Shown: positions 1 through 64,000 of the stretch, piece after piece
Layout: every line of letters begins with the position of its first letter
Numbering within the stretch: position 1 is the first letter of the stretch
Assembly: GCA_020073185.1 (NCBI GenBank)
Contig: JAIQFT010000004.1
Span: 1 to 64,000 of the forward strand
Direction: 5' to 3'
DNA from: Terriglobia bacterium
Lineage (GTDB): Bacteria > Acidobacteriota > Terriglobia > Terriglobales > Acidobacteriaceae
DNA length: 64,000 bases
Notes under the pieces: model-generated
The model's input: only the letters and a program-made list of their open reading frames with translations
What the model was told of the DNA's origin: nothing
Databases searched by the model: none
Translations under genes and position numbers: made by a program

Positions 1-1
1 A

Positions 2-109
2 AAGCTCTTCCTGCGCCTCGCCGAGCAAGCCGTAGCGGTGGGACCAGCGCCGTACAAGTCGATGGTGAAGGGCTTCGCTAAGGCGACGACGGCCAACCAC
101 AACCTATAG
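2..109 (+). CDS. C-terminal end of an unidentified protein (cut by window edge)
   Basis: The second forward frame is open from the window edge to a TAG at 107-109 and encodes about 35 residues rich in Ala, Lys and Val. The composition is compatible with the end of a real gene, but there is too little sequence to name a family. The same frame meets another stop at 122-124, so it is not continuous with the ORF that follows. Confidence 0.35.
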   Translation, partial: KLFLRLAEQAVAVGPAPYKSMVKGFAKATTANHNL

Positions 110-139
110 GGGCTACCTGAGTGAAGTAGATACCCCATT

Positions 140-448
140 ATGTTCGATTCTCGCCAGGACTCGATTGCAAGCCCCAACAACAACTGGCCAAGCCCATCTC
201 CAGGTGGCACTACCACTGGCGGCTACGATTCTGATGCCGCAAAGTTCAAGGATGGATTCTGTGCTGCTGACTCTAGCCTCAATCCGGCGTCATTCACCCC
301 GTTTGCCGGGAGTTCACAACTGGTGTTCACTATTCATCAGACGTGGTACTCCGGAAGTGCAACCCCTGGACAAGGTGGTGTCATTGTCAACTACGAGAAT
401 ATTCAGTACTTCAACAACTATGCAACCGTTAGTCAAACAAGCCATTAA
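140..448 (+). CDS. Hypothetical protein or gene remnant
   Basis: A 102-residue ORF rich in Gly, Ser, Thr, Asn and aromatic residues, with the flavour of an extracellular or structural protein rather than of a shadow frame. There is no signal peptide at its N-terminus and no clear Shine-Dalgarno before the ATG at 140, so it may be the tail of a decayed secreted-protein gene. Its 3' end overlaps the start of the lipoprotein gene at 420 by 29 bp. No family recognised. Confidence 0.4.
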   Translation: MFDSRQDSIASPNNNWPSPSPGGTTTGGYDSDAAKFKDGFCAADSSLNPASFTPFAGSSQLVFTIHQTWYSGSATPGQGGVIVNYENIQYFNNYATVSQTSH

Positions 449-1523
449 GCTTGTCACATTCACCGTTCGTTTCTGGTCGTGCCTTCTGCTGTGCGTCGTC
501 GTTTCGTTTGGCACAGTTGCTGGATGTGCGGACATCGTCAGGCCGCGGTTTCCGCAAGACATCTCTCGGAGTTTTGATGCCTCTGACGTTGTTTGCAGCG
601 GAAAGGTTCTGCGAGTAACCGTGAAGGCCACTGCGTTCGAGGAACGGTACGGCCAGCGAATTCGGCACCGAACCTTAGTAATGGATCTCAACGTTCAAAG
701 AGTATACAAGGGACCGCCGTTACAGAGTATTGCGCTCGAATGGACTATACAAGACATCGCGCCGGCAAATCTCTCTGGTGCTTTGGGTGTCAACGCAGGC
801 GAATATGTTCTGGTGTTTCTGCAGCAAACAAAGGAGGGATATGTCTCCACCGCCAATACCGATCATTATTTCTCGGTATCTCCTATTCTGTCCCGGTCGC
901 AAGCGTCAGGGTCGGAACTATTAGAGGCAGATCTACGGGCCGGATTGCAGGACAGAGAGAATCGTTACGCACAAGCTAATCTTGAACTTCTCATGAGCTA
1001 TCCACTATTAACATCAACGGCCGAAGTCGCTGGATTGATCAAGCGGAGCGACCCTTCGATCGATGCGATGGTGTTTCCAATTCTGTTGAACAACCGGGAT
1101 TTTTCCCATTTACGAGAGATGCTGGATTTTGCCAGTCGCATACCCGACGACGCCGTGTTGAGCTTCGATGATTCTCCGTTCTTGTCGGCAATATCCAATA
1201 TTCGCGATGTGAATGCTACTACATTTCTAACCGACTTCTTGCGGGTACAGAATCGTTATTTCCGGCGCAGTGCATTGCAAGCGCTGCGTGCGATTAGAAA
1301 CGAAAGGAGTATTCCCGCACTCGTGAACAGCCTGAACGACGGCGATCAGTTTGTTCGTTTCCAAGCAGTGAAGACACTCGCCGAGATAACGGGTATCACT
1401 GATGCAACGCATTCCCCTTCGCTTCCTGAATTCGAGAAGTCCGGAGCTCAGTACACTCAGAACTGGGAGGACTGGTGGCGCGATGAGGGAAAGGCCAAGT
1501 ATGCCCCGACAACCGGTAAATAG
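420..1523 (+). CDS. HEAT-repeat lipoprotein
   Basis: The frame is open from 165, but the ATG at 420 gives an N-terminus made of a short basic stretch, a hydrophobic segment and a lipobox-like V-A-G-C at about residues 37-40. This points to a type II signal peptide and membrane anchoring after export, so I chose this start. Near the C-terminus, about residues 280-330, two helix pairs of HEAT type are visible (RRSALQALRAI and VRFQAVKTLAEI). Such repeats are protein-binding scaffolds; no catalytic motif is seen. The partner and function are unknown. Confidence 0.7.
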   Translation: MQPLVKQAIKLVTFTVRFWSCLLLCVVVSFGTVAGCADIVRPRFPQDISRSFDASDVVCSGKVLRVTVKATAFEERYGQRIRHRTLVMDLNVQRVYKGPPLQSIALEWTIQDIAPANLSGALGVNAGEYVLVFLQQTKEGYVSTANTDHYFSVSPILSRSQASGSELLEADLRAGLQDRENRYAQANLELLMSYPLLTSTAEVAGLIKRSDPSIDAMVFPILLNNRDFSHLREMLDFASRIPDDAVLSFDDSPFLSAISNIRDVNATTFLTDFLRVQNRYFRRSALQALRAIRNERSIPALVNSLNDGDQFVRFQAVKTLAEITGITDATHSPSLPEFEKSGAQYTQNWEDWWRDEGKAKYAPTTGK

Positions 1524-1639
1524 GAGACCGAGCAGGTTTAAAGACCGCCTTTGACGACCCCGAGTCCCCTTGCTCCTGAAATGGGGGGAGGGGGGTGGGT
1601 AAACACCAACTTGACGCTAACTACTCACTCCTGACTCCT

Positions 1640-4096
1640 TCAAAGCAGCGACAGAGCGTCCACGTCCACAACCACATTGGTGCGCGGGATTTTCTGCGCG
1701 ACGGCGTAGGCCAGCATGGCCCGCAGCAGGCCATTGAGCTTGGCGCGGCTGGCGGATTTCAGGACAAAATGATAGCGGTACTCGGTCATGAGGCGCGAAA
1801 GCGGCGCCGCGGCCGGGCCGAGTGCGCGGATGCTTTCGTGCGGCGTCTTCTCCAGCCATTGCCCGAGCGTTCCCGCCCATTGAAGCGCGTCGTCCAGGCA
1901 GTCGCTACGCACCAGCACGTTGGCGAGCGCGCTGAAGGGCGGATAGCGCATCCAGTTCCGGTAGCGGAGTTCCTTGTCGTAAAACGCCGAGTAGTTGTGC
2001 TGCGCGGCGAACTGCACGGCGTAGTGCTCGGGGAAATAGGTTTGCAGGATCACCTTGCCGGGAGCGCTGCCGCGTCCGGCGCGTCCAGCGACCTGTGCGA
2101 GTAACTGAAAGGTGCGCTCGGCGGCGCGGAAGTCGGGGAAGACGAGAGCGAGGTCGGCGCCCACCACGCCCACCAGCGTGACGCCGTGAATGTCGTGGCC
2201 CTTGGCGATCATCTGCGTGCCGACAACCATGTCCAACTCGCCGGCGTGCAGGGCGGAGAGCACGCGCTCGAAGTCGCCGCGGGCGCGGACGGTGTCGCGA
2301 TCGAGCCGCGCGATGCGCGCCTGCGGATACATGGCGTGGAGCTGCTCTTCCAGCTTCTCCGAGCCGGAGCCCAGGAATTGCACGTACTCGCTGCCGCACT
2401 TGGGGCAGGTCTGCGGCACCGGGCGGGTGTAGCCGCAGTAGTGGCATTCGAGCGCGCGGCGGCGCTTGTGGTGGGTCATGGCGATGGCGCAGTTCTTGCA
2501 CTGCACCGTGTCGCCGCAGGTACGGCAGAGGACGAAGGCGGAGTAGCCGCGCCGATTGAGCAGCAGCATGACCTGCTCGTTGCGAGCCAAGCGGTCGCCG
2601 ATTTCCGCCGCGAGCTTGCGGGAGACGATCTGCTGGTGGCCGGTTTCGCGGAACTCTTCACGCATGTCGAGGATTTCGACCTCGGGCAGCGGGCGGCTCT
2701 CGACGCGATCGGGAAGTTCGATCAGCGTGGACTTGCCGGTGCGCGCGTTGTGGTAAGACTCCAGCGACGGCGTTGCCGAACCCAGGACGATCGCCGCGCC
2801 CGCCATTTTCGCGCGCATGATGGCCACATCGCGCGCGTGGTAGCGCGGCGTTTCCTCCTGCTTGTAGGAGTGATCGTGTTCTTCGTCAACCACGATCAAC
2901 GCGAGATCAGTCACCGGCGCGAACACCGCCGAGCGCGTGCCCACCACCATGCGCGCCTCGCCACGCCGGATGCGATGCCACTGCTCAGCCCTTTCCGAGT
3001 CGCTCAGAGCGGAATGCAGGATGGCAACCTGTTCGCCGAATACCTGGTGCAGGTGCGCGGCGGCGGCGGGGGTGAGGCCGATCTCCGGGACCAGCATGAT
3101 CGCCGAGCGTCCTGCATTCAGCACCTCCTGCATGGCGGCGAGATAGACCACGGTCTTGCCCGAGCCGGTCACACCGTGCAGCAACGTAACCGAAAATTTC
3201 CTGGCGGCGACGGCGGCGTTGATGTGCTGCAGCCCGGAATTCTGCTTGGGGCTGAAGATGAAGTCGAGGCCGCGCGTTTTCAGCGACGACCTGCGAAGCT
3301 CCGCCGGCTGGTTTTCGATCATCACCAAGCCACGTTTGAGCAGCGTGCTGAGCGTGGTGCGCGGGATCGGTAATTGGTTGAGCTGTGCGACGGCGAGGCT
3401 TCCGCCGGCCTCTTTGATGGCGCGCAGTAAGGCGCTTTGATTGGCGTTGAGGGCGCGGCCTTTGGTGGCCTCGGCGCAGCGCGGCTCGAGGGATTCGTTC
3501 AGCACGGCGACGCGGATGGTGCGAGTGGCGTCGCGAACGGCGGAGAGGTCGAGGCGTTCGATCCATTTCTTGCGGACGAGCGCATTCAGGGTTGTTCGCG
3601 TGGCGTGCGTTGCGGAGCGCAGCGATTCCTCGCGTACGAGGTCGCGGTCGAGAAGATGATTTATAACTGCGATCTCCGATGCCTGGTCCTCGGCCGATTT
3701 CGGGGAACGCAATGACGAGCCGAGCGTCGCTGACTGGTGCAGTGCTTCCATGCCGCGGTCGGTGAGGCGATAGCCGCGCGCGCGGCGGAATTCGGCGCCC
3801 AGCGGCAGCATGGTGCGAAAGACCTCGCCCAGCGGCGCGACGTAGTAATCGGCAATCCACTGGCCGAGCTTGAGCAGATCGGAATCGAGCACAGGCGCGG
3901 AATCGAGAACGGTGAGGACGTTCTTGGCCGTCATCCTTGGCGGCGTGTCGTGGAGTGCGACCACAATGCCCGGCAGGCGCTGCTCGCGAAAGGGCACGAT
4001 AACGCGCCCACCGATGACCGGAGCGGCGCCATTGAGCCGGTAGGTAAAGTTCGCCTCCAGCGGCACGGGCAGCGCGACGTCGCAGAATTCAGGCAT
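1640..4096 (-). CDS. priA: Primosomal protein N' (replication restart helicase PriA)
   Basis: PriA is a 3'-to-5' superfamily 2 helicase that reloads the replisome at stalled forks. Visible features are the N-terminal DNA-binding domain starting MPEFCDVALPVPLE (the family typically begins MP.. with ALPVPL), Walker A GVTGSGKT at about residues 308-315, a DEEH Walker B box, and the paired-cysteine zinc-binding insert (CRTCG, CKNC, CHYCG, CPKCG) inside the helicase domain. The 818-residue length is at the upper end for the family. An ATG at 4129 in the same frame would overlap the preceding gene; the ATG at 4096 matches the family N-terminus better. Confidence 0.95.
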   Translation of the reverse strand: MPEFCDVALPVPLEANFTYRLNGAAPVIGGRVIVPFREQRLPGIVVALHDTPPRMTAKNVLTVLDSAPVLDSDLLKLGQWIADYYVAPLGEVFRTMLPLGAEFRRARGYRLTDRGMEALHQSATLGSSLRSPKSAEDQASEIAVINHLLDRDLVREESLRSATHATRTTLNALVRKKWIERLDLSAVRDATRTIRVAVLNESLEPRCAEATKGRALNANQSALLRAIKEAGGSLAVAQLNQLPIPRTTLSTLLKRGLVMIENQPAELRRSSLKTRGLDFIFSPKQNSGLQHINAAVAARKFSVTLLHGVTGSGKTVVYLAAMQEVLNAGRSAIMLVPEIGLTPAAAAHLHQVFGEQVAILHSALSDSERAEQWHRIRRGEARMVVGTRSAVFAPVTDLALIVVDEEHDHSYKQEETPRYHARDVAIMRAKMAGAAIVLGSATPSLESYHNARTGKSTLIELPDRVESRPLPEVEILDMREEFRETGHQQIVSRKLAAEIGDRLARNEQVMLLLNRRGYSAFVLCRTCGDTVQCKNCAIAMTHHKRRRALECHYCGYTRPVPQTCPKCGSEYVQFLGSGSEKLEEQLHAMYPQARIARLDRDTVRARGDFERVLSALHAGELDMVVGTQMIAKGHDIHGVTLVGVVGADLALVFPDFRAAERTFQLLAQVAGRAGRGSAPGKVILQTYFPEHYAVQFAAQHNYSAFYDKELRYRNWMRYPPFSALANVLVRSDCLDDALQWAGTLGQWLEKTPHESIRALGPAAAPLSRLMTEYRYHFVLKSASRAKLNGLLRAMLAYAVAQKIPRTNVVVDVDALSLL

Positions 4097-4107
4097 CGTG
4101 TGGGACT

Positions 4108-4617
4108 TCAACGTTTGTGGTTGCGACATTCCTTTTGCAGCACATTCTCATTATTTACGGTCATAATTTTGAGTGGATACTTATTCCCCGGAATCTCCTC
4201 ACCGCGAGCAATCTTGTCGGTATCCTTCTTCGGAATTCTTGCGTCCCACCACACGGCACCGCGGCCGATCATGAAACCGGAATAATTGCCCCACACATCC
4301 GCCGTGTCGGCGTGGAGGATGGCGCAACGAATTGGGCCCGTGAAGATGTTGTTGTACTCTCGGACAAATTGAAGCCGATTGCCGATTAGCGTTCTGCGTC
4401 CGTGGAGACTCGTGCTCAGGGGATACGAGACAAGGATTGCGACTCGGTCTGGCGAGCCGGACTTGACGGCGACTTGAAGTTTTTTCAAGAACGCGATGGC
4501 TTGGGAACAATCGGGCCTGGATGAAATGTCAGGCGTGGTGCAGTTACCATCACCATGTTGGCCGAATGAGGCGGAGGCCATCCAACATCCGAGCAGCAAA
4601 ATGGTTATCGCGCGCAT
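4108..4617 (-). CDS. Secreted hypothetical protein
   Basis: A 169-residue protein with a classical N-terminal signal peptide (hydrophobic LLLGCWMASASFG, probable cleavage near residue 19). The mature part carries a segment in the style of lumazine-binding/NTF2-like periplasmic proteins (SYPL, then a loop with YNNIFTG and GFMIGRGAVWW), which suggests a small periplasmic fold; this is only an impression. It lies between the glycosylase gene and priA on the same strand with short gaps and may be cotranscribed. Function unknown. Confidence 0.7.
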   Translation of the reverse strand: MRAITILLLGCWMASASFGQHGDGNCTTPDISSRPDCSQAIAFLKKLQVAVKSGSPDRVAILVSYPLSTSLHGRRTLIGNRLQFVREYNNIFTGPIRCAILHADTADVWGNYSGFMIGRGAVWWDARIPKKDTDKIARGEEIPGNKYPLKIMTVNNENVLQKECRNHKR

Positions 4618-4623
4618 TGTCGG

Positions 4624-5454
4624 TCAACTGCTTGTCCTTTGCGAAACCTTCAGTCCCATGAACTTCATCACCTGCTGCAGGTCCTTCCACGCTTCCGACT
4701 TCTGGCGCGGGTCGCGCAAGAGAAACGCGGGGTGGTAGGTGACGAAGAGTTTCGAGCCGCGGAAATCGTAGGAGCGTGAACGCAGTTCGCCCATGGACGA
4801 ATTCATCTGCAGCAGGTTTTTGGCGGCGACGGCGCCGAGGGCGACAATCACCCTGGGATTGATGGTTTCGACCTGGCGCAGCAGAAACGGCATGCAGGTT
4901 TCGCATTCGTCGCGCTCCGGCGTGCGGTTCCCCGGCGGCCGGCACTTGACTACGTTGGCGATGTACACGTCGGAACGCTTCAGGCCCATGGCCTCGATCA
5001 TCTTGTTGAGCAACTGCCCGGCGCGGCCGACAAAGGGCTCGCCTTGCTGATCTTCGTCGGCGCCGGGGCCCTCACCGATGAACATCAACTCGGCGCGCGG
5101 GTTGCCGACGCCGAAGACGATTTGCTTGCGGCCTTGCTTGTGGAGCTTGCAGCGAGTGCAATCGCCCAGATCTTCACGGATGATGCGCAAGGCGTCGGCG
5201 GGATCGGCGGCAACTTTCTCCGGCAGCTCGGGGGCAAACATACTGGGTGCGGGAGTGTTGACGACGACACCGATGTCGTGGTCGGCGAGCGCTTCGGGCA
5301 CACGCGAAGGCGCGTGTGCCGCAGCTTCCGCGGGCGAGGGCGGCCGCGCCACGTCGGATTCGCGGCGGTAGAAATCGTAAATGCCCAGCTCGCGGTAGTA
5401 ATTCACGCGAGCAGCGAGGGCGCGCTTCTGGTCAGGCGTAAGGTTTAAGGGCAT
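4624..5454 (-). CDS. Uracil-DNA glycosylase, family 4 type (iron-sulfur)
   Basis: The enzyme excises uracil from DNA to start base-excision repair. The family signature is clear: a CTRCKLH cysteine pair, the [11 protein letters not shown] water-activating motif, [10 protein letters not shown], a [11 protein letters not shown] stretch, a second cysteine region (ECETCMPFL) for the 4Fe-4S cluster, and the C-terminal [11 protein letters not shown] leucine loop. The frame is open upstream to 5532, but the N-terminus starting at 5454 ([10 protein letters not shown]) removes an uncharged, low-quality extension. The N-terminal region of about 90 residues before the catalytic domain is longer than in minimal members. 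Confidence 0.93.
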
Positions 5455-5550
5455 GGAGCTGAGATTATCGCAGACAATTTCAATTTCATCACAGAGGCAC
5501 AAAGGAATAAAGAATGAAGAATGAAGTATCAAGAAAGCAGAATTAAGAAT

Positions 5551-6792
5551 TTAGCTTCTTGTGGCGGGAGAAGTGCGCTTAGCGCGCAGGCGGAGGATGA
5601 CGTCGAGAATGCGCTGCGCGACTTCCGCCTTGCTCGCCTCCGGCACGTCCACGACCTCGGAGGCGGTGATGATGGTCACAGCGTTGCGGTCGGAATCCAT
5701 GCCGATGCCAGGCTGCGAAACGTCGTTGGCGACGATCGCATCCAGCCCTTTGCCAACCAGCTTCTTGCGCGCGTTCTCCAGGACATTTTCAGTTTCCGCG
5801 GCGAAGCCGACGATAATTTGGTCCTTCTTGCGCGCGCCCAGTTCGGCGGCAATGTCGGGCGTGGGCTCCAACTCGATCTCGGCATAGCCGGGCACGCCCT
5901 CGCGCAGGAAATCGTGCCGCTTGATTTTCTGCAGAGAAACCTTTTTCGGGCGGTAGTCCGCCACGGCGGCAGCCTTGATGATGATGTTGGCCTCGCCGGC
6001 ACGGGCCATCACCGCTTGGTGCATCTCAGCCGCGCTTTCGATGAAGACGATCTCCGCACCATCCGGCGGCTTGAGCGCAGTCGGGCCGCCGATCAGCAAC
6101 ACGCGGGCGCCGCGCCGCAGGGCCGCTTCCGCCAGCGCATACCCCATCTTCCCGCTGGAACGATTGCTGATGTAGCGCACCGGGTCAATGGCCTCGCGCG
6201 TGGGTCCGGCAGTGATGAGCACGGTTTCACCGACAAAGTCCTGTGCGGCGCCCAGCAGCTCGAGCACGGCCGCGACAATGGCCTCGTTCTCCGCCAGGCG
6301 GCCCGGCCCAATCATGCCGCAGGCCAAATATCCGCTGCCGGGCTCGACGATGCGGACGCGGCGGCTGCGCAGAGTTGCCAAGTTCGCCTGCGTGGCCGGG
6401 TTGTGCCACATGTTGGCATTCATGGCCGGCGCGACGATCACCGGCGCGGTGGTAGCGAGGAAGAGCGTGGAGAGGAAATCGTCGGCGATGCCATTGGCGA
6501 ATTTGGCGAGGATGTCGGCCGTAGCCGGCGCGACCAGCAGGGCGTCAATGCGCTCGGCGACGGCGATGTGCTCGATGGCGGATTCGAGGTTGGGCTCGCC
6601 GTCCGCGCGTGCGAAAATCTCGGTGATAACCTTTTCGCCGGAAAGAGCAGCAAAGGTCAGGGGACGTACAAATTCCTGGGCGGCGCGGGTCATGACGACC
6701 TGCACCTTGACGCCGCGGTCTTGCAGGAGGCGGAGGATTTCCGCCGCCTTGTAGGCTGCAATTCCGCCGCTGACACCCAGCGCGATTCGCAT
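5551..6792 (-). CDS. coaBC: Bifunctional phosphopantothenoylcysteine decarboxylase / phosphopantothenate-cysteine ligase
   Basis: Carries out two steps of coenzyme A synthesis: ligation of cysteine to phosphopantothenate and FMN-dependent decarboxylation. The N-terminal flavoprotein domain begins MRIALGVSGGIAAYK and contains the PAMNANMWHNPA active-site motif and the LACGMIGPGRLAE substrate flap. The C-terminal CoaB domain shows the ITAGPTREAIDPVRYISNRSSGKMG nucleotide-binding region and the KIKRHDF stretch. Its 413 residues are the usual length. It is followed downstream on the same strand only by unrelated genes and preceded by rpoZ-gmk, a frequent bacterial arrangement. Confidence 0.96.
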   Translation of the reverse strand: MRIALGVSGGIAAYKAAEILRLLQDRGVKVQVVMTRAAQEFVRPLTFAALSGEKVITEIFARADGEPNLESAIEHIAVAERIDALLVAPATADILAKFANGIADDFLSTLFLATTAPVIVAPAMNANMWHNPATQANLATLRSRRVRIVEPGSGYLACGMIGPGRLAENEAIVAAVLELLGAAQDFVGETVLITAGPTREAIDPVRYISNRSSGKMGYALAEAALRRGARVLLIGGPTALKPPDGAEIVFIESAAEMHQAVMARAGEANIIIKAAAVADYRPKKVSLQKIKRHDFLREGVPGYAEIELEPTPDIAAELGARKKDQIIVGFAAETENVLENARKKLVGKGLDAIVANDVSQPGIGMDSDRNAVTIITASEVVDVPEASKAEVAQRILDVILRLRAKRTSPATRS

Positions 6793-6940
6793 GGCCGCAT
6801 TCAGCTTTCAGCCGTCAGCTATCAGCCCAAGCCGACTCACTGCGGCAACTGGCTCGCTTACTTCGATGCGCAAGCAGGAGAAGCCGATCCTTGGCTGCGC
6901 TCCGGTGATCGCGTGCGGCCCAGACGCCGTGCGAATGCGA

Positions 6941-7180
6941 TCACTTTTCCGCTGCCATCGCCTTATTGAGGAGTTCTTCCGCCACGGTTACAGGCGACTT
7001 CGGCGTTTCCGGGATGAACCACTTCACTTTCCCCGCCTTGATCTCGTCCTGAGCGATGCGGCAGGGCTTGCGCGAATGGGTGCTGATGATCGGCCGGGCG
7101 CCGGACTGGATTTGGCGCGCGCGGCGCGCCGCCACCAGGATGAACCGATAGTTACTGTCGAACCCGTCCATCAACTTCAT
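6941..7180 (-). CDS. rpoZ: DNA-directed RNA polymerase subunit omega
   Basis: Small subunit that helps assemble the polymerase by chaperoning beta prime. The 79-residue product starting MKLMDGFDSNYRFILVAARRARQIQSG shows the family's conserved helix (R..V..AA+RARQ). The ATG at 7180 overlaps the gmk stop codon in an ATGA arrangement, which fixes the start and indicates translational coupling. A longer open frame upstream to 7267 lies inside gmk and is discounted. Confidence 0.93.
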   Translation of the reverse strand: MKLMDGFDSNYRFILVAARRARQIQSGARPIISTHSRKPCRIAQDEIKAGKVKWFIPETPKSPVTVAEELLNKAMAAEK

Positions 7181-7893
7181 TGTACTTTCTCCTCGTGTCC
7201 ACGCCCGGCCGTTTCGAAGGAAGCCAAAATCTGCTCGGCACGCTGACGAGTGCTGGGCAGCAAGCATTGCTCGGCTGCGGCCAACACTCCAACGTCCTCC
7301 GCGGAAGGCTTCGCACCCGAGCGCCTCAGGCGCTCAGCCGCCACGATGGCCTTCAGCAGGGCGATGGATGGTTCCAACCGGTCGTTTACAAGTATATAGT
7401 CATAGTTCCCGTAAGTTTCAATCTCTTTGCGCGCGCCCTCCAGGCGGCGACGGATCACCTCCTCAGAATCCATATGTTCCGATTGGCTGCGATTGCGGAG
7501 CCGGAACTCCAGAACCTCCCGCGAGGGCGGCAAGATGAAAATGCTGACCGCCTCCGGCATTTTCTCCTTCACCTGCGCCGCGCCCTGCACGTCAATGTCG
7601 AGCACCAGGTCGCGTCCGGTCTTGCGCGCGTCTTCCAGGAAGCGCTTGGCCGTGCCGTAGTACTGGCCGAAGACGCAAGCGTGCTCCAGGAACTCGCCGC
7701 GTGCGATCATGGCATCGAATTCCCGCTGGGAGATGAAGAAGTAATGGCGGCCATGCTGCTCGCTGCCGCGCGGCGGGCGCGTGGTGTAGGAGATGGAGAA
7801 TTCCAGCCCGGGAACCAGGGTCAGCAGTTCGTTGGTGAGCGTGGTTTTGCCGGAACCGGATGGCGCCGAAATGATGAACAGGATGCCGCTCAT
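7177..7893 (-). CDS. gmk: Guanylate kinase
   Basis: Phosphorylates GMP to GDP with ATP. The P-loop APSGSGKTTL is near residue 10, followed by the SYTTRPPRGSEQHGRHYFF GMP-binding region, GEFLEHACVFGQYYGT, and the VLDIDVQGAAQVKEKMP Walker B area. The start at 7893 (MSGILFIISAPSGSGKT) is the family start; an in-frame ATG at 7914 would add seven residues. It overlaps rpoZ by 4 bp, the conserved gmk-rpoZ pair. Confidence 0.96.
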   Translation of the reverse strand: MSGILFIISAPSGSGKTTLTNELLTLVPGLEFSISYTTRPPRGSEQHGRHYFFISQREFDAMIARGEFLEHACVFGQYYGTAKRFLEDARKTGRDLVLDIDVQGAAQVKEKMPEAVSIFILPPSREVLEFRLRNRSQSEHMDSEEVIRRRLEGARKEIETYGNYDYILVNDRLEPSIALLKAIVAAERLRRSGAKPSAEDVGVLAAAEQCLLPSTRQRAEQILASFETAGRGHEEKVQ

Positions 7894-7999
7894 GCCGCAC
7901 CCCAGCACGCGCAAAACCGGCGCGCGCCGGGAATCCCGGCGGAACCATAGCTGGGCAATAAAAGGCTATTCGACCCCGGTAATTTGCCGCTGCTCAAGG

Positions 8000-8887
8000 T
8001 CATTCGACGTTCTGCACCTGTTCCCGCGACTTTTCGATTTCCGCCTTCATACCCAGCCCGACCTCGGTAATGCGCAGGGCTTCGCCGGCCACGCCGGAAG
8101 TTTTCGACAGCAGCGTGTTGGCCTCGCGTCCCATCTCCTGCAGCAGGAAATCCAGCTTTTTCCCGACCTCGCCGCCCTGGTCGAGCAGCCCGAGGAAATG
8201 CTGGACGTGGGTATCCATGCGCACCAGTTCTTCGCGGATGTCGCTGCGCTCGGCCAGCAGCGCGGCTTCCTGCAGGATACGGTCGCGGTCGGCGTGGGCC
8301 CCGATCAGCTCTTGCATGCGCAACTGCACTTTCTCCAGATAGGCGCGCGAGACCGCGGCGCGATGCTTTGCGATTTCCTGCGTGGCCTCAAGCAGGCGCT
8401 GCATGTGCCCGCGCAACTGGCGGTCAATGCCCTTGCCCTCTTCCGCGCGCATGACGTCCAGGCGCTTGACAGCCTCGTCGAGCTTAGCCAGCACTGCCTG
8501 TTCCGCCTCTTCGCCGAACTCGCCGCCGGCGCCGTCCAGCGCGCCGGGAATCTTCAAGATGGCGTTCAGATCGGGCTCGCCGGTCAGGCCGAATTCCTTG
8601 GCGGCGCCACGAAACGCCTTGATGTAGCCGCCGACCAGTTCGCGATTGATGGCGATCCCCGGCGCGTCGGCACGCTCGATGGAGAGCGTCAGCTCGACGT
8701 GCCCGCGCGCCAGCTTGCTCTTGAGCGCGCGCCGGAGTTGCATCTCCAGCGCATCCATTTCCGCCGGCATGCGCAGGTGCAGATCGAGAAAGCGGTGGTT
8801 CACCGCCTTCAGCGACAAGGTAAACCCGAGGCGGTCGTGTACCTGCCCTCTCACCTGCGCGTAGCCGGTCATGGAACGGATGGCCAT
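8000..8887 (-). CDS. yicC: YicC/YloC-family endoribonuclease
   Basis: YicC-type proteins are hexameric endoribonucleases. The product starts MAIRSMTGYAQVRG, the hallmark N-terminus of the family, and ends with the conserved DUF1732 region (REELVRMDTHVQHF, GKKLDFLLQEMGREANTLLSK). The start at 8887 is chosen on that N-terminus although the frame is open to 8962. It lies just upstream of gmk on the same strand, the usual yicC-gmk-rpoZ neighbourhood. 295 residues, normal length. Confidence 0.92.
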   Translation of the reverse strand: MAIRSMTGYAQVRGQVHDRLGFTLSLKAVNHRFLDLHLRMPAEMDALEMQLRRALKSKLARGHVELTLSIERADAPGIAINRELVGGYIKAFRGAAKEFGLTGEPDLNAILKIPGALDGAGGEFGEEAEQAVLAKLDEAVKRLDVMRAEEGKGIDRQLRGHMQRLLEATQEIAKHRAAVSRAYLEKVQLRMQELIGAHADRDRILQEAALLAERSDIREELVRMDTHVQHFLGLLDQGGEVGKKLDFLLQEMGREANTLLSKTSGVAGEALRITEVGLGMKAEIEKSREQVQNVE

Positions 8888-9006
8888 GGGAATTGGTGGT
8901 TTGGTACTTAAGTAAGTTGGTAATTTGCGGATCGTGAGTCCGAGCAGCGACTCTGCGATCACGCGGACGCAAGGATTACGAAATTACCAAGTTACGAAAT
9001 TACCAG
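8888..9006. repeat. Intergenic spacer with degenerate GGTAATTT words in inverted order
   Basis: Between the ABC exporter and yicC, words of the type TTGGTAATTT occur at 8918-8927 and in reverse complement at 8981-8990 (a perfect 10-bp inverted pair), with further degenerate copies (GGTACTTAAG, GTTACGAAATT) around them. Similar words recur in the spacer at 23046-23100. There is no ORF in it. Confidence 0.6.
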
Positions 9007-10866
9007 TCATTTCGTCTCGCTCGCCGATTCGGCCGCCACCTTGGGCGACTCCAAGTCCACGAACTGCAAATCATACAACCTGCGGTAGGTTCCGAGGCGC
9101 GTCATCAAGTCGTCGTGCGAGCCGACATCGCTGATGGTTCCATTTTCGAGCACCACGATGCGGTCGGCGCGGCGTACGGTGGAAAGCCGGTGGGCGATGA
9201 CGACGGTGGTGCGGCCGGCCATCAGGTTCTGCAGCGCCGACGCAACCAAGGCCTCGCTTTCGGTGTCGAGCGCCGAGGTGGCCTCGTCGAGAATCAGGAT
9301 CGGCGCGTTCTTCAGCAGGGCGCGCGCAATCGCAATGCGCTGGCGCTCGCCGCCGGAAAGCCGCACCCCGCGCTCGCCGATGATGGTGCTGTAGCCGTCC
9401 GGCAGTTCGCTGATGAAGGCGTTGGCCAGCGCCGCTTCCGCCGCCGCCTTGACCACGGCCAGCGGCACGTTAGGCTGGCCGTAGGCAATGTTATTGCGCA
9501 CGGTGTCGTTGAACAGGATGGTGTCCTGGGTAACGATGCCGATCTGCGCCCGCAGCGACGCCAAGCTGAGCTCGCGCACGTCGCGGCCATCAATGGACAG
9601 ACGGCCGCCGCTCACGTCGAAAAAGCGCGGGACCAGGTGCACCATGGTGGTCTTGCCGGCGCCGCTGGAGCCGACGATGGCGACGACTTCGCCGGCTTTG
9701 ACCTCGAGATGAATGTCCTGCAACACCGGACGCGGCGTGCCGTCGCCGTTTTCGTAGGCAAAGCTGACGTGCTCGAAGCGAATGGCATCGTGGAATTTCG
9801 GCAACTGCACCGGTTTAGGCTGCTCCTTGACGTCGTCCTCCGCGTCCATGAAGCTGAAGATCGCCGACGACGCCCCGATCGCCTGCTGGAAATTGTTGTA
9901 GAAAAGCGCGAACTTGCGCACCGGGTCATACAGCTTGAACACGGCGACGATGAAGGCCAGGAAGGTGCCGGCCGTGAACGCGCCAGTCTTGATGCGGTCG
10001 CGGCCCATCAGCAGCAGGAGCGCGATGGCGATGGCGCCGATGGCGTCCATCAAGGGCGAGCTGAGCGCGGCGGCGCGCACCGAGCGCAGGTTGGCGCGGA
10101 ACAGGCGCTTGGCGGCGCCGCGGAAGCGGACCGCCTCCCATAACTCCATGCCAAAAGCCTTGACGATGCGGTTGCCGGTAATGGTCTCGTGCAGGATGTT
10201 GTGGATCTCGGCCAGCTTGTCTTGCCCGCGGCGCGTGGTGCGCCGCACGCGCCGCCCGATGCGATGCATCGACACGGCAATAAACGGTATGAACAGCAGC
10301 AGCACCCACGCCAGCTTCCCGCCCAGCAGGACGACCACAAACGCGGTGAAGATCAGGGCGAAGAACTGTTGCAGGAATTCCGCCAGCACCGCCGACATGG
10401 CCATCTGCACGCGCTCGATGTCGTTGATGAGGGTGGAGAGCAGCGTGCCCGTCGCGTGCTTGTGGAAGAAAGCCACCGAGCGGCGCAGGACGGCATTGTA
10501 GAGGTCGTCACGCAGGTCGGTGATTAGCCCGAACCCGGCGTAGTTCACCAGGTAGGTGCCGGCATAATCGAACAGCCCCTTGGCAACGGTGGAGGCGACG
10601 AGCGCGAAGGCCACGATCGTCCACGCGTTGTGGAAATGCTCGGGAACAAGTTGCTGGAGGTAAATTGACCGGTGTGACCACGGAATGGTAAAGAGCAAAA
10701 GGTTGCTCGACTGCGACGCCGGATGCAGCACCCGGTCGAAAATCGGCCCAACGAGCAGCACCCGGAAGGCGTCCAGCAGTCCCACCAGCGCCAGCAGCAC
10801 CACGGCGGCGAGCAGTTGCAGGGCGTAGGGGCGGATGTAGCGCACCAGGCGCCAGGCGTGACGCAT
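9007..10866 (-). CDS. ABC exporter of the MsbA (lipid flippase) type
   Basis: A 619-residue half-transporter with an N-terminal six-helix transmembrane domain (about residues 15-310) fused to a nucleotide-binding domain. The ATPase shows Walker A GSSGAGKTT, the LSGGERQRIAIARALL signature, Walker B ILILDEATSALD and the H-loop VIAHRLSTV. This domain order and length are those of MsbA/lipid-A export and related multidrug exporters; the LPS-transport genes nearby (14877-17891) favour a lipid flippase, but the substrate cannot be read from sequence. Confidence 0.88.
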   Translation of the reverse strand: MRHAWRLVRYIRPYALQLLAAVVLLALVGLLDAFRVLLVGPIFDRVLHPASQSSNLLLFTIPWSHRSIYLQQLVPEHFHNAWTIVAFALVASTVAKGLFDYAGTYLVNYAGFGLITDLRDDLYNAVLRRSVAFFHKHATGTLLSTLINDIERVQMAMSAVLAEFLQQFFALIFTAFVVVLLGGKLAWVLLLFIPFIAVSMHRIGRRVRRTTRRGQDKLAEIHNILHETITGNRIVKAFGMELWEAVRFRGAAKRLFRANLRSVRAAALSSPLMDAIGAIAIALLLLMGRDRIKTGAFTAGTFLAFIVAVFKLYDPVRKFALFYNNFQQAIGASSAIFSFMDAEDDVKEQPKPVQLPKFHDAIRFEHVSFAYENGDGTPRPVLQDIHLEVKAGEVVAIVGSSGAGKTTMVHLVPRFFDVSGGRLSIDGRDVRELSLASLRAQIGIVTQDTILFNDTVRNNIAYGQPNVPLAVVKAAAEAALANAFISELPDGYSTIIGERGVRLSGGERQRIAIARALLKNAPILILDEATSALDTESEALVASALQNLMAGRTTVVIAHRLSTVRRADRIVVLENGTISDVGSHDDLMTRLGTYRRLYDLQFVDLESPKVAAESASETK

Positions 10867-11000
10867 CAGCGCACCGCCCCGCGCGGCCGAGAAGTTGCTG
10901 CGCTGGTCGAGGTTATGGCCGGGAAAGGCAACATGCCTATTCTAAAGGAAATTGCCGAATTGCCGAATTTGAGAATTGCCGAATTGTTGCGGTGGGCTCG
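10867..11000. repeat. Intergenic spacer with tandem ATTGCCGA words
   Basis: Between rapZ and the exporter gene, around 10948-10988, the word ATTGCCGAAT or a close variant is repeated about four times in the same orientation. No gene or terminator is seen here. It belongs to the same style of word-repeat spacers seen elsewhere in the chromosomal part. Confidence 0.5.
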
Positions 11001-11933
11001 TCATCGCGGGGAATCGCGATGGATGATCTTGACCTGGTACCCGCCCTTGCGCAGACGCTTGCCGACGTCCTCGGCGATCATCACCGAGCGATGTTGTCCG
11101 CCTGTGCAGCCGAAGCCGATGGTCAGATAGCTCTTGCCTTCCTTTACGTAGTGCGGCAGCAGGTATACCAGCAAATCTGAAATGCGGTTGATGAACTCCT
11201 GCGTCTGCGGGAACGAGCGGATGAACTTCGCCACCTTGGGATGACGCCCGGTATAAGGCCGGAACTCGGGCACGAAATGCGGGTTGGGCAGGAAGCGGAC
11301 GTCAAACAGCAGGTCGGCATCGTAGGGGACGCCGTGGCCATATCCGAAGCAGACACACGACACCAGAATATTCTTCTCGGAGCGCTCGCGCTGGAAGCGA
11401 CGCATGATGTGGTCGCGCAGCTCGTGCACATTAAACTTCGTGGTGTCCAAGATCACGTCGGCGACCGCGGAAATGGGGCGCAGGCGGCGCCGCTCGGCGG
11501 CGATCGAGGACTTCACCGGGGCCGAAATGCCGAGCGGATGGGGCCGGCGGGTCTCGCTGAAGCGCCGCAGTAGCGCCTCGTCGCTGGCCTCGAGGAACAA
11601 TACGGTGGTGTGCAGCAGGCGCTTGATCTGCTTCAGCACGCCGGGCAGGCGCTCGAGTTGGGCGCCTTCGCGCACGTCCATAACCAACGCCGTGCGCTCG
11701 ACATCCGAGGAGCGTGCCAGTTCGGCAAAGCGCGGCAGCAGTTCCATCGGCAGGTTGTCCACGGCGTAGTAGCCGAGGTCTTCGAAGACCTTGAGCACCG
11801 AGGCCTTGCCCGAGCCGCTCATGCCGGTGATGATCACCAACTCCGGCCGGCGGTCAGCATCGCGCACACCCAAGGCCTTGCGATGCAGATTGGTGCGGCG
11901 TACGCGACCGTTGCTGGCGCGGGTAACGGGCAT
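11001..11933 (-). CDS. rapZ: RNase adapter / nucleotide-binding protein RapZ (YvcJ family)
   Basis: RapZ-family proteins bind nucleotides and, in enterobacteria, target the GlmZ small RNA to RNase E; in other phyla the role is less clear. The N-terminal P-loop is GMSGSGKASVL (an Ala where Thr is common) at about residues 37-47, followed by DLGYYAVDNLP, and the C-terminal domain has the IGFGCTGGQHRSV signature near the end. The neighbouring hpf and rpoN genes are the usual companions of rapZ in bacterial rpoN clusters. 310 residues with a basic N-terminal extension of about 30 residues. Confidence 0.94.
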   Translation of the reverse strand: MPVTRASNGRVRRTNLHRKALGVRDADRRPELVIITGMSGSGKASVLKVFEDLGYYAVDNLPMELLPRFAELARSSDVERTALVMDVREGAQLERLPGVLKQIKRLLHTTVLFLEASDEALLRRFSETRRPHPLGISAPVKSSIAAERRRLRPISAVADVILDTTKFNVHELRDHIMRRFQRERSEKNILVSCVCFGYGHGVPYDADLLFDVRFLPNPHFVPEFRPYTGRHPKVAKFIRSFPQTQEFINRISDLLVYLLPHYVKEGKSYLTIGFGCTGGQHRSVMIAEDVGKRLRKGGYQVKIIHRDSPR

Positions 11934-12074
11934 AGTTGAATCGTAACGTCAGTAGCTCAGTTTGTCAGCATGTCAGTTTGCCAGGCTTCGCTCGGTCTGT
12001 CAGTATCGGTCATTCAGTCGCTCGGTCGTTGGCCTGCCAGTATTTACGCGGCCGACGGACCGATACAGTCATGC

Positions 12075-12099
12075 AAAAGGGGCACATCGGCTGTGCCCC
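12075..12099 (-). terminator. Intrinsic terminator downstream of hpf
   Basis: A perfect 8-bp stem (GGGGCACA at 12079-12086 against TGTGCCCC at 12092-12099, loop of 5) is followed on the minus strand by four T (12075-12078). It lies 42 bp past the hpf stop and separates rpoN-hpf transcription from rapZ. Confidence 0.75.
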
Positions 12100-12140
12100 T
12101 CTCCAACCAGACAATTGAATCCAGAAACTGAGAACCGGTT

Positions 12141-12743
12141 TTACGGCGCTTCGATCAACTCCATCTTCCCGTCTTTGGTGCGGTGCAGGACTTTGACTTT
12201 GCCCTGCTTATCGCGGAAGACGAACACGTCGCGATCGCGGAATTCGGCTTCCTTGACGGCCTCCTCCACTGTCATTGGGTGCAGCGCGACGGCATCGCTG
12301 GACGGCACCACGTGCGCCTCCAGCGAGCGCGACGCGGCGGGGTAGGCGTGCACCACCACGGGAACCGCAGAGGTAACGCTGGCGCCCACTGCCATGCGGT
12401 ACTTCTCCACCTGCACTTCCGCCGCGCTGGCAGGCTGCTTTTTGCGGGCCTTCTGCTTAATGGAGCGCCAGCGGGTGCGGTGCTTGATCGCCTGCCGCTC
12501 GATGCGCTCCAGCGCCTCGCCGACGGCGGCGATCATGTCGCCCGCTTCGGCCAGGCCGACAATCGGGTGGCTGCGCACCGTCACTGTGATCTCGGCCTTG
12601 CAGCGTCGCTTCTCCACTGCCAGGATCACCTTCGATTCAAAATTTTCGCCCAGGATTTTGATCAGCTTTGCGAGCCCGCGTTCGACCTGCTTGCGGTCTT
12701 TGGGAGTGATTTCGTACTGCCTGCCGGTGTATTCCACGTTCAT
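12141..12743 (-). CDS. hpf: Ribosome hibernation promoting factor, long form
   Basis: Binds the 30S decoding region and dimerises ribosomes into inactive 100S particles in stationary phase. The N-terminal S30AE domain starts MNVEYTGRQYEITPKDR and runs to about residue 100; the C-terminal dimerisation domain (about residues 145-200) ends with FVFRDKQGKVKVLHRTKDGKMELIEAP, typical of the long form. 200 residues. It follows rpoN on the same strand, the classic rpoN-hpf pair, and its transcription ends at the hairpin at 12075-12099. Confidence 0.94.
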   Translation of the reverse strand: MNVEYTGRQYEITPKDRKQVERGLAKLIKILGENFESKVILAVEKRRCKAEITVTVRSHPIVGLAEAGDMIAAVGEALERIERQAIKHRTRWRSIKQKARKKQPASAAEVQVEKYRMAVGASVTSAVPVVVHAYPAASRSLEAHVVPSSDAVALHPMTVEEAVKEAEFRDRDVFVFRDKQGKVKVLHRTKDGKMELIEAP

Positions 12744-12906
12744 CGAACGCCCCCTTTTTTGCCAGGATGCCCGCCGTCCGTGTCCCGAACGTCCCGGAGA
12801 CCATCCTAGTGCGTTCCCATACGGAAACCGCGCGTCTCAAATCTGCCCACGCGGTTGATCCCCGGCCCTGGCCGGGAAAACCTTGCGCACCGCGGCGACT
12901 ACGACG

Positions 12907-14739
12907 TCAGTTTTTCACTCTGCGTTGGTGGGTGCTCGGGATGTGCATATCCTCCCGGTACTTCGCGACCGTGCGGCGAGTGACCTGGATGCCCTGCGAC
13001 TGGAGGATGCGGGTGATCTGCTCGTCGGTCAACGGCCTGGTGGGATCTTCTTCCTCGATCAGCTTCTTGACGCGCCGCTTCAGGATCAGCAACGAAGTGC
13101 TGCCGCCCTCGGGCCCGTTTACGCTTTCGCTGAAGAAGTAGCGGAGTTCGAATACGCCCTGCGGAGTATGCGCGTACTTGTTGGCCACGGCGCGGCTGAC
13201 CGTGGAAGGATGCACGCCGATCTCTTCCGCCACTTCCTTGATCATCATCGGCTTCAAGTGGTCGATGCCGTGGTCCAGGAAATCCCTTTGCCGTCCAAGA
13301 ATCGCATAGCAGACCTTCAAGATAGTCTGCTTGCGCTGCTCGATGTTCTTGATCAACTGGATGGCGGACTTATACCGCTCTTTCACGTAGTTGCGAACAT
13401 CTTTTTCCGCCGTCTCGCGGCTCAGCAGCTTCTTGTAGGTGGTGTTGAGGCGCAATTGCGGGACATCGTCGTCGTTGAGGACGGCGAGGTATTCGTCGCC
13501 ATGCTTGATGAAGGCCACGTCGGGCTCGATCAGCCGCGCCTCGACCTTGTTGTACCTGAGCCCGGGACGCGGATCGAGGGTCTTCACCAGGTCCAGGGCC
13601 GCCTGCACCGCCTCCACCGGACGCCCGATGGCCTTGGCGATCTCTTTCAACTGCTTGTTCTGCACCGCCCGCAAGTGGTCGCTGATGATGGCGATCGCAT
13701 CCGCCAAGGCTGCGCCGGTTCCGTTGCCATTGGCGCCCTGGGCTTTATGTGTATGCTGCAGGAACTGCAACTGCGCCAGGAGGCATTCGCGAAGATCACG
13801 CGCCGCCACGCCCACGGGGTCCATCTGCCGTACCAGCAGCAGTGCTTCTTGCAGATCGTCGCTGGTAAACAGCGGTTTGACTCCCGAAGATGGCACCAGT
13901 TGCGGCCCGCGCTCCCGAGCGTGTTCTTGAACCGCCGCCGGCATCTCCGGCTGTGCCGCAGGCGGCAGAGCGACCTCGGAGGTTCCCAGGTCCCCCACCG
14001 GCTCGGCAATCGCGACCGACCCTTCTGGCTCCGCCGCCGCCCGCGCTGCTTCTTCCCTCAGGTCGGGCATCTGACCCAGAATGTCGTCCACGGCATCGAA
14101 GTTTGCCGTTTGCCCGTCAACGTGGTTGAGCAGCGCCTCAACTTCACCTGGCGTCTCTGGCTCAGGTCCGGGCTCAGCCGCCACTTCCGGACGAACACCG
14201 CTGACCGGGGGATACGCAGCCGCCATCAGCTCTTCGTCGCTGGCGGTAAGATAGCCGTCTTCGCTCAGGTTGCCAATGATCAGTTCGGCCGCCTCGCGCA
14301 CTCCCGGCGAAACGCTCATTGCGCCCAGTTGCCACATCAGGTGGTCGGTAAGCGTGCTCGCCTTGCTGAGGAAGTTCTCGAAGGAAGGCTTTTCCACCGT
14401 CTCGGCTTCCGGGCTGCGGTACCCGGGGTCGAGGTAGTCCTGAAAGAACGAACCGAAATCGATTTCGTCGAACGGGTCCTTGGCGTCCGGGGCGGCGGCG
14501 GGATCGGCTTCCACATTCGCCAGCCGCTCACGCTCCTCTTCCTTGCCGGCGACTTCGTCCAGCAGCGGAACGGTGCCGTCTAACTCCTCCAAGACGGGGT
14601 TTTCCACCATCTCGGCGTTAATCATGTCCTTCAGCTCAATCCGGTTCAACGCCAGAACGCTGACCATCTGCACCAGACCTGGTGTCAGAATCTGCTTCTG
14701 CGTGACTTTCAGGTGGAGCCGCGGTGAAAGCAATGCCAT
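12907..14739 (-). CDS. rpoN: RNA polymerase sigma-54 factor
   Basis: Sigma-54 directs polymerase to -24/-12 promoters and needs an AAA+ activator. Region I at the N-terminus (RLHLKVTQKQILTPGLVQMV) is glutamine/leucine rich as expected; the C-terminal part has the helix-turn-helix (HPSTVSRAVANKY) and the RpoN box (RRTVAKYRE). At 610 residues it is about 120 longer than usual. The extra length is an acidic and Pro/Ala-rich insert at about residues 60-290 between region I and the core-binding domain. It is followed by hpf 164 bp downstream. Confidence 0.95.
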   Translation of the reverse strand: MALLSPRLHLKVTQKQILTPGLVQMVSVLALNRIELKDMINAEMVENPVLEELDGTVPLLDEVAGKEEERERLANVEADPAAAPDAKDPFDEIDFGSFFQDYLDPGYRSPEAETVEKPSFENFLSKASTLTDHLMWQLGAMSVSPGVREAAELIIGNLSEDGYLTASDEELMAAAYPPVSGVRPEVAAEPGPEPETPGEVEALLNHVDGQTANFDAVDDILGQMPDLREEAARAAAEPEGSVAIAEPVGDLGTSEVALPPAAQPEMPAAVQEHARERGPQLVPSSGVKPLFTSDDLQEALLLVRQMDPVGVAARDLRECLLAQLQFLQHTHKAQGANGNGTGAALADAIAIISDHLRAVQNKQLKEIAKAIGRPVEAVQAALDLVKTLDPRPGLRYNKVEARLIEPDVAFIKHGDEYLAVLNDDDVPQLRLNTTYKKLLSRETAEKDVRNYVKERYKSAIQLIKNIEQRKQTILKVCYAILGRQRDFLDHGIDHLKPMMIKEVAEEIGVHPSTVSRAVANKYAHTPQGVFELRYFFSESVNGPEGGSTSLLILKRRVKKLIEEEDPTRPLTDEQITRILQSQGIQVTRRTVAKYREDMHIPSTHQRRVKN

Positions 14740-14876
14740 GGATGCCTTACAAACACTTAGCGATTTGGTGATTGAACTGCATCAACCAATCGGCAAATCG
14801 CTAAATCAGCGAATCACTATCCGAAGTGTCTCTCCGAACTCGCCCCAAAAGCAAGTTACTGGTGTGCAAAAACGCA

Positions 14877-15605
14877 CTAAACCAAAGAGAAACTCTCCCC
14901 CAAGTAAACGCGCTTGACTTCCGGGTCGTTGCCGAGCTGTGCCGGAGTGCCCGCGCGGAAGATGCGGCCTTCGTTAATGATGTACGCCCGGTCCGTAACG
15001 GACAACGTCTCGCGCACGTTATGGTCGGTGATCAGCACCCCGATGCCGCTCGCCTTAAGGTCGGAAATGATCTTCTGCAAGTCCAACACGGCGATCGGGT
15101 CAATTCCTGAAAAGGGCTCGTCCAAGAGAATAAATCGCGGCTGGATGCATAGCGCCCGAGCAATCTCCACCCGGCGCCGCTCGCCGCCGGAGAGCGCGTA
15201 CCCGCGGTTCTTGCGGATGACCCCCAAGCCCAACTGGCCGATCAGCCTTTCCATCCGCTCGCGGCGCTCGTGCCAGGATAGCGGCTGCGCTTCCAGCACC
15301 GCCAGGATGTTTTCCTCGACCGTCAACTTGCGGAAAACCGACGGCTCCTGCGGCAGGTAGCTGATGCCGAAGTTCCTTGCCCGCAAGTACATAGGCGTGG
15401 AGGTGATGTCCTGGCCGTCAAAGGTCACTTTGCCGGAATCGGGAGGCGCGAGGCCCACGATCATGTAAAACGTGGTCGTCTTGCCGGCGCCGTTGGGTCC
15501 CAGCAAACCTACGACTTCTCCCTGCTTGACTTGGAGGCTGACAGCATTTACGACCCGACGCCCGCGATAAGATTTGCCAATTTCGTCTGTCGCCAGGGTC
15601 TGCAT
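14877..15605 (-). CDS. lptB: LPS export ABC transporter ATP-binding protein
   Basis: Powers extraction of lipopolysaccharide from the inner membrane with LptFG. Walker [10 protein letters not shown], the Q-loop region [16 protein letters not shown] typical of LptB, signature [15 protein letters not shown], Walker [17 protein letters not shown] and H-loop [10 protein letters not shown] are all present in 242 residues. It starts one base after the stop of the LptC/LptA-like gene at 15606, so the two are translationally linked. Confidence 0.95.
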
Positions 15606-17891
15606 CTACTTGGCTACCCGCGTTTGGGTTACGGTCGGGGAGGCGGTGTTGGCTTCAACCACGACCCTATCATCGCGATTATAGAAAGTCAACGAAGCGC
15701 CGGTAATCTTGCCCCGTTCGGCATCAAAAATGCTGGGCGACCCGCCGGTCAGCACGAATTTGCCCTCAGACCCCGTATATACAAGCCTTTCGCCGGTCGC
15801 CCGCCGGTTCGGCTCCTGGATGTTCACATGGCCATCCGCCACAATCCTGTCAATTTGACTTGGCCCCGGCTGCCCGGCTGAACTGGCGCTTTGGCCCCTG
15901 GCTTGCAGATATACGTCCGCCTTGTCCGCGGTTAGCGTCGTGTCCGCACCGCGCACCACCACCCCACCCTCAAAGCTCCCTCGGCGTTCGCCATCCAGGT
16001 AGGTCAGCAGCGCTGAACGCACGCTCACCGGGGTCAGTTTTCCCTTTTGGTCCCGCTGGACAAACGTTGTCGTCACGGCGCCCGCGGCATTGCTCGTCAA
16101 GGACCTCGCCACCAGCTTGCGTGCATCGCGGTTGAACTCAATCACCGGCGCCCCCACGATGCTTGACCCCTGCCACAGCCTCGCGCCACCGGAATACACC
16201 GCCGTGCCGCCGCCGCGCACCGCGCGCATGGTCGGGGCGGTGACGTGGACAGGATCCCCCGACGCCAGCAGCGCCCCGCCGGCCTGCGGTTTCAATTCGC
16301 TGTACGTGCTCTTGACGTCGCCATTGGCCATTACATCGCCACTGCGGCGATCCAGGCGGATGGTCTCCGCTGTGGTGGTCAACCCGCCATCCACCACGCG
16401 CGGCGAACCAGTCAGCGTCAGCGCCTCTTCGCCGGGCGCGTAGCGCGCATGATCGGCCCACGCGGCGCGGTCATTGCTATTTCCGCCCGGCGGCGCCGGT
16501 TCCGAATAGTGAAATTGCCCATCCTGGAAAATGGTGGCGATTCCGCCCGCGGCATTGAACGTAACGTCCAGCCGGTCGCTGGTGCTGGTCTTCCGCGGCT
16601 GACCTGGCGCCAACGACACCACCTTGGCCTCTGGCGCTCCCGTCAGATGATCAATCCGGTTCTGCCGGTTGAAACGCGCCTCAAATCGTCCGGCGGTCGC
16701 CACCGTCTGTGCCGCGTCCTGCCCCAATGCTCCCGGCAGCGGCAGCACGGTGACCTGGGCCGGCCCACCGGTTACCGCCTGCTGCAGCGTCCGCCCGCTC
16801 TGGATCAGGAAATCGATGGTCGTCGCCGCGATTTCCACCGGATGAGCCGATCTTCCAGGGCGCGGCGGTTGCAGCAGTTTCACTCCCTCGCTCGCTACCA
16901 CCTTGTCCGCCAGGTTCCGCGCCGCGAAGCTGACTGTTACCTTGCCCGCTGTTCCCTGCAGCGGATGCTCGCCGGCGGTATTCAGCGCCACGCCGCCGCT
17001 GAAAGCGGCCGTTCGCAGAGCGTTCTTTTCCGTAATCCAGGCTTCCGCCCGCGCCGAGCGTACTTCGGTCGCACTCTGCCCCGTGGTTTGCGCGCGCACG
17101 TCACCGTTGGCAGCGATGTGCGCGATGGTGTTGTCGTCCCGCAGGTACACCGTAAGTTCGTTCGACACCAAGCTGTCCGCGTCACGCGTGATACGAACGC
17201 CCTGCAGCACCGCCCGGTTCGGGCCCTTGGTGATCACACCGTGCTGCGCCGTGATGTTGGTCGCGCTGGGGTCGGTGGAATGGACCTGGATGTTGGAAGC
17301 GAGGGTCAGCGTCGCGCCCGTCGAGTCGTATACCGCGCCCAAGGCGGACCCGTTCGCCTGCGGCACGCGAAACTCGATGAGCTCCCTGGTGCCGGCCAGC
17401 CCGGTCTTGGCGTTGAACATCAGCCCGCTGGTCTTGAGATGGATGGGGTTCTTCAACTCCGCCGGCGCCGCCTGGTCGGGGTTGAGCGGCCCTTCGGCAT
17501 TGCCCTCCAGGTCAATGCGTACCTCGCCTTTTGCGGTGACGTCGCCGGTGCGCGGGTCATACTCGAAATCCGCGCCGTAGATCTGATCGTAGCGGTTCGA
17601 CTGCCGCCCGTACACAATGATGGTAACGTCCCGCAACTCCGCCTTGCCGCTCTCCTTGTACTGCACCGCCCGCGCCGCGTGCACCGTGAACAAGGTGCGC
17701 CCGCCTTCCGACTTGGAAAACGTGAACCCCTGCGTGCTCTGCTGGATGTTGACCCCAAGCTGTTGCGGAACTTCCTTGATGGCGCGCCGCATCCGCATCC
17801 GGCCGTAGAAATAAAATCCCGCGACCACGACGGCAAGCACGATGGTCGCGGTCGCAAACCACACCCTCAGCCGGGAAATATTGACGGGCAT
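15606..17891 (-). CDS. LptC-LptA (OstA) type LPS transport protein, fused form
   Basis: A 761-residue protein with one N-terminal transmembrane helix (about residues 8-30) followed by an LptC-like beta-jellyroll domain (FTFSKSEGGRTLFTVHAARAVQY, about 50-250) and a long series of OstA/LptA-type beta repeats (for example ANGDVKSTYSELK, ADGHVNIQEPNRRATGERLVY). LptC anchors and LptA bridges LPS across the periplasm; here both seem to be in one inner-membrane-anchored chain. LptC and LptA are normally separate proteins of about 190 residues each. Gene order with lptB supports the call. Confidence 0.85.
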   Translation of the reverse strand: MPVNISRLRVWFATATIVLAVVVAGFYFYGRMRMRRAIKEVPQQLGVNIQQSTQGFTFSKSEGGRTLFTVHAARAVQYKESGKAELRDVTIIVYGRQSNRYDQIYGADFEYDPRTGDVTAKGEVRIDLEGNAEGPLNPDQAAPAELKNPIHLKTSGLMFNAKTGLAGTRELIEFRVPQANGSALGAVYDSTGATLTLASNIQVHSTDPSATNITAQHGVITKGPNRAVLQGVRITRDADSLVSNELTVYLRDDNTIAHIAANGDVRAQTTGQSATEVRSARAEAWITEKNALRTAAFSGGVALNTAGEHPLQGTAGKVTVSFAARNLADKVVASEGVKLLQPPRPGRSAHPVEIAATTIDFLIQSGRTLQQAVTGGPAQVTVLPLPGALGQDAAQTVATAGRFEARFNRQNRIDHLTGAPEAKVVSLAPGQPRKTSTSDRLDVTFNAAGGIATIFQDGQFHYSEPAPPGGNSNDRAAWADHARYAPGEEALTLTGSPRVVDGGLTTTAETIRLDRRSGDVMANGDVKSTYSELKPQAGGALLASGDPVHVTAPTMRAVRGGGTAVYSGGARLWQGSSIVGAPVIEFNRDARKLVARSLTSNAAGAVTTTFVQRDQKGKLTPVSVRSALLTYLDGERRGSFEGGVVVRGADTTLTADKADVYLQARGQSASSAGQPGPSQIDRIVADGHVNIQEPNRRATGERLVYTGSEGKFVLTGGSPSIFDAERGKITGASLTFYNRDDRVVVEANTASPTVTQTRVAK

Positions 17892-18015
17892 TGCTTTTGA
17901 TTGTATCGCGAGCAGAAGTCAGTCCCGGTTCGCGAGTCCCCAGCATCGAACCATGCCGCGACTCGGGGTTCGGGACGATTCCCTGCTATTCTGTCTGACG
18001 CAGAATCTAAGAAAC

Positions 18016-19353
18016 ATGCCGCCCGCGAACTCCATCAACACTGCGATTCCCGCCGTCCGCGGCAAACTTTCGCAGGCGTTCAGCTCGCTTCGCCACCGCA
18101 ATTTCCAGCTCTTCTTCGGCGGACAGCTCATCTCCCTGGTCGGCACCTGGATGCAGTCCGTGGCTCAGGCCTGGCTGGTCTATCGCTTGACCGGATCGTC
18201 GCTGCTGCTGGGCGCGGTCGGTTTCGCCTCGCAATTCCCGGTCTTTCTGGTGGCCCCGATCGGCGGCACCGTGGTGGACCGCCACAACCGGCATCGTCTG
18301 ATCATCGCTACCCAAACTGCGTCCATGGCGCTCGCCTTCGTTCTCGCCTGGCTGACGCTCAGCCATCGCGTGCAGGTATGGCACATCTTCGTGCTCGCGG
18401 CACTGCTGGGAGTGGTCAACGCTTTCGACATTCCGGGCCGCCAGGCATTCCTGGTAGACATGGTCGGCCGCGAAAACCTGATGAACGCGATCGCCCTGAA
18501 CTCCTCGATGTTCAACGGCGCGCGCATCGTCGGCCCAGCGGTGGCCGGCATAATGGTCGCCGCAGTGGGCGAAGGCTGGTGCTTTTTCGCCAACGCGGTC
18601 AGCTACCTTGCCGTGATCGCCGGTTTGCTGATGATGGACGTGCGCGGCTACGAGGCGCCCACGCGCACTGCTTCCGCGTTTCAAACCATGTGCGAGGGGT
18701 TCCAGTACGTCCGCCGGACTGCGCCCATCCGCGCCTTGCTCTTGCTGCTCGGCCTGGTCAGCCTGGTCGGCATGCCCTATAGCGTGCTCATGCCGATCTT
18801 CGCCGACCGGATCCTGCATTCCGGCGCGCGCGGGCTCGGCCTGCTGATGGGCGCCACCGGCGTGGGCGCTCTGCTCGGCGCGCTGACCCTGGCCGCCAAG
18901 CAAGGTCTGAAAGGTCTGGGCAAATGGGTGGCGGTCTGTGCCATCGGATTCGGCGCCAGCCTCATCTTGTTTGCGTTCTCGCGCACGCTCTGGCTCTCGA
19001 TGGTGCTGCTGCTGCCGGTGGGATTCACCATGATGGTGGAGATGGCGTCCTCCAACACGCTCATCCAGTCCATGGTACCGGACCAGCTTCGCGGCCGCGT
19101 GATGGCCGTTTACTCGATGATGTTCATGGGGATGGCGCCCTTCGGCGCGTTCTTCGCCGGCGCGATCGCGGAACACCTGGGCGCGCCGCTCACTGTCGCC
19201 ATCGGCGGCATCGCCTGCATCGCGGGATCGGCCATTTTTGCCGCCCGCCTGCCCGGATGGCGCACCGAAGCCCGCCAACTCATCATCGCCCAGGGCGTTG
19301 CCGGCGGGAATCCGGCGCAGGAAATGACGGTCAGGGGAATCTCGCAGCGGTAG
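18016..19353 (+). CDS. MFS transporter (EntS-like, MFS_3 type)
   Basis: A 445-residue major facilitator with 12 predicted hydrophobic helices. The N-terminal HRNFQLFFGGQLISLVGTWMQSVAQAWLVY and the cytoplasmic loop GGTVVDRHNRHRL match the EntS/MFS_3 subgroup, which includes siderophore exporters and many uncharacterised efflux proteins. The start at 18016 was chosen because the region upstream in frame is not hydrophobic or conserved-looking. It is divergent from the LptC/LptA gene. The substrate is unknown. Confidence 0.85.
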   Translation: MPPANSINTAIPAVRGKLSQAFSSLRHRNFQLFFGGQLISLVGTWMQSVAQAWLVYRLTGSSLLLGAVGFASQFPVFLVAPIGGTVVDRHNRHRLIIATQTASMALAFVLAWLTLSHRVQVWHIFVLAALLGVVNAFDIPGRQAFLVDMVGRENLMNAIALNSSMFNGARIVGPAVAGIMVAAVGEGWCFFANAVSYLAVIAGLLMMDVRGYEAPTRTASAFQTMCEGFQYVRRTAPIRALLLLLGLVSLVGMPYSVLMPIFADRILHSGARGLGLLMGATGVGALLGALTLAAKQGLKGLGKWVAVCAIGFGASLILFAFSRTLWLSMVLLLPVGFTMMVEMASSNTLIQSMVPDQLRGRVMAVYSMMFMGMAPFGAFFAGAIAEHLGAPLTVAIGGIACIAGSAIFAARLPGWRTEARQLIIAQGVAGGNPAQEMTVRGISQR

Positions 19354-19354
19354 C

Positions 19355-19425
19355 TGGTGGCTAGTAGTTGGTAGCTGGGCGTTCTTTCCGAGCTACCAGC
19401 TACGAACTGGCAGCTACCGGTTATT
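19355..19425. repeat. Intergenic hairpin built of GTAGCTGG words
   Basis: Between convergent genes, GTAGCTGG and CCAGCTAC (plus AGTT/AACT extensions) form a long imperfect hairpin, with further copies of TAGCTGG and GCAGCTACC around it. It could serve as a bidirectional terminator, but there is no T-run. The word-repeat style matches other chromosomal spacers here. Confidence 0.5.
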
Positions 19426-20296
19426 TCAACCCAGCCCTCTCTGCCGCCATTTTTGCCAGCGCGGCCCAGTCCTGCTCGCCCATGCCGCGCGCCACCGCCG
19501 AGAGAAAGCTGTCGTGGATAAAGCTGGCCACCGGCATGGGGACCGCCTCGCTATCCGCCGCCGCCAGCGCCAGACGCACGTCTTTCAGTCCCAGCCGCAG
19601 CCGGAACCCCGCCGGCTCCCACTGCTGCTGCGCGATGATCGTCCCGTAGGTCTTATACACTGGCGCTGCGAACAGCGAATTGGTGAACACGTCCAGCATC
19701 TTCTCCGCCTCCAGCCCGTACTTGCGGCCCAGCGCAAAGGCCTCGCCTAGGCATTCGATTACCGACGCGATCATGAAATTCCCGGCCAGTTTGGCGACGT
19801 TGGCCATCACCGGCTCCTCGCCCACCACGAATGTCCTTTGTCCCATGGCATCAAACAGCGGCCGGCAGCGCTCGATCGCCTGCTGCGGCCCGGCGGCCAC
19901 AATGTACAGCTTCGCGGCTTCCGCGGCTTCCGGTCGCCCGAACACCGGCGCCGATACCATCATCTGGCCGCGCTCCTGGTGCATCTCCGACAGCCGCCGC
20001 GACAGCGCCGCGCTGATCGTGCTCATGGAAACGTGAACCCCGCCCTTCGCCAATCCCGCCAATAAACCCTGCTGCCCAAGCACAATCTGCTCCAGCGCGG
20101 CGTCGTCAGCCACCATGGTGATCGCCGCCTCCGCCGCGATCCCCGCCGGATGCTCGGCCACGAGCGCGCCCTCCTTCGCCAACTCCTCCGCCCGCGCACG
20201 CGTCCGGTTGTACACCACCACGTCATGGCCAGCCTTCAGCAGGTTGCGCGCCATCGCCCGTCCCATCGACCCCAGCCCCAGAAATGCCACCCTCAT
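19421..20296 (-). CDS. NAD(P)-dependent beta-hydroxyacid dehydrogenase (3-hydroxyisobutyrate dehydrogenase family)
   Basis: Oxidoreductase of the beta-hydroxyacid dehydrogenase family, which also includes tartronate semialdehyde and succinic semialdehyde reductases. The N-terminal Rossmann motif is FLGLGSMGRAMARNLLKAGHDVVVYNRT; the substrate-binding region appears as APVFGRPEAAEAAKL (usual family DAPVSGG, here modified), and the catalytic lysine lies in the KLAGNFMIASVIECLGEAF helix. 291 residues, typical length. The substrate cannot be assigned from sequence. Confidence 0.88.
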   Translation of the reverse strand: MRVAFLGLGSMGRAMARNLLKAGHDVVVYNRTRARAEELAKEGALVAEHPAGIAAEAAITMVADDAALEQIVLGQQGLLAGLAKGGVHVSMSTISAALSRRLSEMHQERGQMMVSAPVFGRPEAAEAAKLYIVAAGPQQAIERCRPLFDAMGQRTFVVGEEPVMANVAKLAGNFMIASVIECLGEAFALGRKYGLEAEKMLDVFTNSLFAAPVYKTYGTIIAQQQWEPAGFRLRLGLKDVRLALAAADSEAVPMPVASFIHDSFLSAVARGMGEQDWAALAKMAAERAGLK

Positions 20297-20359
20297 GGAC
20301 TCTTCCCCTCTCGGAAAAACTCTAGACTACAACAAGCATCAGGCAAACACGGGTGTATC

Positions 20360-20388
20360 GCGCGCCCTCCGGGTGTCGGAGGACGCGC
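20360..20388. terminator. Strong intergenic hairpin, possible terminator
   Basis: GCGCG-c-CCTCC (20360-20370) pairs with GGAGG-a-CGCGC (20378-20388) around a 7-nt loop. It lies downstream of the minus-strand gene at 20418-21083. No T-run follows on either strand, so the terminator role is tentative. Confidence 0.4.
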
Positions 20389-20417
20389 GCTGGGGATGCT
20401 GGGCTTGTTGGTTGAGG

Positions 20418-21083
20418 CTATTTGTCCGGTTCCGGCAACGGGATGGTTGCGCTGCTGTGAGCGTCGCTGTACTGCAGAATGTACTTCACCTTCTTCGCGC
20501 CGCTGACCGGGAAGTAAAGGTATCCAGCAACGGGTTTCTCGAATGTCCCGCTGGGCAGAGCCTTGTCCTTCAACTCGGTCTCCATGACGTGCCGGTCGGC
20601 GTCGGACTTCGGCTGCTTGGGATCAAGACCGACACCGATCCCGGCGCCGGTCGTCACGCCACTCTGGCGCTGGCCATAGATGTCGCGTCCCGATTCGTAC
20701 CCGATGGTCGCCACCGGATAGAGGGTTACGTCGCGGCCTCCGGGCTTTTGCAGGACAGCGGCGATGGCCTGCGGGTTGGCAGCGTGGAGCACGGTCTTAG
20801 TGCCTTCGATGGCGAGGGTGAAATTGGCCGGATCGAGTTTGAGCTCGCCATTCTTCGGAAACAGGGCGATCTCGACGACGATATAGCCCTTACCGAGTTC
20901 GGGTGAGGCAAAGGTATGTCCCACTTGGGAAGCGGAGAGCTGTGCCGCGCCGATGTCTAGGGTTTCGGTTTGCGCCGAGGCGGGAAAGGCGGCGGAGTTG
21001 GCGCGCGGCTTGATTCCCTTCGACTGCGCCAAAGCAGAAGCAGCAAGCAACAGCACACAGGCAAACAACGCACGAGGCTTCAT
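20418..21083 (-). CDS. Secreted hypothetical protein
   Basis: 221 residues with an N-terminal signal peptide (FACVLLLAASALAQ). The mature part is beta-rich with a segment around VGHTFASPELGKGYIVVEIALFPKNGE that resembles small immunoglobulin-like DUF4352-type secreted domains, but this is only an impression. Its start overlaps the stop of the PEGA-like gene upstream (21080) in an ATGA arrangement, so the two are translationally coupled and probably act in the same compartment. Confidence 0.75.
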   Translation of the reverse strand: MKPRALFACVLLLAASALAQSKGIKPRANSAAFPASAQTETLDIGAAQLSASQVGHTFASPELGKGYIVVEIALFPKNGELKLDPANFTLAIEGTKTVLHAANPQAIAAVLQKPGGRDVTLYPVATIGYESGRDIYGQRQSGVTTGAGIGVGLDPKQPKSDADRHVMETELKDKALPSGTFEKPVAGYLYFPVSGAKKVKYILQYSDAHSSATIPLPEPDK

Positions 21084-21517
21084 GGCTGTGAACTCCGCGT
21101 ATCAATCTTCAGCGTCTTGCCGCTGAGCACGTAGATACGCCGCTCGAAATTGCCGCTGGCGGAACGCACTTCCAGGTTGTACACGCCGGGTTGCAGATGC
21201 AGTGACTTCAGCTTGCCGGCCTCCCCGGCATAAGCGCCTTCGATGTACACCTGCGCGTCGGCAGCAGCGTTTCGCAGCACGACTTTTCCGGCCTCGGGAA
21301 CGTTCGCGTATCCCGGATAGATTGCCGGATAGGGTCCCCAGAAGGGGTCGTAGAACGGACCGTAGCCGTAATAGGGTGGATAGAACAAACCGCGGGCGTA
21401 TCCGCCGCCAATGCCGATCCCGCCCAGCCGAACCCCTGCCGCAGCTTGCGGTGGCACGACGGCGATCACCGCCAGGATAAAGACCAAGCAGAGCAGCGCG
21501 CGTGGATGGCAGGTCAT
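21080..21517 (-). CDS. Secreted protein with C-terminal PEGA-like domain
   Basis: 145 residues. A signal peptide (hydrophobic LLCLVFILAVIAVVPPQAAAG) is followed by a Gly/Tyr/Pro-rich linker (YPPYYGYGPFYDPFWGPYP) and a domain of about 65 residues (AADAQVYIEGAYAGEAGKLKSLHLQPGVYNLEVR) with the PEGA-like pattern of a strand, a Gly turn and LxPGxY. PEGA-type domains are found on surface and periplasmic proteins. The start at 21517 was chosen at the signal peptide. It is coupled to the next gene by a 4-bp overlap. Confidence 0.78.
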   Translation of the reverse strand: MTCHPRALLCLVFILAVIAVVPPQAAAGVRLGGIGIGGGYARGLFYPPYYGYGPFYDPFWGPYPAIYPGYANVPEAGKVVLRNAAADAQVYIEGAYAGEAGKLKSLHLQPGVYNLEVRSASGNFERRIYVLSGKTLKIDTRSSQP

Positions 21518-21795
21518 CGTTCCACCTCGAAACCTATTCTCTGATTCTGCCAACCGCAGCGCCAGGCAAAAGTTGCGGATAAATGGCGCGGCTCGCAAGG
21601 AAGTTTCTCAAAACGGGAGCAACTTTGGCCCTGCGCTGCCAGTTATTCGGCAAAACCGGGAGACTAAGTCGGCGCAGGCGCCGGCGTAACAACAATCCGG
21701 CAGCACGCAGGCAGCGGGAAGCTTCAACCCGACGGGCTCGGCGCGGGCGTTTTTCTCGCGTCACCGGATTGCAGAATATCGATTGAAGACTGAAG

Positions 21796-23046
21796 ATGAA
21801 GTATCCACGGGAGATTCGACTGGCGGACATAGGGCAGGTCACGGCGGGCTGGAAGGCGCGAGTGGACAAAACCATGGCGGCAGTCATGCTCGCCGGCATG
21901 TGCACCTTCCTGAATGTTTATCCGACGCAGCCGCTGCTGCCGTTTTTTCGGCACCTGTTCCATGCTTCGGAGCTGGAAGTCAGCCTGACGGTGAGCGTGA
22001 CGATCTTCGCGGTCGCGCTGGTGGCGCCGTTTGTAGGCGTGATCGCCGAACGCAAGGGGCGGAAGAACGTCATTGTTCCCTCTCTGCTGCTGCTGAGCCT
22101 GCCCACCGCGCTTTGCGGAACCGCCGGCAGCCTGGGTGCGCTCATCTGCTGGCGCTTTCTGCAAGGCGTGTTCGTGCCGGGCGTGATCACGGTGATGCTG
22201 GCCTACATCGTGGAGGAGTGGGAAGGGCGCGGCGTCGGCGGTGCGATGGCGGCCTACGTTAGCGGCACGGTCATGGGCGGATTTCTCGGACGATTCATCT
22301 CCGGACTGATTACCACGCATTGGAACTGGCGCGCCGCCTTCCTGGTTCTGGCGGGGTTGAACCTGCTGGGAGCGCTGCTGGTGCGCGCCTGGCTGCCGCC
22401 GGCGACCCGGTTCGTGAAGGCCGAGCACATGTCGCACGCCCTCGCCGATGCGCGCCGGCATTTGCGCAATCCGCGGCTGTTGGCAAATTTCGGCACCGGC
22501 GCGGCGGTTCTGTTTTGCCTCGTCGGCTGCTTCACCTATACCAACTTTTATCTGGCGGCGCCGCCCTATCATCTCAATGCGGCGCAACTGGGCAGCATTT
22601 TCTTCGTCTACCTGGTCGGGGTGGTGATCACGCCCCTGTCTGGCAAGTTTCTCGACCGCCACGGTTTCCGCCGCACCGCGTTTCTGTACTGCGCGATGAT
22701 GATCGCCGGCCTGCTGCTGACCCTGGCTCCGTCGCTGCCCGTGGTGATAGCCGGACTGGCGATCTTTTCCTCCGGCGTATTCATCGCGCAAGCAGCAGCC
22801 ACAGTCGAGACCGGCGCGATCGCTGGCCGCGCGCGCTCTTCGGCCGCGGGTCTGTACGTCACCTTCTACTACCTCGGCGGCGGTTTAGGCGCCACCGTGA
22901 CCGGGTGGGTTTGGGAGTGGAAACGATGGCACGGGTGCGTGACGCTGCTGGCGTCAGTGGCGGTGCTGAGCCTGGCGCTGGCGCTCGTGAGCAGCCGACC
23001 GGGAGAGCAGTTGCATCCGGAAGAGGCGGAGATAGTGGCTGACTGA
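21796..23046 (+). CDS. MFS transporter (YnfM/AraJ-like)
   Basis: 416 residues with 12 hydrophobic segments. After a short hydrophilic N-terminus, MLAGMCTFLNVYPTQPLLPFF and the loop GVIAERKGRKNVI match the YnfM/arabinose-efflux subgroup of drug:proton antiporters. A central loop of about 25 residues (SHALADARRHLRNPRLL) separates the two six-helix halves. Single-gene unit; substrate unknown. Confidence 0.85.
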   Translation: MKYPREIRLADIGQVTAGWKARVDKTMAAVMLAGMCTFLNVYPTQPLLPFFRHLFHASELEVSLTVSVTIFAVALVAPFVGVIAERKGRKNVIVPSLLLLSLPTALCGTAGSLGALICWRFLQGVFVPGVITVMLAYIVEEWEGRGVGGAMAAYVSGTVMGGFLGRFISGLITTHWNWRAAFLVLAGLNLLGALLVRAWLPPATRFVKAEHMSHALADARRHLRNPRLLANFGTGAAVLFCLVGCFTYTNFYLAAPPYHLNAAQLGSIFFVYLVGVVITPLSGKFLDRHGFRRTAFLYCAMMIAGLLLTLAPSLPVVIAGLAIFSSGVFIAQAAATVETGAIAGRARSSAAGLYVTFYYLGGGLGATVTGWVWEWKRWHGCVTLLASVAVLSLALALVSSRPGEQLHPEEAEIVAD

Positions 23047-23158
23047 CCTGGCAATTTGGTAGGTTGGTACTTGGTAATTTGCGATTTTCGATTGGTGCTT
23101 TTTCGGATGCGATTTGAAGTCGTCGTCCGCAAGTGCGGGCGTCGGTGTCCAGGATTTT

Positions 23159-23668
23159 ATGAAACGCGTAATTGTCGCCGCGTCGTGGTTGCTGATCGGC
23201 GCGATGGCGTGCGCGCAGACGCCGCGGCTGAGCAAGCGCGACAAGCTGGCCATCGAGCGCGCAAAAAACGTGCTGGTCTCGGCCTTCGACCAACGCCTGC
23301 CGAAGGTCACACTGGAATATTTCCTGAAAAGTGAGAGCCATGACGGACGGATCGAGTGGGAGGTCAACGACTGCGGAGAGCAGACCGGCAGTCCCGCTAC
23401 GGACCGCGGACGCGACTTCCCCATCTGTGCGCAGGCGACGGTGAGCGGGCGCGAACTGCGCACCGTCACGGTCATGGTCGGCGTGGGCACGCACAAGAAA
23501 GGCGTCACCGGCACCCCGGAGCTTGCCGGCGTGACAGTCAGCGACGAGAACGGCGACCGTTCCGTGCATCTGTTCGACGTGCCGGCGGAAATGCATCGCG
23601 GGCGGCTGAAGCCGAGGCAAAGCCCGCGCGACCCGCCCGACCGCAGTACCGGGAATCAGGTGCAATAG
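23159..23668 (+). CDS. Exported hypothetical protein
   Basis: 169 residues with a signal peptide (VIVAASWLLIGAMACAQ). The start at 23159 begins the signal peptide; the frame is open upstream to 23114 without adding a sensible N-terminus. The mature protein has a helical first part (LSKRDKLAIERAKNVLVSAFDQRLP) and a beta-rich second part with two cysteines (NDCGEQ, PICAQA) that could pair after export. The family is not recognised. It is preceded by a word-repeat spacer (23046-23100). Confidence 0.7.
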   Translation: MKRVIVAASWLLIGAMACAQTPRLSKRDKLAIERAKNVLVSAFDQRLPKVTLEYFLKSESHDGRIEWEVNDCGEQTGSPATDRGRDFPICAQATVSGRELRTVTVMVGVGTHKKGVTGTPELAGVTVSDENGDRSVHLFDVPAEMHRGRLKPRQSPRDPPDRSTGNQVQ

Positions 23669-23712
23669 CGAAACCCTGCCGATGTTCAACTCGACAGGGT
23701 ACGCGCGTTCCA

Positions 23713-23740
23713 TTGTACTTCTGCCGTGGCTGGCTATAAT
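23713..23740 (+). promoter_or_regulatory. Sigma-70-type promoter upstream of a structured leader
   Basis: A perfect -10 box TATAAT at 23735-23740 is preceded, with a 16-bp spacer, by TTGTAC at 23713-23718. It points to the gene at 23919 and would give a leader of about 170 nt. Confidence 0.6.
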
Positions 23741-23741
23741 A

Positions 23742-23834
23742 CGCGAGCCAGGGGACTCGCGCGTGGATTCATGCTTTAAACCGTCCGTGGTGAGAGTCCG
23801 GATTCCTGCCGAGATCATTGGACCGTCGGCAGGA
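23742..23834 (+). ncRNA. Structured 5' leader (possible regulatory RNA)
   Basis: Right after the -10 box, CGCGAG (23742-23747) pairs with CTCGCG (23756-23761), and TCCTGCCGA (23804-23812) pairs perfectly with TCGGCAGGA (23826-23834) around a 13-nt loop. Between and after them lies unpaired sequence up to the ATG at 23919. I do not recognise a known riboswitch consensus. Confidence 0.4.
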
Positions 23835-23918
23835 GTCGTTTATAGAATGCCGGCACGGCAATGGGCGGAGCAGCATGAATCCCTTTCTCCTTGGTCGAGC
23901 ATCTCAGTCAAAGACTCC

Positions 23919-24092
23919 ATGAATGTCGAGAAGACCATCGCCGAGATCGAGTATCTGGAACGCACCTACACCCTTCCCGACACCAGGCCACTCAAGCTGA
24001 CTGACCGCTACGCGGCCAATCAAAGACACGACGAACGCTACGCGGACAACCCGTGGTTCAGGCTTTGGCAGCGGTATGGCATTCCCCGGTAG
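23919..24092 (+). CDS. Small hypothetical protein
   Basis: 57 residues, charged and aromatic, beginning MNVEKTIAEIEYLERTY and ending with DNPWFRLWQRYGIPR; no signal peptide and no membrane segment. The frame is open upstream to 23682, but the part before 23919 overlaps the promoter and hairpins and is of poor coding quality. No family recognised. It has its own promoter and a long structured leader. Confidence 0.6.
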   Translation: MNVEKTIAEIEYLERTYTLPDTRPLKLTDRYAANQRHDERYADNPWFRLWQRYGIPR

Positions 24093-24198
24093 GCGGCAGT
24101 GATTACGAGGCATGGGACAAGCCAAGCCGTTGGCATCGAACTTGTGATCAAGCGAGCGTAATATCTGGACGGGCCACAGAACTTTGAAGGAGCGCGCT

Positions 24199-24399
24199 AT
24201 GGTGCAGAAAGTAATCGAAGTCGTCGGCATCTCGAACGAGAGCTTTGCCAAGGCCGCGGCCAACGCGGTGGCGGAGGCTGCCAAGACGGTAAAAGGCCTG
24301 AAATGGGCGCGGGTGACAGAATTTGAAATGCAAATCGAAGACCAGAAAATCACTGAATACCGCGCCACCACCAAGATTTACTTCGACGTCAAACACTAG
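24199..24399 (+). CDS. Dodecin (flavin-binding dodecamer)
   Basis: A 66-residue protein starting MVQKVIEVVGISNESFAKAAANAVAEAAKTVKGLKWARV, which matches the dodecin pattern of a strand, a helix and a two-stranded sheet. Dodecins assemble into 12-mers that bind and buffer riboflavin, FMN or other small ligands. A Shine-Dalgarno AAGGAG (24187-24192) lies 6 nt before the ATG at 24199 and decides the start against an in-frame ATG at 24184. A terminator hairpin follows at 24448. Confidence 0.9.
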   Translation: MVQKVIEVVGISNESFAKAAANAVAEAAKTVKGLKWARVTEFEMQIEDQKITEYRATTKIYFDVKH

Positions 24400-24447
24400 A
24401 ATCCTCGCCGGTTGCTGCCAGAGAGACTCTACACATCGAAAAGGGAG

Positions 24448-24474
24448 AAGCCCCGCAACTATCGGCGGGGCTTT
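24448..24474 (+). terminator. Intrinsic terminator of the dodecin gene
   Basis: AAGCCCCGC (24448-24456) pairs perfectly with GCGGGGCTT (24465-24473) around an 8-nt loop and runs into TTT. It is the last chromosomal feature before the prophage junction. Confidence 0.8.
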
Positions 24475-24509
24475 GATTTCCCACAAAAAGAGGAAAATCT
24501 CTCTGGACC

Positions 24510-24530
24510 TGGTGCCGAAGAAGGGACTCG
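24510..24530. repeat. Left attachment site (21-bp core)
   Basis: Identical over 21 bp to 63841-63861, the end of the tRNA-Leu gene including the encoded CCA (TGG on this strand). Identity breaks on both sides (C/T before, G/A after). Here only the tRNA 3' fragment is present, marking the junction with the chromosome just beyond the dodecin terminator. Confidence 0.9.
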
Positions 24531-24749
24531 GTACCGTGGCTCTGGTTCCAAGCACTTACGTCGATTCTAATGGACTTCCCGGTATCAGCGGATTTTCTTC
24601 CCAGTCTTAGTGGGGTTTTTCGTGCCCGTGTCGGGTAGCCGGTCGGGTAGCCGGGTTGCATTTTAACGTCCTCGATGCCGAGGTTGAGCGTAGTGGCGAA
24701 GAATGCGACGCACGATTGCCGACTGGGGAACGTTCCCAACCAGAAGGAG
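24531..24749. other. Prophage left-end noncoding region
   Basis: No convincing gene. It holds the tandem 12-mers at 24631-24654, a small hairpin CCTCG-atgc-CGAGG near 24673 and the palindrome GGAACGTTCC around 24728-24737. The latter could be protein-binding, but nothing identifies the binder. Confidence 0.4.
24631..24654 (+). repeat. Tandem 12-mers, probable integrase arm-type sites (left)
   Basis: Two adjacent perfect copies of TCGGGTAGCCGG, 100 bp inside the left att core. The same word occurs in a pair near the right end (63790-63813) in the same orientation, as expected for arm sites of a lambda-type integrase. Confidence 0.6.
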
Positions 24750-24796
24750 CCGTGCTCCGCACGGGCAAAGGCGACCGTCACGGGACGGCGGTCGCC
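24750..24796 (-). terminator. Tandem hairpins ending leftward prophage transcription
   Basis: CCGTGC-tcc-GCACGG (24750-24764) and GGCGACCG (24770-24777) pairing with CGGTCGCC (24789-24796) lie just past the stop of the leftmost gene (24826). On the minus strand the second hairpin is followed by TTT. Confidence 0.55.
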
Positions 24797-24825
24797 TGAG
24801 AGATTATTTGGTTGCGGAGAAGTCA

Positions 24826-25455
24826 CTATCTCACTTCTTCCTTCGCAGCCGGGGCGACGCACTTGCCAGACTTCAGAGCCTCTTGGAAGTGCTCCGCATC
24901 GACACCCAGAGCCGCACGCTCGGGCCAGGTTAGGTCCGGTCCCTTGGGGCCGTAGACCGCGACGATCTGTTCCTTGGTGGGGTTGCCCGCCAGTTTACGG
25001 AGCGCGGTGCCCGCAACCCGCTTCGCCATCGCTTCGTCAGCGGACATCGGCGCAACCACAGCCTTGGGAGCCTTCTTCGCCTTGACCACCTTGCCACCCG
25101 CCGCTTCGACGTTCGCTTCGGCGTGGGCTTCGGGGGTAGCGGGCTTCGGCTCTTCGGCCTTAGGTTTGTCGGCAACAAACTTCTCCACCTGCTCTTCGGT
25201 GACCAGGGGCTTGCCGTTTCCGCCGTGCGCTTCGCAGAACTGCCCGTGGTCCACAGCGTTTCCTTTGCAGCCGGGCATCCCGCACTTGCGACCGGCCTTG
25301 ATAGCAGCCGCCGCAGCGATAACCGGGGCCGGGGCCGCTGCGGTCGGTGCTTCGGCTGCGCGTTCGCGGTTGAGGAACTTCAGAGCGGAGCTGCGGGCGA
25401 TGCCGCGCTCCTTCATGCAATTGGTGATCTGCTTCTCGGTAAATTGCGATTTCAT
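24826..25455 (-). CDS. Hypothetical protein with a small zinc-binding-like motif
   Basis: 209 residues. The N-terminus (FTEKQITNCMKERGIARSSALKFLNRE) looks like a DNA-binding helix pair; a putative zinc site CGMPGCKGNAVDHGQFCEAH follows at about residues 58-77; the rest is Ala/Pro/Lys-rich linker and a helical C-terminus (GTALRKLAGNPTKEQIVAVYG). No family recognised. The mRNA leader can fold so that the Shine-Dalgarno is paired (see 25459-25515). It is the leftmost prophage gene. Confidence 0.7.
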   Translation of the reverse strand: MKSQFTEKQITNCMKERGIARSSALKFLNRERAAEAPTAAAPAPVIAAAAAIKAGRKCGMPGCKGNAVDHGQFCEAHGGNGKPLVTEEQVEKFVADKPKAEEPKPATPEAHAEANVEAAGGKVVKAKKAPKAVVAPMSADEAMAKRVAGTALRKLAGNPTKEQIVAVYGPKGPDLTWPERAALGVDAEHFQEALKSGKCVAPAAKEEVR

Positions 25456-25458
25456 TTG

Positions 25459-25515
25459 CTTCTCTCCTGTGTACTAAGTAGTAACGAGCGAACCATACCG
25501 CTCGGAGGAGAGAAG
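25459..25515 (-). promoter_or_regulatory. Leader hairpin sequestering the ribosome-binding site
   Basis: In the minus-strand transcript CTTCTCTCCT (from 25515-25506) is perfectly complementary over 10 nt to AGGAGAGAAG (25468-25459), which contains the Shine-Dalgarno of the gene starting at 25455. A nested GAGCG/CGCTC pair (25499-25503 with 25486-25490) lies inside. This suggests translational control. Confidence 0.5.
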
Positions 25516-25644
25516 TAAAGCGATATTCTTGGTAGCTGTGAAACTTCAGTAACCCACACCATCCCCTCCCCGTTCTGGGGCCGTAGAGAAGTCGGCTAGT
25601 ACCGGCCCGAAACCGGGGCCGCTTGGAGTATTGAAGAGCCTAGA

Positions 25645-26454
25645 GTGCCGCTGATGGAAACGTCGTTTTACATGCAGAAGATCACTGCCGACCGCTCCCT
25701 CCTCTTGGAAGAGCAGGAAGCCTTGGAAGGCCAGACCCTGCTCTCCATCGAAACCTGTGATGACCTTTCCCAAGACGACTTCTACGTCTACTCATTGGAA
25801 CATCCCGCAGAATGGCTCACTGTGCTCCGCTCTCTGTCCCTGGAGCAGCAAGAGATGCTTCTCAGCTACTACTGCCTGAGCAAGACACAGCTTATTCTCG
25901 GCAGAATCCTGGGCAGTACGCAGACCGTCTGCTCCTTCCGTATCCGGATGGCCATCAAAGTCGCCGGTTGCTTCGTGATGTTAGGCGGACCGCCCACGGT
26001 GGAATGGATGCACAAGATTCTGCTCAAGGCCGGATACGAGAACAAACTGAAGAAGGCACCCCTGTCAGAGATGATTGCGCTGTATGCCCAGTGCCAGTCA
26101 TTTGAGCAGGTCGCTGGGAAATTCAAGGTCAAGAACAGACCAGACGTTCGCCGCACGATGAGCCGGGCCGCCAAGTACCTGATGCGTGGGGATAGCCTAG
26201 CGAAGAACAATTTCTTTGCTGATGGTGCACAGTTTGATGAAGGGATAGCTTTGCCGGAGGAGATAGCCTTGGGTGCTTACATCTTCACGCTAATAGACCG
26301 GGCCAACCCAAATGGGCAGGGCATAAGCAAGCGACAGCGGGCCAAGACAGCCCGGTTCGTCATGTTCCGCGATCCAAAGTGTGTGGGAGAATTCCGCTTG
26401 AGGGTTGAAGACCCCGGCTTTGACGCGATGTTCGTGAGCCAAGCGAATTGCTGA
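25645..26454 (+). CDS. Sigma-region-4-like DNA-binding protein, possible late regulator
   Basis: 269 residues. About residues 65-100 read SLEQQEMLLSYYCLSKTQLILGRILGSTQTVCSFRIR, with the pattern of a sigma-70 region 4 helix-turn-helix (LSLEQQE.LL..Y.LSKTQ..LG..LG). A second helical repeat (QSFEQVAGKFKVKNRPDVRRTMSRAAKYL) at about 150-180 looks like another helix-turn-helix. No other sigma regions are seen. It is one of few rightward genes and abuts the convergent gene at 26455, so it is transcribed apart from the structural operon. A role in late transcription is inference. Confidence 0.6.
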   Translation: MPLMETSFYMQKITADRSLLLEEQEALEGQTLLSIETCDDLSQDDFYVYSLEHPAEWLTVLRSLSLEQQEMLLSYYCLSKTQLILGRILGSTQTVCSFRIRMAIKVAGCFVMLGGPPTVEWMHKILLKAGYENKLKKAPLSEMIALYAQCQSFEQVAGKFKVKNRPDVRRTMSRAAKYLMRGDSLAKNNFFADGAQFDEGIALPEEIALGAYIFTLIDRANPNGQGISKRQRAKTARFVMFRDPKCVGEFRLRVEDPGFDAMFVSQANC

Positions 26455-26724
26455 TTACTTGCGGAGTGTGATGAGAGTGTCCACAACCCGGTTCGTGCCC
26501 GCGTTGACCGCTTCCACGATCTCTTTGTGGCCCTGCGTTTCCAGGTCCACGCCCTTCTGAACTTCCGTGATGATGTCCTGCTTGAAATGTGCCAGGTGGT
26601 TGTTGACGAGCCGGTCGAAGAAGCCGCGTGCCCGCCATGCCAGAATGAGAAGAGTCGGAGGGGTGACCAGCGGGAGGTAGGGTGTTATGAGTTGTGAGAA
26701 TGTGACCGTCGTCTGAGGATTCAT
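26455..26724 (-). CDS. Single-membrane-helix protein, holin/spanin-like
   Basis: 89 residues with one hydrophobic segment near the N-terminus (LITPYLPLVTPPTLLILAW) and a long amphipathic helix after it (HFKQDIITEVQKGVDLETQGHKEIVEAV). The size, topology and place at the end of the late operon beside a two-helix membrane protein suggest a lysis function (holin or membrane-anchored accessory), but no family signature is visible. Confidence 0.5.
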   Translation of the reverse strand: MNPQTTVTFSQLITPYLPLVTPPTLLILAWRARGFFDRLVNNHLAHFKQDIITEVQKGVDLETQGHKEIVEAVNAGTNRVVDTLITLRK

Positions 26725-26762
26725 TATCGGCTCCGCACCTATCTACCTTTCGATCCGAAAGT

Positions 26763-27002
26763 TTAACCTTTGTCTGAGGAAGTGTCGGGAGCCGGGGCCG
26801 CGCTGTCCGTCTTGGTGGCGAAGTGGTCCTCTTTCGCGCTGTGGCCCAGGACGAAGCCCATAAGAGTGCCCATGAACGCGATGTAGGTGGCGTCCAGCCG
26901 GTGCAGGTAGTGGAGCACGTTGCCGCTGACAAAGAAGCCCAGGCAGAACGCGGTGGTCCTGCCCTGTGCCCATGCGAAGATTTTGCCCAGGTCCAGCCTC
27001 AT
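26763..27002 (-). CDS. Small membrane protein, holin candidate
   Basis: 79 residues with two hydrophobic helices (TTAFCLGFFVSGNVLHYL and TYIAFMGTLMGFVLGHS) joined by a short turn, and a charged C-terminal tail, as in class II holins. The start overlaps the stop of the upstream tail-fibre-like gene (27002), so it is translated with the late genes. No endolysin gene is adjacent. Confidence 0.55.
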   Translation of the reverse strand: MRLDLGKIFAWAQGRTTAFCLGFFVSGNVLHYLHRLDATYIAFMGTLMGFVLGHSAKEDHFATKTDSAAPAPDTSSDKG

Positions 27003-27796
27003 TAGAATGTTGCCTCGGAATAGTGCAGAAGTACATCCACCGTGCCATTGCCTAGAGTGGCCACTGCACTGAGTCCGACGTAGAGTCCCACGCCGGTTCC
27101 ATCACCCATGACGCCGAAGCCGGAAGACCCGTTGACGACGGAGTTCTGGTTGGTTGCTTGCGTGATGAAGCCATCTGCTGGGAAGTAGCCGATGTTGACG
27201 GTTCCACTCGCGGTCGAAGGACCGAAGACGAAGAAGGCTCCGGCTCCGATGGTGTAGGGTGTCGCCCCAGCCCGGTAGTACGCGGCCCCTCCCAGCGGAG
27301 TTAGGATCTTCCCGGATACCGCAGGCACGATCAACTTCGGCGTCGTGCCGATGGCGAGGATGTCGGCGGAACTCAGCGTGAACTTGATGGTCTTGACCAC
27401 GAAGTCGGTTTCAACAACCGGGGTGAACTGGACTACGTTCGTGCCGTCGCTGTAGATGGCCATGACCGTTCCCTGGGGAATGATGACGCCCGTGGACCCG
27501 CCCGCCGTCGTCTTGACAGTGATCGTGTAGGTTCCGGTCGTCTGGTTGCGTACAAAGTAGGGCCGCTTGACGGCTGGGAGCTTCAGGTTGATGTTGCCGG
27601 TCAGCAACCCAGTTAGCTGGAGCACCATCCCGTTGACGACCGTGGACGCCGGGGTGACATCCGCGCTACCCGCGCAGTTGATGCCCAGTTGGTCCGTCAG
27701 CGCGGTATCCAGCGTGTCGAAGGCAGCGTTGGCCGTGACCTCCTTTGAGGTCTGGCTTGCAGCAATGTGTGAAATGCCCAGGTTAGGTGTTGACAT
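27002..27796 (-). CDS. Phage tail-associated protein, DUF2793-like N-terminus
   Basis: 264 residues starting MSTPNLGISHIAASQTSKEVTANAAFDTLD, which resembles DUF2793-type phage and GTA tail proteins (STPNL.L..IA.+Q..K.VT.N.A...LD). The remainder is beta-rich with many Gly/Thr, compatible with a fibre or decoration domain, and ends with a domain (GYFPADGFITQATNQNSV, VDVLLHYSEATF) in the style of phage tail-fibre tips. Confidence 0.65.
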   Translation of the reverse strand: MSTPNLGISHIAASQTSKEVTANAAFDTLDTALTDQLGINCAGSADVTPASTVVNGMVLQLTGLLTGNINLKLPAVKRPYFVRNQTTGTYTITVKTTAGGSTGVIIPQGTVMAIYSDGTNVVQFTPVVETDFVVKTIKFTLSSADILAIGTTPKLIVPAVSGKILTPLGGAAYYRAGATPYTIGAGAFFVFGPSTASGTVNIGYFPADGFITQATNQNSVVNGSSGFGVMGDGTGVGLYVGLSAVATLGNGTVDVLLHYSEATF

Positions 27797-27805
27797 GATT
27801 TCTCC

Positions 27806-28618
27806 TTAGTTTCTTCCCGTGGGATAAATCTGTCCCACCTTGTTGATACCGCCTCCGCTTGAACTTGCGCCCATAGGGTCGGTGTTAATTGAAAACCGCG
27901 TAGCCGTTGCCGCTAACAGCGGGCCTTGGGCAGCCGTTGCTGCCACTGTCGGGACACCCGCTGTCGTGCCGATTGACTGCACCTGAAAGGCAATCGCTCC
28001 GGCTTCCCAGGGGTTGCTGGCAATCGTAAAACCCGCCACCGCCGCGAAAGCAGTGGTATTGAACGCATCCTCAAAACCCGCTCTAGCCTGATTAGGACTA
28101 CCCGCCGCCGTAGTGCGCATCGTATAGCCCGTTCCGGCTGTTACGGATGTGAGCGCCGCGCCACAATCAAAATAGCCGATCCACAATTCATTCTCATAGT
28201 TTGTTGCAAGTGCTGCGGACGAAGGCGTCGTGCTGGTTCCTGTGGCCGTGTGAATGTCTGTGTCTACAAGCACCACCATCCCCTGCGTAAGCGGCCCCGT
28301 GACCGGGTATTCGGCATCGAATAATTGGACGTTCGTGACGCTGCCCGTGAAATTTGCCGTCAACGTAGTAGCGACGTTGTGGCCATCCAGGCAATACCAG
28401 ATTTGACAATGGTTTGAACCATTGTCGATCTGAATTTTACTGACCCAGGTGTTACCCGTGCCGCCTGATACTGAGACGGTTTGGGCACCAGCCCAAGCCA
28501 CAAGACAGATCAACACCGAGTGCACAGCCGGGGTGCCCAGCGTGAGCGTCTTTGCGGATATTGGTCCGGCGTCAATCTGCGTCTGCTGCTTGTTAGTCGG
28601 TGCCGCCCATGTCGCCAT
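27806..28618 (-). CDS. Phage structural protein, tail-fibre or decoration type
   Basis: 270 residues, beta-rich, low in charge, with repeated Thr/Ser/Gly/Ala strands and no transmembrane segment. No family recognised. It lies inside a run of four fibre-like genes downstream of the tail tip and touches the stop/start of its neighbours with gaps below 10 bp, so a virion-surface role is likely from context only. Confidence 0.6.
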   Translation of the reverse strand: MATWAAPTNKQQTQIDAGPISAKTLTLGTPAVHSVLICLVAWAGAQTVSVSGGTGNTWVSKIQIDNGSNHCQIWYCLDGHNVATTLTANFTGSVTNVQLFDAEYPVTGPLTQGMVVLVDTDIHTATGTSTTPSSAALATNYENELWIGYFDCGAALTSVTAGTGYTMRTTAAGSPNQARAGFEDAFNTTAFAAVAGFTIASNPWEAGAIAFQVQSIGTTAGVPTVAATAAQGPLLAATATRFSINTDPMGASSSGGGINKVGQIYPTGRN

Positions 28619-29703
28619 TAGCTATACCTTGCCATATACCCCGATGATTGGCCGTTACTGGGAATCGCGCTACTGTTCACGTCGTTGGTGATGTATGTCT
28701 GCTGCACCCCGTAGATCGTGATATAGACCACCTGGTCGTCGGAAAAGTCATGTCCTCTGTAAACCATGATTCCGGTCAGCGGGTTGCCTATGCCTCCGAT
28801 AAGAGGGAATATCGGGCTAACACACGTTGTTGAACCCACATTTCCCGTGGTTGCTGTCTTCACAACGATAGCCGCGAATCCACCCGTCTCAGTGGTTGTG
28901 CCTGCCCCTGTGGGAAAGAGGGATTGCTGTATGCCCGAGCCACCGTTTGGCCCGATGTGAGCATAGTTGTAGTACGACCCTGTTGGTGTCCCAGAATTGT
29001 CATAACTGCGCTCTAGGTTGAAGACGAAGACCTGATTGGTGTTCGCCTGGAACATCAGCAGCGTCATGCGCCCCGAATCTCCCGACAAGTGGCAAGGCAA
29101 CACAGTAGTGACCGACGAGTTGGACTGTGTGGTCTGCCGGGTGCTGGAGTTTGTGAGGGAGCCGGAGCCGTTTGCACCCGTGCCGACGCTGAGGGCTATG
29201 GAAGCACGAGTGGCGAAACTGCCGTTCGTGCCGTACTCGACCTTCGCGTACACGTCAAAGCCGACGCTGTCCCCGGTCTTCCAGATTTCGTACACGTATG
29301 CGCCTGTTCCTGGCACAGCCGCTAGTGCCGTGGTAGTGCCGGAGCCAGAGTGGGTTTCGTTGGATTGCGTACTCAGCGCGACGGTGACCGTGCCGCTCGC
29401 CCCACCCGATACGGCGGTGAGTGTAGCGGTGACGTTGTTGCCGCCCGTACCGAATCCGGTTACAGTGACGGACATCCCGATACGCGGGTCCGGCCCGGTA
29501 TACGATGAATAGGAATAGACCGCAGTTGCACCGACAGTCACCTGAGTTAGAGTGAGTACGGTTGCCGTCCAAACTACCTGCCCGGTGTCGCTGGTCTGTA
29601 TCCAGCCGCAAGTAGCGAAGAAGGCGCTAATGGGAGTGGCCCAGGCTTTGAAGGTAGTTAGGGTTGTGTTGTCGGGTGCCAAAGAGCTTGTGTATGTTGC
29701 CAT
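28618..29703 (-). CDS. Phage structural protein, tail-fibre type
   Basis: 361 residues. The N-terminus (YTSSLAPDNTTLTTFKAWATPISAFFATCGWIQTSDTGQVVW) resembles the start of phage tail proteins that carry a small baseplate- or fibre-attachment domain; the middle has a beta-sandwich-like stretch (TVTGFGTGGNNVTATLTAVSG). It overlaps both neighbours by one base, so it is translated in a tight operon. No enzymatic motif is seen. Confidence 0.62.
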   Translation of the reverse strand: MATYTSSLAPDNTTLTTFKAWATPISAFFATCGWIQTSDTGQVVWTATVLTLTQVTVGATAVYSYSSYTGPDPRIGMSVTVTGFGTGGNNVTATLTAVSGGASGTVTVALSTQSNETHSGSGTTTALAAVPGTGAYVYEIWKTGDSVGFDVYAKVEYGTNGSFATRASIALSVGTGANGSGSLTNSSTRQTTQSNSSVTTVLPCHLSGDSGRMTLLMFQANTNQVFVFNLERSYDNSGTPTGSYYNYAHIGPNGGSGIQQSLFPTGAGTTTETGGFAAIVVKTATTGNVGSTTCVSPIFPLIGGIGNPLTGIMVYRGHDFSDDQVVYITIYGVQQTYITNDVNSSAIPSNGQSSGYMARYS

Positions 29704-30434
29704 TATGCTTCCTCGATTTTCGTTACCAGAGTCACCGTCACAGTGCTTGGTGAGGCCGTGTTATTAGTGATCGTGTAATAGATACTGCTGGTTGGTGAGC
29801 CGTCACCATTCGCCCCGTATACCTCTGGCGAACAAATGAAGCCACTCAACGGCGCAGATGCGCTGCCATCTAGGACGAAGTCCATGATGACGCCATGGCT
29901 GGTGTTGATAGCCGGAAGCGAGTAGGTGCCTCGCGAGATGTCGGCATTCCTCTGGGCAGCCGTGCTATACAGCCGCACACGACAAGACCTATCCACCGTC
30001 ACCGCGACGATGGCGAAACTCTTGGCGATCGTCATGCTGCCGGTCTCGTATGCGCCCGCCGCGATAGTGCCAGTGGTGTAGACGACGTTGGCCCGCGAAG
30101 CCACTGTGCCGTTCGTGCCGTTCGTGCCGTTGGCCCCGGTTGCGCCCGTTGCGCCCGTCGGACCAATCAGCGCAGTACCGGCTGGCCAGGTGCCCGATGC
30201 CTTTGGACCGAAGAGGTAATGTGAAGTTGTGTTGATGTAGAAGTCGCCGTTGTTGCCCTCCGTAGTGGGGTCAACTGTCCCGTACAGCACCAGGCTTCCG
30301 CCTGAATCAGCGTATGCCGAGACGGGTACTGGCTGGCTTGGGTCAGCAGGAACCGCACCCTTTTGCCACTTGACGTTCGCTTTGCCGGCTGGAGGGGCCG
30401 GATTGGTGTCGTTCAGGTTGATTATGTAAGCCAT
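29703..30434 (-). CDS. Tail fibre protein with collagen-like repeats
   Basis: 243 residues. A central stretch of seven or more G-X-Y triplets (GPTGATGATGANGTNGTNGT) is flanked by an N-terminal domain (FYINTTSHYLFGPKASGTWP, typical of fibres with collagen-like stalks) and a C-terminal beta domain. Collagen-like triplets form trimeric stalks in phage fibres. It follows the tail-tip gene directly. Confidence 0.75.
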   Translation of the reverse strand: MAYIINLNDTNPAPPAGKANVKWQKGAVPADPSQPVPVSAYADSGGSLVLYGTVDPTTEGNNGDFYINTTSHYLFGPKASGTWPAGTALIGPTGATGATGANGTNGTNGTVASRANVVYTTGTIAAGAYETGSMTIAKSFAIVAVTVDRSCRVRLYSTAAQRNADISRGTYSLPAINTSHGVIMDFVLDGSASAPLSGFICSPEVYGANGDGSPTSSIYYTITNNTASPSTVTVTLVTKIEEA

Positions 30435-30437
30435 CCC

Positions 30438-33400
30438 TTAACTCCCGTTCACCACGAAGCCACCCGAAGACAGGTCAACTGTGTCAATAGGAGGTAGAGT
30501 CCCTATCGCGACTGACTTCAGCGTTGCGGTAGCCTTGAAACCACGGTCAACAATCGCGGAGACTTGATACACGTTCACGTATAGCGTGCTCTGGTGCGAA
30601 CCGAAGTCTGTAACCTGGTCAGCCGCCGCGTATGTGGCGCGATTCACGGTAGCCGTTATGGTGCGCTTCACCGTCCCGCCCAGGCCGGAGAGAATCTCTA
30701 CCACGTAGCTCTGCGAAGCCTCGTTCAGCGGTACATCACCTGTGCTATCCAGCCATGCGCCGCCGTACCGCGTGCGCCGGAGCCAACCGATGGTCCAGTC
30801 GTACGAGCTTCCGTCCTGGCTCCCGACAATCTGGCAAGGCGCGAAAGGCTTCAGGTCGTTGCCGCCTTGCGTGTAAGGGACGTTGCCGCTACTCGCGATG
30901 ACGTTGCCCAGCGTGACGGCCTGGTAGTACCGAGGCGAGCCGATTGCGCTTGTCGCCATCGTTATCCGACCCGTGCTGCCATCCGACTCGAGCAGGATGA
31001 AGGCGTCGCCAGTTGCGTGATCCCCGCAATGAGTCTCCGTACCGTTGCGCCCGCGCATCAGGTATCTCAATGTGTAGCTGCCTCCGCCGTTGTCTACCAC
31101 GTCGCGGAAGTTGACGGCCTCCCAGCGCCCCTCCGCTCCAATTAGGGCGAAATTCTTGCCGTTCAGGAAGTCAAGGTCGGAGACCGCCGCGAGCGTACCG
31201 TTCGCCATCTTCACCGTGATGGTGTTGGCGGTGTCTAGGGTCCAGGCATCTAGGGCCGGGGCCGCTAGGCTTGCCGTGAGGAAGCCGAACGTCGGCTCCA
31301 CGACGGAGGCACCAATCTGTGTGTTGGAGATACCGTCAGGGGATTGTTCAAGCACAGCACCTGGCCAGGTTCCCGTGCCGCTAGGCGTCAACGAGAAGTA
31401 GAAGCCGGACAGCGTATCGTTCTCGTCGCTATCCTGAAGCAACGGAGTGTCCAAGACGTAGAGCGTGGTGCCGGGTGTATAGGCTAGCGTGCTGCTGTGG
31501 TCTACCAGCCCGCCGCTCGAAGTCGCAGTGCTCGTGAAGACCGTACTGTCCTCCGTCACCGCCGCTAGCTGTATCTGGAAGCCGAGTCCCAGCGTTGCCT
31601 TCACCAGCCGAACCGTGAAGGTGTATCCCTTGTAGGAGATCGTTCCCACGTCCAGCGGGTCGGCTAGCAGGTACTTCTGCGCGGTCTGGAGCGTGTAGCT
31701 GTTGCGCTGCGTCCAGAGCATGTAGAGCACCTTCTGCGCGATCTGCCGAGCTTCGGTAGCCGTTAGAACGACGGGAATTTCAATACTGAGCTTGTCGGCA
31801 GCCTTGGTGGTGCCGAACCGCTGCTCAAACTGGTTGCCTTGCTGGAAATCGTTGTTAACGTCCAGGTAGGTAATGTTCACCTGAGCCGGTAGATTGATTT
31901 CCTGCGTGCGGTCCTCTACGAACCGGACACCCTTCTCCACATCCATCAGGTCTTGTTCGGCTACCGCGAATGTGGCCGATTGGCCAGATGGTACAAACTT
32001 GAGTTTGAAGTCCGACTCTACTCCGCCGAACAGGAATGCCTGGGTTAGCTTGTCCAGCGCGGCGCGGCCCGTAGTCTGGTTGCCGACCAGGTAGCCACGA
32101 ACGTCAATCCCGGCCAACTGGCTAACATCGATGTTGCCCACGTCAACCGTGGAGCGGGTGCAGATGTCCTGGACAATAGCATCCAAGCTAGCCGCTGTGC
32201 CTTGTTTGTTGATCCTGATAAAACTCCAACGATTGATCCCGTCGCTATGCTTGCCCGTGACCAGCGTTCGGCACCCGACGGCTGGCAGGTAGCGTCCGAG
32301 GTTATACGTCGTCGCGCCATGGGTGGTCACATCGTAACTTGCGATATAGTCCAGGCCCGCCACCTGAAAGACGTGGAACGATTTGCCGTCGTGACCCTGG
32401 AGCCACATTTGCCCGTTCTCGTCTACTCCGTCGTGAGCACATTCCATCATGGCAACGTCGGAAGCCGGGTTGCCCACATAGGAGCTAATATCTACCGCAC
32501 TTGTGATGGTCTGGGTGCCGCAGTCCCACTTGATCAGGTAGCCGTAGCAAGTCACAAAGACTAGCGAGTTGTCGGTGTCCGATCGCCAGATGCCGAGAGG
32601 CTGCCCGTAGGTTGAGCAATCCATCTCGTAATTGTTGCTGCTCATGTACCAGCCCGTGATGTTGGAAGCTCCGGCGAGCAAATTGACACGAGTAATGTAA
32701 GCAACATCCGTGTTGCTAGAACCGACAGCAACACCTAGTGCCCAGAGCACCTGATCGCTACCAACTACAATGCCGAGACGGCTATGACCCATCGGAACCG
32801 AAGCACCATAGGCAGACAGCCAGGCTGAGCCATCCCCATCTAGCTTTGTTCTTCCAGCATAAAAGCCAGCCACCTTGTCGTCACTGATGGTGTAGACGCG
32901 ACGGTTGCCCGCGTCATCGTGAAAGACGATTGTGTAGTTGGTCTCGTACGGGTACGGCGGCCACGAACTCATTTGGCAAACGGTGAAATCCGGGTTGTAC
33001 TTCGTCAAAGTGTAATAGCCGTTGCCGGGGCCGTAGATGTAGCCATCCTCGTCAACGGCGAAACTGCCCGGACGCGCAGCATTGAAGGTGGGCTGCGTGA
33101 CGGGGAAGGACGCATCTTGCACATCATAGGCGTGGGTGTTGATGTTGTACTTGGAGAACTTTGAAACGCCCGAACTTTTCTCTTCAAGGAAAATCTGCCC
33201 CAGGTTGGAGGCGTATCCTATGATAGTGTCGATGTTGACGTTGTCGTTTAAACAAACCGCAGGTGTGGGTGGAGCAGCAACAAACGCTACCTCCGCCGTG
33301 AAGTTTGGCAGCCGGTTGCCGAAGTTTGTCAGGTCGAAATCTTCGAGAACGACATAGATCAGACCACGATAGGCCGGGACGTTGGCAGCCCCGTGAAGCG

Positions 33401-33935
33401 CACAGAGGGCAGAGTCCGGTAGCTGGTCTTCGTCGCCCCGGTAGCAGCGCAGCATGAGACCCTTGACCGCCGTGACAGCCGAGGCTCCGCTCTCGTCATA
33501 GATGAGCTTGCCGTCCGCCCATAGCTTGATGATGTTGCCGACACCTTCGCACAGCGCAACAGCTGCTGTAGTCGTGTAGGTGTAGGTGATCTGCTTGCCC
33601 GAAGGCGCACCTTTGGCGCTGACCTCCTTGACGTTCTTGTGCTCTTGTAGACCGCTAGAGTCTATGACGTTGCCCGCTAGCCGAACTGTCCCGTAGCCGA
33701 TGGGAATCGGGACACCATAGGTGCTGACTTGTACGCGGAGGTCGTTAAGGCGCGGCCCCTCCTGCGTTGGTAGGTGCCCAGGGAAAGCGATACCACCGAT
33801 GATGCTGCCAGCCGTCATGCCCAGGCTGAAGCCGGTCATCGCGGAAGACAGGCCACCAGCGAAGCCAAGCCACCCTAGACCACCCGTGAATGCTCCTAGG
33901 ATGCCAAAGCCGATCGCGATTGCAAATCTGGCCAT
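30438..33935 (-). CDS. Tail tip / tail hub protein (GTA and lambda gpJ type) with inserted propeller-like region
   Basis: 1165 residues. The N-terminus has Gly-rich hydrophobic segments (GFGILGAFTGGLGWLGFAGG) and then the conserved hub start (DLRVQVSTYGVPIPIGYGTVRLAGNVID), as in GTA-type tail-tip proteins. Residues from about 235 to 575 depart from the hub pattern and look like a series of beta-propeller blades (DEDGYIYGPGNG, VGSDQVLWALG, DNSLVFVTCYG). The hub pattern resumes at IVQDICTRSTVDVGNIDVSQLAGIDVRGYLVG. It is the last of the DUF2460-DUF2163-NlpC-hub set and probably contacts the cell surface. Confidence 0.8.
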   Translation of the reverse strand: MARFAIAIGFGILGAFTGGLGWLGFAGGLSSAMTGFSLGMTAGSIIGGIAFPGHLPTQEGPRLNDLRVQVSTYGVPIPIGYGTVRLAGNVIDSSGLQEHKNVKEVSAKGAPSGKQITYTYTTTAAVALCEGVGNIIKLWADGKLIYDESGASAVTAVKGLMLRCYRGDEDQLPDSALCALHGAANVPAYRGLIYVVLEDFDLTNFGNRLPNFTAEVAFVAAPPTPAVCLNDNVNIDTIIGYASNLGQIFLEEKSSGVSKFSKYNINTHAYDVQDASFPVTQPTFNAARPGSFAVDEDGYIYGPGNGYYTLTKYNPDFTVCQMSSWPPYPYETNYTIVFHDDAGNRRVYTISDDKVAGFYAGRTKLDGDGSAWLSAYGASVPMGHSRLGIVVGSDQVLWALGVAVGSSNTDVAYITRVNLLAGASNITGWYMSSNNYEMDCSTYGQPLGIWRSDTDNSLVFVTCYGYLIKWDCGTQTITSAVDISSYVGNPASDVAMMECAHDGVDENGQMWLQGHDGKSFHVFQVAGLDYIASYDVTTHGATTYNLGRYLPAVGCRTLVTGKHSDGINRWSFIRINKQGTAASLDAIVQDICTRSTVDVGNIDVSQLAGIDVRGYLVGNQTTGRAALDKLTQAFLFGGVESDFKLKFVPSGQSATFAVAEQDLMDVEKGVRFVEDRTQEINLPAQVNITYLDVNNDFQQGNQFEQRFGTTKAADKLSIEIPVVLTATEARQIAQKVLYMLWTQRNSYTLQTAQKYLLADPLDVGTISYKGYTFTVRLVKATLGLGFQIQLAAVTEDSTVFTSTATSSGGLVDHSSTLAYTPGTTLYVLDTPLLQDSDENDTLSGFYFSLTPSGTGTWPGAVLEQSPDGISNTQIGASVVEPTFGFLTASLAAPALDAWTLDTANTITVKMANGTLAAVSDLDFLNGKNFALIGAEGRWEAVNFRDVVDNGGGSYTLRYLMRGRNGTETHCGDHATGDAFILLESDGSTGRITMATSAIGSPRYYQAVTLGNVIASSGNVPYTQGGNDLKPFAPCQIVGSQDGSSYDWTIGWLRRTRYGGAWLDSTGDVPLNEASQSYVVEILSGLGGTVKRTITATVNRATYAAADQVTDFGSHQSTLYVNVYQVSAIVDRGFKATATLKSVAIGTLPPIDTVDLSSGGFVVNGS

Positions 33936-34360
33936 TACTCAACTCCCTTGAAGGTGAAGCACGCTGCAATGTGTCGCCGCCAATACTGGTCGATGTAGTT
34001 CTCTACTACTTCGTTGTTGATCCGGTTGTAGGCATGGATCATGGTCAGGTGCCCGTTCAGCGAGGCAACCAGCGCGGTATGGCAGGGACTGTGGGGCAGT
34101 CGCAGGATGATTACGTCGCCCGGCTGCATCTGCGCGATAGGCTTCTCTACCATCCGTTCGCGTGCGCCATCCAGGACACGAGTACCCTCCGGCTCCCGTG
34201 TGTAGTTGGTCTCGTCCTCAACGGCGATGCCGAGTTCTTTGGCGACCATGATAGGCAGCCCGACGCAATCGCAAGCCTGTCCTTTCACCCGTCCTTGATG
34301 GACGAAGGGAGTGCCGATCCAGGACCGGCCCGCTGCCACGATTTGTTCGCGTGTGGGCAT
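33935..34360 (-). CDS. NlpC/P60-family tail peptidase
   Basis: 141 residues with the NlpC/P60 layout: catalytic Cys in ACDCVGLP (about residue 31), GDVIILRLPHSPCHTAL with the catalytic His (about residue 90), and a following His/Asn strand (MIHAYNRINN). In GTAs and siphoviruses this small protein sits at the tail tip and cuts peptidoglycan during DNA entry. Its position between DUF2163 and the hub gene is the conserved one. It is the only cell-wall hydrolase recognised in the prophage. Confidence 0.85.
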   Translation of the reverse strand: MPTREQIVAAGRSWIGTPFVHQGRVKGQACDCVGLPIMVAKELGIAVEDETNYTREPEGTRVLDGARERMVEKPIAQMQPGDVIILRLPHSPCHTALVASLNGHLTMIHAYNRINNEVVENYIDQYWRRHIAACFTFKGVE

Positions 34361-34363
34361 AGG

Positions 34364-35491
34364 TTAGGTCTTCGCATTCGGGTACTGGAGCATTGCGTCC
34401 ATACCGGGCACGAACGGTTCGCTCCTGTTGTTAAGAACGTTGTTGAACTTGTTAAGGCAATCGCCCACCACGCCAAGCCCATTCGGGTACAGATACGCTG
34501 TGTCCCCGATGTTGATAGTGTCCGGCATGGCGTTGTACAGGACGATGTTCCCGCTGCCGTCCTGGGTGACGACGTACTCCACGACGCCCGCGTTGGTGCC
34601 AGTAACCCATACGAACTTGCCATTGTCCGACCAGTCGGCAGCCGGGGCCGGGGTGACGCGGAAGTGCTGGTTGTCCGGCGGTGATGCGTAGGAGACATCA
34701 CTAACCGTGACCAGAACCTTCTGCGACTCTACATTTACCGCACCAACAATTAGCTTGTCGCAGCCGGGGTAGGCATAGAACGTATCGCCCACCTGTACCG
34801 GAAAGCCCATGGGCAGGAATAGGACCAGGTTGCCGCTCGCATCCTGCGACTTCACTTCCATCGCTAGGCCGGAGTTGTTGCCGCTCGTCCAAACGATCTT
34901 GCCGTCGCGTGCCCAGTTCTCCGGCTTGGCGAGTGTGGTCGCGAACGTCCGGTTGTCTGTTAGCGACGTGACCGAGGCAGCCATTTTCATGGCTTCAATG
35001 TTCACCTTGCAGCGGGAGTCTCCCAGGGTGGCCCGACACGAAGGCGAATACATCTGCTGGATGTGGCCGTTCAGGAGGTCGCTCATGCCGCGCAACTCCG
35101 CTTTCGCAACCACGTCCTTACAGGACACCTGACCCAGCAATCCTTTGGCTTGCTTGATCTCGCCCTGGGTCAAATCGGTCCAATTGACCATCCGGATTTC
35201 TACTTCGGCATAGTCGTACTTGCCTTCGCGCAGATCGTTGTCGGTTATAGCCGCGCTGTCCAGCAGGATGTCTACTTCCAGGTTGGCGACGGATAGGTCC
35301 GAGTTCTGCTCCATAGCGGTCCTGGTGAAGCCGGTAGCCGCTAGGTAGGTGCAGCCGCCGTAGGTAACGTCTTCATCGTGATCGGTGAAGGCGAGGACCG
35401 TGCCGTCCTGGCGAGTGATCTTCCACAAGGTGGCCAGAGTAGTGACCTCCTGAGCCAAGTGGTTCGTCAAATCTGTACTAGCTGTTTTCAT
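34364..35491 (-). CDS. DUF2163 / BR0599-type phage tail protein
   Basis: 375 residues. N-terminal DUF2163 domain (LATLWKITRQDGTVLAFTDHDEDV, LEVDILLDSAAITDNDLREGKYDYAEV, the signature of the family) with a C-terminal BR0599-like part containing SPSCRATLGDSRCKVN. In gene transfer agents the homologue is the tail-hub protein just before the NlpC peptidase. The start overlaps the DUF2460 stop by one base, so expression is coupled. Confidence 0.85.
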   Translation of the reverse strand: MKTASTDLTNHLAQEVTTLATLWKITRQDGTVLAFTDHDEDVTYGGCTYLAATGFTRTAMEQNSDLSVANLEVDILLDSAAITDNDLREGKYDYAEVEIRMVNWTDLTQGEIKQAKGLLGQVSCKDVVAKAELRGMSDLLNGHIQQMYSPSCRATLGDSRCKVNIEAMKMAASVTSLTDNRTFATTLAKPENWARDGKIVWTSGNNSGLAMEVKSQDASGNLVLFLPMGFPVQVGDTFYAYPGCDKLIVGAVNVESQKVLVTVSDVSYASPPDNQHFRVTPAPAADWSDNGKFVWVTGTNAGVVEYVVTQDGSGNIVLYNAMPDTINIGDTAYLYPNGLGVVGDCLNKFNNVLNNRSEPFVPGMDAMLQYPNAKT

Positions 35492-36147
35492 TACTGGCGA
35501 ACCTCGATCAGTTGAATTGAAGGCCAGGTAATCAGCGGGTCCGCGATGGTTGACTCTTCGATGGTTGGTTTGAACTCATCGCTGGCAAACCGTACCGGGT
35601 AGTGAAACTGGAAATCCGCGGTGATGATGTGGCCCGTGACCGGGGCCGTAACAAAAGAGATCACCCCAGTAGCCGAGGTCACCGCGTAGTGGGTCGTCAG
35701 CGTCTTCAGTGTCCCGTTGTCGTAAACCTTGACGGTGTTCGTCAGGTAGTTGCCGTCAAAATCCTTCACGTCTGCCTGTATGGGCTTCTTGATGGTCCGG
35801 TTGTAGGTGCGTCCGCCGATGACGTAGGATTTGATTAGCTGGAAGTCTTTGTTGCTCCCGTTGCCCGTGCCGATGGCTTGCGCTGTCGCGGAATTGTCTA
35901 CCGTCCACCACAGCCGGAAGCCGTCCGCCTGGCCACCCGCAGCTAGGAAGAAAGCATGTAGCCGTTCCCAGTCGCCCGTACCGGGCCGGGCCTGAAAGTC
36001 TACCGTCCACTGGCCCCGACTCTGCGACCAGTTCTTGTTGCGCTGCTCATAGCCGCTGTATGCCTGGTTGACCGTCGTGTTAAACGAAGGCCCGCCCGAC
36101 ATACCAAACCGAACGTTGCGCGGAAACTCAATTTCCCAAAAGGACAT
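35491..36147 (-). CDS. DUF2460 phage tail protein (distal tail type)
   Basis: 218 residues starting MSFWEIEFPRNVRFGMSGGPSFNTTV, with the DUF2460 pattern (FPR.+..G..GGP.F.T.V) and GDWERLHAFFLAAGGQADGFRLWWTVD. In GTAs this protein corresponds to the distal tail (Dit-like) protein linking tail tube and hub. Normal length. It follows the tape measure gene. Confidence 0.85.
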   Translation of the reverse strand: MSFWEIEFPRNVRFGMSGGPSFNTTVNQAYSGYEQRNKNWSQSRGQWTVDFQARPGTGDWERLHAFFLAAGGQADGFRLWWTVDNSATAQAIGTGNGSNKDFQLIKSYVIGGRTYNRTIKKPIQADVKDFDGNYLTNTVKVYDNGTLKTLTTHYAVTSATGVISFVTAPVTGHIITADFQFHYPVRFASDEFKPTIEESTIADPLITWPSIQLIEVRQ

Positions 36148-36160
36148 AGGATTGCCTGCC

Positions 36161-38446
36161 TTATCCGTTGCGCCGGTACGCAGCCATCATGTGCCGCTGC
36201 GCGTCCGCCATGATTTGCGTCTCCGACTTCCGGAAACTATCTGCGTCCGAAACACCATTGACCTGGAAGATCAGCGTCGGAGAGAACGTCTTGTTATTAC
36301 TGTCTATTGGTGCAAGAGCACGATTTGGGAAGACCGTGCCGCCACTGGCTCCCATCTTGAGGACTTCCGGCCCCTCTTCACCGACCATGTAAGTGCTGCC
36401 AGGCAGAGCCGAACCGCCGTCTGCTAGACCGCCCCAGTCACCCAAGCCGCTGCCTACGCTTCCCGTTGCGCCCGATCCCGCAGCAGCCGATCCCGTACCT
36501 CCGCCCATGCCGAAGAGACCACCCAGGAAGCTAAGGAAGCCTCCGCCGCCGCTACCCTCGCCACCCGTCAGGCCATTGAACAGCTGCTGAAAGAGCCGCT
36601 TCTCTATCAACTTCAGCATGTCGGTCTCGATAGATTGAAAGAAGGACGTCCAGTTGGCCTTGCCGGTCACCAGCATCTGGTTTAGCTGGTCACTAAACTG
36701 GCCCGTGATCTTTTCGTATGACTGCTGTAGCTTTTTGGAGTTGTCGTCTATCGTCTTTTGGTTGTCGCCTTCGAGTTTGGCCTTGGCCTTCAGGTACTCG
36801 CTGTCCAGGTTCTTGCGAGCCTTCACGAGTGCCTCATCCATGGTTAGAATTTGCCCGTTCTTGTTGGCCTCAATGACTAGCTCGGCAGCTGCGTTCTGTA
36901 CCTTGGTGTTCAGCCGGTCGAGCTCCGCGTCGTACTCCTTCTTGTGTAGGTCTAGGAGCATGTCTAGCTCCTGCTTAGAGTCGATCTTGTGTAGGTCATA
37001 CAAGACCTTGACGTGCGCTTCCGCGTTCTTGATGTCTTCCTGGGCCAGCGCGAGCTTGTCCTGGGCGATCTTCTCGCTTTCACGGATGGCTTGCTGCTGT
37101 GCCTGTAGCCGGGCCGCCATCTCCTGCTTGATAACCTCAAGCCGTTTGTTGGCCCCTTCTATGTCGGCCTTGACCAGCGCATCCTGGTGCTTGATGCCGA
37201 GCAGTTCTATCTGTGTGTTCGCGTTCGCCCGTATCTTCTTGTCCTCTTCGGTGTTCAGGGTGTGGTTGGCAATGATCTGGTTCCAGTAGTCAACGTCCTC
37301 TCTGTACTTTGCGTCCGCCGCGTCCTTGGCGGTCTTTACCTGCTCCGCGACATCGGCTAATGTGAGGTTGCGCACCTCATCCTGCCCGGTACGGATGGTT
37401 GCTTGTTGGAGCTTCTGCTGATCCTGTATCAGCGTGATCTTGGCGTCACCGATCTCCCTGCTAGCCTTGAGCGCAGCGTCCTTGTCGTTCTCGCCCCGCT
37501 GCGCCTCTCCGGTCTTTACGATGGTTTTCTTGTCTTTCGCGAGTTCGTTGCTCTTAGTCTCTAGCTGTACCTGTAGTTGAAGCAGTTCAACGAACTTCTG
37601 CTGCGCTTCCACTGCCTCCTTAGTGTAGGTGGTTGCGTACTGAGCAGCAGCCCCGGCCACATCACCAGAAAGAGCTTGTGCGGCGATGTCTTGCTTGCTC
37701 ATGGGGTTTTGAGCCATGCGACCGTAACCCTGCGTGGCGGAGATCAGGGTCTTGTGGAGCAGGGCGGAGGCTTCGTCGCCCTTGCCCAGCATGAGGAGCT
37801 TGTTGTACTCATCGCGGAACTTCTCCAACTGCTTGGCAACGTCAGGAGCGGAACCGGCTGCGAAGACCTGTAGCCACGCGGTCTGCATCTTCAGCAGGTT
37901 GGTCAGGACGCCCTGGGAGAGCTTGTCGAACTCCGTGCGCAAGTGGTCCAGGGTCTGGTTGTCGATCTGCTGGAGAGCCTTCATCATGGCTCCCAGGTGG
38001 TTGCCGGTTAGTTCGTCAATCTTCTTCTGCGCGTCCAGGATCTCTTCACCGACTGAGCGCAGGGCCGCTTGGCCTTCGGTGTCTATCTTCTTCCAGGCGT
38101 CTGCTAGTTCCTGGGCCTTCTTTTGCCATTCCGTGATCTTCTCTATGCCCTTGACGATGACCTCGATCAGAGCGAGGACCGCGATGCTGGAGAACGCTGC
38201 CGACATGACCTTGGCGACGCCGGGTAGCTGTACGACGAAAGCCTGCAAGTGCCGCGGCATACGAACGCCAACCTCTTCACCGAGCAGCATGAGGGAGCCG
38301 CGAGCCTCTTGGGTCTCGCTGCGCATGGCCTGGGACATAGCACGGGTCTCGCGGGTAGCTACATCGGTGCCCTCGCGCATACCTTCCTTGAACTTGGCGA
38401 GGCCAGCTACTAGATCAATTTGGATTGCGCCAACGGTTGTGGCCAT
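36161..38446 (-). CDS. Tail tape measure protein
   Basis: 761 residues with a long, mostly coiled-coil helical body (DAAFKASREIGDAK-type heptads, IRESEKIAQDKLALAQEDIKNAEAH) and a hydrophobic segment near residues 75-100 (VMSAAFSSIAVLALIEVIV). The C-terminus is Gly/Ser-rich (GGEGSGGGGFLSFLGGLFGMGGG) and ends in a beta domain. Tape measure length sets tail length at about 0.15 nm per residue, which would give a tail of about 110 nm. It lies downstream of the chaperone genes as usual. Confidence 0.85.
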   Translation of the reverse strand: MATTVGAIQIDLVAGLAKFKEGMREGTDVATRETRAMSQAMRSETQEARGSLMLLGEEVGVRMPRHLQAFVVQLPGVAKVMSAAFSSIAVLALIEVIVKGIEKITEWQKKAQELADAWKKIDTEGQAALRSVGEEILDAQKKIDELTGNHLGAMMKALQQIDNQTLDHLRTEFDKLSQGVLTNLLKMQTAWLQVFAAGSAPDVAKQLEKFRDEYNKLLMLGKGDEASALLHKTLISATQGYGRMAQNPMSKQDIAAQALSGDVAGAAAQYATTYTKEAVEAQQKFVELLQLQVQLETKSNELAKDKKTIVKTGEAQRGENDKDAALKASREIGDAKITLIQDQQKLQQATIRTGQDEVRNLTLADVAEQVKTAKDAADAKYREDVDYWNQIIANHTLNTEEDKKIRANANTQIELLGIKHQDALVKADIEGANKRLEVIKQEMAARLQAQQQAIRESEKIAQDKLALAQEDIKNAEAHVKVLYDLHKIDSKQELDMLLDLHKKEYDAELDRLNTKVQNAAAELVIEANKNGQILTMDEALVKARKNLDSEYLKAKAKLEGDNQKTIDDNSKKLQQSYEKITGQFSDQLNQMLVTGKANWTSFFQSIETDMLKLIEKRLFQQLFNGLTGGEGSGGGGFLSFLGGLFGMGGGTGSAAAGSGATGSVGSGLGDWGGLADGGSALPGSTYMVGEEGPEVLKMGASGGTVFPNRALAPIDSNNKTFSPTLIFQVNGVSDADSFRKSETQIMADAQRHMMAAYRRNG

Positions 38447-38448
38447 AC

Positions 38449-38946
38449 TTACTCTCCCTGTGGCAGCTTACTTAGGCTGCGAACTGCCGAAATCAACTTG
38501 TCCATCCTGCGGGCTATGCCTTGCCCGAAAGCCTCCACCGCTGCTGTTTTGGCTGCCTGAAACGCGGGCCGCATGAACGGGTGGGCATCCATAAGACGGG
38601 TGCCGTACTCCACGAACTTCGCGTAGACGCCGGGGCTATGCGTGCGGGTCTTCTTGCTGTACCGGCCCTTGTCGTACTCCGGCCCGATGTGGGCAATGCC
38701 GTAGTTCTTGTCGGAGTAGACGCGAGCCGCGACTATGATGCTGTCGCGTAACTCGCCCGGCTCGCCTTCCAAGTGGGACTGCTGGGCTGCTACCGGGGCC
38801 GCTGCGCGAACCGCGTCCGCGACCACCTCACCGCCGTCCACAAGAGACTCGCGCAGGATGAGGTTGCTTAACTGAATCGGTATGATGTCTAGCGTTTCCG
38901 CCAGTTCTGGCAGCCCGGTGACCACTACATCGATGTCTTCAGCCAT
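38449..38946 (-). CDS. HK97 gp10-like head-tail joining protein
   Basis: 165 residues with the HK97-gp10 pattern (LREALVDGGEVVADAVRAAAPV-like first helix, then GYSKKTRTHSPGVYAKFVEYGTRLMDAHPFMRPAF). In most siphoviruses this gene precedes the tail-terminator gene in the head-tail connector block; here it sits after the chaperone genes, directly before the tape measure. Its start overlaps the small gene at 38939 by 8 bp. Confidence 0.78.
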   Translation of the reverse strand: MAEDIDVVVTGLPELAETLDIIPIQLSNLILRESLVDGGEVVADAVRAAAPVAAQQSHLEGEPGELRDSIIVAARVYSDKNYGIAHIGPEYDKGRYSKKTRTHSPGVYAKFVEYGTRLMDAHPFMRPAFQAAKTAAVEAFGQGIARRMDKLISAVRSLSKLPQGE

Positions 38947-39139
38947 CCAAGTCCTCGTTGTGCAGCGCGAACCACAAATCCACTAGGAACTTCTTCTGTT
39001 CCTCTGCCGACATACGCGGGCCGCATTGGAAGAACTCGCGTAATTCCTCGCGCAAGGCCAGCCGGTGTCTCTCTAGCAGCCGTTCGGCTTCGTGTATCGC
39101 AGCCGCGATTTCAAGCACTTTTGAGCTTTGACTTGCCAC
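38939..39139 (-). CDS. Small phage protein of unknown function
   Basis: 66 residues, largely one long charged helix (LEIAAAIHEAERLLERHRLALREELREFF). It starts inside the chaperone extension gene and overlaps the start of the gp10-like gene, so it is translated in the tail operon. It might be a second part of the chaperone region or a small assembly factor; no family recognised. Confidence 0.5.
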   Translation of the reverse strand: MASQSSKVLEIAAAIHEAERLLERHRLALREELREFFQCGPRMSAEEQKKFLVDLWFALHNEDLDG

Positions 39140-39440
39140 GTTTGCCCTTCTTCCTCTTCTTCGGGTCGTACCCGAACATGTTGTTCAGGAAGTCCCTCTG
39201 TTTATCGGGCGATAGTGTCTTCACATCCGTGTGGGCGACGTTCCCAGCCTCATCGAACTGTGGCACCCGCTTGCGCGATCCCTTGGGGACCAGGTACGGC
39301 GGGATGAAATCCAGTTCGCTGAAGCCTTCGGGACACGTCTTAGAGTCACGATTGACGTTGGCCAGAATCATGGCTATCTTCGCGGATGGGTGGTACTTCT
39401 GGAACTCGTGATGCTCCAGCCGCTTAATCAGCAAATCCAA
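39111..39440 (-). CDS. Tail assembly chaperone extension (gpT-like), probably expressed by -1 frameshift
   Basis: The 109-residue part has no ATG or GTG; the apparent start at 39440 is a TTG. The frame is open upstream to a stop at 39582-39584 and so overlaps the end of the chaperone gene at 39530 by about 50 bp, in the -1 frame. The segment upstream of 39440 reads LLDFYWSVARFDLRLSDEDF and LAQTPRTLDLLIKRLE, typical of the T part of lambda G/GT-like chaperones. The product is therefore most likely a GT fusion. A candidate slip site CCCCAAG is at 39575-39569 but is not canonical. Confidence 0.65.
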   Translation of the reverse strand: MDLLIKRLEHHEFQKYHPSAKIAMILANVNRDSKTCPEGFSELDFIPPYLVPKGSRKRVPQFDEAGNVAHTDVKTLSPDKQRDFLNNMFGYDPKKRKKGKRGKSKLKSA

Positions 39441-39529
39441 AGTCCTAGGTGTCTGCGCGAGGAAATCCTCGTCGCTGAGCCGTAGGTCAAATCTCGCTAC
39501 CGACCAGTAGAAGTCGAGAAGGTCTACCG

Positions 39530-39919
39530 TTATGCCTGAACCGACGCTGGCTCCGCTGTCGGTTCCGTCTTGGGGTCCGCTTTAGGCCGGGCCGCTTGCC
39601 ATGCCTCCAGAATCTTCCCTAGGACATCACCCCAAGTTGCGCCGAACGTCATCCCCTTGACCTCATCTAGCGTTATCGCTGGCTGGTATAGCTTCAGCCC
39701 GGCCCACACGATGGCCACAAATAGCTCGGGGTCTTCCTCAATGCCGTCCCACAGCTTGGCGTTTAACATGCTCTTGCCGGTGGCTGCCTTGACGTTGCAG
39801 ATGGCCGCGAAGTCATAGGCCAGGAGATATGGTTTGTAGACCAGGTTGCCTTGGTCGTCTTTGTCCGCTGGGAGGCTGACCTCAACCGGCGGAGCGAGTA
39901 CCTTTCTGAGTGTGTTTTG
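39530..39919 (-). CDS. Tail assembly chaperone (gpG-like)
   Basis: 129 residues between the tail tube gene and the tape measure. The domain (PVEVSLPADKDDQGNLVYKPYLLAYDFAAICNVKAATGKSMLNAKLW, then FVAIVWAGLKLYQPAITLDEV) matches GTA/siphovirus tail assembly chaperones (gp13-like), which coat the tape measure during assembly. The start at 39919 begins the domain; the frame is open to 39994. Its 3' end overlaps a second open frame, see 39111-39440. Confidence 0.75.
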   Translation of the reverse strand, partial: QNTLRKVLAPPVEVSLPADKDDQGNLVYKPYLLAYDFAAICNVKAATGKSMLNAKLWDGIEEDPELFVAIVWAGLKLYQPAITLDEVKGMTFGATWGDVLGKILEAWQAARPKADPKTEPTAEPASVQA

Positions 39920-40049
39920 CATATAAGATGTCCTCGGAACTTGATACTGCGGGCGGGCGGTATTGCGAGGCACTACGGGCGGACAGGCTGTCACCGTTGA
40001 TAGGTGCTCAAGGAGCCTGTCCGCCGCCTAGGAGAGAAATGACCCCCGA

Positions 40050-40529
40050 TTACGGGGTGTCTACGAACGTGTACTTGCCGCTGATCTTCAGCTTGAAGGT
40101 CACGCTGATGCCCTTGTCCGGGGTCAGCGTCGCGTCACCGTATGCGTTCACGATCGCTTTAAACGACCAGTAGCCGGGGCTGCTGATCTCACTCGCAGCC
40201 GGAGGAACAACAATCTTCCAGTTGCGCCGTTCGCCGGAGTTGAAGAGACCCTCAACCTGACTCGCGACCGCATCGTCAACTACGAAGTTGACCGTGCAGC
40301 TTACTTCGCCAGCGTCACGGAGGCCGGAGATGAACTCGCGGAAGCCGTCGGGCGACTGCATGTTGGTAACGTCAACGGTGTCGGCCTTCGCGCCGGATTT
40401 GCCCAGCGACGTGATTTCACCGACTTGCTTGAAGGTTTCGGGAGATATGGGCGATAGGACCGCGTCATCCTGGCCAAGTTCTAGCGATAGGCCGAGACCT
40501 AGACGGGCTGCTGATTCTGTGTAACTCAT
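40050..40529 (-). CDS. Major tail tube protein
   Basis: 159 residues with the pattern of HK97/GTA-type tail tube proteins (LGQDDAVLSPISPETFKQVGEITSLG, ADTVDVTNMQSPDGFREFISGLRDAGEVSCTVNFV) and the position expected, before the chaperone genes. It forms the stacked rings of the tail tube. An element shared with the capsid gene leader lies at 40567-40582, 38 bp upstream of the start, and suggests its own promoter. Confidence 0.85.
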   Translation of the reverse strand: MSYTESAARLGLGLSLELGQDDAVLSPISPETFKQVGEITSLGKSGAKADTVDVTNMQSPDGFREFISGLRDAGEVSCTVNFVVDDAVASQVEGLFNSGERRNWKIVVPPAASEISSPGYWSFKAIVNAYGDATLTPDKGISVTFKLKISGKYTFVDTP

Positions 40530-40566
40530 GTTGTGTTTCCCTCGTAGGAGAAATGTGTTCCTGTAG

Positions 40567-40582
40567 AGGGGTAGAAAGTCGG
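40567..40582 (-). promoter_or_regulatory. Element shared by the tail tube and capsid gene leaders (copy 1)
   Basis: On the minus strand CCGACTTTCTACCCCT, 38 nt upstream of the tail tube start. The same word with one change occurs 123 nt upstream of the capsid gene (48864-48879). A late promoter or activator site is possible. Confidence 0.45.
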
Positions 40583-40672
40583 CATACCGGGGGACGGTAG
40601 CGGGTGGGGTACTTGAGTAACTAGCTTTTTTCGTCCGGCTAGGTTATGAGGTACGACTAAGAGGCAATACCG

Positions 40673-41332
40673 ATGAAACGCATCCTGCTAGTGCTCGCGA
40701 TGTTGCTCCTGACCTCGTTGTATGGCTGGACTGACGAGCGTTCTGCTGCAATCGAACACGTAAAGATTCTTGTGGCAGAACTCAAGGATCAAATGCGTGA
40801 CCCCGATAGCTTCGTCACGGAACGTGTACAGGCTCGCAAGAACAACAAGGAGCGTGGGGGGCTTTGTATTTGGTACCGGGCGAAGAACGGCATGGGAGGC
40901 TATAACCGGGCCGTGGCGTTCGTTTGGGAAGACAAGAAGGGGAACATGAAGTTCGTGTCGTCCACAAATCCGAACACATCATTCTGGGATTCTGCTCCCT
41001 TCGGGGAGTATATGGACAACCATATAGTGGGAGAGTGGTGTGGTGCCAAGTTCAAGGGGGACGTGCTCGACCTAACTAAAGACGTTCTCAGTCCTGTATA
41101 CCCGGCTCCCGACGCATCGACCCCATTGACCCCTGTGCTCAGTGCGACGCCGATTCCCAACCCGCTGCCCAAGGCAGCTACATCATCGCCCGCTTCCACG
41201 TTGGCTCCGGCCCCGGTTGTTATACCGGCCCCGGCTCAAGAGGAGACTTTGGGTGAAGTTGCAAAGCGCAACAAGCAGCACAAGGCTTGTCTGGAGTTAG
41301 CGAAAGACAATCCCAGCGTAATGTGCAAGTGA
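40673..41332 (+). CDS. Secreted cargo (moron) protein
   Basis: 219 residues, on the strand opposite to all surrounding late genes. Signal peptide (ILLVLAMLLLTSLYGW), a globular part of about 110 residues with two cysteines (GGLCIWYRAK, GEWCGAKFKG) that could pair after export, and a Pro/Ala/Thr-rich tail (APAPVVIPAPAQ) ending in a small Cys-containing helix. AAGAGG precedes the ATG by 10 nt. No family recognised. Orientation and signal peptide suggest lysogenic expression and a role at the host envelope. Confidence 0.7.
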   Translation: MKRILLVLAMLLLTSLYGWTDERSAAIEHVKILVAELKDQMRDPDSFVTERVQARKNNKERGGLCIWYRAKNGMGGYNRAVAFVWEDKKGNMKFVSSTNPNTSFWDSAPFGEYMDNHIVGEWCGAKFKGDVLDLTKDVLSPVYPAPDASTPLTPVLSATPIPNPLPKAATSSPASTLAPAPVVIPAPAQEETLGEVAKRNKQHKACLELAKDNPSVMCK

Positions 41333-41356
41333 GGAGGCTCACCCGAAGGAGGCGAA

Positions 41357-41773
41357 ATGATGAAACGACTGAGCACGATTATGCTATTTAGCATCACGCT
41401 GATGACTTGTTCTTGCGCAACTCCGCAGACCCGGGAGCAAGCCGTCGCAGCACCTGTAAGACTAACAGCGGTGCAGCAGGAACAGGTCGCGACGTTCGTG
41501 ACGTGGGCTCGCACTCTCGACATCGAGCGCCGGGCTTTGATGGACTCGCCGTACAAGAATGACGTGAAGATTCAGAGCTTGGCTGTGACGTCGGACAATT
41601 ACGTGTGTGCTACCGTCTGGTTTCGTGGTTACAGTCAGTATCACCCAGAGAAGGAATACACGCACCGATACGTGTTGCCTCCAGACATGGCAAGGCCGCT
41701 TTTGCAACAAGACGACCATGGCTGGGAAGTATTCGGATGCAATACTGCCACGCAGGTAAAGGAAATGAAGTGA
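41357..41773 (+). CDS. Lipoprotein cargo (moron) protein
   Basis: 138 residues starting MMKRLSTIMLFSITLMTCSC, a type II signal peptide with a lipobox-like L-M-T-C/T-C-S-C region (about residues 15-20). The mature part has one long helix (QQEQVATFVTWARTLDIERRALM) and a beta-rich end with two cysteines. AAGGAGG precedes the ATG by 7 nt; it lies 24 bp after the first cargo gene. Small prophage lipoproteins are often superinfection-exclusion factors, but that is inference here. Confidence 0.7.
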   Translation: MMKRLSTIMLFSITLMTCSCATPQTREQAVAAPVRLTAVQQEQVATFVTWARTLDIERRALMDSPYKNDVKIQSLAVTSDNYVCATVWFRGYSQYHPEKEYTHRYVLPPDMARPLLQQDDHGWEVFGCNTATQVKEMK

Positions 41774-41801
41774 TGGAACGGGAGAAGCTGATCGAGAAGG
41801 G

Positions 41802-42215
41802 TTAGACCGGAGGCGACAGGAACTCGCCCGGTGTGTACCAGACGTTGAAATCTACGGCTAGGCCCGCCAACTGTAGCTCTTCGTCTAAGAGGTCAACATC
41901 CCCGGCTGGCAAGCAACTGGCAACAAAAGTACCCTCGCTCAGCGTGCCCTTGTAGCTGTCAAGGAGATTGTGAACAGCCTGAGCCAAGTTATCCACTTCT
42001 TCAGGTGTATTGCCCCAACAGTCGATCTGCACGCGACGCATCTGTGTGGCGTTCGTGCCCTCCAGCGCATTAATGAACTCGCTGGCTACAAACTTGATGA
42101 CCACGGTAGGGTAATCGCTCCCCTGGGGGATACGGCCCACGCGCACGCGGTTGCCCACGAGAGCCTGTATGCCCGTGTCTGCCTTCAACAGTGCCTTGAG
42201 TCCCTTCTTCAGCAT
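41802..42215 (-). CDS. Tail terminator / completion protein (DUF3168)
   Basis: 137 residues with the DUF3168 pattern (LLKADTGIQALVGNRVRVGRIPQGSDYPTVVIKFV, RVQIDCWGNTPEEVDNLAQAVHNLLD). DUF3168 proteins cap the tail tube. The ATG at 42215 overlaps the preceding stop as TAATG, which selects this start rather than the in-frame ATG at 42254. It converges with the cargo genes. Confidence 0.82.
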   Translation of the reverse strand: MLKKGLKALLKADTGIQALVGNRVRVGRIPQGSDYPTVVIKFVASEFINALEGTNATQMRRVQIDCWGNTPEEVDNLAQAVHNLLDSYKGTLSEGTFVASCLPAGDVDLLDEELQLAGLAVDFNVWYTPGEFLSPPV

Positions 42216-42568
42216 TACTTGGCCTCGATTTCGTAGCAGAGCAGGTTCATCCAAACGCCATGCGTGGGCTTGTTGGGGTCCGTCACGGACTGGATGTAGA
42301 ACGTCTTGCCTTCGGAGATCACCCGCATCTTTGATTGAATCGCTGCGTTGTAGCGCACGGTGACCACGTGCGTAGCCTTGTCCGCGATCATCTGCGCCCG
42401 GATAATGTCGAAGCCAGCCAGGTCGCTGACGTTAGCCGCGACGTTGGCGAGGACCGTCGTGGGCGAGCCGGAGTCATACCCATCGTCGGCATCTACGTTC
42501 GGCATAATGATGTCTACCCGGTGGCGGAGATCACCTGCCTTTGGTCCTTCATTTGCGCGAGAGAGCAT
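42215..42568 (-). CDS. Head closure (stopper) protein
   Basis: 117 residues with the SPP1 gp16/HK97 gp7-like head-closure pattern (GDLRHRVDIIMPNVDADDGYDSGSPTTVLANVAANV, then KMRVISEGKTFYIQSVTDP). It plugs the portal side of the connector. Position between the adaptor and DUF3168 genes is the canonical one. Confidence 0.8.
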   Translation of the reverse strand: MLSRANEGPKAGDLRHRVDIIMPNVDADDGYDSGSPTTVLANVAANVSDLAGFDIIRAQMIADKATHVVTVRYNAAIQSKMRVISEGKTFYIQSVTDPNKPTHGVWMNLLCYEIEAK

Positions 42569-42577
42569 CCGTTCTCC

Positions 42578-43300
42578 TTACTTGGGGATGTACAGCGTGC
42601 GGAAGCCGGTTAGCAGCCGACGCCAAGTGTGGGCGACTTCCGAAGTCGGGCTAAGAGCCACCAGACTGCGGTTCTCAAACCAGTGACCGGCCAGGAACTT
42701 GATGGCGGTCTTAGCGCGGGCCGGTACGCTGGCAGCCCTATCGCCGAAGCCGGTGGTGTACTCGATACGCACGCAGTTCGGGACAGGCATACAAGTGGGC
42801 CAGAAGTAGCCGTGGTTTAGGTTGATGGTATTGTTAAACAGATTGTAGCTCTCCGGGCCCAGAGTCTGCTCTTCGCCAGTAGGGTCAACATACTTGATAG
42901 AGAGCACTTCCTGTACCGGACGGCGGAGCAAGTCAATAGATGAGTTGCTGGGGTCTACCTGGTAAAAGGATGGCTCATAGAACGGCATGTAGTAGGGCAC
43001 TGAAGGCAGCAATTCGCTGACGCCCGTGCTGTTAATCGGGAAGCCGGGGAAGCGATCCAGGCTAAGACGCCACGTCTGCGTGATCAGCGCGAACCGCGTG
43101 TCGTATTCAAACTGCTCGCGGGCCGCGAGTAAGAACGATTCTACCAGGTTGTATTCCTCGTTCTCCGTCAATGGCGACAGACTGACATACTGCTCCGGTG
43201 CGTCAAACCGACTGAAGGCAGCCAGTTGCGCGACCGTAACAGGCTCTACAGCCGGGCCTAGTACCGGAGGCGACCCTCCTAGGATTAGCTCTTCAAACAT
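42578..43300 (-). CDS. Head-tail connector (adaptor, gp6-like)
   Basis: 240 residues. The helical N-terminus (VTVAQLAAFSRF, LVESFLLAAREQFEYDTRFALITQTWRLSLDRFPG) and the beta insert (IDLLRRPVQEVLSIKYVDPTGEEQTL, YNLFNNTINLNHGYFWP) match phage gp6-like adaptors, which form the ring below the portal. It overlaps the protease stop by one base. Confidence 0.82.
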   Translation of the reverse strand: MFEELILGGSPPVLGPAVEPVTVAQLAAFSRFDAPEQYVSLSPLTENEEYNLVESFLLAAREQFEYDTRFALITQTWRLSLDRFPGFPINSTGVSELLPSVPYYMPFYEPSFYQVDPSNSSIDLLRRPVQEVLSIKYVDPTGEEQTLGPESYNLFNNTINLNHGYFWPTCMPVPNCVRIEYTTGFGDRAASVPARAKTAIKFLAGHWFENRSLVALSPTSEVAHTWRRLLTGFRTLYIPK

Positions 43301-44052
43301 TATTTGCTCCTCGCGACTGCAATCCTCTTACGGTAGATGTCAATCAGCGGGTCTGCCTCTGCCTCTACTATCGGGGCCGGGGCCACCTCTGGTTCAGTCT
43401 TCGGTTCCGGTTCGGTCTTCGATAGTTCTGCCGGAGCGTTCTTGAACACCGACAGATCAAAGGACCGGGTTGACGCCATTGCCTGTGTCTTGGAGCAGGC
43501 ATCGGCGAAGCCTTTCGTGCAGGCTTCCTCTGACCCCATCCACGTTTCAGCGGCCATCATGGCGAGGATCTTGTCCTTGGCCATTCCCGTCTTGGCGACG
43601 TAGATGTCCGCAGCAGAGTTGGTCACGGAGTCCAGCGTATCGGCCATCTTGCGCATGTCCGCGGCATAGCCCGCTTCTATGGCCATGGCCTCATGAAGCA
43701 TGTACTGTGTCCCCAGACCCATGGTGACCTCGTCGCCAGCGCAAGCGATGAGCGATGCGGCTGACGCTGCCAAGCCGATAACTTTGGCGCTAACCGGCTT
43801 GCCGCAACCCTTGAGGATGTTGTAAATCGCGACACCTTCAAATAGGTCTCCACCAGGAGAGTTGATAGACAGGGTCACCCGGTCGAAGTTACCCGCCGCT
43901 GCGATGGCTTCGGATACCTGCTTGGCGCAGATGCCCTGACCAAAGCAGTCTTCGCCAATGATGTCGTATACCTCCAGCACCAGTTCACCTGCGTTTGCCT
44001 GTGCCGAGAACGACGTGTTGAGCAGCTGTTTGCGAAGCGATAGTGGTTTCAT
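43300..44052 (-). CDS. ClpP-like prohead maturation protease
   Basis: 250 residues of the ClpP/S14 family: SINSPGGDLFEGVAIYNIL, the nucleophile region VIGLAASAASLIACAGDEVTMG (catalytic Ser in AASAAS) and catalytic His in QYMLHEAM. It cleaves the N-terminal delta domain of the capsid protein. Overlaps the portal stop by one base, so it is translated with it. Its usual partner, the capsid gene, is not next to it here (see 47542). Confidence 0.9.
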   Translation of the reverse strand: MKPLSLRKQLLNTSFSAQANAGELVLEVYDIIGEDCFGQGICAKQVSEAIAAAGNFDRVTLSINSPGGDLFEGVAIYNILKGCGKPVSAKVIGLAASAASLIACAGDEVTMGLGTQYMLHEAMAIEAGYAADMRKMADTLDSVTNSAADIYVAKTGMAKDKILAMMAAETWMGSEEACTKGFADACSKTQAMASTRSFDLSVFKNAPAELSKTEPEPKTEPEVAPAPIVEAEADPLIDIYRKRIAVARSK

Positions 44053-45701
44053 TAGTTGTCTCCTGTGGCGAGTGCTTCTAGTTCGGCGACCGCCCCTGTA
44101 AGGTCTTGAAATAGTTGTTCGGGTGGTACGGTGTTGAGCTTCTCTAACCGGACCGCGCAGTACCGCTTGGCTTCCTCTGCTGTAATCTTCAGATTGCCCG
44201 CGATGAAGTCTGCGTGGTCGGTGTAGAAGGCTGCAACAGCGTCTTTGCCCTTGGCCCAGAGCTTGGTGACCTGAGTCGATTCCTTCCGGACGCAGCGTTC
44301 CGCTTCGCCACGGACGATGGCCTTGAACCGGGCCAGCGTCTCCGCCTTGGGGCCAGCCGGAGCCGGGGCGTTTACCTGGGGCTGAGCAGCGGGTTGCTTC
44401 TCGGTCTTCTGTGCCGGCATGAACATCTCGCCCGTATCCGGGTCAAAGACGCCGGAATTGGCCGGGAAGAACAGCTTGTCCCAGCCGTCAACAGGGTCTA
44501 CGTCGTCAGCCTCGCGACACTCGTTGGGGCTGCGCTGACCGTCTTTGATCAGGAAGCCGTTGGTCTCCGCCCGCTCCTTGGGTGAACCGCGTAGCGTGAT
44601 GTCCGCGTTGTGCTTCGCGTAGACATAGGCCCGTTCTTCGGGTGGAATCAGGTCTCGCGTAATGGTCTGTTCAAACAGGGTAGTGATGGGCAGCAGAGAC
44701 GTGCTGAAATAGGTTTCCAGGAAGGCTGAAGTAGCAGCAAACGTGCTGTTCTTCTCGCCGTAGCCGAGCTTCACCATCAAGGGTGCTCCGCCTAGAAGCC
44801 TGATGACTTCCTCTGCGTTCCACTTGCGCGACTCTAGCAACTGCGACTCTACAGCCGTGAACATCATCTTCTCGTACTTGATCGAACCGGGTAGGTAGGT
44901 GAAGCCACCACGGTTGATGCGGTTCTGGTCACGCAGCCGGTCTACGATCTTCTGTGCCTCAACGTCGGTGACCTCCATTTCCGGGTCGGTAGAGGTCAGG
45001 AAGCCCGACATGTTCAACCCGTTGGCGAAGAACTTAGCCGCCGTGCTGTCGGAAGCGATCAGGATACCGATGGCTTCTTTGCCCAGCGTGATGATGGCCT
45101 GTCCCTGAATGCTGCTAGCCGAAAGGATTGATCCCCACCAGAGTTCGTCCTTGGTGAAAGTCCTCTTGGAGTGCCCATCTTGGTAGTCAAAGAACAGTTT
45201 CGGGGCTTCCCGCCCCTGGGCATCCTTCCTGCGGTAGTCCCAACGCTGCGAAACGCACCAGGGGTTGAGCATGTAGAGACCGAGCACGTCACCCTTCTGG
45301 TTTTCAATCTTCTGCACGTAGTAGTTGCCGTTGGTCAGGAGCGACATCACCATGGCCCAGCGGAGTTGAAACGAAGTCGTGTAGGGATTCGGGACGTCCT
45401 TCAGCACGCTGTAAAGCGCGTGGTCCAAGGCCCGCTTGGTACGCTGACGCCCATCCGCCATGCGCCGCTCGTAGGTGATGAGAGGCATCACAGCGATGTC
45501 GTCGGCTAGCCGCTTCACGCCGGACAGGAAGGTGACGCAGCGCATGGCCGAGTCTTTGGTTACGATGGCGCCCGAAGCCGAAGGGAAGCCAATGAGGGAC
45601 TGGACTAGGGCCGGGCTGGGTGAATCAAAGGTACTAGGATCGCCGTCGCCGAACTGGTTCTTGAACTTGATGTCCGAGAGACCGAGGGTTATCAATTCCA
45701 T
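44052..45701 (-). CDS. Portal protein (HK97 family)
   Basis: 549 residues. Pattern of HK97-type portals: VSTRCVTFLSGVKRLADDIAVMPLITY-like N-terminal part, NGNYYVQKIENQKGDVLGLYMLNP, and a helical stem/clip region with GAPLMVKLGYGEKNSTFAATSAFLETYFSTSLLPIT. The dodecameric portal is the DNA entry pore. The C-terminus is longer than in HK97, with a Pro/Ala linker (QPAAQPQVNAPAPAGPKAE) and an extra helical domain of about 100 residues. Confidence 0.9.
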   Translation of the reverse strand: MELITLGLSDIKFKNQFGDGDPSTFDSPSPALVQSLIGFPSASGAIVTKDSAMRCVTFLSGVKRLADDIAVMPLITYERRMADGRQRTKRALDHALYSVLKDVPNPYTTSFQLRWAMVMSLLTNGNYYVQKIENQKGDVLGLYMLNPWCVSQRWDYRRKDAQGREAPKLFFDYQDGHSKRTFTKDELWWGSILSASSIQGQAIITLGKEAIGILIASDSTAAKFFANGLNMSGFLTSTDPEMEVTDVEAQKIVDRLRDQNRINRGGFTYLPGSIKYEKMMFTAVESQLLESRKWNAEEVIRLLGGAPLMVKLGYGEKNSTFAATSAFLETYFSTSLLPITTLFEQTITRDLIPPEERAYVYAKHNADITLRGSPKERAETNGFLIKDGQRSPNECREADDVDPVDGWDKLFFPANSGVFDPDTGEMFMPAQKTEKQPAAQPQVNAPAPAGPKAETLARFKAIVRGEAERCVRKESTQVTKLWAKGKDAVAAFYTDHADFIAGNLKITAEEAKRYCAVRLEKLNTVPPEQLFQDLTGAVAELEALATGDN

Positions 45702-47471
45702 TTAGTCTTCCTCGCTTGAACTGACCATGAAGAACTTCTTTTTCGGCTTGGCCATGTTTTCCGAAGCCAACGCAAACGCCATAATCATTGCAACCACTCC
45801 GTCAATCTTCTCTCGGTTCCTACCCTTGTCCGGCATGATCAGGTTGCCAGCCGGGTAATACTTCCACCGAAGGTTTGCCACCTGCCAGCGGAGTACCGGG
45901 TTGTGGTCGTGCGCGATCTCTTTCCGGTCAACTTTCAACATCCAGTCACGACAGGGGCCGCTCATCTTGACGGGCCGCTGCGGAAAGACTTCGCCCTTCT
46001 TGTCGTTGGGAAATCCCTCTTCTTCCAAGACTCCCCACAGGGCCGCGCAGTGACTTTCGTCGTATGCAATCTTCTGGAGGTCAAACTGCTTGTTGATTTC
46101 CACGATCCGCCGCGCTATGTAGCGATGGTCAACAAAGTCCCCTGGTGTCTTCTCCAGGAAGCCCGCCTCTGCCCATCGATCGTACGGAACACGGTCCCGC
46201 TTCACCCGCTGGGCAATGTTCGTCTCCGGAACCCAGAAAAAGGGGAGAACGCGATACCTTTCGCCCTGTAATGAAGGTGGAAATACTAGAAACAAGGCAG
46301 ACGTGTCATTCCTGAAGGCAGGGTCTAGGGCCGCGTAGCAGCGAAGGCCCGCCATTTCCGTGATGGTTTGCTCGCGAAGCGTCTTCGGATTCGGGTACTT
46401 TTCAATCGGTACACGACAGTTCTGATCCCAAATCTCGATGTCTATGGCCGGATCGTCGGCCTCTTGCGACCAGAGATTCAGGCAAAACCGCTTGAAAATG
46501 CCGATTTCGCCCGGTTTTCCCTGACTTTCCTTGAACTCCGAGCGTAATTTGTCAATTCCGAACAACCCACCTAGCGACGGATTGCTCTTAGGCCAGTTAG
46601 CCTCGTCCTTCCAGTCATCGTCTTGGTCCAGGACATACAGGAAAGGTAGGAACTCGTCATCCGTGGTGTCGTTAGCCGGGTCCAAGCACTTTAGGCCGTG
46701 CTCATACTCTTCCCAGCAAGGCAGAGTGCTGTTAGCAGAGTCGCCCGCCGTGCTGATTTCAATCATCAGGGGTTGCTTGCGGGTCCGCCCGCCGTACCGG
46801 AGGACTGAGTACAGGCCCGATTTTGTCTTCCAACGGTGTAGCTCATCTATGATGCAGTGGGAGACGATGGCACCATCTTCCGAGTCCGCATCGCGGGCCA
46901 TTACGCTTAGGCGCGAGCCGGTCTCGCCCACATACAAGGCCAGGACTTGCTTGTCGTCGGTCTTCCCGCCCGATTGCCCGATAGCTCCCTTGAGTTCGGG
47001 ACTCTTTTTGCGCATCAGCACAGCCTCGGTGAAGCAGACGCGGGCTTGCTTCTTCGTCGTGGCTGCCATAAACACGCGGGCCGACAATTCGCCATCCGCG
47101 ACCAGGCAGTACAAGGCGAGAGCCGCTGCCAGGGCCGTTTTCCCGTTCTTCTTGGCCACTAACAGCAGAGTTCTCCTGTATCTCCTGGTGCCATCCTTCC
47201 TTTTCCAGCCAAAAAGCAGTGCTAGCCAGGTCTGTTCCCAGGGAAGCAGCACAATCGGATCATCGGATTCGGAGGCTACAATGAAGGTTTCTATGAAGCG
47301 GATGGGGTTTAGGGCAGCCTCTAGGTCGAAATAGAACGGGAAGTCTGGCTCTCCGACACGCCCTAGGTCAGCTAAATGACGCTGCAAGACACGTTTTATC
47401 TGCCTAGAGGCAGCGATCTGGCCAGACAGAATGCCTTCGATGTAGGAATCTACTGCGGGGTTGATGGCCAT
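45702..47471 (-). CDS. Terminase large subunit
   Basis: 589 residues of the HK97/Terminase_1 type. The ATPase has Walker A VAKKNGKT (about residues 105-112) and Walker B HCIIDELHRW (about 208-217); the C-terminal nuclease half shows the conserved acidic strand GLRCYAALDPAFRNDTSALFL, the region DRVPYDRWAEAG, and a late ADDHNP-like region. It packages DNA into the prohead. It follows the capsid gene, from which it is separated by a terminator hairpin (47491-47520). Confidence 0.92.
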   Translation of the reverse strand: MAINPAVDSYIEGILSGQIAASRQIKRVLQRHLADLGRVGEPDFPFYFDLEAALNPIRFIETFIVASESDDPIVLLPWEQTWLALLFGWKRKDGTRRYRRTLLLVAKKNGKTALAAALALYCLVADGELSARVFMAATTKKQARVCFTEAVLMRKKSPELKGAIGQSGGKTDDKQVLALYVGETGSRLSVMARDADSEDGAIVSHCIIDELHRWKTKSGLYSVLRYGGRTRKQPLMIEISTAGDSANSTLPCWEEYEHGLKCLDPANDTTDDEFLPFLYVLDQDDDWKDEANWPKSNPSLGGLFGIDKLRSEFKESQGKPGEIGIFKRFCLNLWSQEADDPAIDIEIWDQNCRVPIEKYPNPKTLREQTITEMAGLRCYAALDPAFRNDTSALFLVFPPSLQGERYRVLPFFWVPETNIAQRVKRDRVPYDRWAEAGFLEKTPGDFVDHRYIARRIVEINKQFDLQKIAYDESHCAALWGVLEEEGFPNDKKGEVFPQRPVKMSGPCRDWMLKVDRKEIAHDHNPVLRWQVANLRWKYYPAGNLIMPDKGRNREKIDGVVAMIMAFALASENMAKPKKKFFMVSSSEED

Positions 47472-47490
47472 AAAACCTGATACTGCAAAA

Positions 47491-47520
47491 GGAAAAGGCC
47501 GCCCGGTTTAGAGCGGCCCT
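47491..47520 (-). terminator. Terminator between capsid and large terminase genes
   Basis: GGCCGC (47497-47502) pairs with GCGGCC (47513-47518) across a 10-nt loop; on the minus strand it is followed by TTTTCCTTTT. It would end most capsid transcripts before the terminase gene. Confidence 0.7.
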
Positions 47521-47541
47521 TTGTTAGTTGTGGTGAAGGTC

Positions 47542-48741
47542 TTAGCCAGTGATGGTCCAGATCTTCACAGCCTCCGACACGCGGATGCGCGAGTCGGTAC
47601 GGCGGTATCCCAGGACGTCCAGGATGCCGTTCTTGATGGAGGTCTGGTCAAGCACCTTCACGTTGATGGCCGGGCCGCCACGGTCCCCGATTACCATGCA
47701 CGTCTTGAAGTCGCCGAAAGCGACCGCGCCTTCTACCGCAGGAGATGCGCTGTAAACAGGCATCGCGCTGGAGTAGTAGACTTTGAATCCGTGCAGGAAA
47801 TCTTCACGCCCGGTGGAGACCCAGTAGGGGTTGAACTGGTTGGCAGCGAGTTGCTTTTTGCGCATCGCGATACCAGTTTGGCGGTTCATCAGCCAGTTGG
47901 CGTTCGGGTAGTAAGCCGCACGCAGTTCGCCGGTCAGGTCCAGAGCCGCCTCACCGTACTCATCCATCGCGACAGACTGACCTGCGTCAGCGCCGTTCAG
48001 GATGCCCATCGGCTCGCCAGAACCGGAACCGTTGATGAACTTGTCCTCTTCGTAGTTCTGGATGCCGCGAGACAAATCGGCAGTCAAGAACGGCTGAAGG
48101 GCAGGCACATCCTGCGCCAGTTCCAGGGTTACGGGGACAACCACGCCCGCCATGTAGGCGGTCAGGGTGACCTGCGTGAAGCTAGGAGCTACGCCCGCGA
48201 AGGCGTGATCCGTACCACGCGATTCGGCCTTGGCAGCAGCCTGGGTCTTGGTCAACTGAGCAGGCAACTTGATGTCGTTGTCGGTCGGGATGACCAGGGC
48301 CAGCTGGCGAATTGCCAGTTCCTGCGGGGCCAGGGGCACGATGGTGCCGTCAACAGTGATAGGAACTAGGTAGCCACCGTCGGTGGTGCCACCCTCGCCT
48401 AGTGCGCTGTTGGACGTGTTCTTGAAGCCACCATTCTTGAAGGAGCCGTAGAAAGCCTCGGCATACTCTTCGGAGAAAGTCTGCTTGGAGCCGAACTTCT
48501 TCTTGGAGCCGTCGTTGACTACGGGCTGGCTGGTGGGTGTGTTGAGTTCCGCCTTGCCCTTGGCAATGGCGTCGATGCGAGCGACCGTCTGGTCGAGGTC
48601 AGCGATTTCGGCAGTGGCTGCCTTGAAATCGGCTTCCTCACCGTCGGTGAGCTTGCGCTTTGCAGTCTCGGCTGTGTTGAGGATGGCTTCCTGCTTGTTC
48701 AACAGGTGGGCCTTGCGTTGCTGGAGTTCTTTGCGATCCAT
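47542..48741 (-). CDS. Major capsid protein (HK97 fold)
   Basis: 399 residues. The first 100 are a helical delta/scaffold domain (LQQRKAHLLNKQEAILNTAETAKRKLTDGEEADFKAATAEIADLDQ), followed by the capsid domain with the usual ALGEGGTTDGGYLVPITVDGTIVPLA entry and the E-loop and P-domain stretches (FINGSGSGEPMGILNG, WLMNRQTGIAMRKKQL, LDVLGYRRTDSRIRV). Cleavage of the first domain by the ClpP-type protease is expected near residue 100-120. Unusually, the gene lies upstream of the large terminase. Confidence 0.92.
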   Translation of the reverse strand: MDRKELQQRKAHLLNKQEAILNTAETAKRKLTDGEEADFKAATAEIADLDQTVARIDAIAKGKAELNTPTSQPVVNDGSKKKFGSKQTFSEEYAEAFYGSFKNGGFKNTSNSALGEGGTTDGGYLVPITVDGTIVPLAPQELAIRQLALVIPTDNDIKLPAQLTKTQAAAKAESRGTDHAFAGVAPSFTQVTLTAYMAGVVVPVTLELAQDVPALQPFLTADLSRGIQNYEEDKFINGSGSGEPMGILNGADAGQSVAMDEYGEAALDLTGELRAAYYPNANWLMNRQTGIAMRKKQLAANQFNPYWVSTGREDFLHGFKVYYSSAMPVYSASPAVEGAVAFGDFKTCMVIGDRGGPAINVKVLDQTSIKNGILDVLGYRRTDSRIRVSEAVKIWTITG

Positions 48742-48863
48742 ATGAGCCTCTAAGTGAGAATTTGTTTGCCCAGTCCTGGATCGCTCGAAAGAGTGTGATT
48801 GCGGACGGACGCGCCTCGCGCACCTGTCCTCGAAAGAGTCAGGCTTGTTTGGCCAATCTACTT

Positions 48864-48879
48864 AGGGGTAGGAAGTCGG
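48864..48879 (-). promoter_or_regulatory. Element shared by the capsid and tail tube gene leaders (copy 2)
   Basis: On the minus strand CCGACTTCCTACCCCT, 15 of 16 identical to the copy at 40567-40582, same orientation relative to its gene. A weaker relative is at 25583-25595. Confidence 0.45.
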
Positions 48880-48990
48880 TTAATTAGCGAACCACCTGGA
48901 GCCGATGGTCACCACTGTTCCAGACTGTCTTCATAGGCCACATGGAAGAGGGGCGGATAGAGGTTTTAGCTGTCTTACGGGTTGGTGGGG

Positions 48991-48996
48991 TATAAT
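48991..48996 (+). promoter_or_regulatory. -10 box TATAAT of a leaderless-type promoter
   Basis: Perfect TATAAT ends 6 nt before the ATG at 49003, which would put the transcription start at or next to the start codon. No good -35 is seen. The following ACATGGCACGC matches the sequence after TATGAT at 56165. Confidence 0.5.
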
Positions 48997-49002
48997 GAGG
49001 AC

Positions 49003-49209
49003 ATGGCACGCCTAAAAGCAAGTGAAGTGGTCGTTAAGTTGGCAGAATTGATTAACCTGTATGGTAACTGGCCGGTAGTCACTGGCTCTGTAAATCCGGT
49101 TACTGACTGTGTAAGGTGGGTCGAAGACGTCATTGCAGCTAATGATCCCTCTGATCAGCGGTCGTTCATTGACGCTAATAAGGTGTTTTACGTCAAGTTT
49201 GTCGATTAA
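49003..49209 (+). CDS. Small phage protein, rightward cargo gene
   Basis: 68 residues starting MARLKASEVVVKLAELINLYGNWPVV, a helical repeat of the type often seen in small phage proteins (K..E+...L..LI..YG...V). It lies alone on the plus strand between the capsid and small terminase genes. Chosen start 49003 directly after a TATAAT; no Shine-Dalgarno. Function unknown. Confidence 0.6.
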   Translation: MARLKASEVVVKLAELINLYGNWPVVTGSVNPVTDCVRWVEDVIAANDPSDQRSFIDANKVFYVKFVD

Positions 49210-49220
49210 CCGGCCCGGCC

Positions 49221-49640
49221 CTAGTTAGCTAGGTGCGCGGGCAGGGGCGGGCCGGGCTTCTTCTTTAGGAACTCCGCGAGCCTGTCTTTTGGCTTCGCAT
49301 CAACGGCAATCTTGGCCCGGTCGCTCGGTGTCATACCGAACTTAGCACCCAGGGCAATCATCTGTGTGCGCTCTGCGGTCTTGATGGTGCCCTCCGCCTC
49401 CTTGGCAAAGAGCCGCACCAGGGCCAGGACATAAGGGAGGTCCCAGGCCGTGGCGACGTCGGGCGGACAGTGCTTCAGGAACCACCTGTACCACTTCTTC
49501 TGGAGCTTGGTGAAGTCTTCGGGTGGCTCGGCAGGGAGCGAGCCTTCGGGCTTTAGCTCGTTAGTGCGCTCACGCTCGGGATGGTTCAAGAATGCGCCGC
49601 GAGCTTCCAAGATTGCTGTCGGTGTTGATGGTCGGCCCAT
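49221..49640 (-). CDS. Terminase small subunit (P27 family)
   Basis: 139 residues with the P27 terminase-small pattern (RGRPSTPTAILEARGAFLNHP-like start, then LPAEPPEDFTKLQKKWYRWFLK and FGMTPSDRAKIAVDAKPKDRLAEFL). It recognises the packaging site and loads the large subunit. It is preceded by the HNH gene, a frequent pairing in HK97-type phages. No Shine-Dalgarno is evident at the ATG. Confidence 0.88.
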   Translation of the reverse strand: MGRPSTPTAILEARGAFLNHPERERTNELKPEGSLPAEPPEDFTKLQKKWYRWFLKHCPPDVATAWDLPYVLALVRLFAKEAEGTIKTAERTQMIALGAKFGMTPSDRAKIAVDAKPKDRLAEFLKKKPGPPLPAHLAN

Positions 49641-49710
49641 ATAAGTACATTAGAAAGTGGCTTTTTTCGGCGGCATACGCAAAAATGAGCAGCGTAGGCT
49701 CTGAAGACAA

Positions 49711-50142
49711 TCACTTACAAGGAATTGACCCCACGCCGGGTACACGTGCCAAGTGCCGCTCCTCCTTGGCAGTCTTGGCATTGTGGTCACTGACGCACAT
49801 CCCCTGTAGGTTCGCTTCGTCGTAGAATGAGTTCACGTCTCCGTTGTGCAAGGAGACCCAGACCTTGGCAGCGATCTTGTGGTCCGCCACTGTACTGGCC
49901 CGGTAGCCGCACGCTACACACAGGGGATCACGAGCGAAGACGCGCTGCCGAGTCCTTGCCCAGCGTTCGGTCTGGTACTCCGCCCGGTAGGGATCGTTCA
50001 CTCTGCGGTCCTTGTCGTATCCTCGACTATGCGCGACGCTCTCCCGGTCCCTGACCTCTTGGTGGCGAGGACAATATGGACCGGCAGATGTTGTGGAGCA
50101 TCCTGCACGCAGGCATCGTCTTGCTGGTGCCTTAGGCATCAC
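49711..50142 (-). CDS. HNH endonuclease, packaging-associated
   Basis: 143 residues. N-terminal zinc-type cysteines (CLRAGCSTTSAGPYCPRHQ) and an HNH core with CVACGYRASTVADHKIAAKVW and a C-terminal NLQGMCVSDHNAKTAKEE. HNH proteins beside terminase genes stimulate cos cleavage by the terminase in HK97-type phages. The ATG overlaps the stop of the upstream gene in an ATGA arrangement. Confidence 0.88.
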   Translation of the reverse strand: MMPKAPARRCLRAGCSTTSAGPYCPRHQEVRDRESVAHSRGYDKDRRVNDPYRAEYQTERWARTRQRVFARDPLCVACGYRASTVADHKIAAKVWVSLHNGDVNSFYDEANLQGMCVSDHNAKTAKEERHLARVPGVGSIPCK

Positions 50143-50522
50143 TTCTTGTCCTTGCGAGTGTCGTCTACCTTGAACTGCTTAGCAGAGTCCGCCAGCAGTT
50201 GCGCCCGGACCTCATGGTCGCCCGGCTTCTGCTTGGGCATCTTCTTGAACTCTGCCTCTGTGCGTATGACGAAGTTGCCTTCGCCATCGTCGTCCAGGAC
50301 TAGACCCTTGCCAACGGATAGCGTCTTAACGACCACCATGTGGCTGGTCTTTTGAGAATAGGCGTGTGGGTTTGTCTCCAGCGCGGTTAGGGCCGCGTCT
50401 ATAACATCCAGGTTGTGGTCGTTAACGACGCGGACGCATGTTCGTCCTTTGACCAGCCCGTAGTTCTGGCTCTTGTTTGGGTTATCCCCTACGATGTCCT
50501 GGGGCTGTCTACCGTATGCCAT
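50139..50522 (-). CDS. Phage hypothetical protein
   Basis: 127 residues, no signal or membrane segment, with a beta-rich middle (THMVVVKTLSVGKGLVLDDDGEGNFVIRTEAEF) and a charged Lys-rich C-terminus. It overlaps the glycosyltransferase gene by 14 bp and the HNH gene by 4 bp, so it is translated in the same operon. No family recognised. Confidence 0.6.
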   Translation of the reverse strand: MAYGRQPQDIVGDNPNKSQNYGLVKGRTCVRVVNDHNLDVIDAALTALETNPHAYSQKTSHMVVVKTLSVGKGLVLDDDGEGNFVIRTEAEFKKMPKQKPGDHEVRAQLLADSAKQFKVDDTRKDKK

Positions 50523-51192
50523 TGCTCTCCTCCTCTCGGAGTGCTGCTAGGAAGGCCGGTGGCAGTTGGTCGTGTGGCATCGCCGGGAAGCCTTTGTTTC
50601 CCAGGGGTGGTTGCCACGTGTTGTACTGGTGCGCCCGCGCTACCAGCAGCCCGCCATCGTGATAGGTCACCAGGCAGCCTTGCTTGGCAGCTGCGGAAGC
50701 GAAGGCGGTATCCGCTCCACGGCATACCTCCGCAAAGCGATTCTTCCGCCAGAACTCGCGACGGAAGAACTGCGACGATCCGCAGGCATACTCGCCTTTG
50801 CCCGAGTAGGTGTAGCGGTACGTTCTGCCATCACGCATGTCGTAGTAGGGGATGGTGTGGAAGCCGGTTACGCTAGCCGTACCTAATTGACGCAACTGCT
50901 CCTCTAGCCGGTTTTCGGCTGACCAATCGTCGTCATCCCAGGCACACAGGAACTCTCCCACGGACTGCTCGCAAGCGAAGTTCATAAGCCAGCCGTGGCC
51001 CGGTGTTGGCGTCCGGAAGTAGCGGATGTGGGGATGGAATGGCACAAGATGCTTGATAGGCTCGCGACCGTTGTCCACGACGATCAGTTCGCGGTTCTCG
51101 TAGGTCTGCCGCGTGAAGCAATTGATGGCCATCCCGATCAGCGCGGGCCGTTCCTTTGTGGGCATGATGCACGAGATAATAGGATTGCTCAT
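50509..51192 (-). CDS. Family 2 glycosyltransferase-like protein
   Basis: 227 residues of GT-A fold: N-terminal strand IISCIMPTKERPALIGMAINCFTRQTYENRELIVVDNG, a DDDD metal site in FLCAWDDDDWSAENRLEEQL (about residues 85-95), and a later acceptor region (GSSQFFRREFWRKNRFAEVCRGADTAFASAA). GT2 enzymes move sugars from nucleotide donors; in phages such enzymes often glycosylate modified bases or surface structures. The start at 51192 begins the catalytic fold; the frame is open to 51276. It is downstream of the amidotransferase-GNAT cluster. Confidence 0.8.
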   Translation of the reverse strand: MSNPIISCIMPTKERPALIGMAINCFTRQTYENRELIVVDNGREPIKHLVPFHPHIRYFRTPTPGHGWLMNFACEQSVGEFLCAWDDDDWSAENRLEEQLRQLGTASVTGFHTIPYYDMRDGRTYRYTYSGKGEYACGSSQFFRREFWRKNRFAEVCRGADTAFASAAAKQGCLVTYHDGGLLVARAHQYNTWQPPLGNKGFPAMPHDQLPPAFLAALREEESNGIR

Positions 51193-51387
51193 TTCTGTAT
51201 ACCGTGTTCCGGATTTCTCCAAGCAACCAGGGGAACGTCGGTCTTGCGTCGGGCTATCGCCTTGCAAACGTCGCACACGGTCTGCATGAATAAGTGGCCA
51301 GGCGAGTTACTTCGGATGGGGTCATGGGGATAGATACCGGGCCAGGTAGGAGAATCGGGGTTGGCGGGAAACTTTATTTTTGGTGTT
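51193..51387. other. Intergenic sequence upstream of the glycosyltransferase gene
   Basis: No gene seen. A stretch at 51340-51357 (minus strand CCGATTCTCCTACCTGG) weakly resembles the element at 40567 and 48864 and could be a promoter for the gene starting at 51192. Confidence 0.3.
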
Positions 51388-51533
51388 CGGGCCGCTCGGG
51401 GAGGAGACGGGACATGGCGTTCCCGTGAAAGACCCTAGCGGCCCGGACATGACGTGGATGCCCAATAACAGGCAAGGGAGTTAACCCTGCGCGGACGTCC
51501 TTGCGGATAGTCCCATCCACGAGTCAGCGCCAT
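51388..51533. ncRNA. Candidate structured RNA with nested hairpins and pseudoknot potential
   Basis: CGGGCCGCT (51388-51396) pairs perfectly with AGCGGCCCG (51437-51445); inside it ACGGGA (51407-51412) pairs with TCCCGT (51421-51426); the loop CATGGCG (51413-51419) is complementary to CGCCATG (51527-51533) beyond the second helix; CGTGGATG (51453-51460) pairs with CATCCACG (51514-51521), enclosing GGGAGTTAACCC and GGACGTCC palindromes. No ORF lies here. The expressed strand is unknown, since stems exist on both; surrounding genes run leftwards. Confidence 0.5.
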
Positions 51534-51566
51534 GAGTTGTATGAGTACCGGAAAGTCTTTTTCTTT

Positions 51567-51637
51567 GGAGCGGTCGGGAGGACTTGAACCTCCATCTCCG
51601 GGGTGGTGCCCCAGTATCCGACTTAGACGACGTCCGC
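51567..51637 (-). tRNA. Degenerate tRNA-like element, anticodon uncertain
   Basis: Seven-bp acceptor GCGGACG/CGACCGC with one A-A mismatch, a perfect T-arm GGAGG-TTCAAGT-CCTCC, and an anticodon-type stem CTGGG/CCCGG around GCACCAC. The D-arm is poor and position 33 would be C instead of U, so it is either a very divergent tRNA (ACC, Gly) or a tRNA-derived sequence. Its 5' 15 nt overlap the end and stop codon of the GNAT gene. Confidence 0.4.
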
Positions 51638-52180
51638 AATATTGCCCACCATGTTGAACGGTGGCTTCAAGAGAATGGCGTATAGTTCGTCCCTGCCCAG
51701 CACGTGCGGGTCAAGCGCAGCGCGGGCCTTCTTGGGGATGCCCTCGGGCCAGTTGCGCGTGATCAACGGCTCGTCAACCACCAGGTGCCCTTGCTTCTCC
51801 ACTCCCCAGAACTTGTGGCCGAGACCCCGGTGTAGGTAGTAGCCCAGGTCGCTCTGTACCAGGCTCTTCACGCGAAACATGCCGGCCATCAGTGCCTCTT
51901 GCATTACGTGGTTGTATAACAGCGTCGCGTAGCCGTTGCGCCGGTACGCTGGCAGAGTGTAGGCCAGATAGAAATTGGCATACTTTCCCCAGCCATCTGC
52001 CTTCTTGCCTTTGGCGAAGTAGGTTGCGTGAAAACTGACCGGCTCGCCATCTACGGCTAGCTGGTGCAGCCCGTCCTCGGCATACAGAGCGTAGATGCCC
52101 CAGTTCTTAGCCCACTCGCGGTCTTGCCGTGGTGATACCGCGTACCACTGTTCCTTGTTTAGCTGCGTGATTGCGATCAT
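51623..52180 (-). CDS. GNAT-family acetyltransferase
   Basis: 185 residues with the GNAT core: strand with NFYLAYTLPAYRRNGYATLLYNHVMQEAL, where YRRNGYA is the acetyl-CoA pyrophosphate-binding loop (R-x-x-G-x-A), followed by the usual beta-5/helix (FRVKSLVQSDLGYYLHRGLG). The start at 52180 overlaps the upstream stop by 4 bp (ATGA). Phage GNATs include the Mu Mom DNA modifier; context with an amidotransferase and HhH protein fits DNA modification, but the substrate is unproven. Confidence 0.75.
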   Translation of the reverse strand: MIAITQLNKEQWYAVSPRQDREWAKNWGIYALYAEDGLHQLAVDGEPVSFHATYFAKGKKADGWGKYANFYLAYTLPAYRRNGYATLLYNHVMQEALMAGMFRVKSLVQSDLGYYLHRGLGHKFWGVEKQGHLVVDEPLITRNWPEGIPKKARAALDPHVLGRDELYAILLKPPFNMVGNIADVV

Positions 52181-53100
52181 AGTAAGTTGACCAGTTGGCC
52201 CGTCCGCTTGTAGTGGTCTAGCCACTCCTCGCGGATGCCCTTCCTCGATAGATACTGTGCCGGGAACACTTCGTCGCGAATCTGCCATAGCGTTTCCCAG
52301 TGAACTCCGCACGACAACGGAAAGGCAGCGATCTTGTTAATCTCCTCCGCTTGGCGGTCTAAGTAGAAGCCGGGGTAGACGCGGCCCTCCACCAGTTTGC
52401 GGAAGGCGCAGCCGACGGTCTCCATATACATCGCATCAACCGGGACGTCCGGATACCGGGTACGCAGCACGGGCATTAAATTTCCAACTATCTCTGCTGC
52501 CTCCTTTGCCGAGACGGCATCCTTGCCTATTAGGTAGGCGTATCCTGTGTGCGATTCCTCCTCCGCGATGTTGATATAGGCATCCGGCTCTAATTTCAAC
52601 CCGACGCAGCGGACCAGGGTTTCCACGTAGGCTAGGCCCGCGTGCCGCCCGATTCCTTTGACGCGGCGGATCCGCTTGAATGCTTCGCGGGCCGTAGTTG
52701 CCCCAGCCAGGTACTCCGCTTGAGGCCGGGGATGTTGCATAGTCTGTAGGTAGGACTCCACAAGAACCTCGAACTGGAACTTGGCCGGGTCGTACTTGGA
52801 GGTACGGGCATTCCAGCGTCGGTCTTTTTGAAACAGCGCAAGCCGCTGCTCTGGCGTGAAGTGACGAAACCAGCGCGACAGCCGTTCCCGGTCCACCTTC
52901 TCGTAATCAGGGAACTCCTGCATCACGAGAAACACTGAGCCAATGTGGTAGAACGCGGTGTAAAGGAACGTTGCCCACAGTTGCTGCTCGTGGCTTAGTT
53001 CGTACCGGCGGAAGATTTCGCGCAGCACAGGGAAGGCCGGGTCTATATCCACCCGCATGTAGGTGTTGTAGTAGGCGAAGAATGCGTCTTGGCGGTTCAT
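52177..53100 (-). CDS. HhH/glycosylase-like protein, possible amino acid:DNA transferase (ADDT-like)
   Basis: 307 residues. The N-terminal helical part (YELSHEQQLWATFLYTAFYHIGSVFLVMQEFPDYE) resembles, from memory, phage proteins annotated as amino acid:DNA transferases, a predicted DNA hypermodification family related to DNA glycosylases; a helix-hairpin-helix-like VKGIGRHAGLAYVETLVRC is at about residues 145-163, followed by a stretch with conserved Asp/Glu (EPDAYINIAEEESHTGYAYLIG). ATGA overlaps couple it to both the amidotransferase and the GNAT gene. A profile search is needed to confirm the family. Confidence 0.5.
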   Translation of the reverse strand: MNRQDAFFAYYNTYMRVDIDPAFPVLREIFRRYELSHEQQLWATFLYTAFYHIGSVFLVMQEFPDYEKVDRERLSRWFRHFTPEQRLALFQKDRRWNARTSKYDPAKFQFEVLVESYLQTMQHPRPQAEYLAGATTAREAFKRIRRVKGIGRHAGLAYVETLVRCVGLKLEPDAYINIAEEESHTGYAYLIGKDAVSAKEAAEIVGNLMPVLRTRYPDVPVDAMYMETVGCAFRKLVEGRVYPGFYLDRQAEEINKIAAFPLSCGVHWETLWQIRDEVFPAQYLSRKGIREEWLDHYKRTGQLVNLL

Positions 53101-53792
53101 AGGCTGTATGTCCTCAATGGGTTAAGCGGACCACAGGCTCCCTCAACGTCGGCAGCAAGAGCCGCCCGCCGAAAGATGTCCGCAGTAGAGCAGAAGCCGG
53201 TTAGCCCCAGTGAGGGGACCGAGAATTTGTAGAGCGGGCGAACGTCGTCACGGATTCCCACCAGGTGCCTTTGGTGGTCTAGGATGACCAGGGCGAAGAC
53301 GGGGGTGGCGATCTGGTCCGTTTCCGTAAGACCCTTGCGAACGGCTCCGGCCAGGTCGTTGCCGAGATACTTGGCGATTTTGAGCAGCAGAATCTCGCTG
53401 TCGTTTGCCGTTGCTAAGTTGGACAGCCCATACTGTGGCCCATATTGTGCCGGGGTAGCTTGCGAGATGATGCCGTTGTGGGCTATGGCGATCAGCCCGT
53501 TTTCTAGGGGCTGGTTATTCCGCTTGTCGGTGTGGTCCCCGCTGGTGGAGTAGCGGTTATGGAACAGGCCAACCGAGCTAGGCTCCTCGAAGATGCTAGG
53601 GTAGCGGGCGATGAACTCCGCGGCAGAGACCGATTCCTTCACCGTGCGCAAGGTGTCGCTGTCCGGGCTGATGTCGGTGTAGCCGGTAGCGTGAAGCCCG
53701 CGTATGCTGCTCTCTAGAAGCATCTGCCGCAGGAAGGCTCCTACCAGGCCAGGTTGTTCCCCGTTATATCGGTATCCGATGATTCCACACAT
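53097..53792 (-). CDS. Class II glutamine amidotransferase (Ntn-type)
   Basis: 231 residues starting MCGIIGYRYNG, so Cys2 becomes the N-terminal nucleophile after Met removal. Further family features: GLFHNRYSTSGDHTDKRNNQP (glutamine-binding Arg) and IAIAHNGIIS (oxyanion Asn-Gly), then NDSEILLLKIAKYL. The domain hydrolyses glutamine to supply ammonia. There is no synthetase domain, so it must serve a partner, most simply the next genes to which it is coupled by ATGA overlap. Confidence 0.88.
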   Translation of the reverse strand: MCGIIGYRYNGEQPGLVGAFLRQMLLESSIRGLHATGYTDISPDSDTLRTVKESVSAAEFIARYPSIFEEPSSVGLFHNRYSTSGDHTDKRNNQPLENGLIAIAHNGIISQATPAQYGPQYGLSNLATANDSEILLLKIAKYLGNDLAGAVRKGLTETDQIATPVFALVILDHQRHLVGIRDDVRPLYKFSVPSLGLTGFCSTADIFRRAALAADVEGACGPLNPLRTYSL

Positions 53793-53795
53793 TGC

Positions 53796-54011
53796 TTATG
53801 CCTCGTGATCGCTTCCGCGCAGGATGATGTCCGTGGTAGGGACGCCCTCAACCACATAGACGTTGGGTTCGCCCGGCTCTACTTCGCCCGCGCACAGCGG
53901 GCACTCCGGGCTTAGGGCCGCCACTACCTGGTCCTGATCGGCGTCCATCTCGTCGTCAGGACAAGCGAACAGAATCTCGCCCTGGTGACCACAATCGAAT
54001 AAGACGTTCAT
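53796..54011 (-). CDS. Small cysteine-containing protein
   Basis: 71 residues starting MNVLFDCGHQGEILFACPDDE, with later CPLC: a possible four-cysteine/histidine zinc site (Cys7, His9, Cys17, and Cys46/Cys49 of CPLC). An excellent Shine-Dalgarno (GGAGG, 4 nt before the ATG) selects 54011 over the longer open frame to 54158. It overlaps the upstream gene by ATGA and is 3 bp from the amidotransferase gene. Confidence 0.65.
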   Translation of the reverse strand: MNVLFDCGHQGEILFACPDDEMDADQDQVVAALSPECPLCAGEVEPGEPNVYVVEGVPTTDIILRGSDHEA

Positions 54012-54268
54012 AGAACCTCCGTATCCGGCATGGTTGCCTGTTCGTTTTCTGCACGTTTCAGCCAGTAGTAACAGCGAATCCAGGCTCGCGAACGGCTGCT
54101 GGTCCACCCGTTCCACATGTTCTGGCAATAGCTGCGCAGTTCCAGTGGTAAGGCCCACCAGTGGTTCATGCAGAAGGCATGTGCCCGCTGCTTGCTATTG
54201 CCACAGATTTGACAGGTGGTGCTGCGGGCCACGTTATCCGCCATGCGTTGCAATTCTTGTTCGGTCAT
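54008..54268 (-). CDS. Small zinc-ribbon-like protein
   Basis: 86 residues. A CQICGNSKQRAHAFCMNHW motif at about residues 19-37 has C-x2-C and C-x2-H spacing typical of a zinc knuckle; the remainder is an aromatic-rich helix (ALPLELRSYCQNMWNGW). Strong Shine-Dalgarno GGAGGAG precedes the ATG. It is coupled by ATGA to the genes on both sides. Function unknown. Confidence 0.65.
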   Translation of the reverse strand: MTEQELQRMADNVARSTTCQICGNSKQRAHAFCMNHWWALPLELRSYCQNMWNGWTSSRSRAWIRCYYWLKRAENEQATMPDTEVL

Positions 54269-54414
54269 ACCGCTCCTCCAGGGGCGGGGTTAGCCCGCCC
54301 GTCTTCAATACGACACATTAAGCAATCGCAGCTGGGCACGTAGCCACAGCGGCAAGGCTGTCCACAGGTGCACAAAGGCTTACGCGGTTTAGGGTTAGGG
54401 TTAGTAGTTGCCAT
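54265..54414 (-). CDS. Short cysteine-rich protein
   Basis: A 49-residue gene below the size of common ORF cut-offs. Its product has a Pro/Asn/Lys-rich start (MATTNPNPKPRKPL) and seven cysteines within 20 residues (CTCG, CRCG, CDCLMC), a likely metal-binding knot. GGAGG lies 9 nt before the ATG at 54414 and the stop overlaps the next start as ATGA, both of which support it as a real gene. No family recognised. Confidence 0.65.
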   Translation of the reverse strand: MATTNPNPKPRKPLCTCGQPCRCGYVPSCDCLMCRIEDGRANPAPGGAV

Positions 54415-54492
54415 GATTTTTGGCCTCCTAGCCCTTATTACTGACCGCCCCCCCGTTTTCCGAATATCCCAGCAAATTTATTTTTGCCCGGT

Positions 54493-55383
54493 TCAGGGCC
54501 GGGCCGTAGCAACCAGGTGGGTGGCTGTTGGGTCTGGTGCTGCGTTACGGCAGGTCCGCTGGCCCGATGGACTGCCGTACCCGCAGCCGCATAGCCCGCA
54601 GAAAAACCTGCCGTTGCTCGCCTTGATAGACCAGTCGTGACCGTTGGCTGGAACGGGGGGCTGCGGAATGGGGGGGAGCAGCGTAGCTGCGACGGGTAAA
54701 CAGGAAATAGCTGCCGGGGGGTCCGGGGGCGAGAAGTCCCCGGTGGGGGGTTCGGGGGGCAAAGCCCCCTGAGGGGGTTCGGGGGTTTCCCCCGTCTGTC
54801 CTTCTGTGTCTCGGTCGTCGTCTTTCACAGTAGGCAGTACACTACGTGGGGCAGAAAAGGCAGTATCGGGCTTGTGGACGCCCGATATAGCATCGGAGAC
54901 GCCCGATTTGGATACACTGCACGCCCGATTAAGCCCCTCGGGGGCGGGCAACCCGCTGGCTACCCGCTGGCAACCCGCGTCACTTGGGAAGATGTCTTCG
55001 ATATCGGGCGCGTCGGGCTTCTGGACGCCCGATTTGGAAATATCCAGGGTCACGAAGTACTCCTTGGCGAGACCCTTCCCGTTGCTCCTCTTGCCCCGGT
55101 CCCAGTCCACGATCTCTAGGTTTTGGAGCCGCACCAGACGCCGGTATGCGCCCTTGGCGTCGGACAGGTGGCAATAGGCCGCTAGCTGATCTTGGGAGGC
55201 TACAGTGGTGAACTGAACCCAGCCGTTCCGCACGTCATCCGCCTCAAGGAACGTGTTGCTGTGAACGTATAGGGCGAGCACCATCTCGCGCAGATCGGAC
55301 GGGACGCCGGTGAGGTTGGCAGAGATTCGCCGGAGCAACCACTTGGTGTTGACGTGTTCACGGGGTTTCTTCTTGGGTGCCAT
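54493..55383 (-). CDS. Winged-helix protein, likely replication initiator (lambda O-like organisation)
   Basis: 296 residues. An N-terminal winged-helix-like domain (WLLRRISANLTGVPSDLREMVLALYVHSNTFL, then LAAYCHLSDAKGAYRRLVRLQNLEIV) is followed by a linker with repeated KSGV-type units, a Pro-rich stretch and a C-terminal zinc-like CGLCGCGYG. The middle of the gene carries iterons (54865-55033), as lambda O does. The start at 55383 follows AGGAGAGG by 5 nt; the frame is open to 55440. No helicase or primase motif is seen. A role in initiation is inference from the gene layout. Confidence 0.55.
   Translation of the reverse strand: MAPKKKPREHVNTKWLLRRISANLTGVPSDLREMVLALYVHSNTFLEADDVRNGWVQFTTVASQDQLAAYCHLSDAKGAYRRLVRLQNLEIVDWDRGKRSNGKGLAKEYFVTLDISKSGVQKPDAPDIEDIFPSDAGCQRVASGLPAPEGLNRACSVSKSGVSDAISGVHKPDTAFSAPRSVLPTVKDDDRDTEGQTGETPEPPQGALPPEPPTGDFSPPDPPAAISCLPVAATLLPPIPQPPVPANGHDWSIKASNGRFFCGLCGCGYGSPSGQRTCRNAAPDPTATHLVATARP
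54865..55033. repeat. Iteron-like direct repeats, candidate prophage replication origin
   Basis: ACGCCCGAT occurs at 54878-54886, 54899-54907, 54921-54929 and 55025-55033, the first three spaced 21-22 bp; inverted ATCGGGC copies are at 54865-54871 and 55003-55009. Three 11-bp tandem copies of ACCCGCTGGC type lie at 54951-54979. The regular helical spacing fits binding by an initiator. Confidence 0.6.
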
Positions 55384-55532
55384 TGTGCCTCTCCTAAGGC
55401 AGTTGCGGTCGGGGAGCGGTGTAGGAGCACCGCTCCCCAAGCCCGCATTGAAGTGTCAGCCCGCGTAGCCGACACAACCTAATACCGCCCCGGACAGATT
55501 CCTCCGGTTTAATCTACCGGGGCCGGGTTCAG

Positions 55533-55949
55533 CTAACCTTGGAATTTCTTCCGCCGCGCTGGCCTCGGTTCTCCTGTTCCACCCTTCTCCAGCCTCCGCC
55601 GCGCCTTCCGCTCTTTCAGTGTTGCCTTCGCTATCCAGAGGACGGCACCAGCGTCCACTGCTGTCGTCGGGTGTCGCGGGATGTTCAATGTGTATCGGTC
55701 TCTGGCAGACGTGATACCTATTGGAGCAGGCACCGTTGCGGTTATTCGGCGGATCAACCCCTTCAACTTCGCGTCGGACTTCGCGTTGAAGTAGGAGCAA
55801 ACGGCATCGTAATCCTCCTGTCCGATCCACGTGGTTCCACGGGCCAATCGCATGTGGTCATTCCGCTTGGGTCGGATGTTTTGTTTCCAATTCCAGCTCC
55901 ACTCCTTTTCAGTTATCTGTGCCATATTCTTTTCAGTTATCTGTGTCAT
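55533..55949 (-). CDS. Hypothetical early phage protein
   Basis: 138 residues, basic (many Arg/Lys, C-terminus RKARRRLEKGGTGEPRPARRKKF), with a central mixed helix/strand part. Start at 55949 follows a perfect AAAGGAGG 10 nt upstream. A 21-bp duplicated sequence at 55905-55925 and 55929-55949 gives the N-terminus two MxQITEK units, each with an ATG. No family recognised; nucleic acid binding is plausible from the charge. Confidence 0.6.
   Translation of the reverse strand: MTQITEKNMAQITEKEWSWNWKQNIRPKRNDHMRLARGTTWIGQEDYDAVCSYFNAKSDAKLKGLIRRITATVPAPIGITSARDRYTLNIPRHPTTAVDAGAVLWIAKATLKERKARRRLEKGGTGEPRPARRKKFQG
55905..55949. repeat. 24-bp-period tandem duplication at a start codon
   Basis: Two copies of CTTTTCAGTTATCTGTG plus (C/T)CAT, 20 of 21 identical, offset 24 bp and in frame (eight codons). 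Each supplies an ATG on the minus strand. Confidence 0.7.
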
Positions 55950-56139
55950 TTTCAAAGAGCCTCCTTTGGCCCCGGCATGCAAATACCGAGAGCCGAAGGT
56001 TTCCCGGAATTCGCAGTCGAAATTATTTTCGTGGACAGCCGAAAGGTAGAAGTCTTGGGGGGGAGACTTCTAAGACTAAGGGTGAGGAAGAGCGCGTCAG
56101 CTTTTCGGCTCTTGCTGGACAGTCTGTTCCCAGCGCGAC
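55950..56139. other. Noncoding region between the divergent early genes
   Basis: No gene supported. This is where a lysis-lysogeny switch would be expected. Apart from the Shine-Dalgarno of the leftward gene, no clear operator set was found. Confidence 0.3.
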
Positions 56140-56170
56140 CTGACAAAGTCTGAAGGAAGTAGGGTATGAT
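56140..56170 (+). promoter_or_regulatory. Rightward promoter with near-consensus -10
   Basis: CTGACA at 56140-56145 and TATGAT at 56165-56170 with a 19-bp spacer (18 bp if TGACAA is the -35). The sequence after it (ACATGGCACGC) matches that after TATAAT at 48991. Drives the small gene at 56211. Confidence 0.5.
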
Positions 56171-56210
56171 CGACACATGGCACGCAAGCAATGTGGGGAG
56201 GAGGAGGGGT

Positions 56211-56396
56211 ATGAACAGTGTTTTGAAGATTGGGGACATCGTGCAGTACGGGACGGATTGGTACAAAGTGGTCGGTTTTGACGAAAAAACCAAGCAATGG
56301 ATTTTGGAGCCTGAAGACACCGCTGATCCTGTGCAAGCACTCGCGGACCGAATCTGGGTAGATCCGAAAGACCTCGCTTCAAGCACGCGGAGGTAG
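56211..56396 (+). CDS. Small hypothetical protein
   Basis: 61 residues starting MNSVLKIGDIVQYGTDWYKVVGFDEKTKQWILE, a small SH3-like barrel pattern (GD.V.Y....Y.V.G.D). A strong Shine-Dalgarno (GGAGGAGG) 5-6 nt upstream selects 56211. A 34-codon leaderless ORF at 56176 (MARKQCGEEEG...) overlaps the start in another frame and may be an artefact. Function unknown. Confidence 0.55.
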   Translation: MNSVLKIGDIVQYGTDWYKVVGFDEKTKQWILEPEDTADPVQALADRIWVDPKDLASSTRR

Positions 56397-56401
56397 CGTG
56401 C

Positions 56402-56407
56402 TACAAT
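56402..56407 (+). promoter_or_regulatory. -10 box TACAAT just before the ATG at 56416
   Basis: TACAAT ends 8 nt before the start codon, so the transcript would be leaderless or nearly so. No clear -35. Confidence 0.4.
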
Positions 56408-56415
56408 TCCGCGCC

Positions 56416-56688
56416 ATGCTAATCGAAAAGATCGCTAAAGAGATTCGCGCAGAAATCGACCGCCTACATGCGGCCCTCGCAGCATTAACCGGGAACAGCA
56501 CGAAGCCAAGAGGCAGGCGCAAGTGGACCATGTCCGCAGCCGCCCGCAAGAAGATTAGTCTCGCGCAGAAGGCACGGTGGGCGAAGAGAGCGGCGAGACC
56601 GAAGCACAGAATGTCGGCAGCGGCCCGCAAAAAGATCGCGGCTGCGATGCGGGCAAGGTGGGCAAAGGTCAAGGCTGGGAAGAAGTAG
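56416..56688 (+). CDS. Small basic DNA-binding-like protein
   Basis: 90 residues, strongly basic. An N-terminal helix (IEKIAKEIRAEIDRLHAALAAL) is followed by two copies of a motif S-A-A-A-R-K-K-I...A..ARWAK (about residues 40-60 and 66-86), typical of small nucleoid-type or NUMOD-like DNA-binding proteins. The start at 56416 lies just past a -10 box. Function unknown. Confidence 0.6.
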   Translation: MLIEKIAKEIRAEIDRLHAALAALTGNSTKPRGRRKWTMSAAARKKISLAQKARWAKRAARPKHRMSAAARKKIAAAMRARWAKVKAGKK

Positions 56689-56862
56689 CTTGGTGAATCC
56701 GAGGCGGTGTCATCCGCTAACTACAGCCCCTTCACATTAGAGCTGATCCCAAGACCGAAACCCGCCCGTTGTCAGATCATCTTCGAGCGCCTGGAATGCA
56801 CCCCTGAGCGTCAGGGCTCGCTTCGCGCCGGGCCACCTAGCCACACACCACGCTATATCATG
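56689..56862. other. Spacer upstream of the methyltransferase module
   Basis: No gene supported; an open frame at 56707-56907 has no Shine-Dalgarno and no recognisable product. AT content rises sharply at its right end. Confidence 0.3.
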
Positions 56863-56892
56863 TTGATAATTATACAGTTAAAATGCTATGTG
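56863..56892 (+). promoter_or_regulatory. Possible promoter of the regulator/methyltransferase pair
   Basis: TTGATA (56863-56868) with CTATGT or TATGTG at 56886-56892 after 17-18 bp, in an AT-rich stretch directly upstream of an operator-like palindrome. Moderate match only. Confidence 0.35.
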
Positions 56893-56895
56893 CCT

Positions 56896-56920
56896 TATGT
56901 AATGTAAGTTATATTACATA
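56896..56920. promoter_or_regulatory. Operator-like palindrome before the regulator start
   Basis: TATGTAAT (56896-56903) and ATTACATA (56913-56920) form a perfect 8-bp inverted repeat with 9-nt spacing, ending one base before the GTG at 56922. Likely binding site of the ribbon-helix-helix product. Confidence 0.55.
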
Positions 56921-56921
56921 C

Positions 56922-57122
56922 GTGCCAATCGGAGAGTCCGGGCGGGTCGTGCTGGAGATTGATCCCCTGCTAAAGAGGAAGCTCTATTCCGCGCTCGCTC
57001 TGGAGCATATGAGCCTGAAGGCCTGGTTCATAGGAAAAGCTGAGGAGTATGTGCAAGCTCAGCAGCAACCGACCCTGTTCGGCTCCGCGGCACCGAATGC
57101 TCAGGTCGACACGAAAGCATGA
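56922..57122 (+). CDS. Ribbon-helix-helix regulator
   Basis: 66 residues from a GTG start. GRVVLEIDPLLKRKLYSALALEHMSLKAWFIGKAEEYV has the RHH pattern of a strand with alternating hydrophobics, helix, turn and helix (Arc/CopG type). The stop overlaps the methyltransferase ATG at 57119 as ATGA. The palindrome directly upstream suggests autoregulation, as with controller proteins of restriction-modification systems. The frame is open from 56883, but the upstream part overlaps the operator. Confidence 0.65.
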   Translation: MPIGESGRVVLEIDPLLKRKLYSALALEHMSLKAWFIGKAEEYVQAQQQPTLFGSAAPNAQVDTKA

Positions 57123-58168
57123 ACTTGAAAATGAACAAGGTTGCAAAACGGATTCGCAAGGATGCAAGTAAAGCAAAAGTCATGTTCTTCGATACTGAAA
57201 CGACGGCCAGCGTCGCGGCGAGGCCAGCGTACAAGACCCTCCGTGGTGTGATGTTCCATGGCGTGGCCGAGACCGTTCTGAGTTCGCGACGCGCCAAGAA
57301 GTATCAAGGGAAAGTTCAACTCATCTTTACGTCGCCGCCGTTCCCACTCAATCGCAAGAAAAAGTATGGCAATGCGCAGGGCGATGCGTACCTGAAATGG
57401 CTCACTAGCTTTGCCCCGATTTTCAAGAAGCTCCTCAAGAAGGACGGTTCCATCGTGATGGAAATGGGGAACGCTTGGGAGCCAGGATCTCCGGTCATGT
57501 CGCCGTTGGCCCTGAAAGCTCTGCTTGCTTTCCTCGAGGCGGGAAAGTTCCACCTGTGCCAGCAGTTCGTTTGTTACAACCCCGCCCGGCTACCAAGCCC
57601 GGCGCAATGGGTCAATGTGGAACGCATCCGAGTAAAGGATTCGTACACTCACGTATGGTGGATGTCCTCAACGAAGCGACCCAAGGCGGACAATCGTAAA
57701 GTCCTCAAGCCTTATAGCGCAGCAATGCTCGAATTGTTGAGCACGAAACGGTACAACGCCGGGAAGCGGCCATCAGAGCATAAGATCGGTAAGAAATCTT
57801 TCTTCAAGAACAACAATGGTGCGATCCCCTCCAACGTTCTTCTGGAAGACGACCAGATTCCAACGAACTTTTTGAAGCTGTCCAACACGGCGTCCATTGA
57901 CGATTACCTGCGGTATTGCCGTGACCGCGAACTCGTACCGCACCCGGCCCGTATGCCGATCGGCTTGCCGGAGTTCTTCATCAAGTTCTTGACGGAGTCG
58001 AGGGATTTGGTGCTTGATCCGTTCGCTGGCAGCAACACCACGGGTGCGGCAGCTGAGCGTCTGAAACGACGGTGGATGTCGGTTGAAGCCCGGCTAGACT
58101 ACATAACGGCTTCCAAAGGTCGCTTCCCTCAATTCTCCTCCGGGAAGAAGAAACGCCGAGCCGCTTAG
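57119..58168 (+). CDS. DNA methyltransferase, beta-class (N4-cytosine or N6-adenine)
   Basis: 349 residues. Catalytic motif IV is TSPPF at residues 71-75 and the AdoMet-binding motif I is DPFAGSNTTG at about 300-309, i.e. the IV-TRD-I order of the beta class; TSPPF favours N4-cytosine methylation. The central part (about residues 150-280) would be the target-recognition region. It is coupled to the RHH gene and converges with the winged-helix/GHKL operon, so it may be the modification half of that system or an orphan phage enzyme. Confidence 0.85.
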   Translation: MNLKMNKVAKRIRKDASKAKVMFFDTETTASVAARPAYKTLRGVMFHGVAETVLSSRRAKKYQGKVQLIFTSPPFPLNRKKKYGNAQGDAYLKWLTSFAPIFKKLLKKDGSIVMEMGNAWEPGSPVMSPLALKALLAFLEAGKFHLCQQFVCYNPARLPSPAQWVNVERIRVKDSYTHVWWMSSTKRPKADNRKVLKPYSAAMLELLSTKRYNAGKRPSEHKIGKKSFFKNNNGAIPSNVLLEDDQIPTNFLKLSNTASIDDYLRYCRDRELVPHPARMPIGLPEFFIKFLTESRDLVLDPFAGSNTTGAAAERLKRRWMSVEARLDYITASKGRFPQFSSGKKKRRAA

Positions 58169-58190
58169 CCATCAGCGCAAGAAACAGAGG

Positions 58191-58898
58191 CTAGGTCTTC
58201 CTTTCGTCGCCTCTTTGCCGAATGACTGCGAGTTCAACCTTGAATTTCTCCAACAAGACATTATGAACTTCCATCAAGCGTTTCAGGTCGTCCAGTCCGA
58301 AACCCGGCCCACCGTGCCCAAAGCTGCTTGTTGCCTTTCCTCGCAGTGCACCGCGAGCGGTGTCCACGATCCTTTCAAGATTCGCGGTTCGGCCTTCGAG
58401 TTCAATGGCTGAACTCATCGGCGAGATTCCCCAGAAAGCACACGCATCGTAGAACGTAATGTCGTCAACTCTATTGTTCTTTGCCTTCTCAACTGCCTTC
58501 GATGCGAGGAGCTTCTTGAGTGCCTCGATGGTCGGCCTGGCAAGTCCAGCCTTAGTCACGCGGCTTTCACTTGGCACGGCGGTGGTGGCGTTGAGAGACA
58601 GAGCGTGCTCTCGCCCTGCATCCGTGATCTGGTACATCTTGTTCCCGACCTTTGTGAGAAGACCCCGCTCCCGTATCGGCTTTGAACCCATAATCTCGGC
58701 AAAGACTCTATTGGAGTCCGGATACACGGGTTGGCCTTTCTCATCTAGATAGCCAGATAAGCCAAACACATCCGGAAACTTTCTCCACGCCGCAACAACT
58801 AGATCCTCTGCCGAAAAACTCTTTCGTCCGGCTTGCTCCAAATCATTTGCGGCGAGCAACAGCTTGTCCGCCACACTCAACTTGCCGTAGTGGCCCAT
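58191..58898 (-). CDS. Winged-helix protein, partner of the GHKL ATPase
   Basis: 235 residues. The N-terminal part (SVADKLLLAANDLEQAGRKSFSAEDLVVAAWRKFPDVFGL, then SNRVFAEIMGSKPIRERGLLTKVGNKMYQITDAGREHALSL) looks like two winged-helix units; the C-terminus contains a helical region with FGHGGPGFGLDDLKRLM. It overlaps the GHKL gene by 22 bp and is the last gene of the operon, so tight co-translation is expected. No nuclease motif is evident. Family not recognised. Confidence 0.7.
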   Translation of the reverse strand: MGHYGKLSVADKLLLAANDLEQAGRKSFSAEDLVVAAWRKFPDVFGLSGYLDEKGQPVYPDSNRVFAEIMGSKPIRERGLLTKVGNKMYQITDAGREHALSLNATTAVPSESRVTKAGLARPTIEALKKLLASKAVEKAKNNRVDDITFYDACAFWGISPMSSAIELEGRTANLERIVDTARGALRGKATSSFGHGGPGFGLDDLKRLMEVHNVLLEKFKVELAVIRQRGDERKT

Positions 58899-61246
58899 GC
58901 GTCCTCCGGCGGTAGTTCACCTGTGGCAATGAACTCGCCCAAGTCGGCAGCTGCTGCTGCCTGAATCTCGGCTTCTTGCATTCCACCCTTCAGTATCCAC
59001 TCTTGCGGCGATCCGGTATCGCCGTCGCTCGGACCTTGCGTCAGAGCAATTTGTACCATTACGTCTATGATTCGTTCGATGTGGTACATCCTCCACTCGC
59101 GAGATTCGTGACCATATCCCTTAGAGACCGCCAGGTACAGCTTCGCGAGGGGTGCAGAGCTATTGATCCACCAGACATTCCTGTCAACATCTTGAGGACG
59201 CTGAGCAACGGGTGGGTCTTCGTGGCTGAAGTTCACAAACTCGCTTGTGTCCGGGTCACGGTCAAATTCGCCGGATACCAAGACTCGCGGATAACCTTTC
59301 CCTCCGGACTTATCGCCCTTACCCCTGCCCTCACCGGGAGTAACGATCACAACAGCCGGGTTTTTCGCCATGCTCTTGTCATCCCCCGCTGAGACCTTCG
59401 TCTGACCAGGAGCGAAGCCATACACCAGCCCAGCGGAGCTAACGCTGGCTACGGCGGGAGTGTCCTCGGTCCATACTAAATAGACATCAGAGGTCTCTTC
59501 ACCGTTTGCCAAGCGGCATACTGCGGTAAGCCTATCCCGTGTGCCAGCAGCCATCGTTACTTCGCTAGGTGAAATGTTGATCTCCACAATCCGGGCTACT
59601 TCCAGCGGCACCTCGTTGGACTTCAATTTTCCCTTCAAGGTCTCCGCGCGAATTGACGTCTCGCCGTATGTGAACGTGGTGATCACACCCAAGTCTTCAT
59701 CTACCATTGCCACGTTGTTGTCGTCACTCACCCACCGGAACGGCACTGGACGGATGCGCTTACCTTCTGCATCAAAAAACTTTAACGATGGACGAAATGA
59801 AACTCCAAGTCCTGCTTTCCGGTGACTCAGCGTCAACTCGATCCGCACTGGAGTGCCCGTTGGTAGGATCTCGCGCTTCGGCTTACTCGTGCCCTCACCA
59901 GATCCCCAAAGCCCCTTCATTACTTCCGTCAGAAGGCGGTTCTTCCAACGATCTAAGGCTTCATTCATTTTGCTGATGGCATTCTTTTCCTCCTGGTCGT
60001 AGCGTCGTCTTTCTTTAGCCTCAAACTCTTTGGCGTACAGTTGAACCTGCTCCGAGATAAAGTGTTCAACTGCTCTTGGCAGCGGAGCCTTTGCCAACGG
60101 CCCTCGATCGTTTTGCTTGAAGGGCTCTAGACTGTCCAACTGGCATTCGCCGTAGATGCGATCCCTGTAAGGAGACTGAACATCCAATTGAAACATCGGA
60201 GTGAAGCCGATGTAACCGGACTGAGCTTTGTAGATGATGTTGTGCCGCCCCTTCCTGCTCCAGCGCATGCTGACGTCCGATGTACGCAGAGTCAGAGAAC
60301 CAGCCGGCAACTTCCCGGCGTCAGTAGTTGACGCTTGCTGGCCTGAGACCGGGTCTTTGAGTGTCGCGGGTATCGCGATGACACGCGGGGTCTCCGCACC
60401 CTCCATTGGTTTAATGTCCGGTAGCGATAGCGGCTTTCCATTGTCCGCCACTTCACCGTTTGCGACTACGAACACCTTGCACAATTCAAGGGTGCGAATC
60501 ATTTGGGCATTCTCTTGCAGATTAGAGATGAGATGCTGCACGTTGATTCGATTCCCGTAACCCTTCGGATCTACGCCCGTGATGAGGGTAAACCCGTCTG
60601 TCGCCTTCAACGCTGTGAGGGCGGCTGGGGGCAGAGACTTCATTGGACAATGGACAAAAAGCAATGCCTTCTCCAGTTCAGCCCGCATGTCCTTGACCAG
60701 GTAATCACGCCCCTCGTCGCGGTCGGGTATGTAACCAAATTTGATCGAACCTGCCACGACACCGTAGCAGCTTCCCTTCTTTTGCTTAACGGTCTTGATC
60801 ATCGCGTAGCGATCAAACATCTGGGTCATGTAGCACTTTCCACCATTTCCATGACCGCCCTGGACACCAGCGGTGACGCCGCCACGTGTCGCCGCTTCGG
60901 GATCCGCCCAGATTCGAAAGTTCTTCTCGATAACGGCGGATGTCATGCCGACAAAATCAAGACATGAGATTGAACTGGGCGCGTTCCTGCGCCCGTGATC
61001 GAAAATGATCACGATCACTCGCCCGGATTCTGGCGTATTCTCTCGTGCATAAGCGTCCGCACCATTCTTCACCCATTCCGGCATCCCGTTCTCATGAGAC
61101 TGAAAGGGTTTGCAGATGAGCTTGATAGCTCCTTCCTCGTGCACCCGAAGATCAGCATCCGGTGTATAGACAAGTTCCGGCATCTCGGCCTCCAAAGATT
61201 GCGTCGTTGAATTTCGCAGCCTCAACCGGGGGAAGGGCAACTTCAT
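58877..61246 (-). CDS. GHKL-type ATPase with C-terminal bacterial Ig-like domains
   Basis: 789 residues. The GHKL ATP-binding fold shows the N box (EWVKNGADA, residues 57-65; E57, N61, D64), the G1 region (LDFVGM, about 96-101) and the G2 lid (GVQGGHGNGGK, 127-137). A helical/coiled middle (about 390-450) leads to two Ig-like domains of Big_2 type (about 467-550 and 551-636; ISPSEVTMAAGTRDRLTAV, WTEDTPAVASVSSAGLVYGFAPGQTKV). There is no signal peptide, so the Ig domains act inside the cell, which is unusual. The ATG overlaps the PIN toxin stop as ATGA. Similar ATPases occur in MORC/MutL-like restriction systems. Confidence 0.75.
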   Translation of the reverse strand: MKLPFPRLRLRNSTTQSLEAEMPELVYTPDADLRVHEEGAIKLICKPFQSHENGMPEWVKNGADAYARENTPESGRVIVIIFDHGRRNAPSSISCLDFVGMTSAVIEKNFRIWADPEAATRGGVTAGVQGGHGNGGKCYMTQMFDRYAMIKTVKQKKGSCYGVVAGSIKFGYIPDRDEGRDYLVKDMRAELEKALLFVHCPMKSLPPAALTALKATDGFTLITGVDPKGYGNRINVQHLISNLQENAQMIRTLELCKVFVVANGEVADNGKPLSLPDIKPMEGAETPRVIAIPATLKDPVSGQQASTTDAGKLPAGSLTLRTSDVSMRWSRKGRHNIIYKAQSGYIGFTPMFQLDVQSPYRDRIYGECQLDSLEPFKQNDRGPLAKAPLPRAVEHFISEQVQLYAKEFEAKERRRYDQEEKNAISKMNEALDRWKNRLLTEVMKGLWGSGEGTSKPKREILPTGTPVRIELTLSHRKAGLGVSFRPSLKFFDAEGKRIRPVPFRWVSDDNNVAMVDEDLGVITTFTYGETSIRAETLKGKLKSNEVPLEVARIVEINISPSEVTMAAGTRDRLTAVCRLANGEETSDVYLVWTEDTPAVASVSSAGLVYGFAPGQTKVSAGDDKSMAKNPAVVIVTPGEGRGKGDKSGGKGYPRVLVSGEFDRDPDTSEFVNFSHEDPPVAQRPQDVDRNVWWINSSAPLAKLYLAVSKGYGHESREWRMYHIERIIDVMVQIALTQGPSDGDTGSPQEWILKGGMQEAEIQAAAAADLGEFIATGELPPEDAWATTAS

Positions 61247-61641
61247 ACCAACAGCAACTTCAGATCATTTCCTACAGACTCGAACTCCTTTTCTGCCGTA
61301 ACAAACGTGGCCTTATGCGTCTTGGCGGTTGCTGCTCCTATGCAGCTCAGATAGGGTAATTTGTACTGGGCACTCAGTTCTGCTGCCAACTTGGTCACGG
61401 CACTGTCCACGTCTACAAGTTCAATGGGCAATTGCTCGAGTTCTTCGATCTTTCGATTGGCAGCCTCGCGCCCGGTAACGCGACAGATGGCCGAATATAT
61501 TTCTCCCCAGTTAACAACTGACACTTGTAAGAACTGTTGGCTGCTGGCAGCTTTTCCGAGGAGATCCTCGACCACTTCCGCTCCGCCACGATCTTCCAGA
61601 AAGGCGATAACCGCAGATGCGTCCAGCATGTATCGCTTCAT
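61243..61641 (-). CDS. VapC-type toxin (PIN-domain ribonuclease)
   Basis: 132 residues with the PIN acidic set: MLDASAVIAFLEDRGG (Asp7 region), VNWGEIYS (Glu), and SCIGAATAKTHKATFVTAEKEF with the later acidic cluster. VapC toxins cut specific RNAs. ATGA overlaps couple it to the antitoxin upstream and, unusually, to the GHKL ATPase downstream. The last acidic position of the classical four is replaced in part (SCIGAATAK where D is common), so activity should be tested. Confidence 0.82.
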   Translation of the reverse strand: MKRYMLDASAVIAFLEDRGGAEVVEDLLGKAASSQQFLQVSVVNWGEIYSAICRVTGREAANRKIEELEQLPIELVDVDSAVTKLAAELSAQYKLPYLSCIGAATAKTHKATFVTAEKEFESVGNDLKLLLV

Positions 61642-61874
61642 GCGACCTGTTCTCGCTTTCGCTCCTCGGCTAGACTCGTCAGAGCGGAGGGTTCTCGTTT
61701 CAAGGAGCCTCTTAGCCCGCGAATGAACTCAGCCGTAATCGGCTGCATCACCAGTCGCCCTTTCTCTTCCGTGATGACTACCGTCGTGCCCTCCTCGATG
61801 CCTAGAAGACGTCGGAGGCGGGCGGGTATAACCATCTGACCCCTTGTCGTCACAACCGCTGTGTCACGTTTCAT
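61638..61874 (-). CDS. AbrB/SpoVT-type antitoxin (VapB)
   Basis: 78 residues starting MKRDTAVVTTRGQMVIPARLRRLLGIEEGTTVVI, the swapped-hairpin AbrB pattern (T.KGQ.TIP...R..LGI..G). The C-terminal part would bind the toxin. The start at 61874 is preferred because the -35 box (61926-61931) and operator lie inside the longer frame to 61937. Overlaps the toxin gene by 4 bp. Confidence 0.82.
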   Translation of the reverse strand: MKRDTAVVTTRGQMVIPARLRRLLGIEEGTTVVITEEKGRLVMQPITAEFIRGLRGSLKREPSALTSLAEERKREQVA

Positions 61875-61921
61875 CTCAATTTGGTCCGTCGTGTACTGGA
61901 CTAGCGTACCGATGGACACGT

Positions 61922-61949
61922 AGTAAGTCAAGACCATAGATGACTTACT
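61922..61949. promoter_or_regulatory. Operator and promoter region of the vapB operon
   Basis: AGTAAGTCA (61922-61930) and TGACTTACT (61941-61949) form a perfect 9-bp inverted repeat with 10-nt spacing. The right arm overlaps, on the minus strand, the -35 TTGACT (61931-61926); a TACGCT lies 17 bp further. Autorepression by VapB is likely. Confidence 0.55.
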
Positions 61950-62101
61950 TTTTGTTGATTGGCGGAACAGCTCAGGGGGTCAGCCCATGGCGGGAAGTCT
62001 GAGGACGATCAAAAGGCGAAAATTATATTGCGTGCTAACGATTGTGGCGGGAATTCTTGTGGTGCGGCACCTGAAGACTGCCGATGACGGAAGCACCTTC
62101 C

Positions 62102-62380
62102 CTAATATTCTGACGGAAGAAGCACACAGGTACTGCTTCGGTCAGCCTCGGTGATAATCCAGAATCGCGTTCCGTTGCTCAAGCGGTAGGCCGACAGAAT
62201 TCGCCAATCGTGTTCCAGACTGAGTTCGTTCTCACGGCGGTCGTGCTCGTCTAGTTCGCCCCAGTCGCCCGCAAGGTGCCGCCGTAGAAACGGGAGCGGC
62301 TCCTCACCCGATGCCCTGAACGCTTCCAAAGCAGCGGGTGTGGCGACGATCTGACCGGGACTGAACTTAACGCCGGACAT
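62102..62380 (-). CDS. Hypothetical protein
   Basis: 92 residues: GQIVATPAALEAFRASGEEPLPFLRRHLAGDWGELDEHDRRENELSL, then RILSAYRLSNGTRFWIITEADRSSTCVLLPSEY. This is a small conserved protein type found on plasmids and genomic islands, with a PLPFLRRHLAGDWG motif and a C-terminal strand pair ending LLP. Function unknown; sometimes misannotated as a restriction subunit. It has no operon partner here. Confidence 0.7.
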   Translation of the reverse strand: MSGVKFSPGQIVATPAALEAFRASGEEPLPFLRRHLAGDWGELDEHDRRENELSLEHDWRILSAYRLSNGTRFWIITEADRSSTCVLLPSEY

Positions 62381-62454
62381 AGGGCTACCGTTTACTCATA
62401 CCTTGTTATTGACTGGATAGTAAACACTTAATTTAGTGACCGGATTGGCAAAAC

Positions 62455-62483
62455 AAAAAGGCCCCCTGAGGAATTGCGAGGCC
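62455..62483 (-). terminator. Terminator downstream of the integrase gene
   Basis: On the minus strand GGCCTC (62483-62478) pairs with GGGGCC (62465-62460) including one G-U, followed by TTTTT (62459-62455). Confidence 0.55.
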
Positions 62484-62540
62484 AAGGAAATTTTCTTGCT
62501 CAGACAGGCCAGAACGACAATCGGGGCCGGTCGAGGATTC

Positions 62541-63740
62541 TTACTGCACAGCCGCCATCACCAACACATCCTCGCCTAGATTGACGTTGAATGTCTGGTT
62601 GATGCCGTCCTGCGCGTAAGCGCCCTGACCCGGTGCCAAGTACCGTTCGGTCATCGTGATGCTGCTGTGACCCATCCAGTGCTGTAGGGTGCGCAGGTCC
62701 ACCTTGCCCGCTCGGCAAGTCCAGGTGCCGAACGTATCCCGGAATTTGTGAAGCCAGAAGTTCGCCGGGTCCATGCCAGCCTGTTTCGCCGTCTCCACGC
62801 AAACCCGGTAGAAGTGCGAGTCCTCCTTGTCCGACGCGGTCCCGAACAGGAGCCGGGTGCCAGGGTACTTCATCTTCCACGCTGCCAGCTTGAGTGCCAG
62901 ATTCTTCTCCAGTGGAATGGCCCGGCCCTTGCCAGTCTTGGTCCGAAACTTCAGATGGGGTTTCCGTGACTGGACAGTGACGGTGGGGCTGGCCCCTAGA
63001 TTCAAGTCGGCCCACTCCAACGTCGTCATCTCTCGTTCCCGCAATCCGGTCTTGAGCAAAACCTCGAACGCCAGACGATCGCGCTCTCGCGTCAAGGCCG
63101 CGAAGAACCGCCGCATTTCCGCTTCCTCGTACGCTTCCGGCGTCCCGTCATCCGGGGTGGGCCTCTCGCTGTACGGCAGCAAATTCTTGTGGTCTACTCC
63201 GCAGAATTTCAGGAAGCACGCGATGCTGGTGTAGTTGTTACAGACTGAGCGATGCGTCAATCCGCGTTGCCGTAGAGCCGCCATGTACCGCCGTAGGTCC
63301 ATCGCGTCCACATCAGCTGGGTACTCGTGCTGGCAAGCCTTCAGGAACTCCGTCACCTGCTGCTCGTAGGCGTCCACAGTTTCTTCGTCCAGCGGGGTGC
63401 CATCCTTCTTACAAGTGGTGCGCTTGAACTCCAGGAACCGCTCCTTGAGGTCGGACAGGGGCGGGTGGGGGTTCTGGGCCGGCTTCGGCTCAACCGTCGC
63501 TGGCAGTACGCCCATATCGATGTTCGCCTGCTCCACCAGGAGCGCGATCTGCTTCTTCTTGGCTTGGATTACAGCCTGATCGTAATTGGGGACGTCCAAG
63601 GTCTGCCAGACCCGTTTCCCGCGCTGCTTGTAGCGCAGGACGAAGATGGTGTCGGCTGAGTAGGTCTTGCGTGGGTTGGCCCGTTCGTAATCGCGGCTGC
63701 CGTGGCAGCGGACGTAGATGCTGACGGTGATTTTCTGCAT
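62541..63740 (-). CDS. int: Prophage tyrosine integrase
   Basis: 399 residues. The SAM-like core-binding domain (about 75-180: LKERFLEFKRTTCKKDGTPLDEETVDAYEQQVTEFL) precedes the catalytic domain, with Arg in LKTGLREREMTTLEW, HKFRDTFGT (H-x-x-R), LQHWMGHSSITMTERYLAP (H/W box and nucleophile Tyr). It recombines the 21-bp core in the tRNA-Leu gene, 100 bp away. An N-terminal AP2-like arm-binding part (about 1-70) fits the tandem 12-mers. The ribosome-binding site is inside a hairpin (63744-63763). Confidence 0.93.
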   Translation of the reverse strand: MQKITVSIYVRCHGSRDYERANPRKTYSADTIFVLRYKQRGKRVWQTLDVPNYDQAVIQAKKKQIALLVEQANIDMGVLPATVEPKPAQNPHPPLSDLKERFLEFKRTTCKKDGTPLDEETVDAYEQQVTEFLKACQHEYPADVDAMDLRRYMAALRQRGLTHRSVCNNYTSIACFLKFCGVDHKNLLPYSERPTPDDGTPEAYEEAEMRRFFAALTRERDRLAFEVLLKTGLREREMTTLEWADLNLGASPTVTVQSRKPHLKFRTKTGKGRAIPLEKNLALKLAAWKMKYPGTRLLFGTASDKEDSHFYRVCVETAKQAGMDPANFWLHKFRDTFGTWTCRAGKVDLRTLQHWMGHSSITMTERYLAPGQGAYAQDGINQTFNVNLGEDVLVMAAVQ

Positions 63741-63743
63741 GGC

Positions 63744-63763
63744 ATTAGCTCCTTCGAGCTAAT
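63744..63763 (-). promoter_or_regulatory. Hairpin covering the integrase Shine-Dalgarno
   Basis: ATTAGCTC-cttc-GAGCTAAT, a perfect 8-bp inverted repeat directly upstream of the ATG at 63740. In the mRNA the AAGGAG lies partly in the stem and loop. Confidence 0.55.
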
Positions 63764-63789
63764 ACCGGGTTGCGCCAAGAATCGCGGAT

Positions 63790-63813
63790 TCGGGTAGCCG
63801 GGGCGGGTAGCCG
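63790..63813 (+). repeat. Paired 12-mers, probable integrase arm-type sites (right)
   Basis: TCGGGTAGCCGG at 63790-63801 and the related CGGGTAGCCG at 63804-63813, 28 bp inside the right att core, same word and orientation as at 24631-24654. Confidence 0.6.
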
Positions 63814-63840
63814 CCCCGGAAGTTACTGGAACTAAAAGAT

Positions 63841-63861
63841 TGGTGCCGAAGAAGGGACTCG
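63841..63861. repeat. Right attachment site (21-bp core, within tRNA-Leu)
   Basis: Identical to 24510-24530; covers the CCA end, the 3' acceptor strand and part of the T-arm of the tRNA, so the tRNA sequence is restored by the prophage-distal copy. Confidence 0.9.
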
Positions 63862-63927
63862 AACCCCCACACCCTTGCGGGTACATGGACCTGAACCATG
63901 CGCGTCTGCCAATTCCGCCACTTCGGC
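63841..63927 (-). tRNA. tRNA-Leu (anticodon CAG)
   Basis: An 87-nt class II tRNA with 7-bp acceptor GCCGAAG/CTTCGGC, encoded CCA, anticodon stem-loop CATGG-TTCAGGT-CCATG (anticodon CAG at 63893-63891), a variable arm and a T-arm with GGTTCGAGTCC. It reads CUG codons. It is intact and serves as the prophage integration target. Confidence 0.95.
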
Positions 63928-64000
63928 GTGGCGCGGCTGCCGAGCGGCGCCGCGAAGGCTACACCGCAATCTATTTTACAGGCGTAAACGGGAGCATGGC
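63928..64000. other. Chromosome beyond the prophage, window end
   Basis: Seventy-three bases upstream of the tRNA gene; an AT-rich stretch near 63970 (TAAAAT on the minus strand) may contain its promoter, but no clean -35 is visible. Confidence 0.3.

What the first reader, a model, noticed from the sequence alone, without database searches (positions are those of the whole stretch)
50509..53792. Candidate DNA hypermodification cluster: GATase-II, HhH/ADDT-like protein, GNAT, GT2
A stand-alone class II amidotransferase, a protein with an HhH-like stretch resembling the predicted amino acid:DNA transferase family, and a GNAT are joined by ATGA overlaps, with a GT2 downstream. Predicted phage base-hypermodification pathways combine such enzymes (glycosylase-fold transferase, amidotransferase, acetyltransferase, glycosyltransferase). 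The set would add an amino or acyl group, and perhaps a sugar, to a base. No hydroxymethylpyrimidine synthase or kinase is visible, so the substrate base would be unmodified or supplied by the host.
Basis: partly seen in the sequence, partly recalled or inferred. Interest (0 to 1): 0.7.

Follow-up and report, generated by a model that had tools for sequence, protein, structure and literature searches.

The report
Prophage DNA-base hypermodification gene trio
Three linked genes in this bacterial prophage match the core of a virus pathway thought to decorate DNA bases, yet the enzymes that normally start the pathway were not found here.

Summary
A class II amidotransferase (53097-53792), an ADDT-family protein (52177-53100) and a GNAT (51623-52180) are joined by two ATGA overlaps inside a 39.3-kb prophage. 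Profiles built from other viruses, without the window, find all three (ADDT 1e-59, GATase 1.5e-43, GNAT 4.6e-11). I held 145 loci with both GATase and ADDT; the commonest orders are TET/JBP dioxygenase, GATase, (amidoligase), GNAT, ADDT, P-loop kinase. In loci fetched by ADDT alone, GATase lies beside 53 of 54 ADDTs of this clade with enough flank and 0 of 16 of the sister clade. One contig fuses ADDT to GNAT. I infer that the GATase feeds ammonia to ADDT, which puts an amine on an activated 5-hydroxymethyl pyrimidine, probably of thymine, and that GNAT acylates it. GT2 does not recur with the set. The window is odd: no TET/JBP, kinase, hydroxymethylase or radical SAM gene was found in the prophage, whereas each of the 136 related loci that can be judged has TET/JBP, an HMUDK-type kinase or a radical SAM gene. 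The starting base may come from elsewhere, an enzyme may be unrecognised, or the trio is a remnant. No chemistry was tested; structure prediction failed.

The parts
53097..53792 (-). Stand-alone class II glutamine amidotransferase (Ntn hydrolase), N-terminal MCGIIG
   Evidence: Pfam GATase_6 3.2e-9; leave-window-out cassette profile 1.5e-43; keeps 29 of 31 columns conserved in at least 90% of 119 relatives, including C2, R80, N106, G107, D131
52177..53100 (-). ADDT-family (amino acid:DNA transferase, PF18724) protein, divergent long-branch relative of the GATase-linked clade
   Evidence: PF18724 27.0 bits vs cut-off 26.2; leave-window-out profile 1e-59, 200.6 bits, against 98.3 bits for the clade without GATase; keeps 43 of 61 conserved columns of 114 relatives; tree
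51623..52180 (-). GNAT acyltransferase, RxxGxA acyl-CoA motif (RRNGYA)
   Evidence: Acetyltransf_1 25.4 bits against 41.0 bits, 4.6e-11 with the leave-window-out cassette GNAT profile; pairwise 27% over 130 residues with the L011 cassette GNAT but no real match to the L007 one; keeps 6 of 10 conserved columns
53796..54011 (-). Small 71-aa cysteine-containing protein, ATGA overlap with the gene upstream, 3 bp before GATase; operon neighbour of unknown role
   Evidence: read from sequence; no homologue among the ORFs of at least 50 aa kept in the related loci
54008..54268 (-). Small 86-aa cysteine-rich protein at the head of the packed run; operon neighbour of unknown role
   Evidence: weak zinc-finger resemblance only, E 0.06-0.07
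50509..51192 (-). GT2 glycosyltransferase, downstream neighbour, probably not part of the pathway
   Evidence: Pfam 1.3e-16; best named models are colanic-acid and teichuronic-acid type GT2s, all far below cut-off; does not recur with the cassette
24510..63861 (.). Prophage carrying the trio: 21-bp direct repeat 24510-24530 / 63841-63861 at the 3' end of tRNA-Leu, integrase 62541-63740; taken as complete from these ends and its head and tail genes

Best explanation
The trio is the second half of an ADDT-type DNA base hypermodification pathway carried by a temperate phage. Proposed working: (1) the class II GATase hydrolyses glutamine; (2) the ammonia goes to the ADDT protein, which attacks an activated (phosphorylated) 5-hydroxymethyl pyrimidine in DNA, most likely hydroxymethyl-uracil from thymine, and leaves a 5-aminomethyl base; (3) the GNAT acylates the new amine from an acyl-CoA. 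The first two steps (hydroxylation and phosphorylation) were not found in this prophage and must come from elsewhere or from unrecognised genes. Family membership, gene linkage and operon structure are shown; target base, ammonia transfer, acylation and activity are inferred.
For: Leave-window-out profiles recover all three genes. 145 loci hold both GATase and ADDT (79 fetched by ADDT, 66 by GATase; 65 and 58 distinct ADDT sets); TET/JBP in 126, kinase in 132, GNAT in 108, amidoligase in 50. In loci fetched by ADDT, GATase lies within 3.5 kb of 53 of 54 ADDTs of this clade with adequate flanks (44 of 45 distinct proteins) and 0 of 16 of the sister clade; the miss, L125, ends at a contig end. 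Kinase is near 51 of the 54, GNAT 39, amidoligase 17. Near-obligate GATase with optional GNAT and amidoligase is why ammonia supply to ADDT is preferred. Conversely 67 of 76 GATase-fetched loci hold an ADDT; the 9 others have under 2 kb downstream of the GATase. ADDT-GNAT fusion in L124. The family profile matches solved chains deposited as 'Amino acid:DNA transferase domain-containing protein' (25qc, 4.8e-15) and 'Glycinyltransferase' (8z2m, 7.6e-10). Thymine as target: no C5-cytosine methylase found in 29 of 29 long cassette contigs, 27 with TET, and five TET-less loci, two of them one contig, have the 5-hmdU DNA kinase helical domain (Pfam on three; phmmer on five). GATase keeps the positions that I recall as the GlmS glutamine site.
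Against: No TET/JBP, kinase, hydroxymethylase, HMUDK or radical SAM gene was found in the prophage, while every related cassette that can be judged has TET/JBP, HMUDK or a radical SAM gene. The window ADDT is on a long branch (1.55) between the two clades, scores only just above the Pfam cut-off, changes 18 of 61 conserved columns, is missed by the Pfam model in a whole-genome search, and on its own finds neither solved ADDT chain. The nearest named solved relative is called a glycinyltransferase, which points to an amino acid rather than ammonia. No chemistry was tested.
Confidence: 0.5

Rival explanations
1. The trio is a remnant or non-functional acquisition: transferase, amidotransferase and acyltransferase are kept, but without hydroxylase and kinase the phage DNA is not modified.
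For: No first-step enzyme found in the prophage; long branch and 18 of 61 altered conserved ADDT columns.
Against: All three frames are open and overlap by ATGA and show codon-position G+C like the terminase and portal genes; GATase keeps 29 of 31 conserved columns.
Confidence: 0.25
2. The GATase is not an ammonia donor but a trimming hydrolase: ADDT attaches an amino acid such as glutamine or a gamma-glutamyl amine, and the Ntn hydrolase clips it, leaving an amine for the GNAT. Stand-alone relatives such as EgtC (recalled) and Dug3 (seen only in a cited title) work on gamma-glutamyl compounds.
For: Stand-alone GATase without a synthetase domain; amidoligase in 50 of 145 loci; the nearest named solved ADDT relative is called a glycinyltransferase.
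Against: 95 of 145 loci have no amidoligase call, yet the GATase stays; it keeps positions recalled as the glutamine-binding set.
Confidence: 0.2
3. The divergent ADDT acts on an unmodified base or on another substrate, so no hydroxylase or kinase is needed.
For: Among cassettes with enough flank only this one lacks TET/JBP, HMUDK and radical SAM genes alike; its ADDT lies on a long branch outside the rest of the GATase-linked clade.
Against: Core positions (D18, D20, P21, G151, E227, T228, C231) are kept, which argues for the ancestral substrate.
Confidence: 0.12
4. The three genes are unrelated neighbours, for example metabolic or surface-modification genes next to GT2.
For: GT2 and small Cys-rich genes flank them; the trio is absent from the 4 related prophage stretches of 16-19 kb examined.
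Against: Conserved synteny in many viral contigs and an ADDT-GNAT fusion.
Confidence: 0.03

Closest known systems
TET/JBP - GATase - (amidoligase) - GNAT - ADDT - P-loop kinase cassettes of uncultured phages (e.g. L071, L136)
   Same: Related GATase, ADDT and GNAT, tightly packed on one strand
   Different: No TET/JBP, ParB, amidoligase or kinase found in the window; its order GATase-ADDT-GNAT is seen in 3 of the 145 loci (L007, L051, L052), besides the L124 fusion; ADDT identity 18-33% to 53 relatives
ADDT genes of cultured actinophages (Mycobacterium phage Reprobate, Gordonia phage LittleMunchkin, Microbacterium phage Kozie)
   Same: ADDT relatives at 24-27% identity; Pfam PF18724 confirmed for Reprobate and LittleMunchkin
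   Different: TET/JBP present but below the curated cut-off, Ploopntkinase3 above it, no GATase_6 match; FAD oxidoreductase-like gene in Reprobate and Kozie; other clade
Thymidine hypermodification pathways of phages (M6, ViI, and Tonitrus with ParB, TET-like, aGPT-PPlase2, 5-hmU DNA kinase: PMC9599517 and PMC11955845, passages seen)
   Same: A transferase thought to act after hydroxymethylation and phosphorylation of thymine (steps recalled)
   Different: Those enzymes are aGPT-PPlases; the window protein does not match aGPT-PPlase Pfam models at E<=1, and no hydroxymethylase or kinase was found in the phage
Solved chains 8z2m/8z2n 'Glycinyltransferase' and 25qc 'Amino acid:DNA transferase domain-containing protein'
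   Same: Same family by profile (7.6e-10 and 4.8e-15)
   Different: Only names and aligned sequences seen; the window protein alone does not reach them
5-carboxymethylcytosine pathway CmoX/CmoY (PMC12783734, passages seen)
   Same: Some CmoY homologues carry a glutamine-hydrolysing domain in phage base hypermodification
   Different: CmoY is an asparagine-synthetase-like ATP-dependent ligase; no synthetase domain was found in the window GATase

Membership tests
ADDT (PF18724) | Match above the curated gathering score | tested here: met
   27.0 vs 26.2 bits, narrowly; the same model found nothing at E<=0.001 in the six-frame genome search; 200.6 bits with the clade profile built without the window
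ADDT (PF18724) | Invariant residues of the family alignment | tested here: met
   D18, D20, W42, Y51, G151, E227, T228, C231, G244, R275 invariant in 54 sequences including the window; but 18 of 61 columns conserved at 90% in the clade are changed
ADDT (PF18724) | HhH/DNA-glycosylase fold (recalled) | not testable with these tools
ADDT (PF18724) | Amino acid or amine transfer to DNA | not testable with these tools
   Biochemical; relatives only by name of solved chains
TET/JBP-GATase-GNAT-ADDT-kinase cassette | Class II GATase beside the ADDT | tested here: met
TET/JBP-GATase-GNAT-ADDT-kinase cassette | GNAT of the cassette family | tested here: met
   4.6e-11 with the leave-window-out profile; alignment; only 6 of 10 conserved columns kept
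TET/JBP-GATase-GNAT-ADDT-kinase cassette | Hydroxymethyl-making enzyme (TET/JBP or ThyA-like) | tested here: not met
   No TET/JBP (E<=1) or ThyA (E<=0.01) family match in the whole genome; no hit to the cassette TET profile in 665 window ORFs; ThyA-like queries only at E 0.52
TET/JBP-GATase-GNAT-ADDT-kinase cassette | P-loop DNA-base kinase | tested here: not met
   PF18751 gives only weak hits on other contigs, E 0.01-0.7; cassette kinase profile hits only outside the prophage, E 0.0059-0.18
aGPT-PPlase (thymine pyrophosphorylase) | Match to an aGPT-PPlase Pfam model | tested here: not met
   no such match at E<=1
Class II glutamine amidotransferase | N-terminal Cys and glutamine-binding residues | tested here: met
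   C2, R80, N106, G107, D131 kept; their role by recall of GlmS
GNAT acetyltransferase | Acyl-CoA motif R/QxxGxG/A | tested here: met
   RRNGYA, with G83 and A85 among the kept columns; motif recalled

The most novel reading that the evidence does not exclude
A glutamine-dependent DNA-base amination: GATase and ADDT form a two-subunit enzyme that puts ammonia on thymine's C5 carbon and a GNAT caps it, giving an N-acyl-aminomethyl base. In this prophage it runs without its own hydroxylase and kinase, either directly on a canonical base or on DNA prepared by the host or a co-infecting phage.
Probability: 0.15. Interest if true: 0.8.

Novelty: new variant of a known kind. Interest (0 to 1): 0.5.

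Why it matters
I saw none among deposited phages: GATase and ADDT queries matched up to 162 and 376 of 50,697 records, but I compared only listed rows and found no shared record, and nine GATase regions that I fetched had longer GATases (295-560 aa) and no ADDT. An integrated, possibly inducible copy would offer a route to the chemistry, and its missing first steps ask whether an ADDT enzyme can work without an encoded hydroxylase and kinase.

Tried and rejected
GT2 as part of the pathway: rejected, no homologue beside 145 related cassettes by single-sequence search. aGPT-PPlase membership: rejected. Hydroxylase or kinase hidden elsewhere in the window: searched with cassette profiles, HMUDK, HMUD2, ThyA-like and radical SAM queries in 665 ORFs of at least 30 aa, nothing convincing. 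Close relatives of the window's own proteins: none by single-sequence scans of viral contigs; only the window's own genome among 100 relatives and among 396 genomes of the phylum. GNAT in deposited phages: no match at E<=0.01. PADLOC: no match for the trio at E<=0.01. Literature: the 2013 survey, the 2021 TET paper and 'Pathways of thymidine hypermodification' are not held (ids typed from recall or from a reference list); the 2018 paper was not looked up and was seen only as a citation.

Mistakes and limits: the GNAT query was translated one base out of frame and means nothing (searches failed for the same reason; right coordinates from then on). The profiles could include the window itself; they were rebuilt without it. 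One search covered an arbitrary stretch and is not used. The first count of GATase beside ADDT (100 of 102) included loci fetched by GATase, which makes it partly circular; the count used here is restricted to loci fetched by ADDT. The 145 loci contain some contigs fetched twice (e.g. L058/L150, L129/L167) and near-copies, so counts are not independent. ORF starts are mechanical (first start codon), so overlap counts are upper bounds. Family searches over whole genomes can miss divergent members: PF18724 missed the window's own ADDT.
Full report
What is there. On the minus strand a packed run of genes reads: small Cys-rich protein (54008-54268), small Cys-containing protein (53796-54011), class II GATase (53097-53792), ADDT-family protein (52177-53100) and GNAT (51623-52180). 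The GATase-ADDT and ADDT-GNAT junctions are ATGA overlaps. Pfam gives GATase_6 3.2e-9, ADDT 27.0 bits against a cut-off of 26.2, and Acetyltransf_1 1.9e-5. A GT2 gene (50509-51192) follows after 430 bp that hold a tRNA-like element (51569-51637, 35.6 bits, not called by ARAGORN).

Where it is. A 21-bp direct repeat at 24510-24530 and 63841-63861, the latter at the 3' end of tRNA-Leu, with an integrase beside it (62541-63740), bounds a 39.3-kb prophage with terminase, capsid, connector and tail genes. The trio sits upstream of an HNH-like gene and a small terminase gene, both weak Pfam matches below cut-off. Six of 100 relatives, the window's own genome among them, have a TerL relative at E<=1e-30. 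In four stretches of 16-19 kb around such TerL genes, one of them elsewhere in the window's own genome, TerL and HNH aligned in 4 of 4 and TerS in 3 of 4; none held the GATase, ADDT, GNAT, TET, kinase or amidoligase, while two held a ParB-profile match. The trio therefore looks like accessory cargo.

Relatives. In deposited phages a tblastn search with the window ADDT matched 8 records at 23.5-27% identity, among them Mycobacterium phage Reprobate, Gordonia phage LittleMunchkin and Microbacterium phage Kozie. Those three records match TET/JBP below the curated cut-off, match Ploopntkinase3 above it, and do not match GATase_6. Over 38 records with an ADDT relative, 31 match TET/JBP at E<=0.01 (16 over the cut-off), 32 match Ploopntkinase3 (28 over) and 4 match GATase_6 (3 over). 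The six closest viral loci of the first scan (L006-L011) all encode a GATase near the ADDT; the GATase_6 model itself misses two of these six.

Synteny. Of 206 loci held at that point, 145 outside the window's own genome have both GATase and ADDT: TET/JBP in 126, kinase in 132, GNAT in 108, amidoligase in 50, ParB in 63, radical SAM in 5. The commonest orders are TET-GAT-GNAT-ADDT-KIN (36) and TET-GAT-AMLIG-GNAT-ADDT-KIN (34); GATase overlaps or touches the next cassette gene in 139 of 143 cases, with mechanical start codons. 79 of the 145 were fetched by ADDT and 66 by GATase. In the ADDT-fetched loci, with at least 2.5 kb upstream and 1.5 kb downstream, GATase is near the ADDT in 53 of 54 loci of this clade (44 of 45 distinct proteins) and 0 of 16 of the other. 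The miss, L125, has no GATase in the 2.6 kb before its contig ends. Dropped for short flank: 34 loci of this clade (27 with GATase, 7 without) and 9 of the other (0 with). In the same 54, kinase is near 51, TET 42, GNAT 39, ParB 30, amidoligase 17 and radical SAM 5. Of 76 loci fetched by GATase, 67 hold an ADDT; the other 9 have less than 2 kb downstream of the GATase.

Is the window part of this? Profiles built from these loci without the window find the ADDT at 1e-59, the GATase at 1.5e-43 and the GNAT at 4.6e-11 among 665 window ORFs (database size set to 5000). The ADDT scores 200.6 bits with the GATase-linked clade and 98.3 with the other. In an 80-row tree the window lies between the two clades on a long branch (1.55): the 13 rows of the other clade split from all the rest including the window (100/100), and the 66 rows of the GATase-linked clade split from those 13 plus the window (99/89). 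With the other clade as outgroup the window is sister to the GATase-linked rows; the program warns that long branches meet there. The window keeps 43 of 61 ADDT columns, 29 of 31 GATase columns and 6 of 10 GNAT columns conserved in at least 90% of relatives.

What is missing. No TET/JBP match (E<=1) or ThyA match (E<=0.01) in the whole genome and only weak Ploopntkinase3 hits on other contigs; these searches can miss divergent members, as PF18724 missed the window's own ADDT. Cassette TET, ParB, amidoligase and radical SAM profiles find nothing in the window, and the kinase profile finds only weak hits outside the prophage. HMUDK, HMUD2, ThyA-like and radical SAM queries find nothing better than E 0.26. 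By contrast, of the 19 related loci without TET, 5 have a radical SAM gene and 5 have an HMUDK-type kinase (two of these five are one contig; two of the five also have a ThyA-like gene). The other 9 have less than 750 bp on one side and cannot be judged. So each of the 136 loci that can be judged has one of the three. Pfam confirmed HMUDK_hel in L124, L129 and L049, HMUD2 in L124 and Radical_SAM in L051. ThyA family hits lie in the L124 record and, by coordinates that fit, in L049. Whether the radical SAM enzyme makes the starting group is unknown. Among cassettes with enough flank the window is the only one in my set without TET/JBP, HMUDK or radical SAM.

Mechanism. The family profile (54 sequences from both clades and the window) reaches solved chains named 'Amino acid:DNA transferase domain-containing protein' and 'Glycinyltransferase' (4.8e-15 and 7.6e-10); the window protein alone does not. 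Because the GATase is near-obligate for this clade while GNAT and amidoligase are optional, I infer that it supplies ammonia to ADDT and that GNAT acylates the resulting amine. The L124 ADDT-GNAT fusion (ADDT 37-258, GNAT 378-464) supports GNAT acting on the ADDT product; L058 and L150, one contig, show a weaker GNAT signal in their ADDT ORF (1.6e-6). Thymine is the likelier target: no C5-cytosine methylase was found in 29 of 29 long cassette contigs, which may be fragments, and 5-hmdU kinase domains occur in TET-less cassettes. The trimming-enzyme and remnant rivals remain open.

Deposited phages. The window GATase matches 122 records and the L136 GATase 162; an L071 ADDT query matches 376. 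I did not intersect full lists. In the rows listed (up to 60 of each GATase list; 40 and 24 of the ADDT list) no record is shared. Nine GATase regions that I fetched carry GATases of 295-560 aa and no ADDT, GNAT, TET or kinase profile match.

Literature. Seen as passages: PMC12783734 (CmoX/CmoY), PMC8670742 (MetaGPA), PMC11955845 (Tonitrus), PMC9599517, PMC12730594, PMC7824862, PMC10853773, and PMC5512222 with its abstract. Searches listed no paper that I recognised as describing a GATase-ADDT-GNAT cassette; several of these lists were capped. The 2013 computational survey of phage base-modification systems, which may have predicted it, is not held, so I claim no priority for the cassette itself.

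Noticed in passing
57119-58168 (+), 58191-58898 (-), 58877-61246 (-): Prophage module of an N6/N4 DNA methylase (PF01555 3.3e-31; PADLOC type II MTase 5.2e-86), a 235-aa protein without Pfam or PHROG match and a 789-aa protein whose only Pfam match above cut-off is a Big_2 domain; possibly a defence or regulatory set.
   Followed up: partly
61243-61641 (-): PIN-domain protein (5.1e-16) with a small ORF at 61638-61937 that looks AbrB-like by eye: probable toxin-antitoxin pair in the prophage.
   Followed up: no
51569-51637 (-): tRNA-like element (Rfam 35.6 bits, gathering 29) between GNAT and GT2, not called by ARAGORN; perhaps degenerate.
   Followed up: partly
L124:3477-5060: ADDT-GNAT fusion in a TET-less cassette with HMUD2, HMUDK_hel and ThyA-like genes.
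   Followed up: yes
L051:11877-13127, L052:9999-11243, L007:6235-7524, L054:4249-5661, L077:9659-10918: Radical SAM gene in or near GATase-ADDT cassettes without TET; two of them (L051, L052, in Prevotella and Phocaeicola MAG contigs) also have no kinase call. It may make or rearrange the base adduct.
   Followed up: partly
L217 / L221 (G000 contig C39): A second TerL relative (30% identity) in the same genome, probably another prophage, without the trio in the stretch fetched.
   Followed up: partly
47542-48741 (-): Major capsid gene lies between the small and large terminase genes in transcription order, an unusual place as far as I recall.
   Followed up: no
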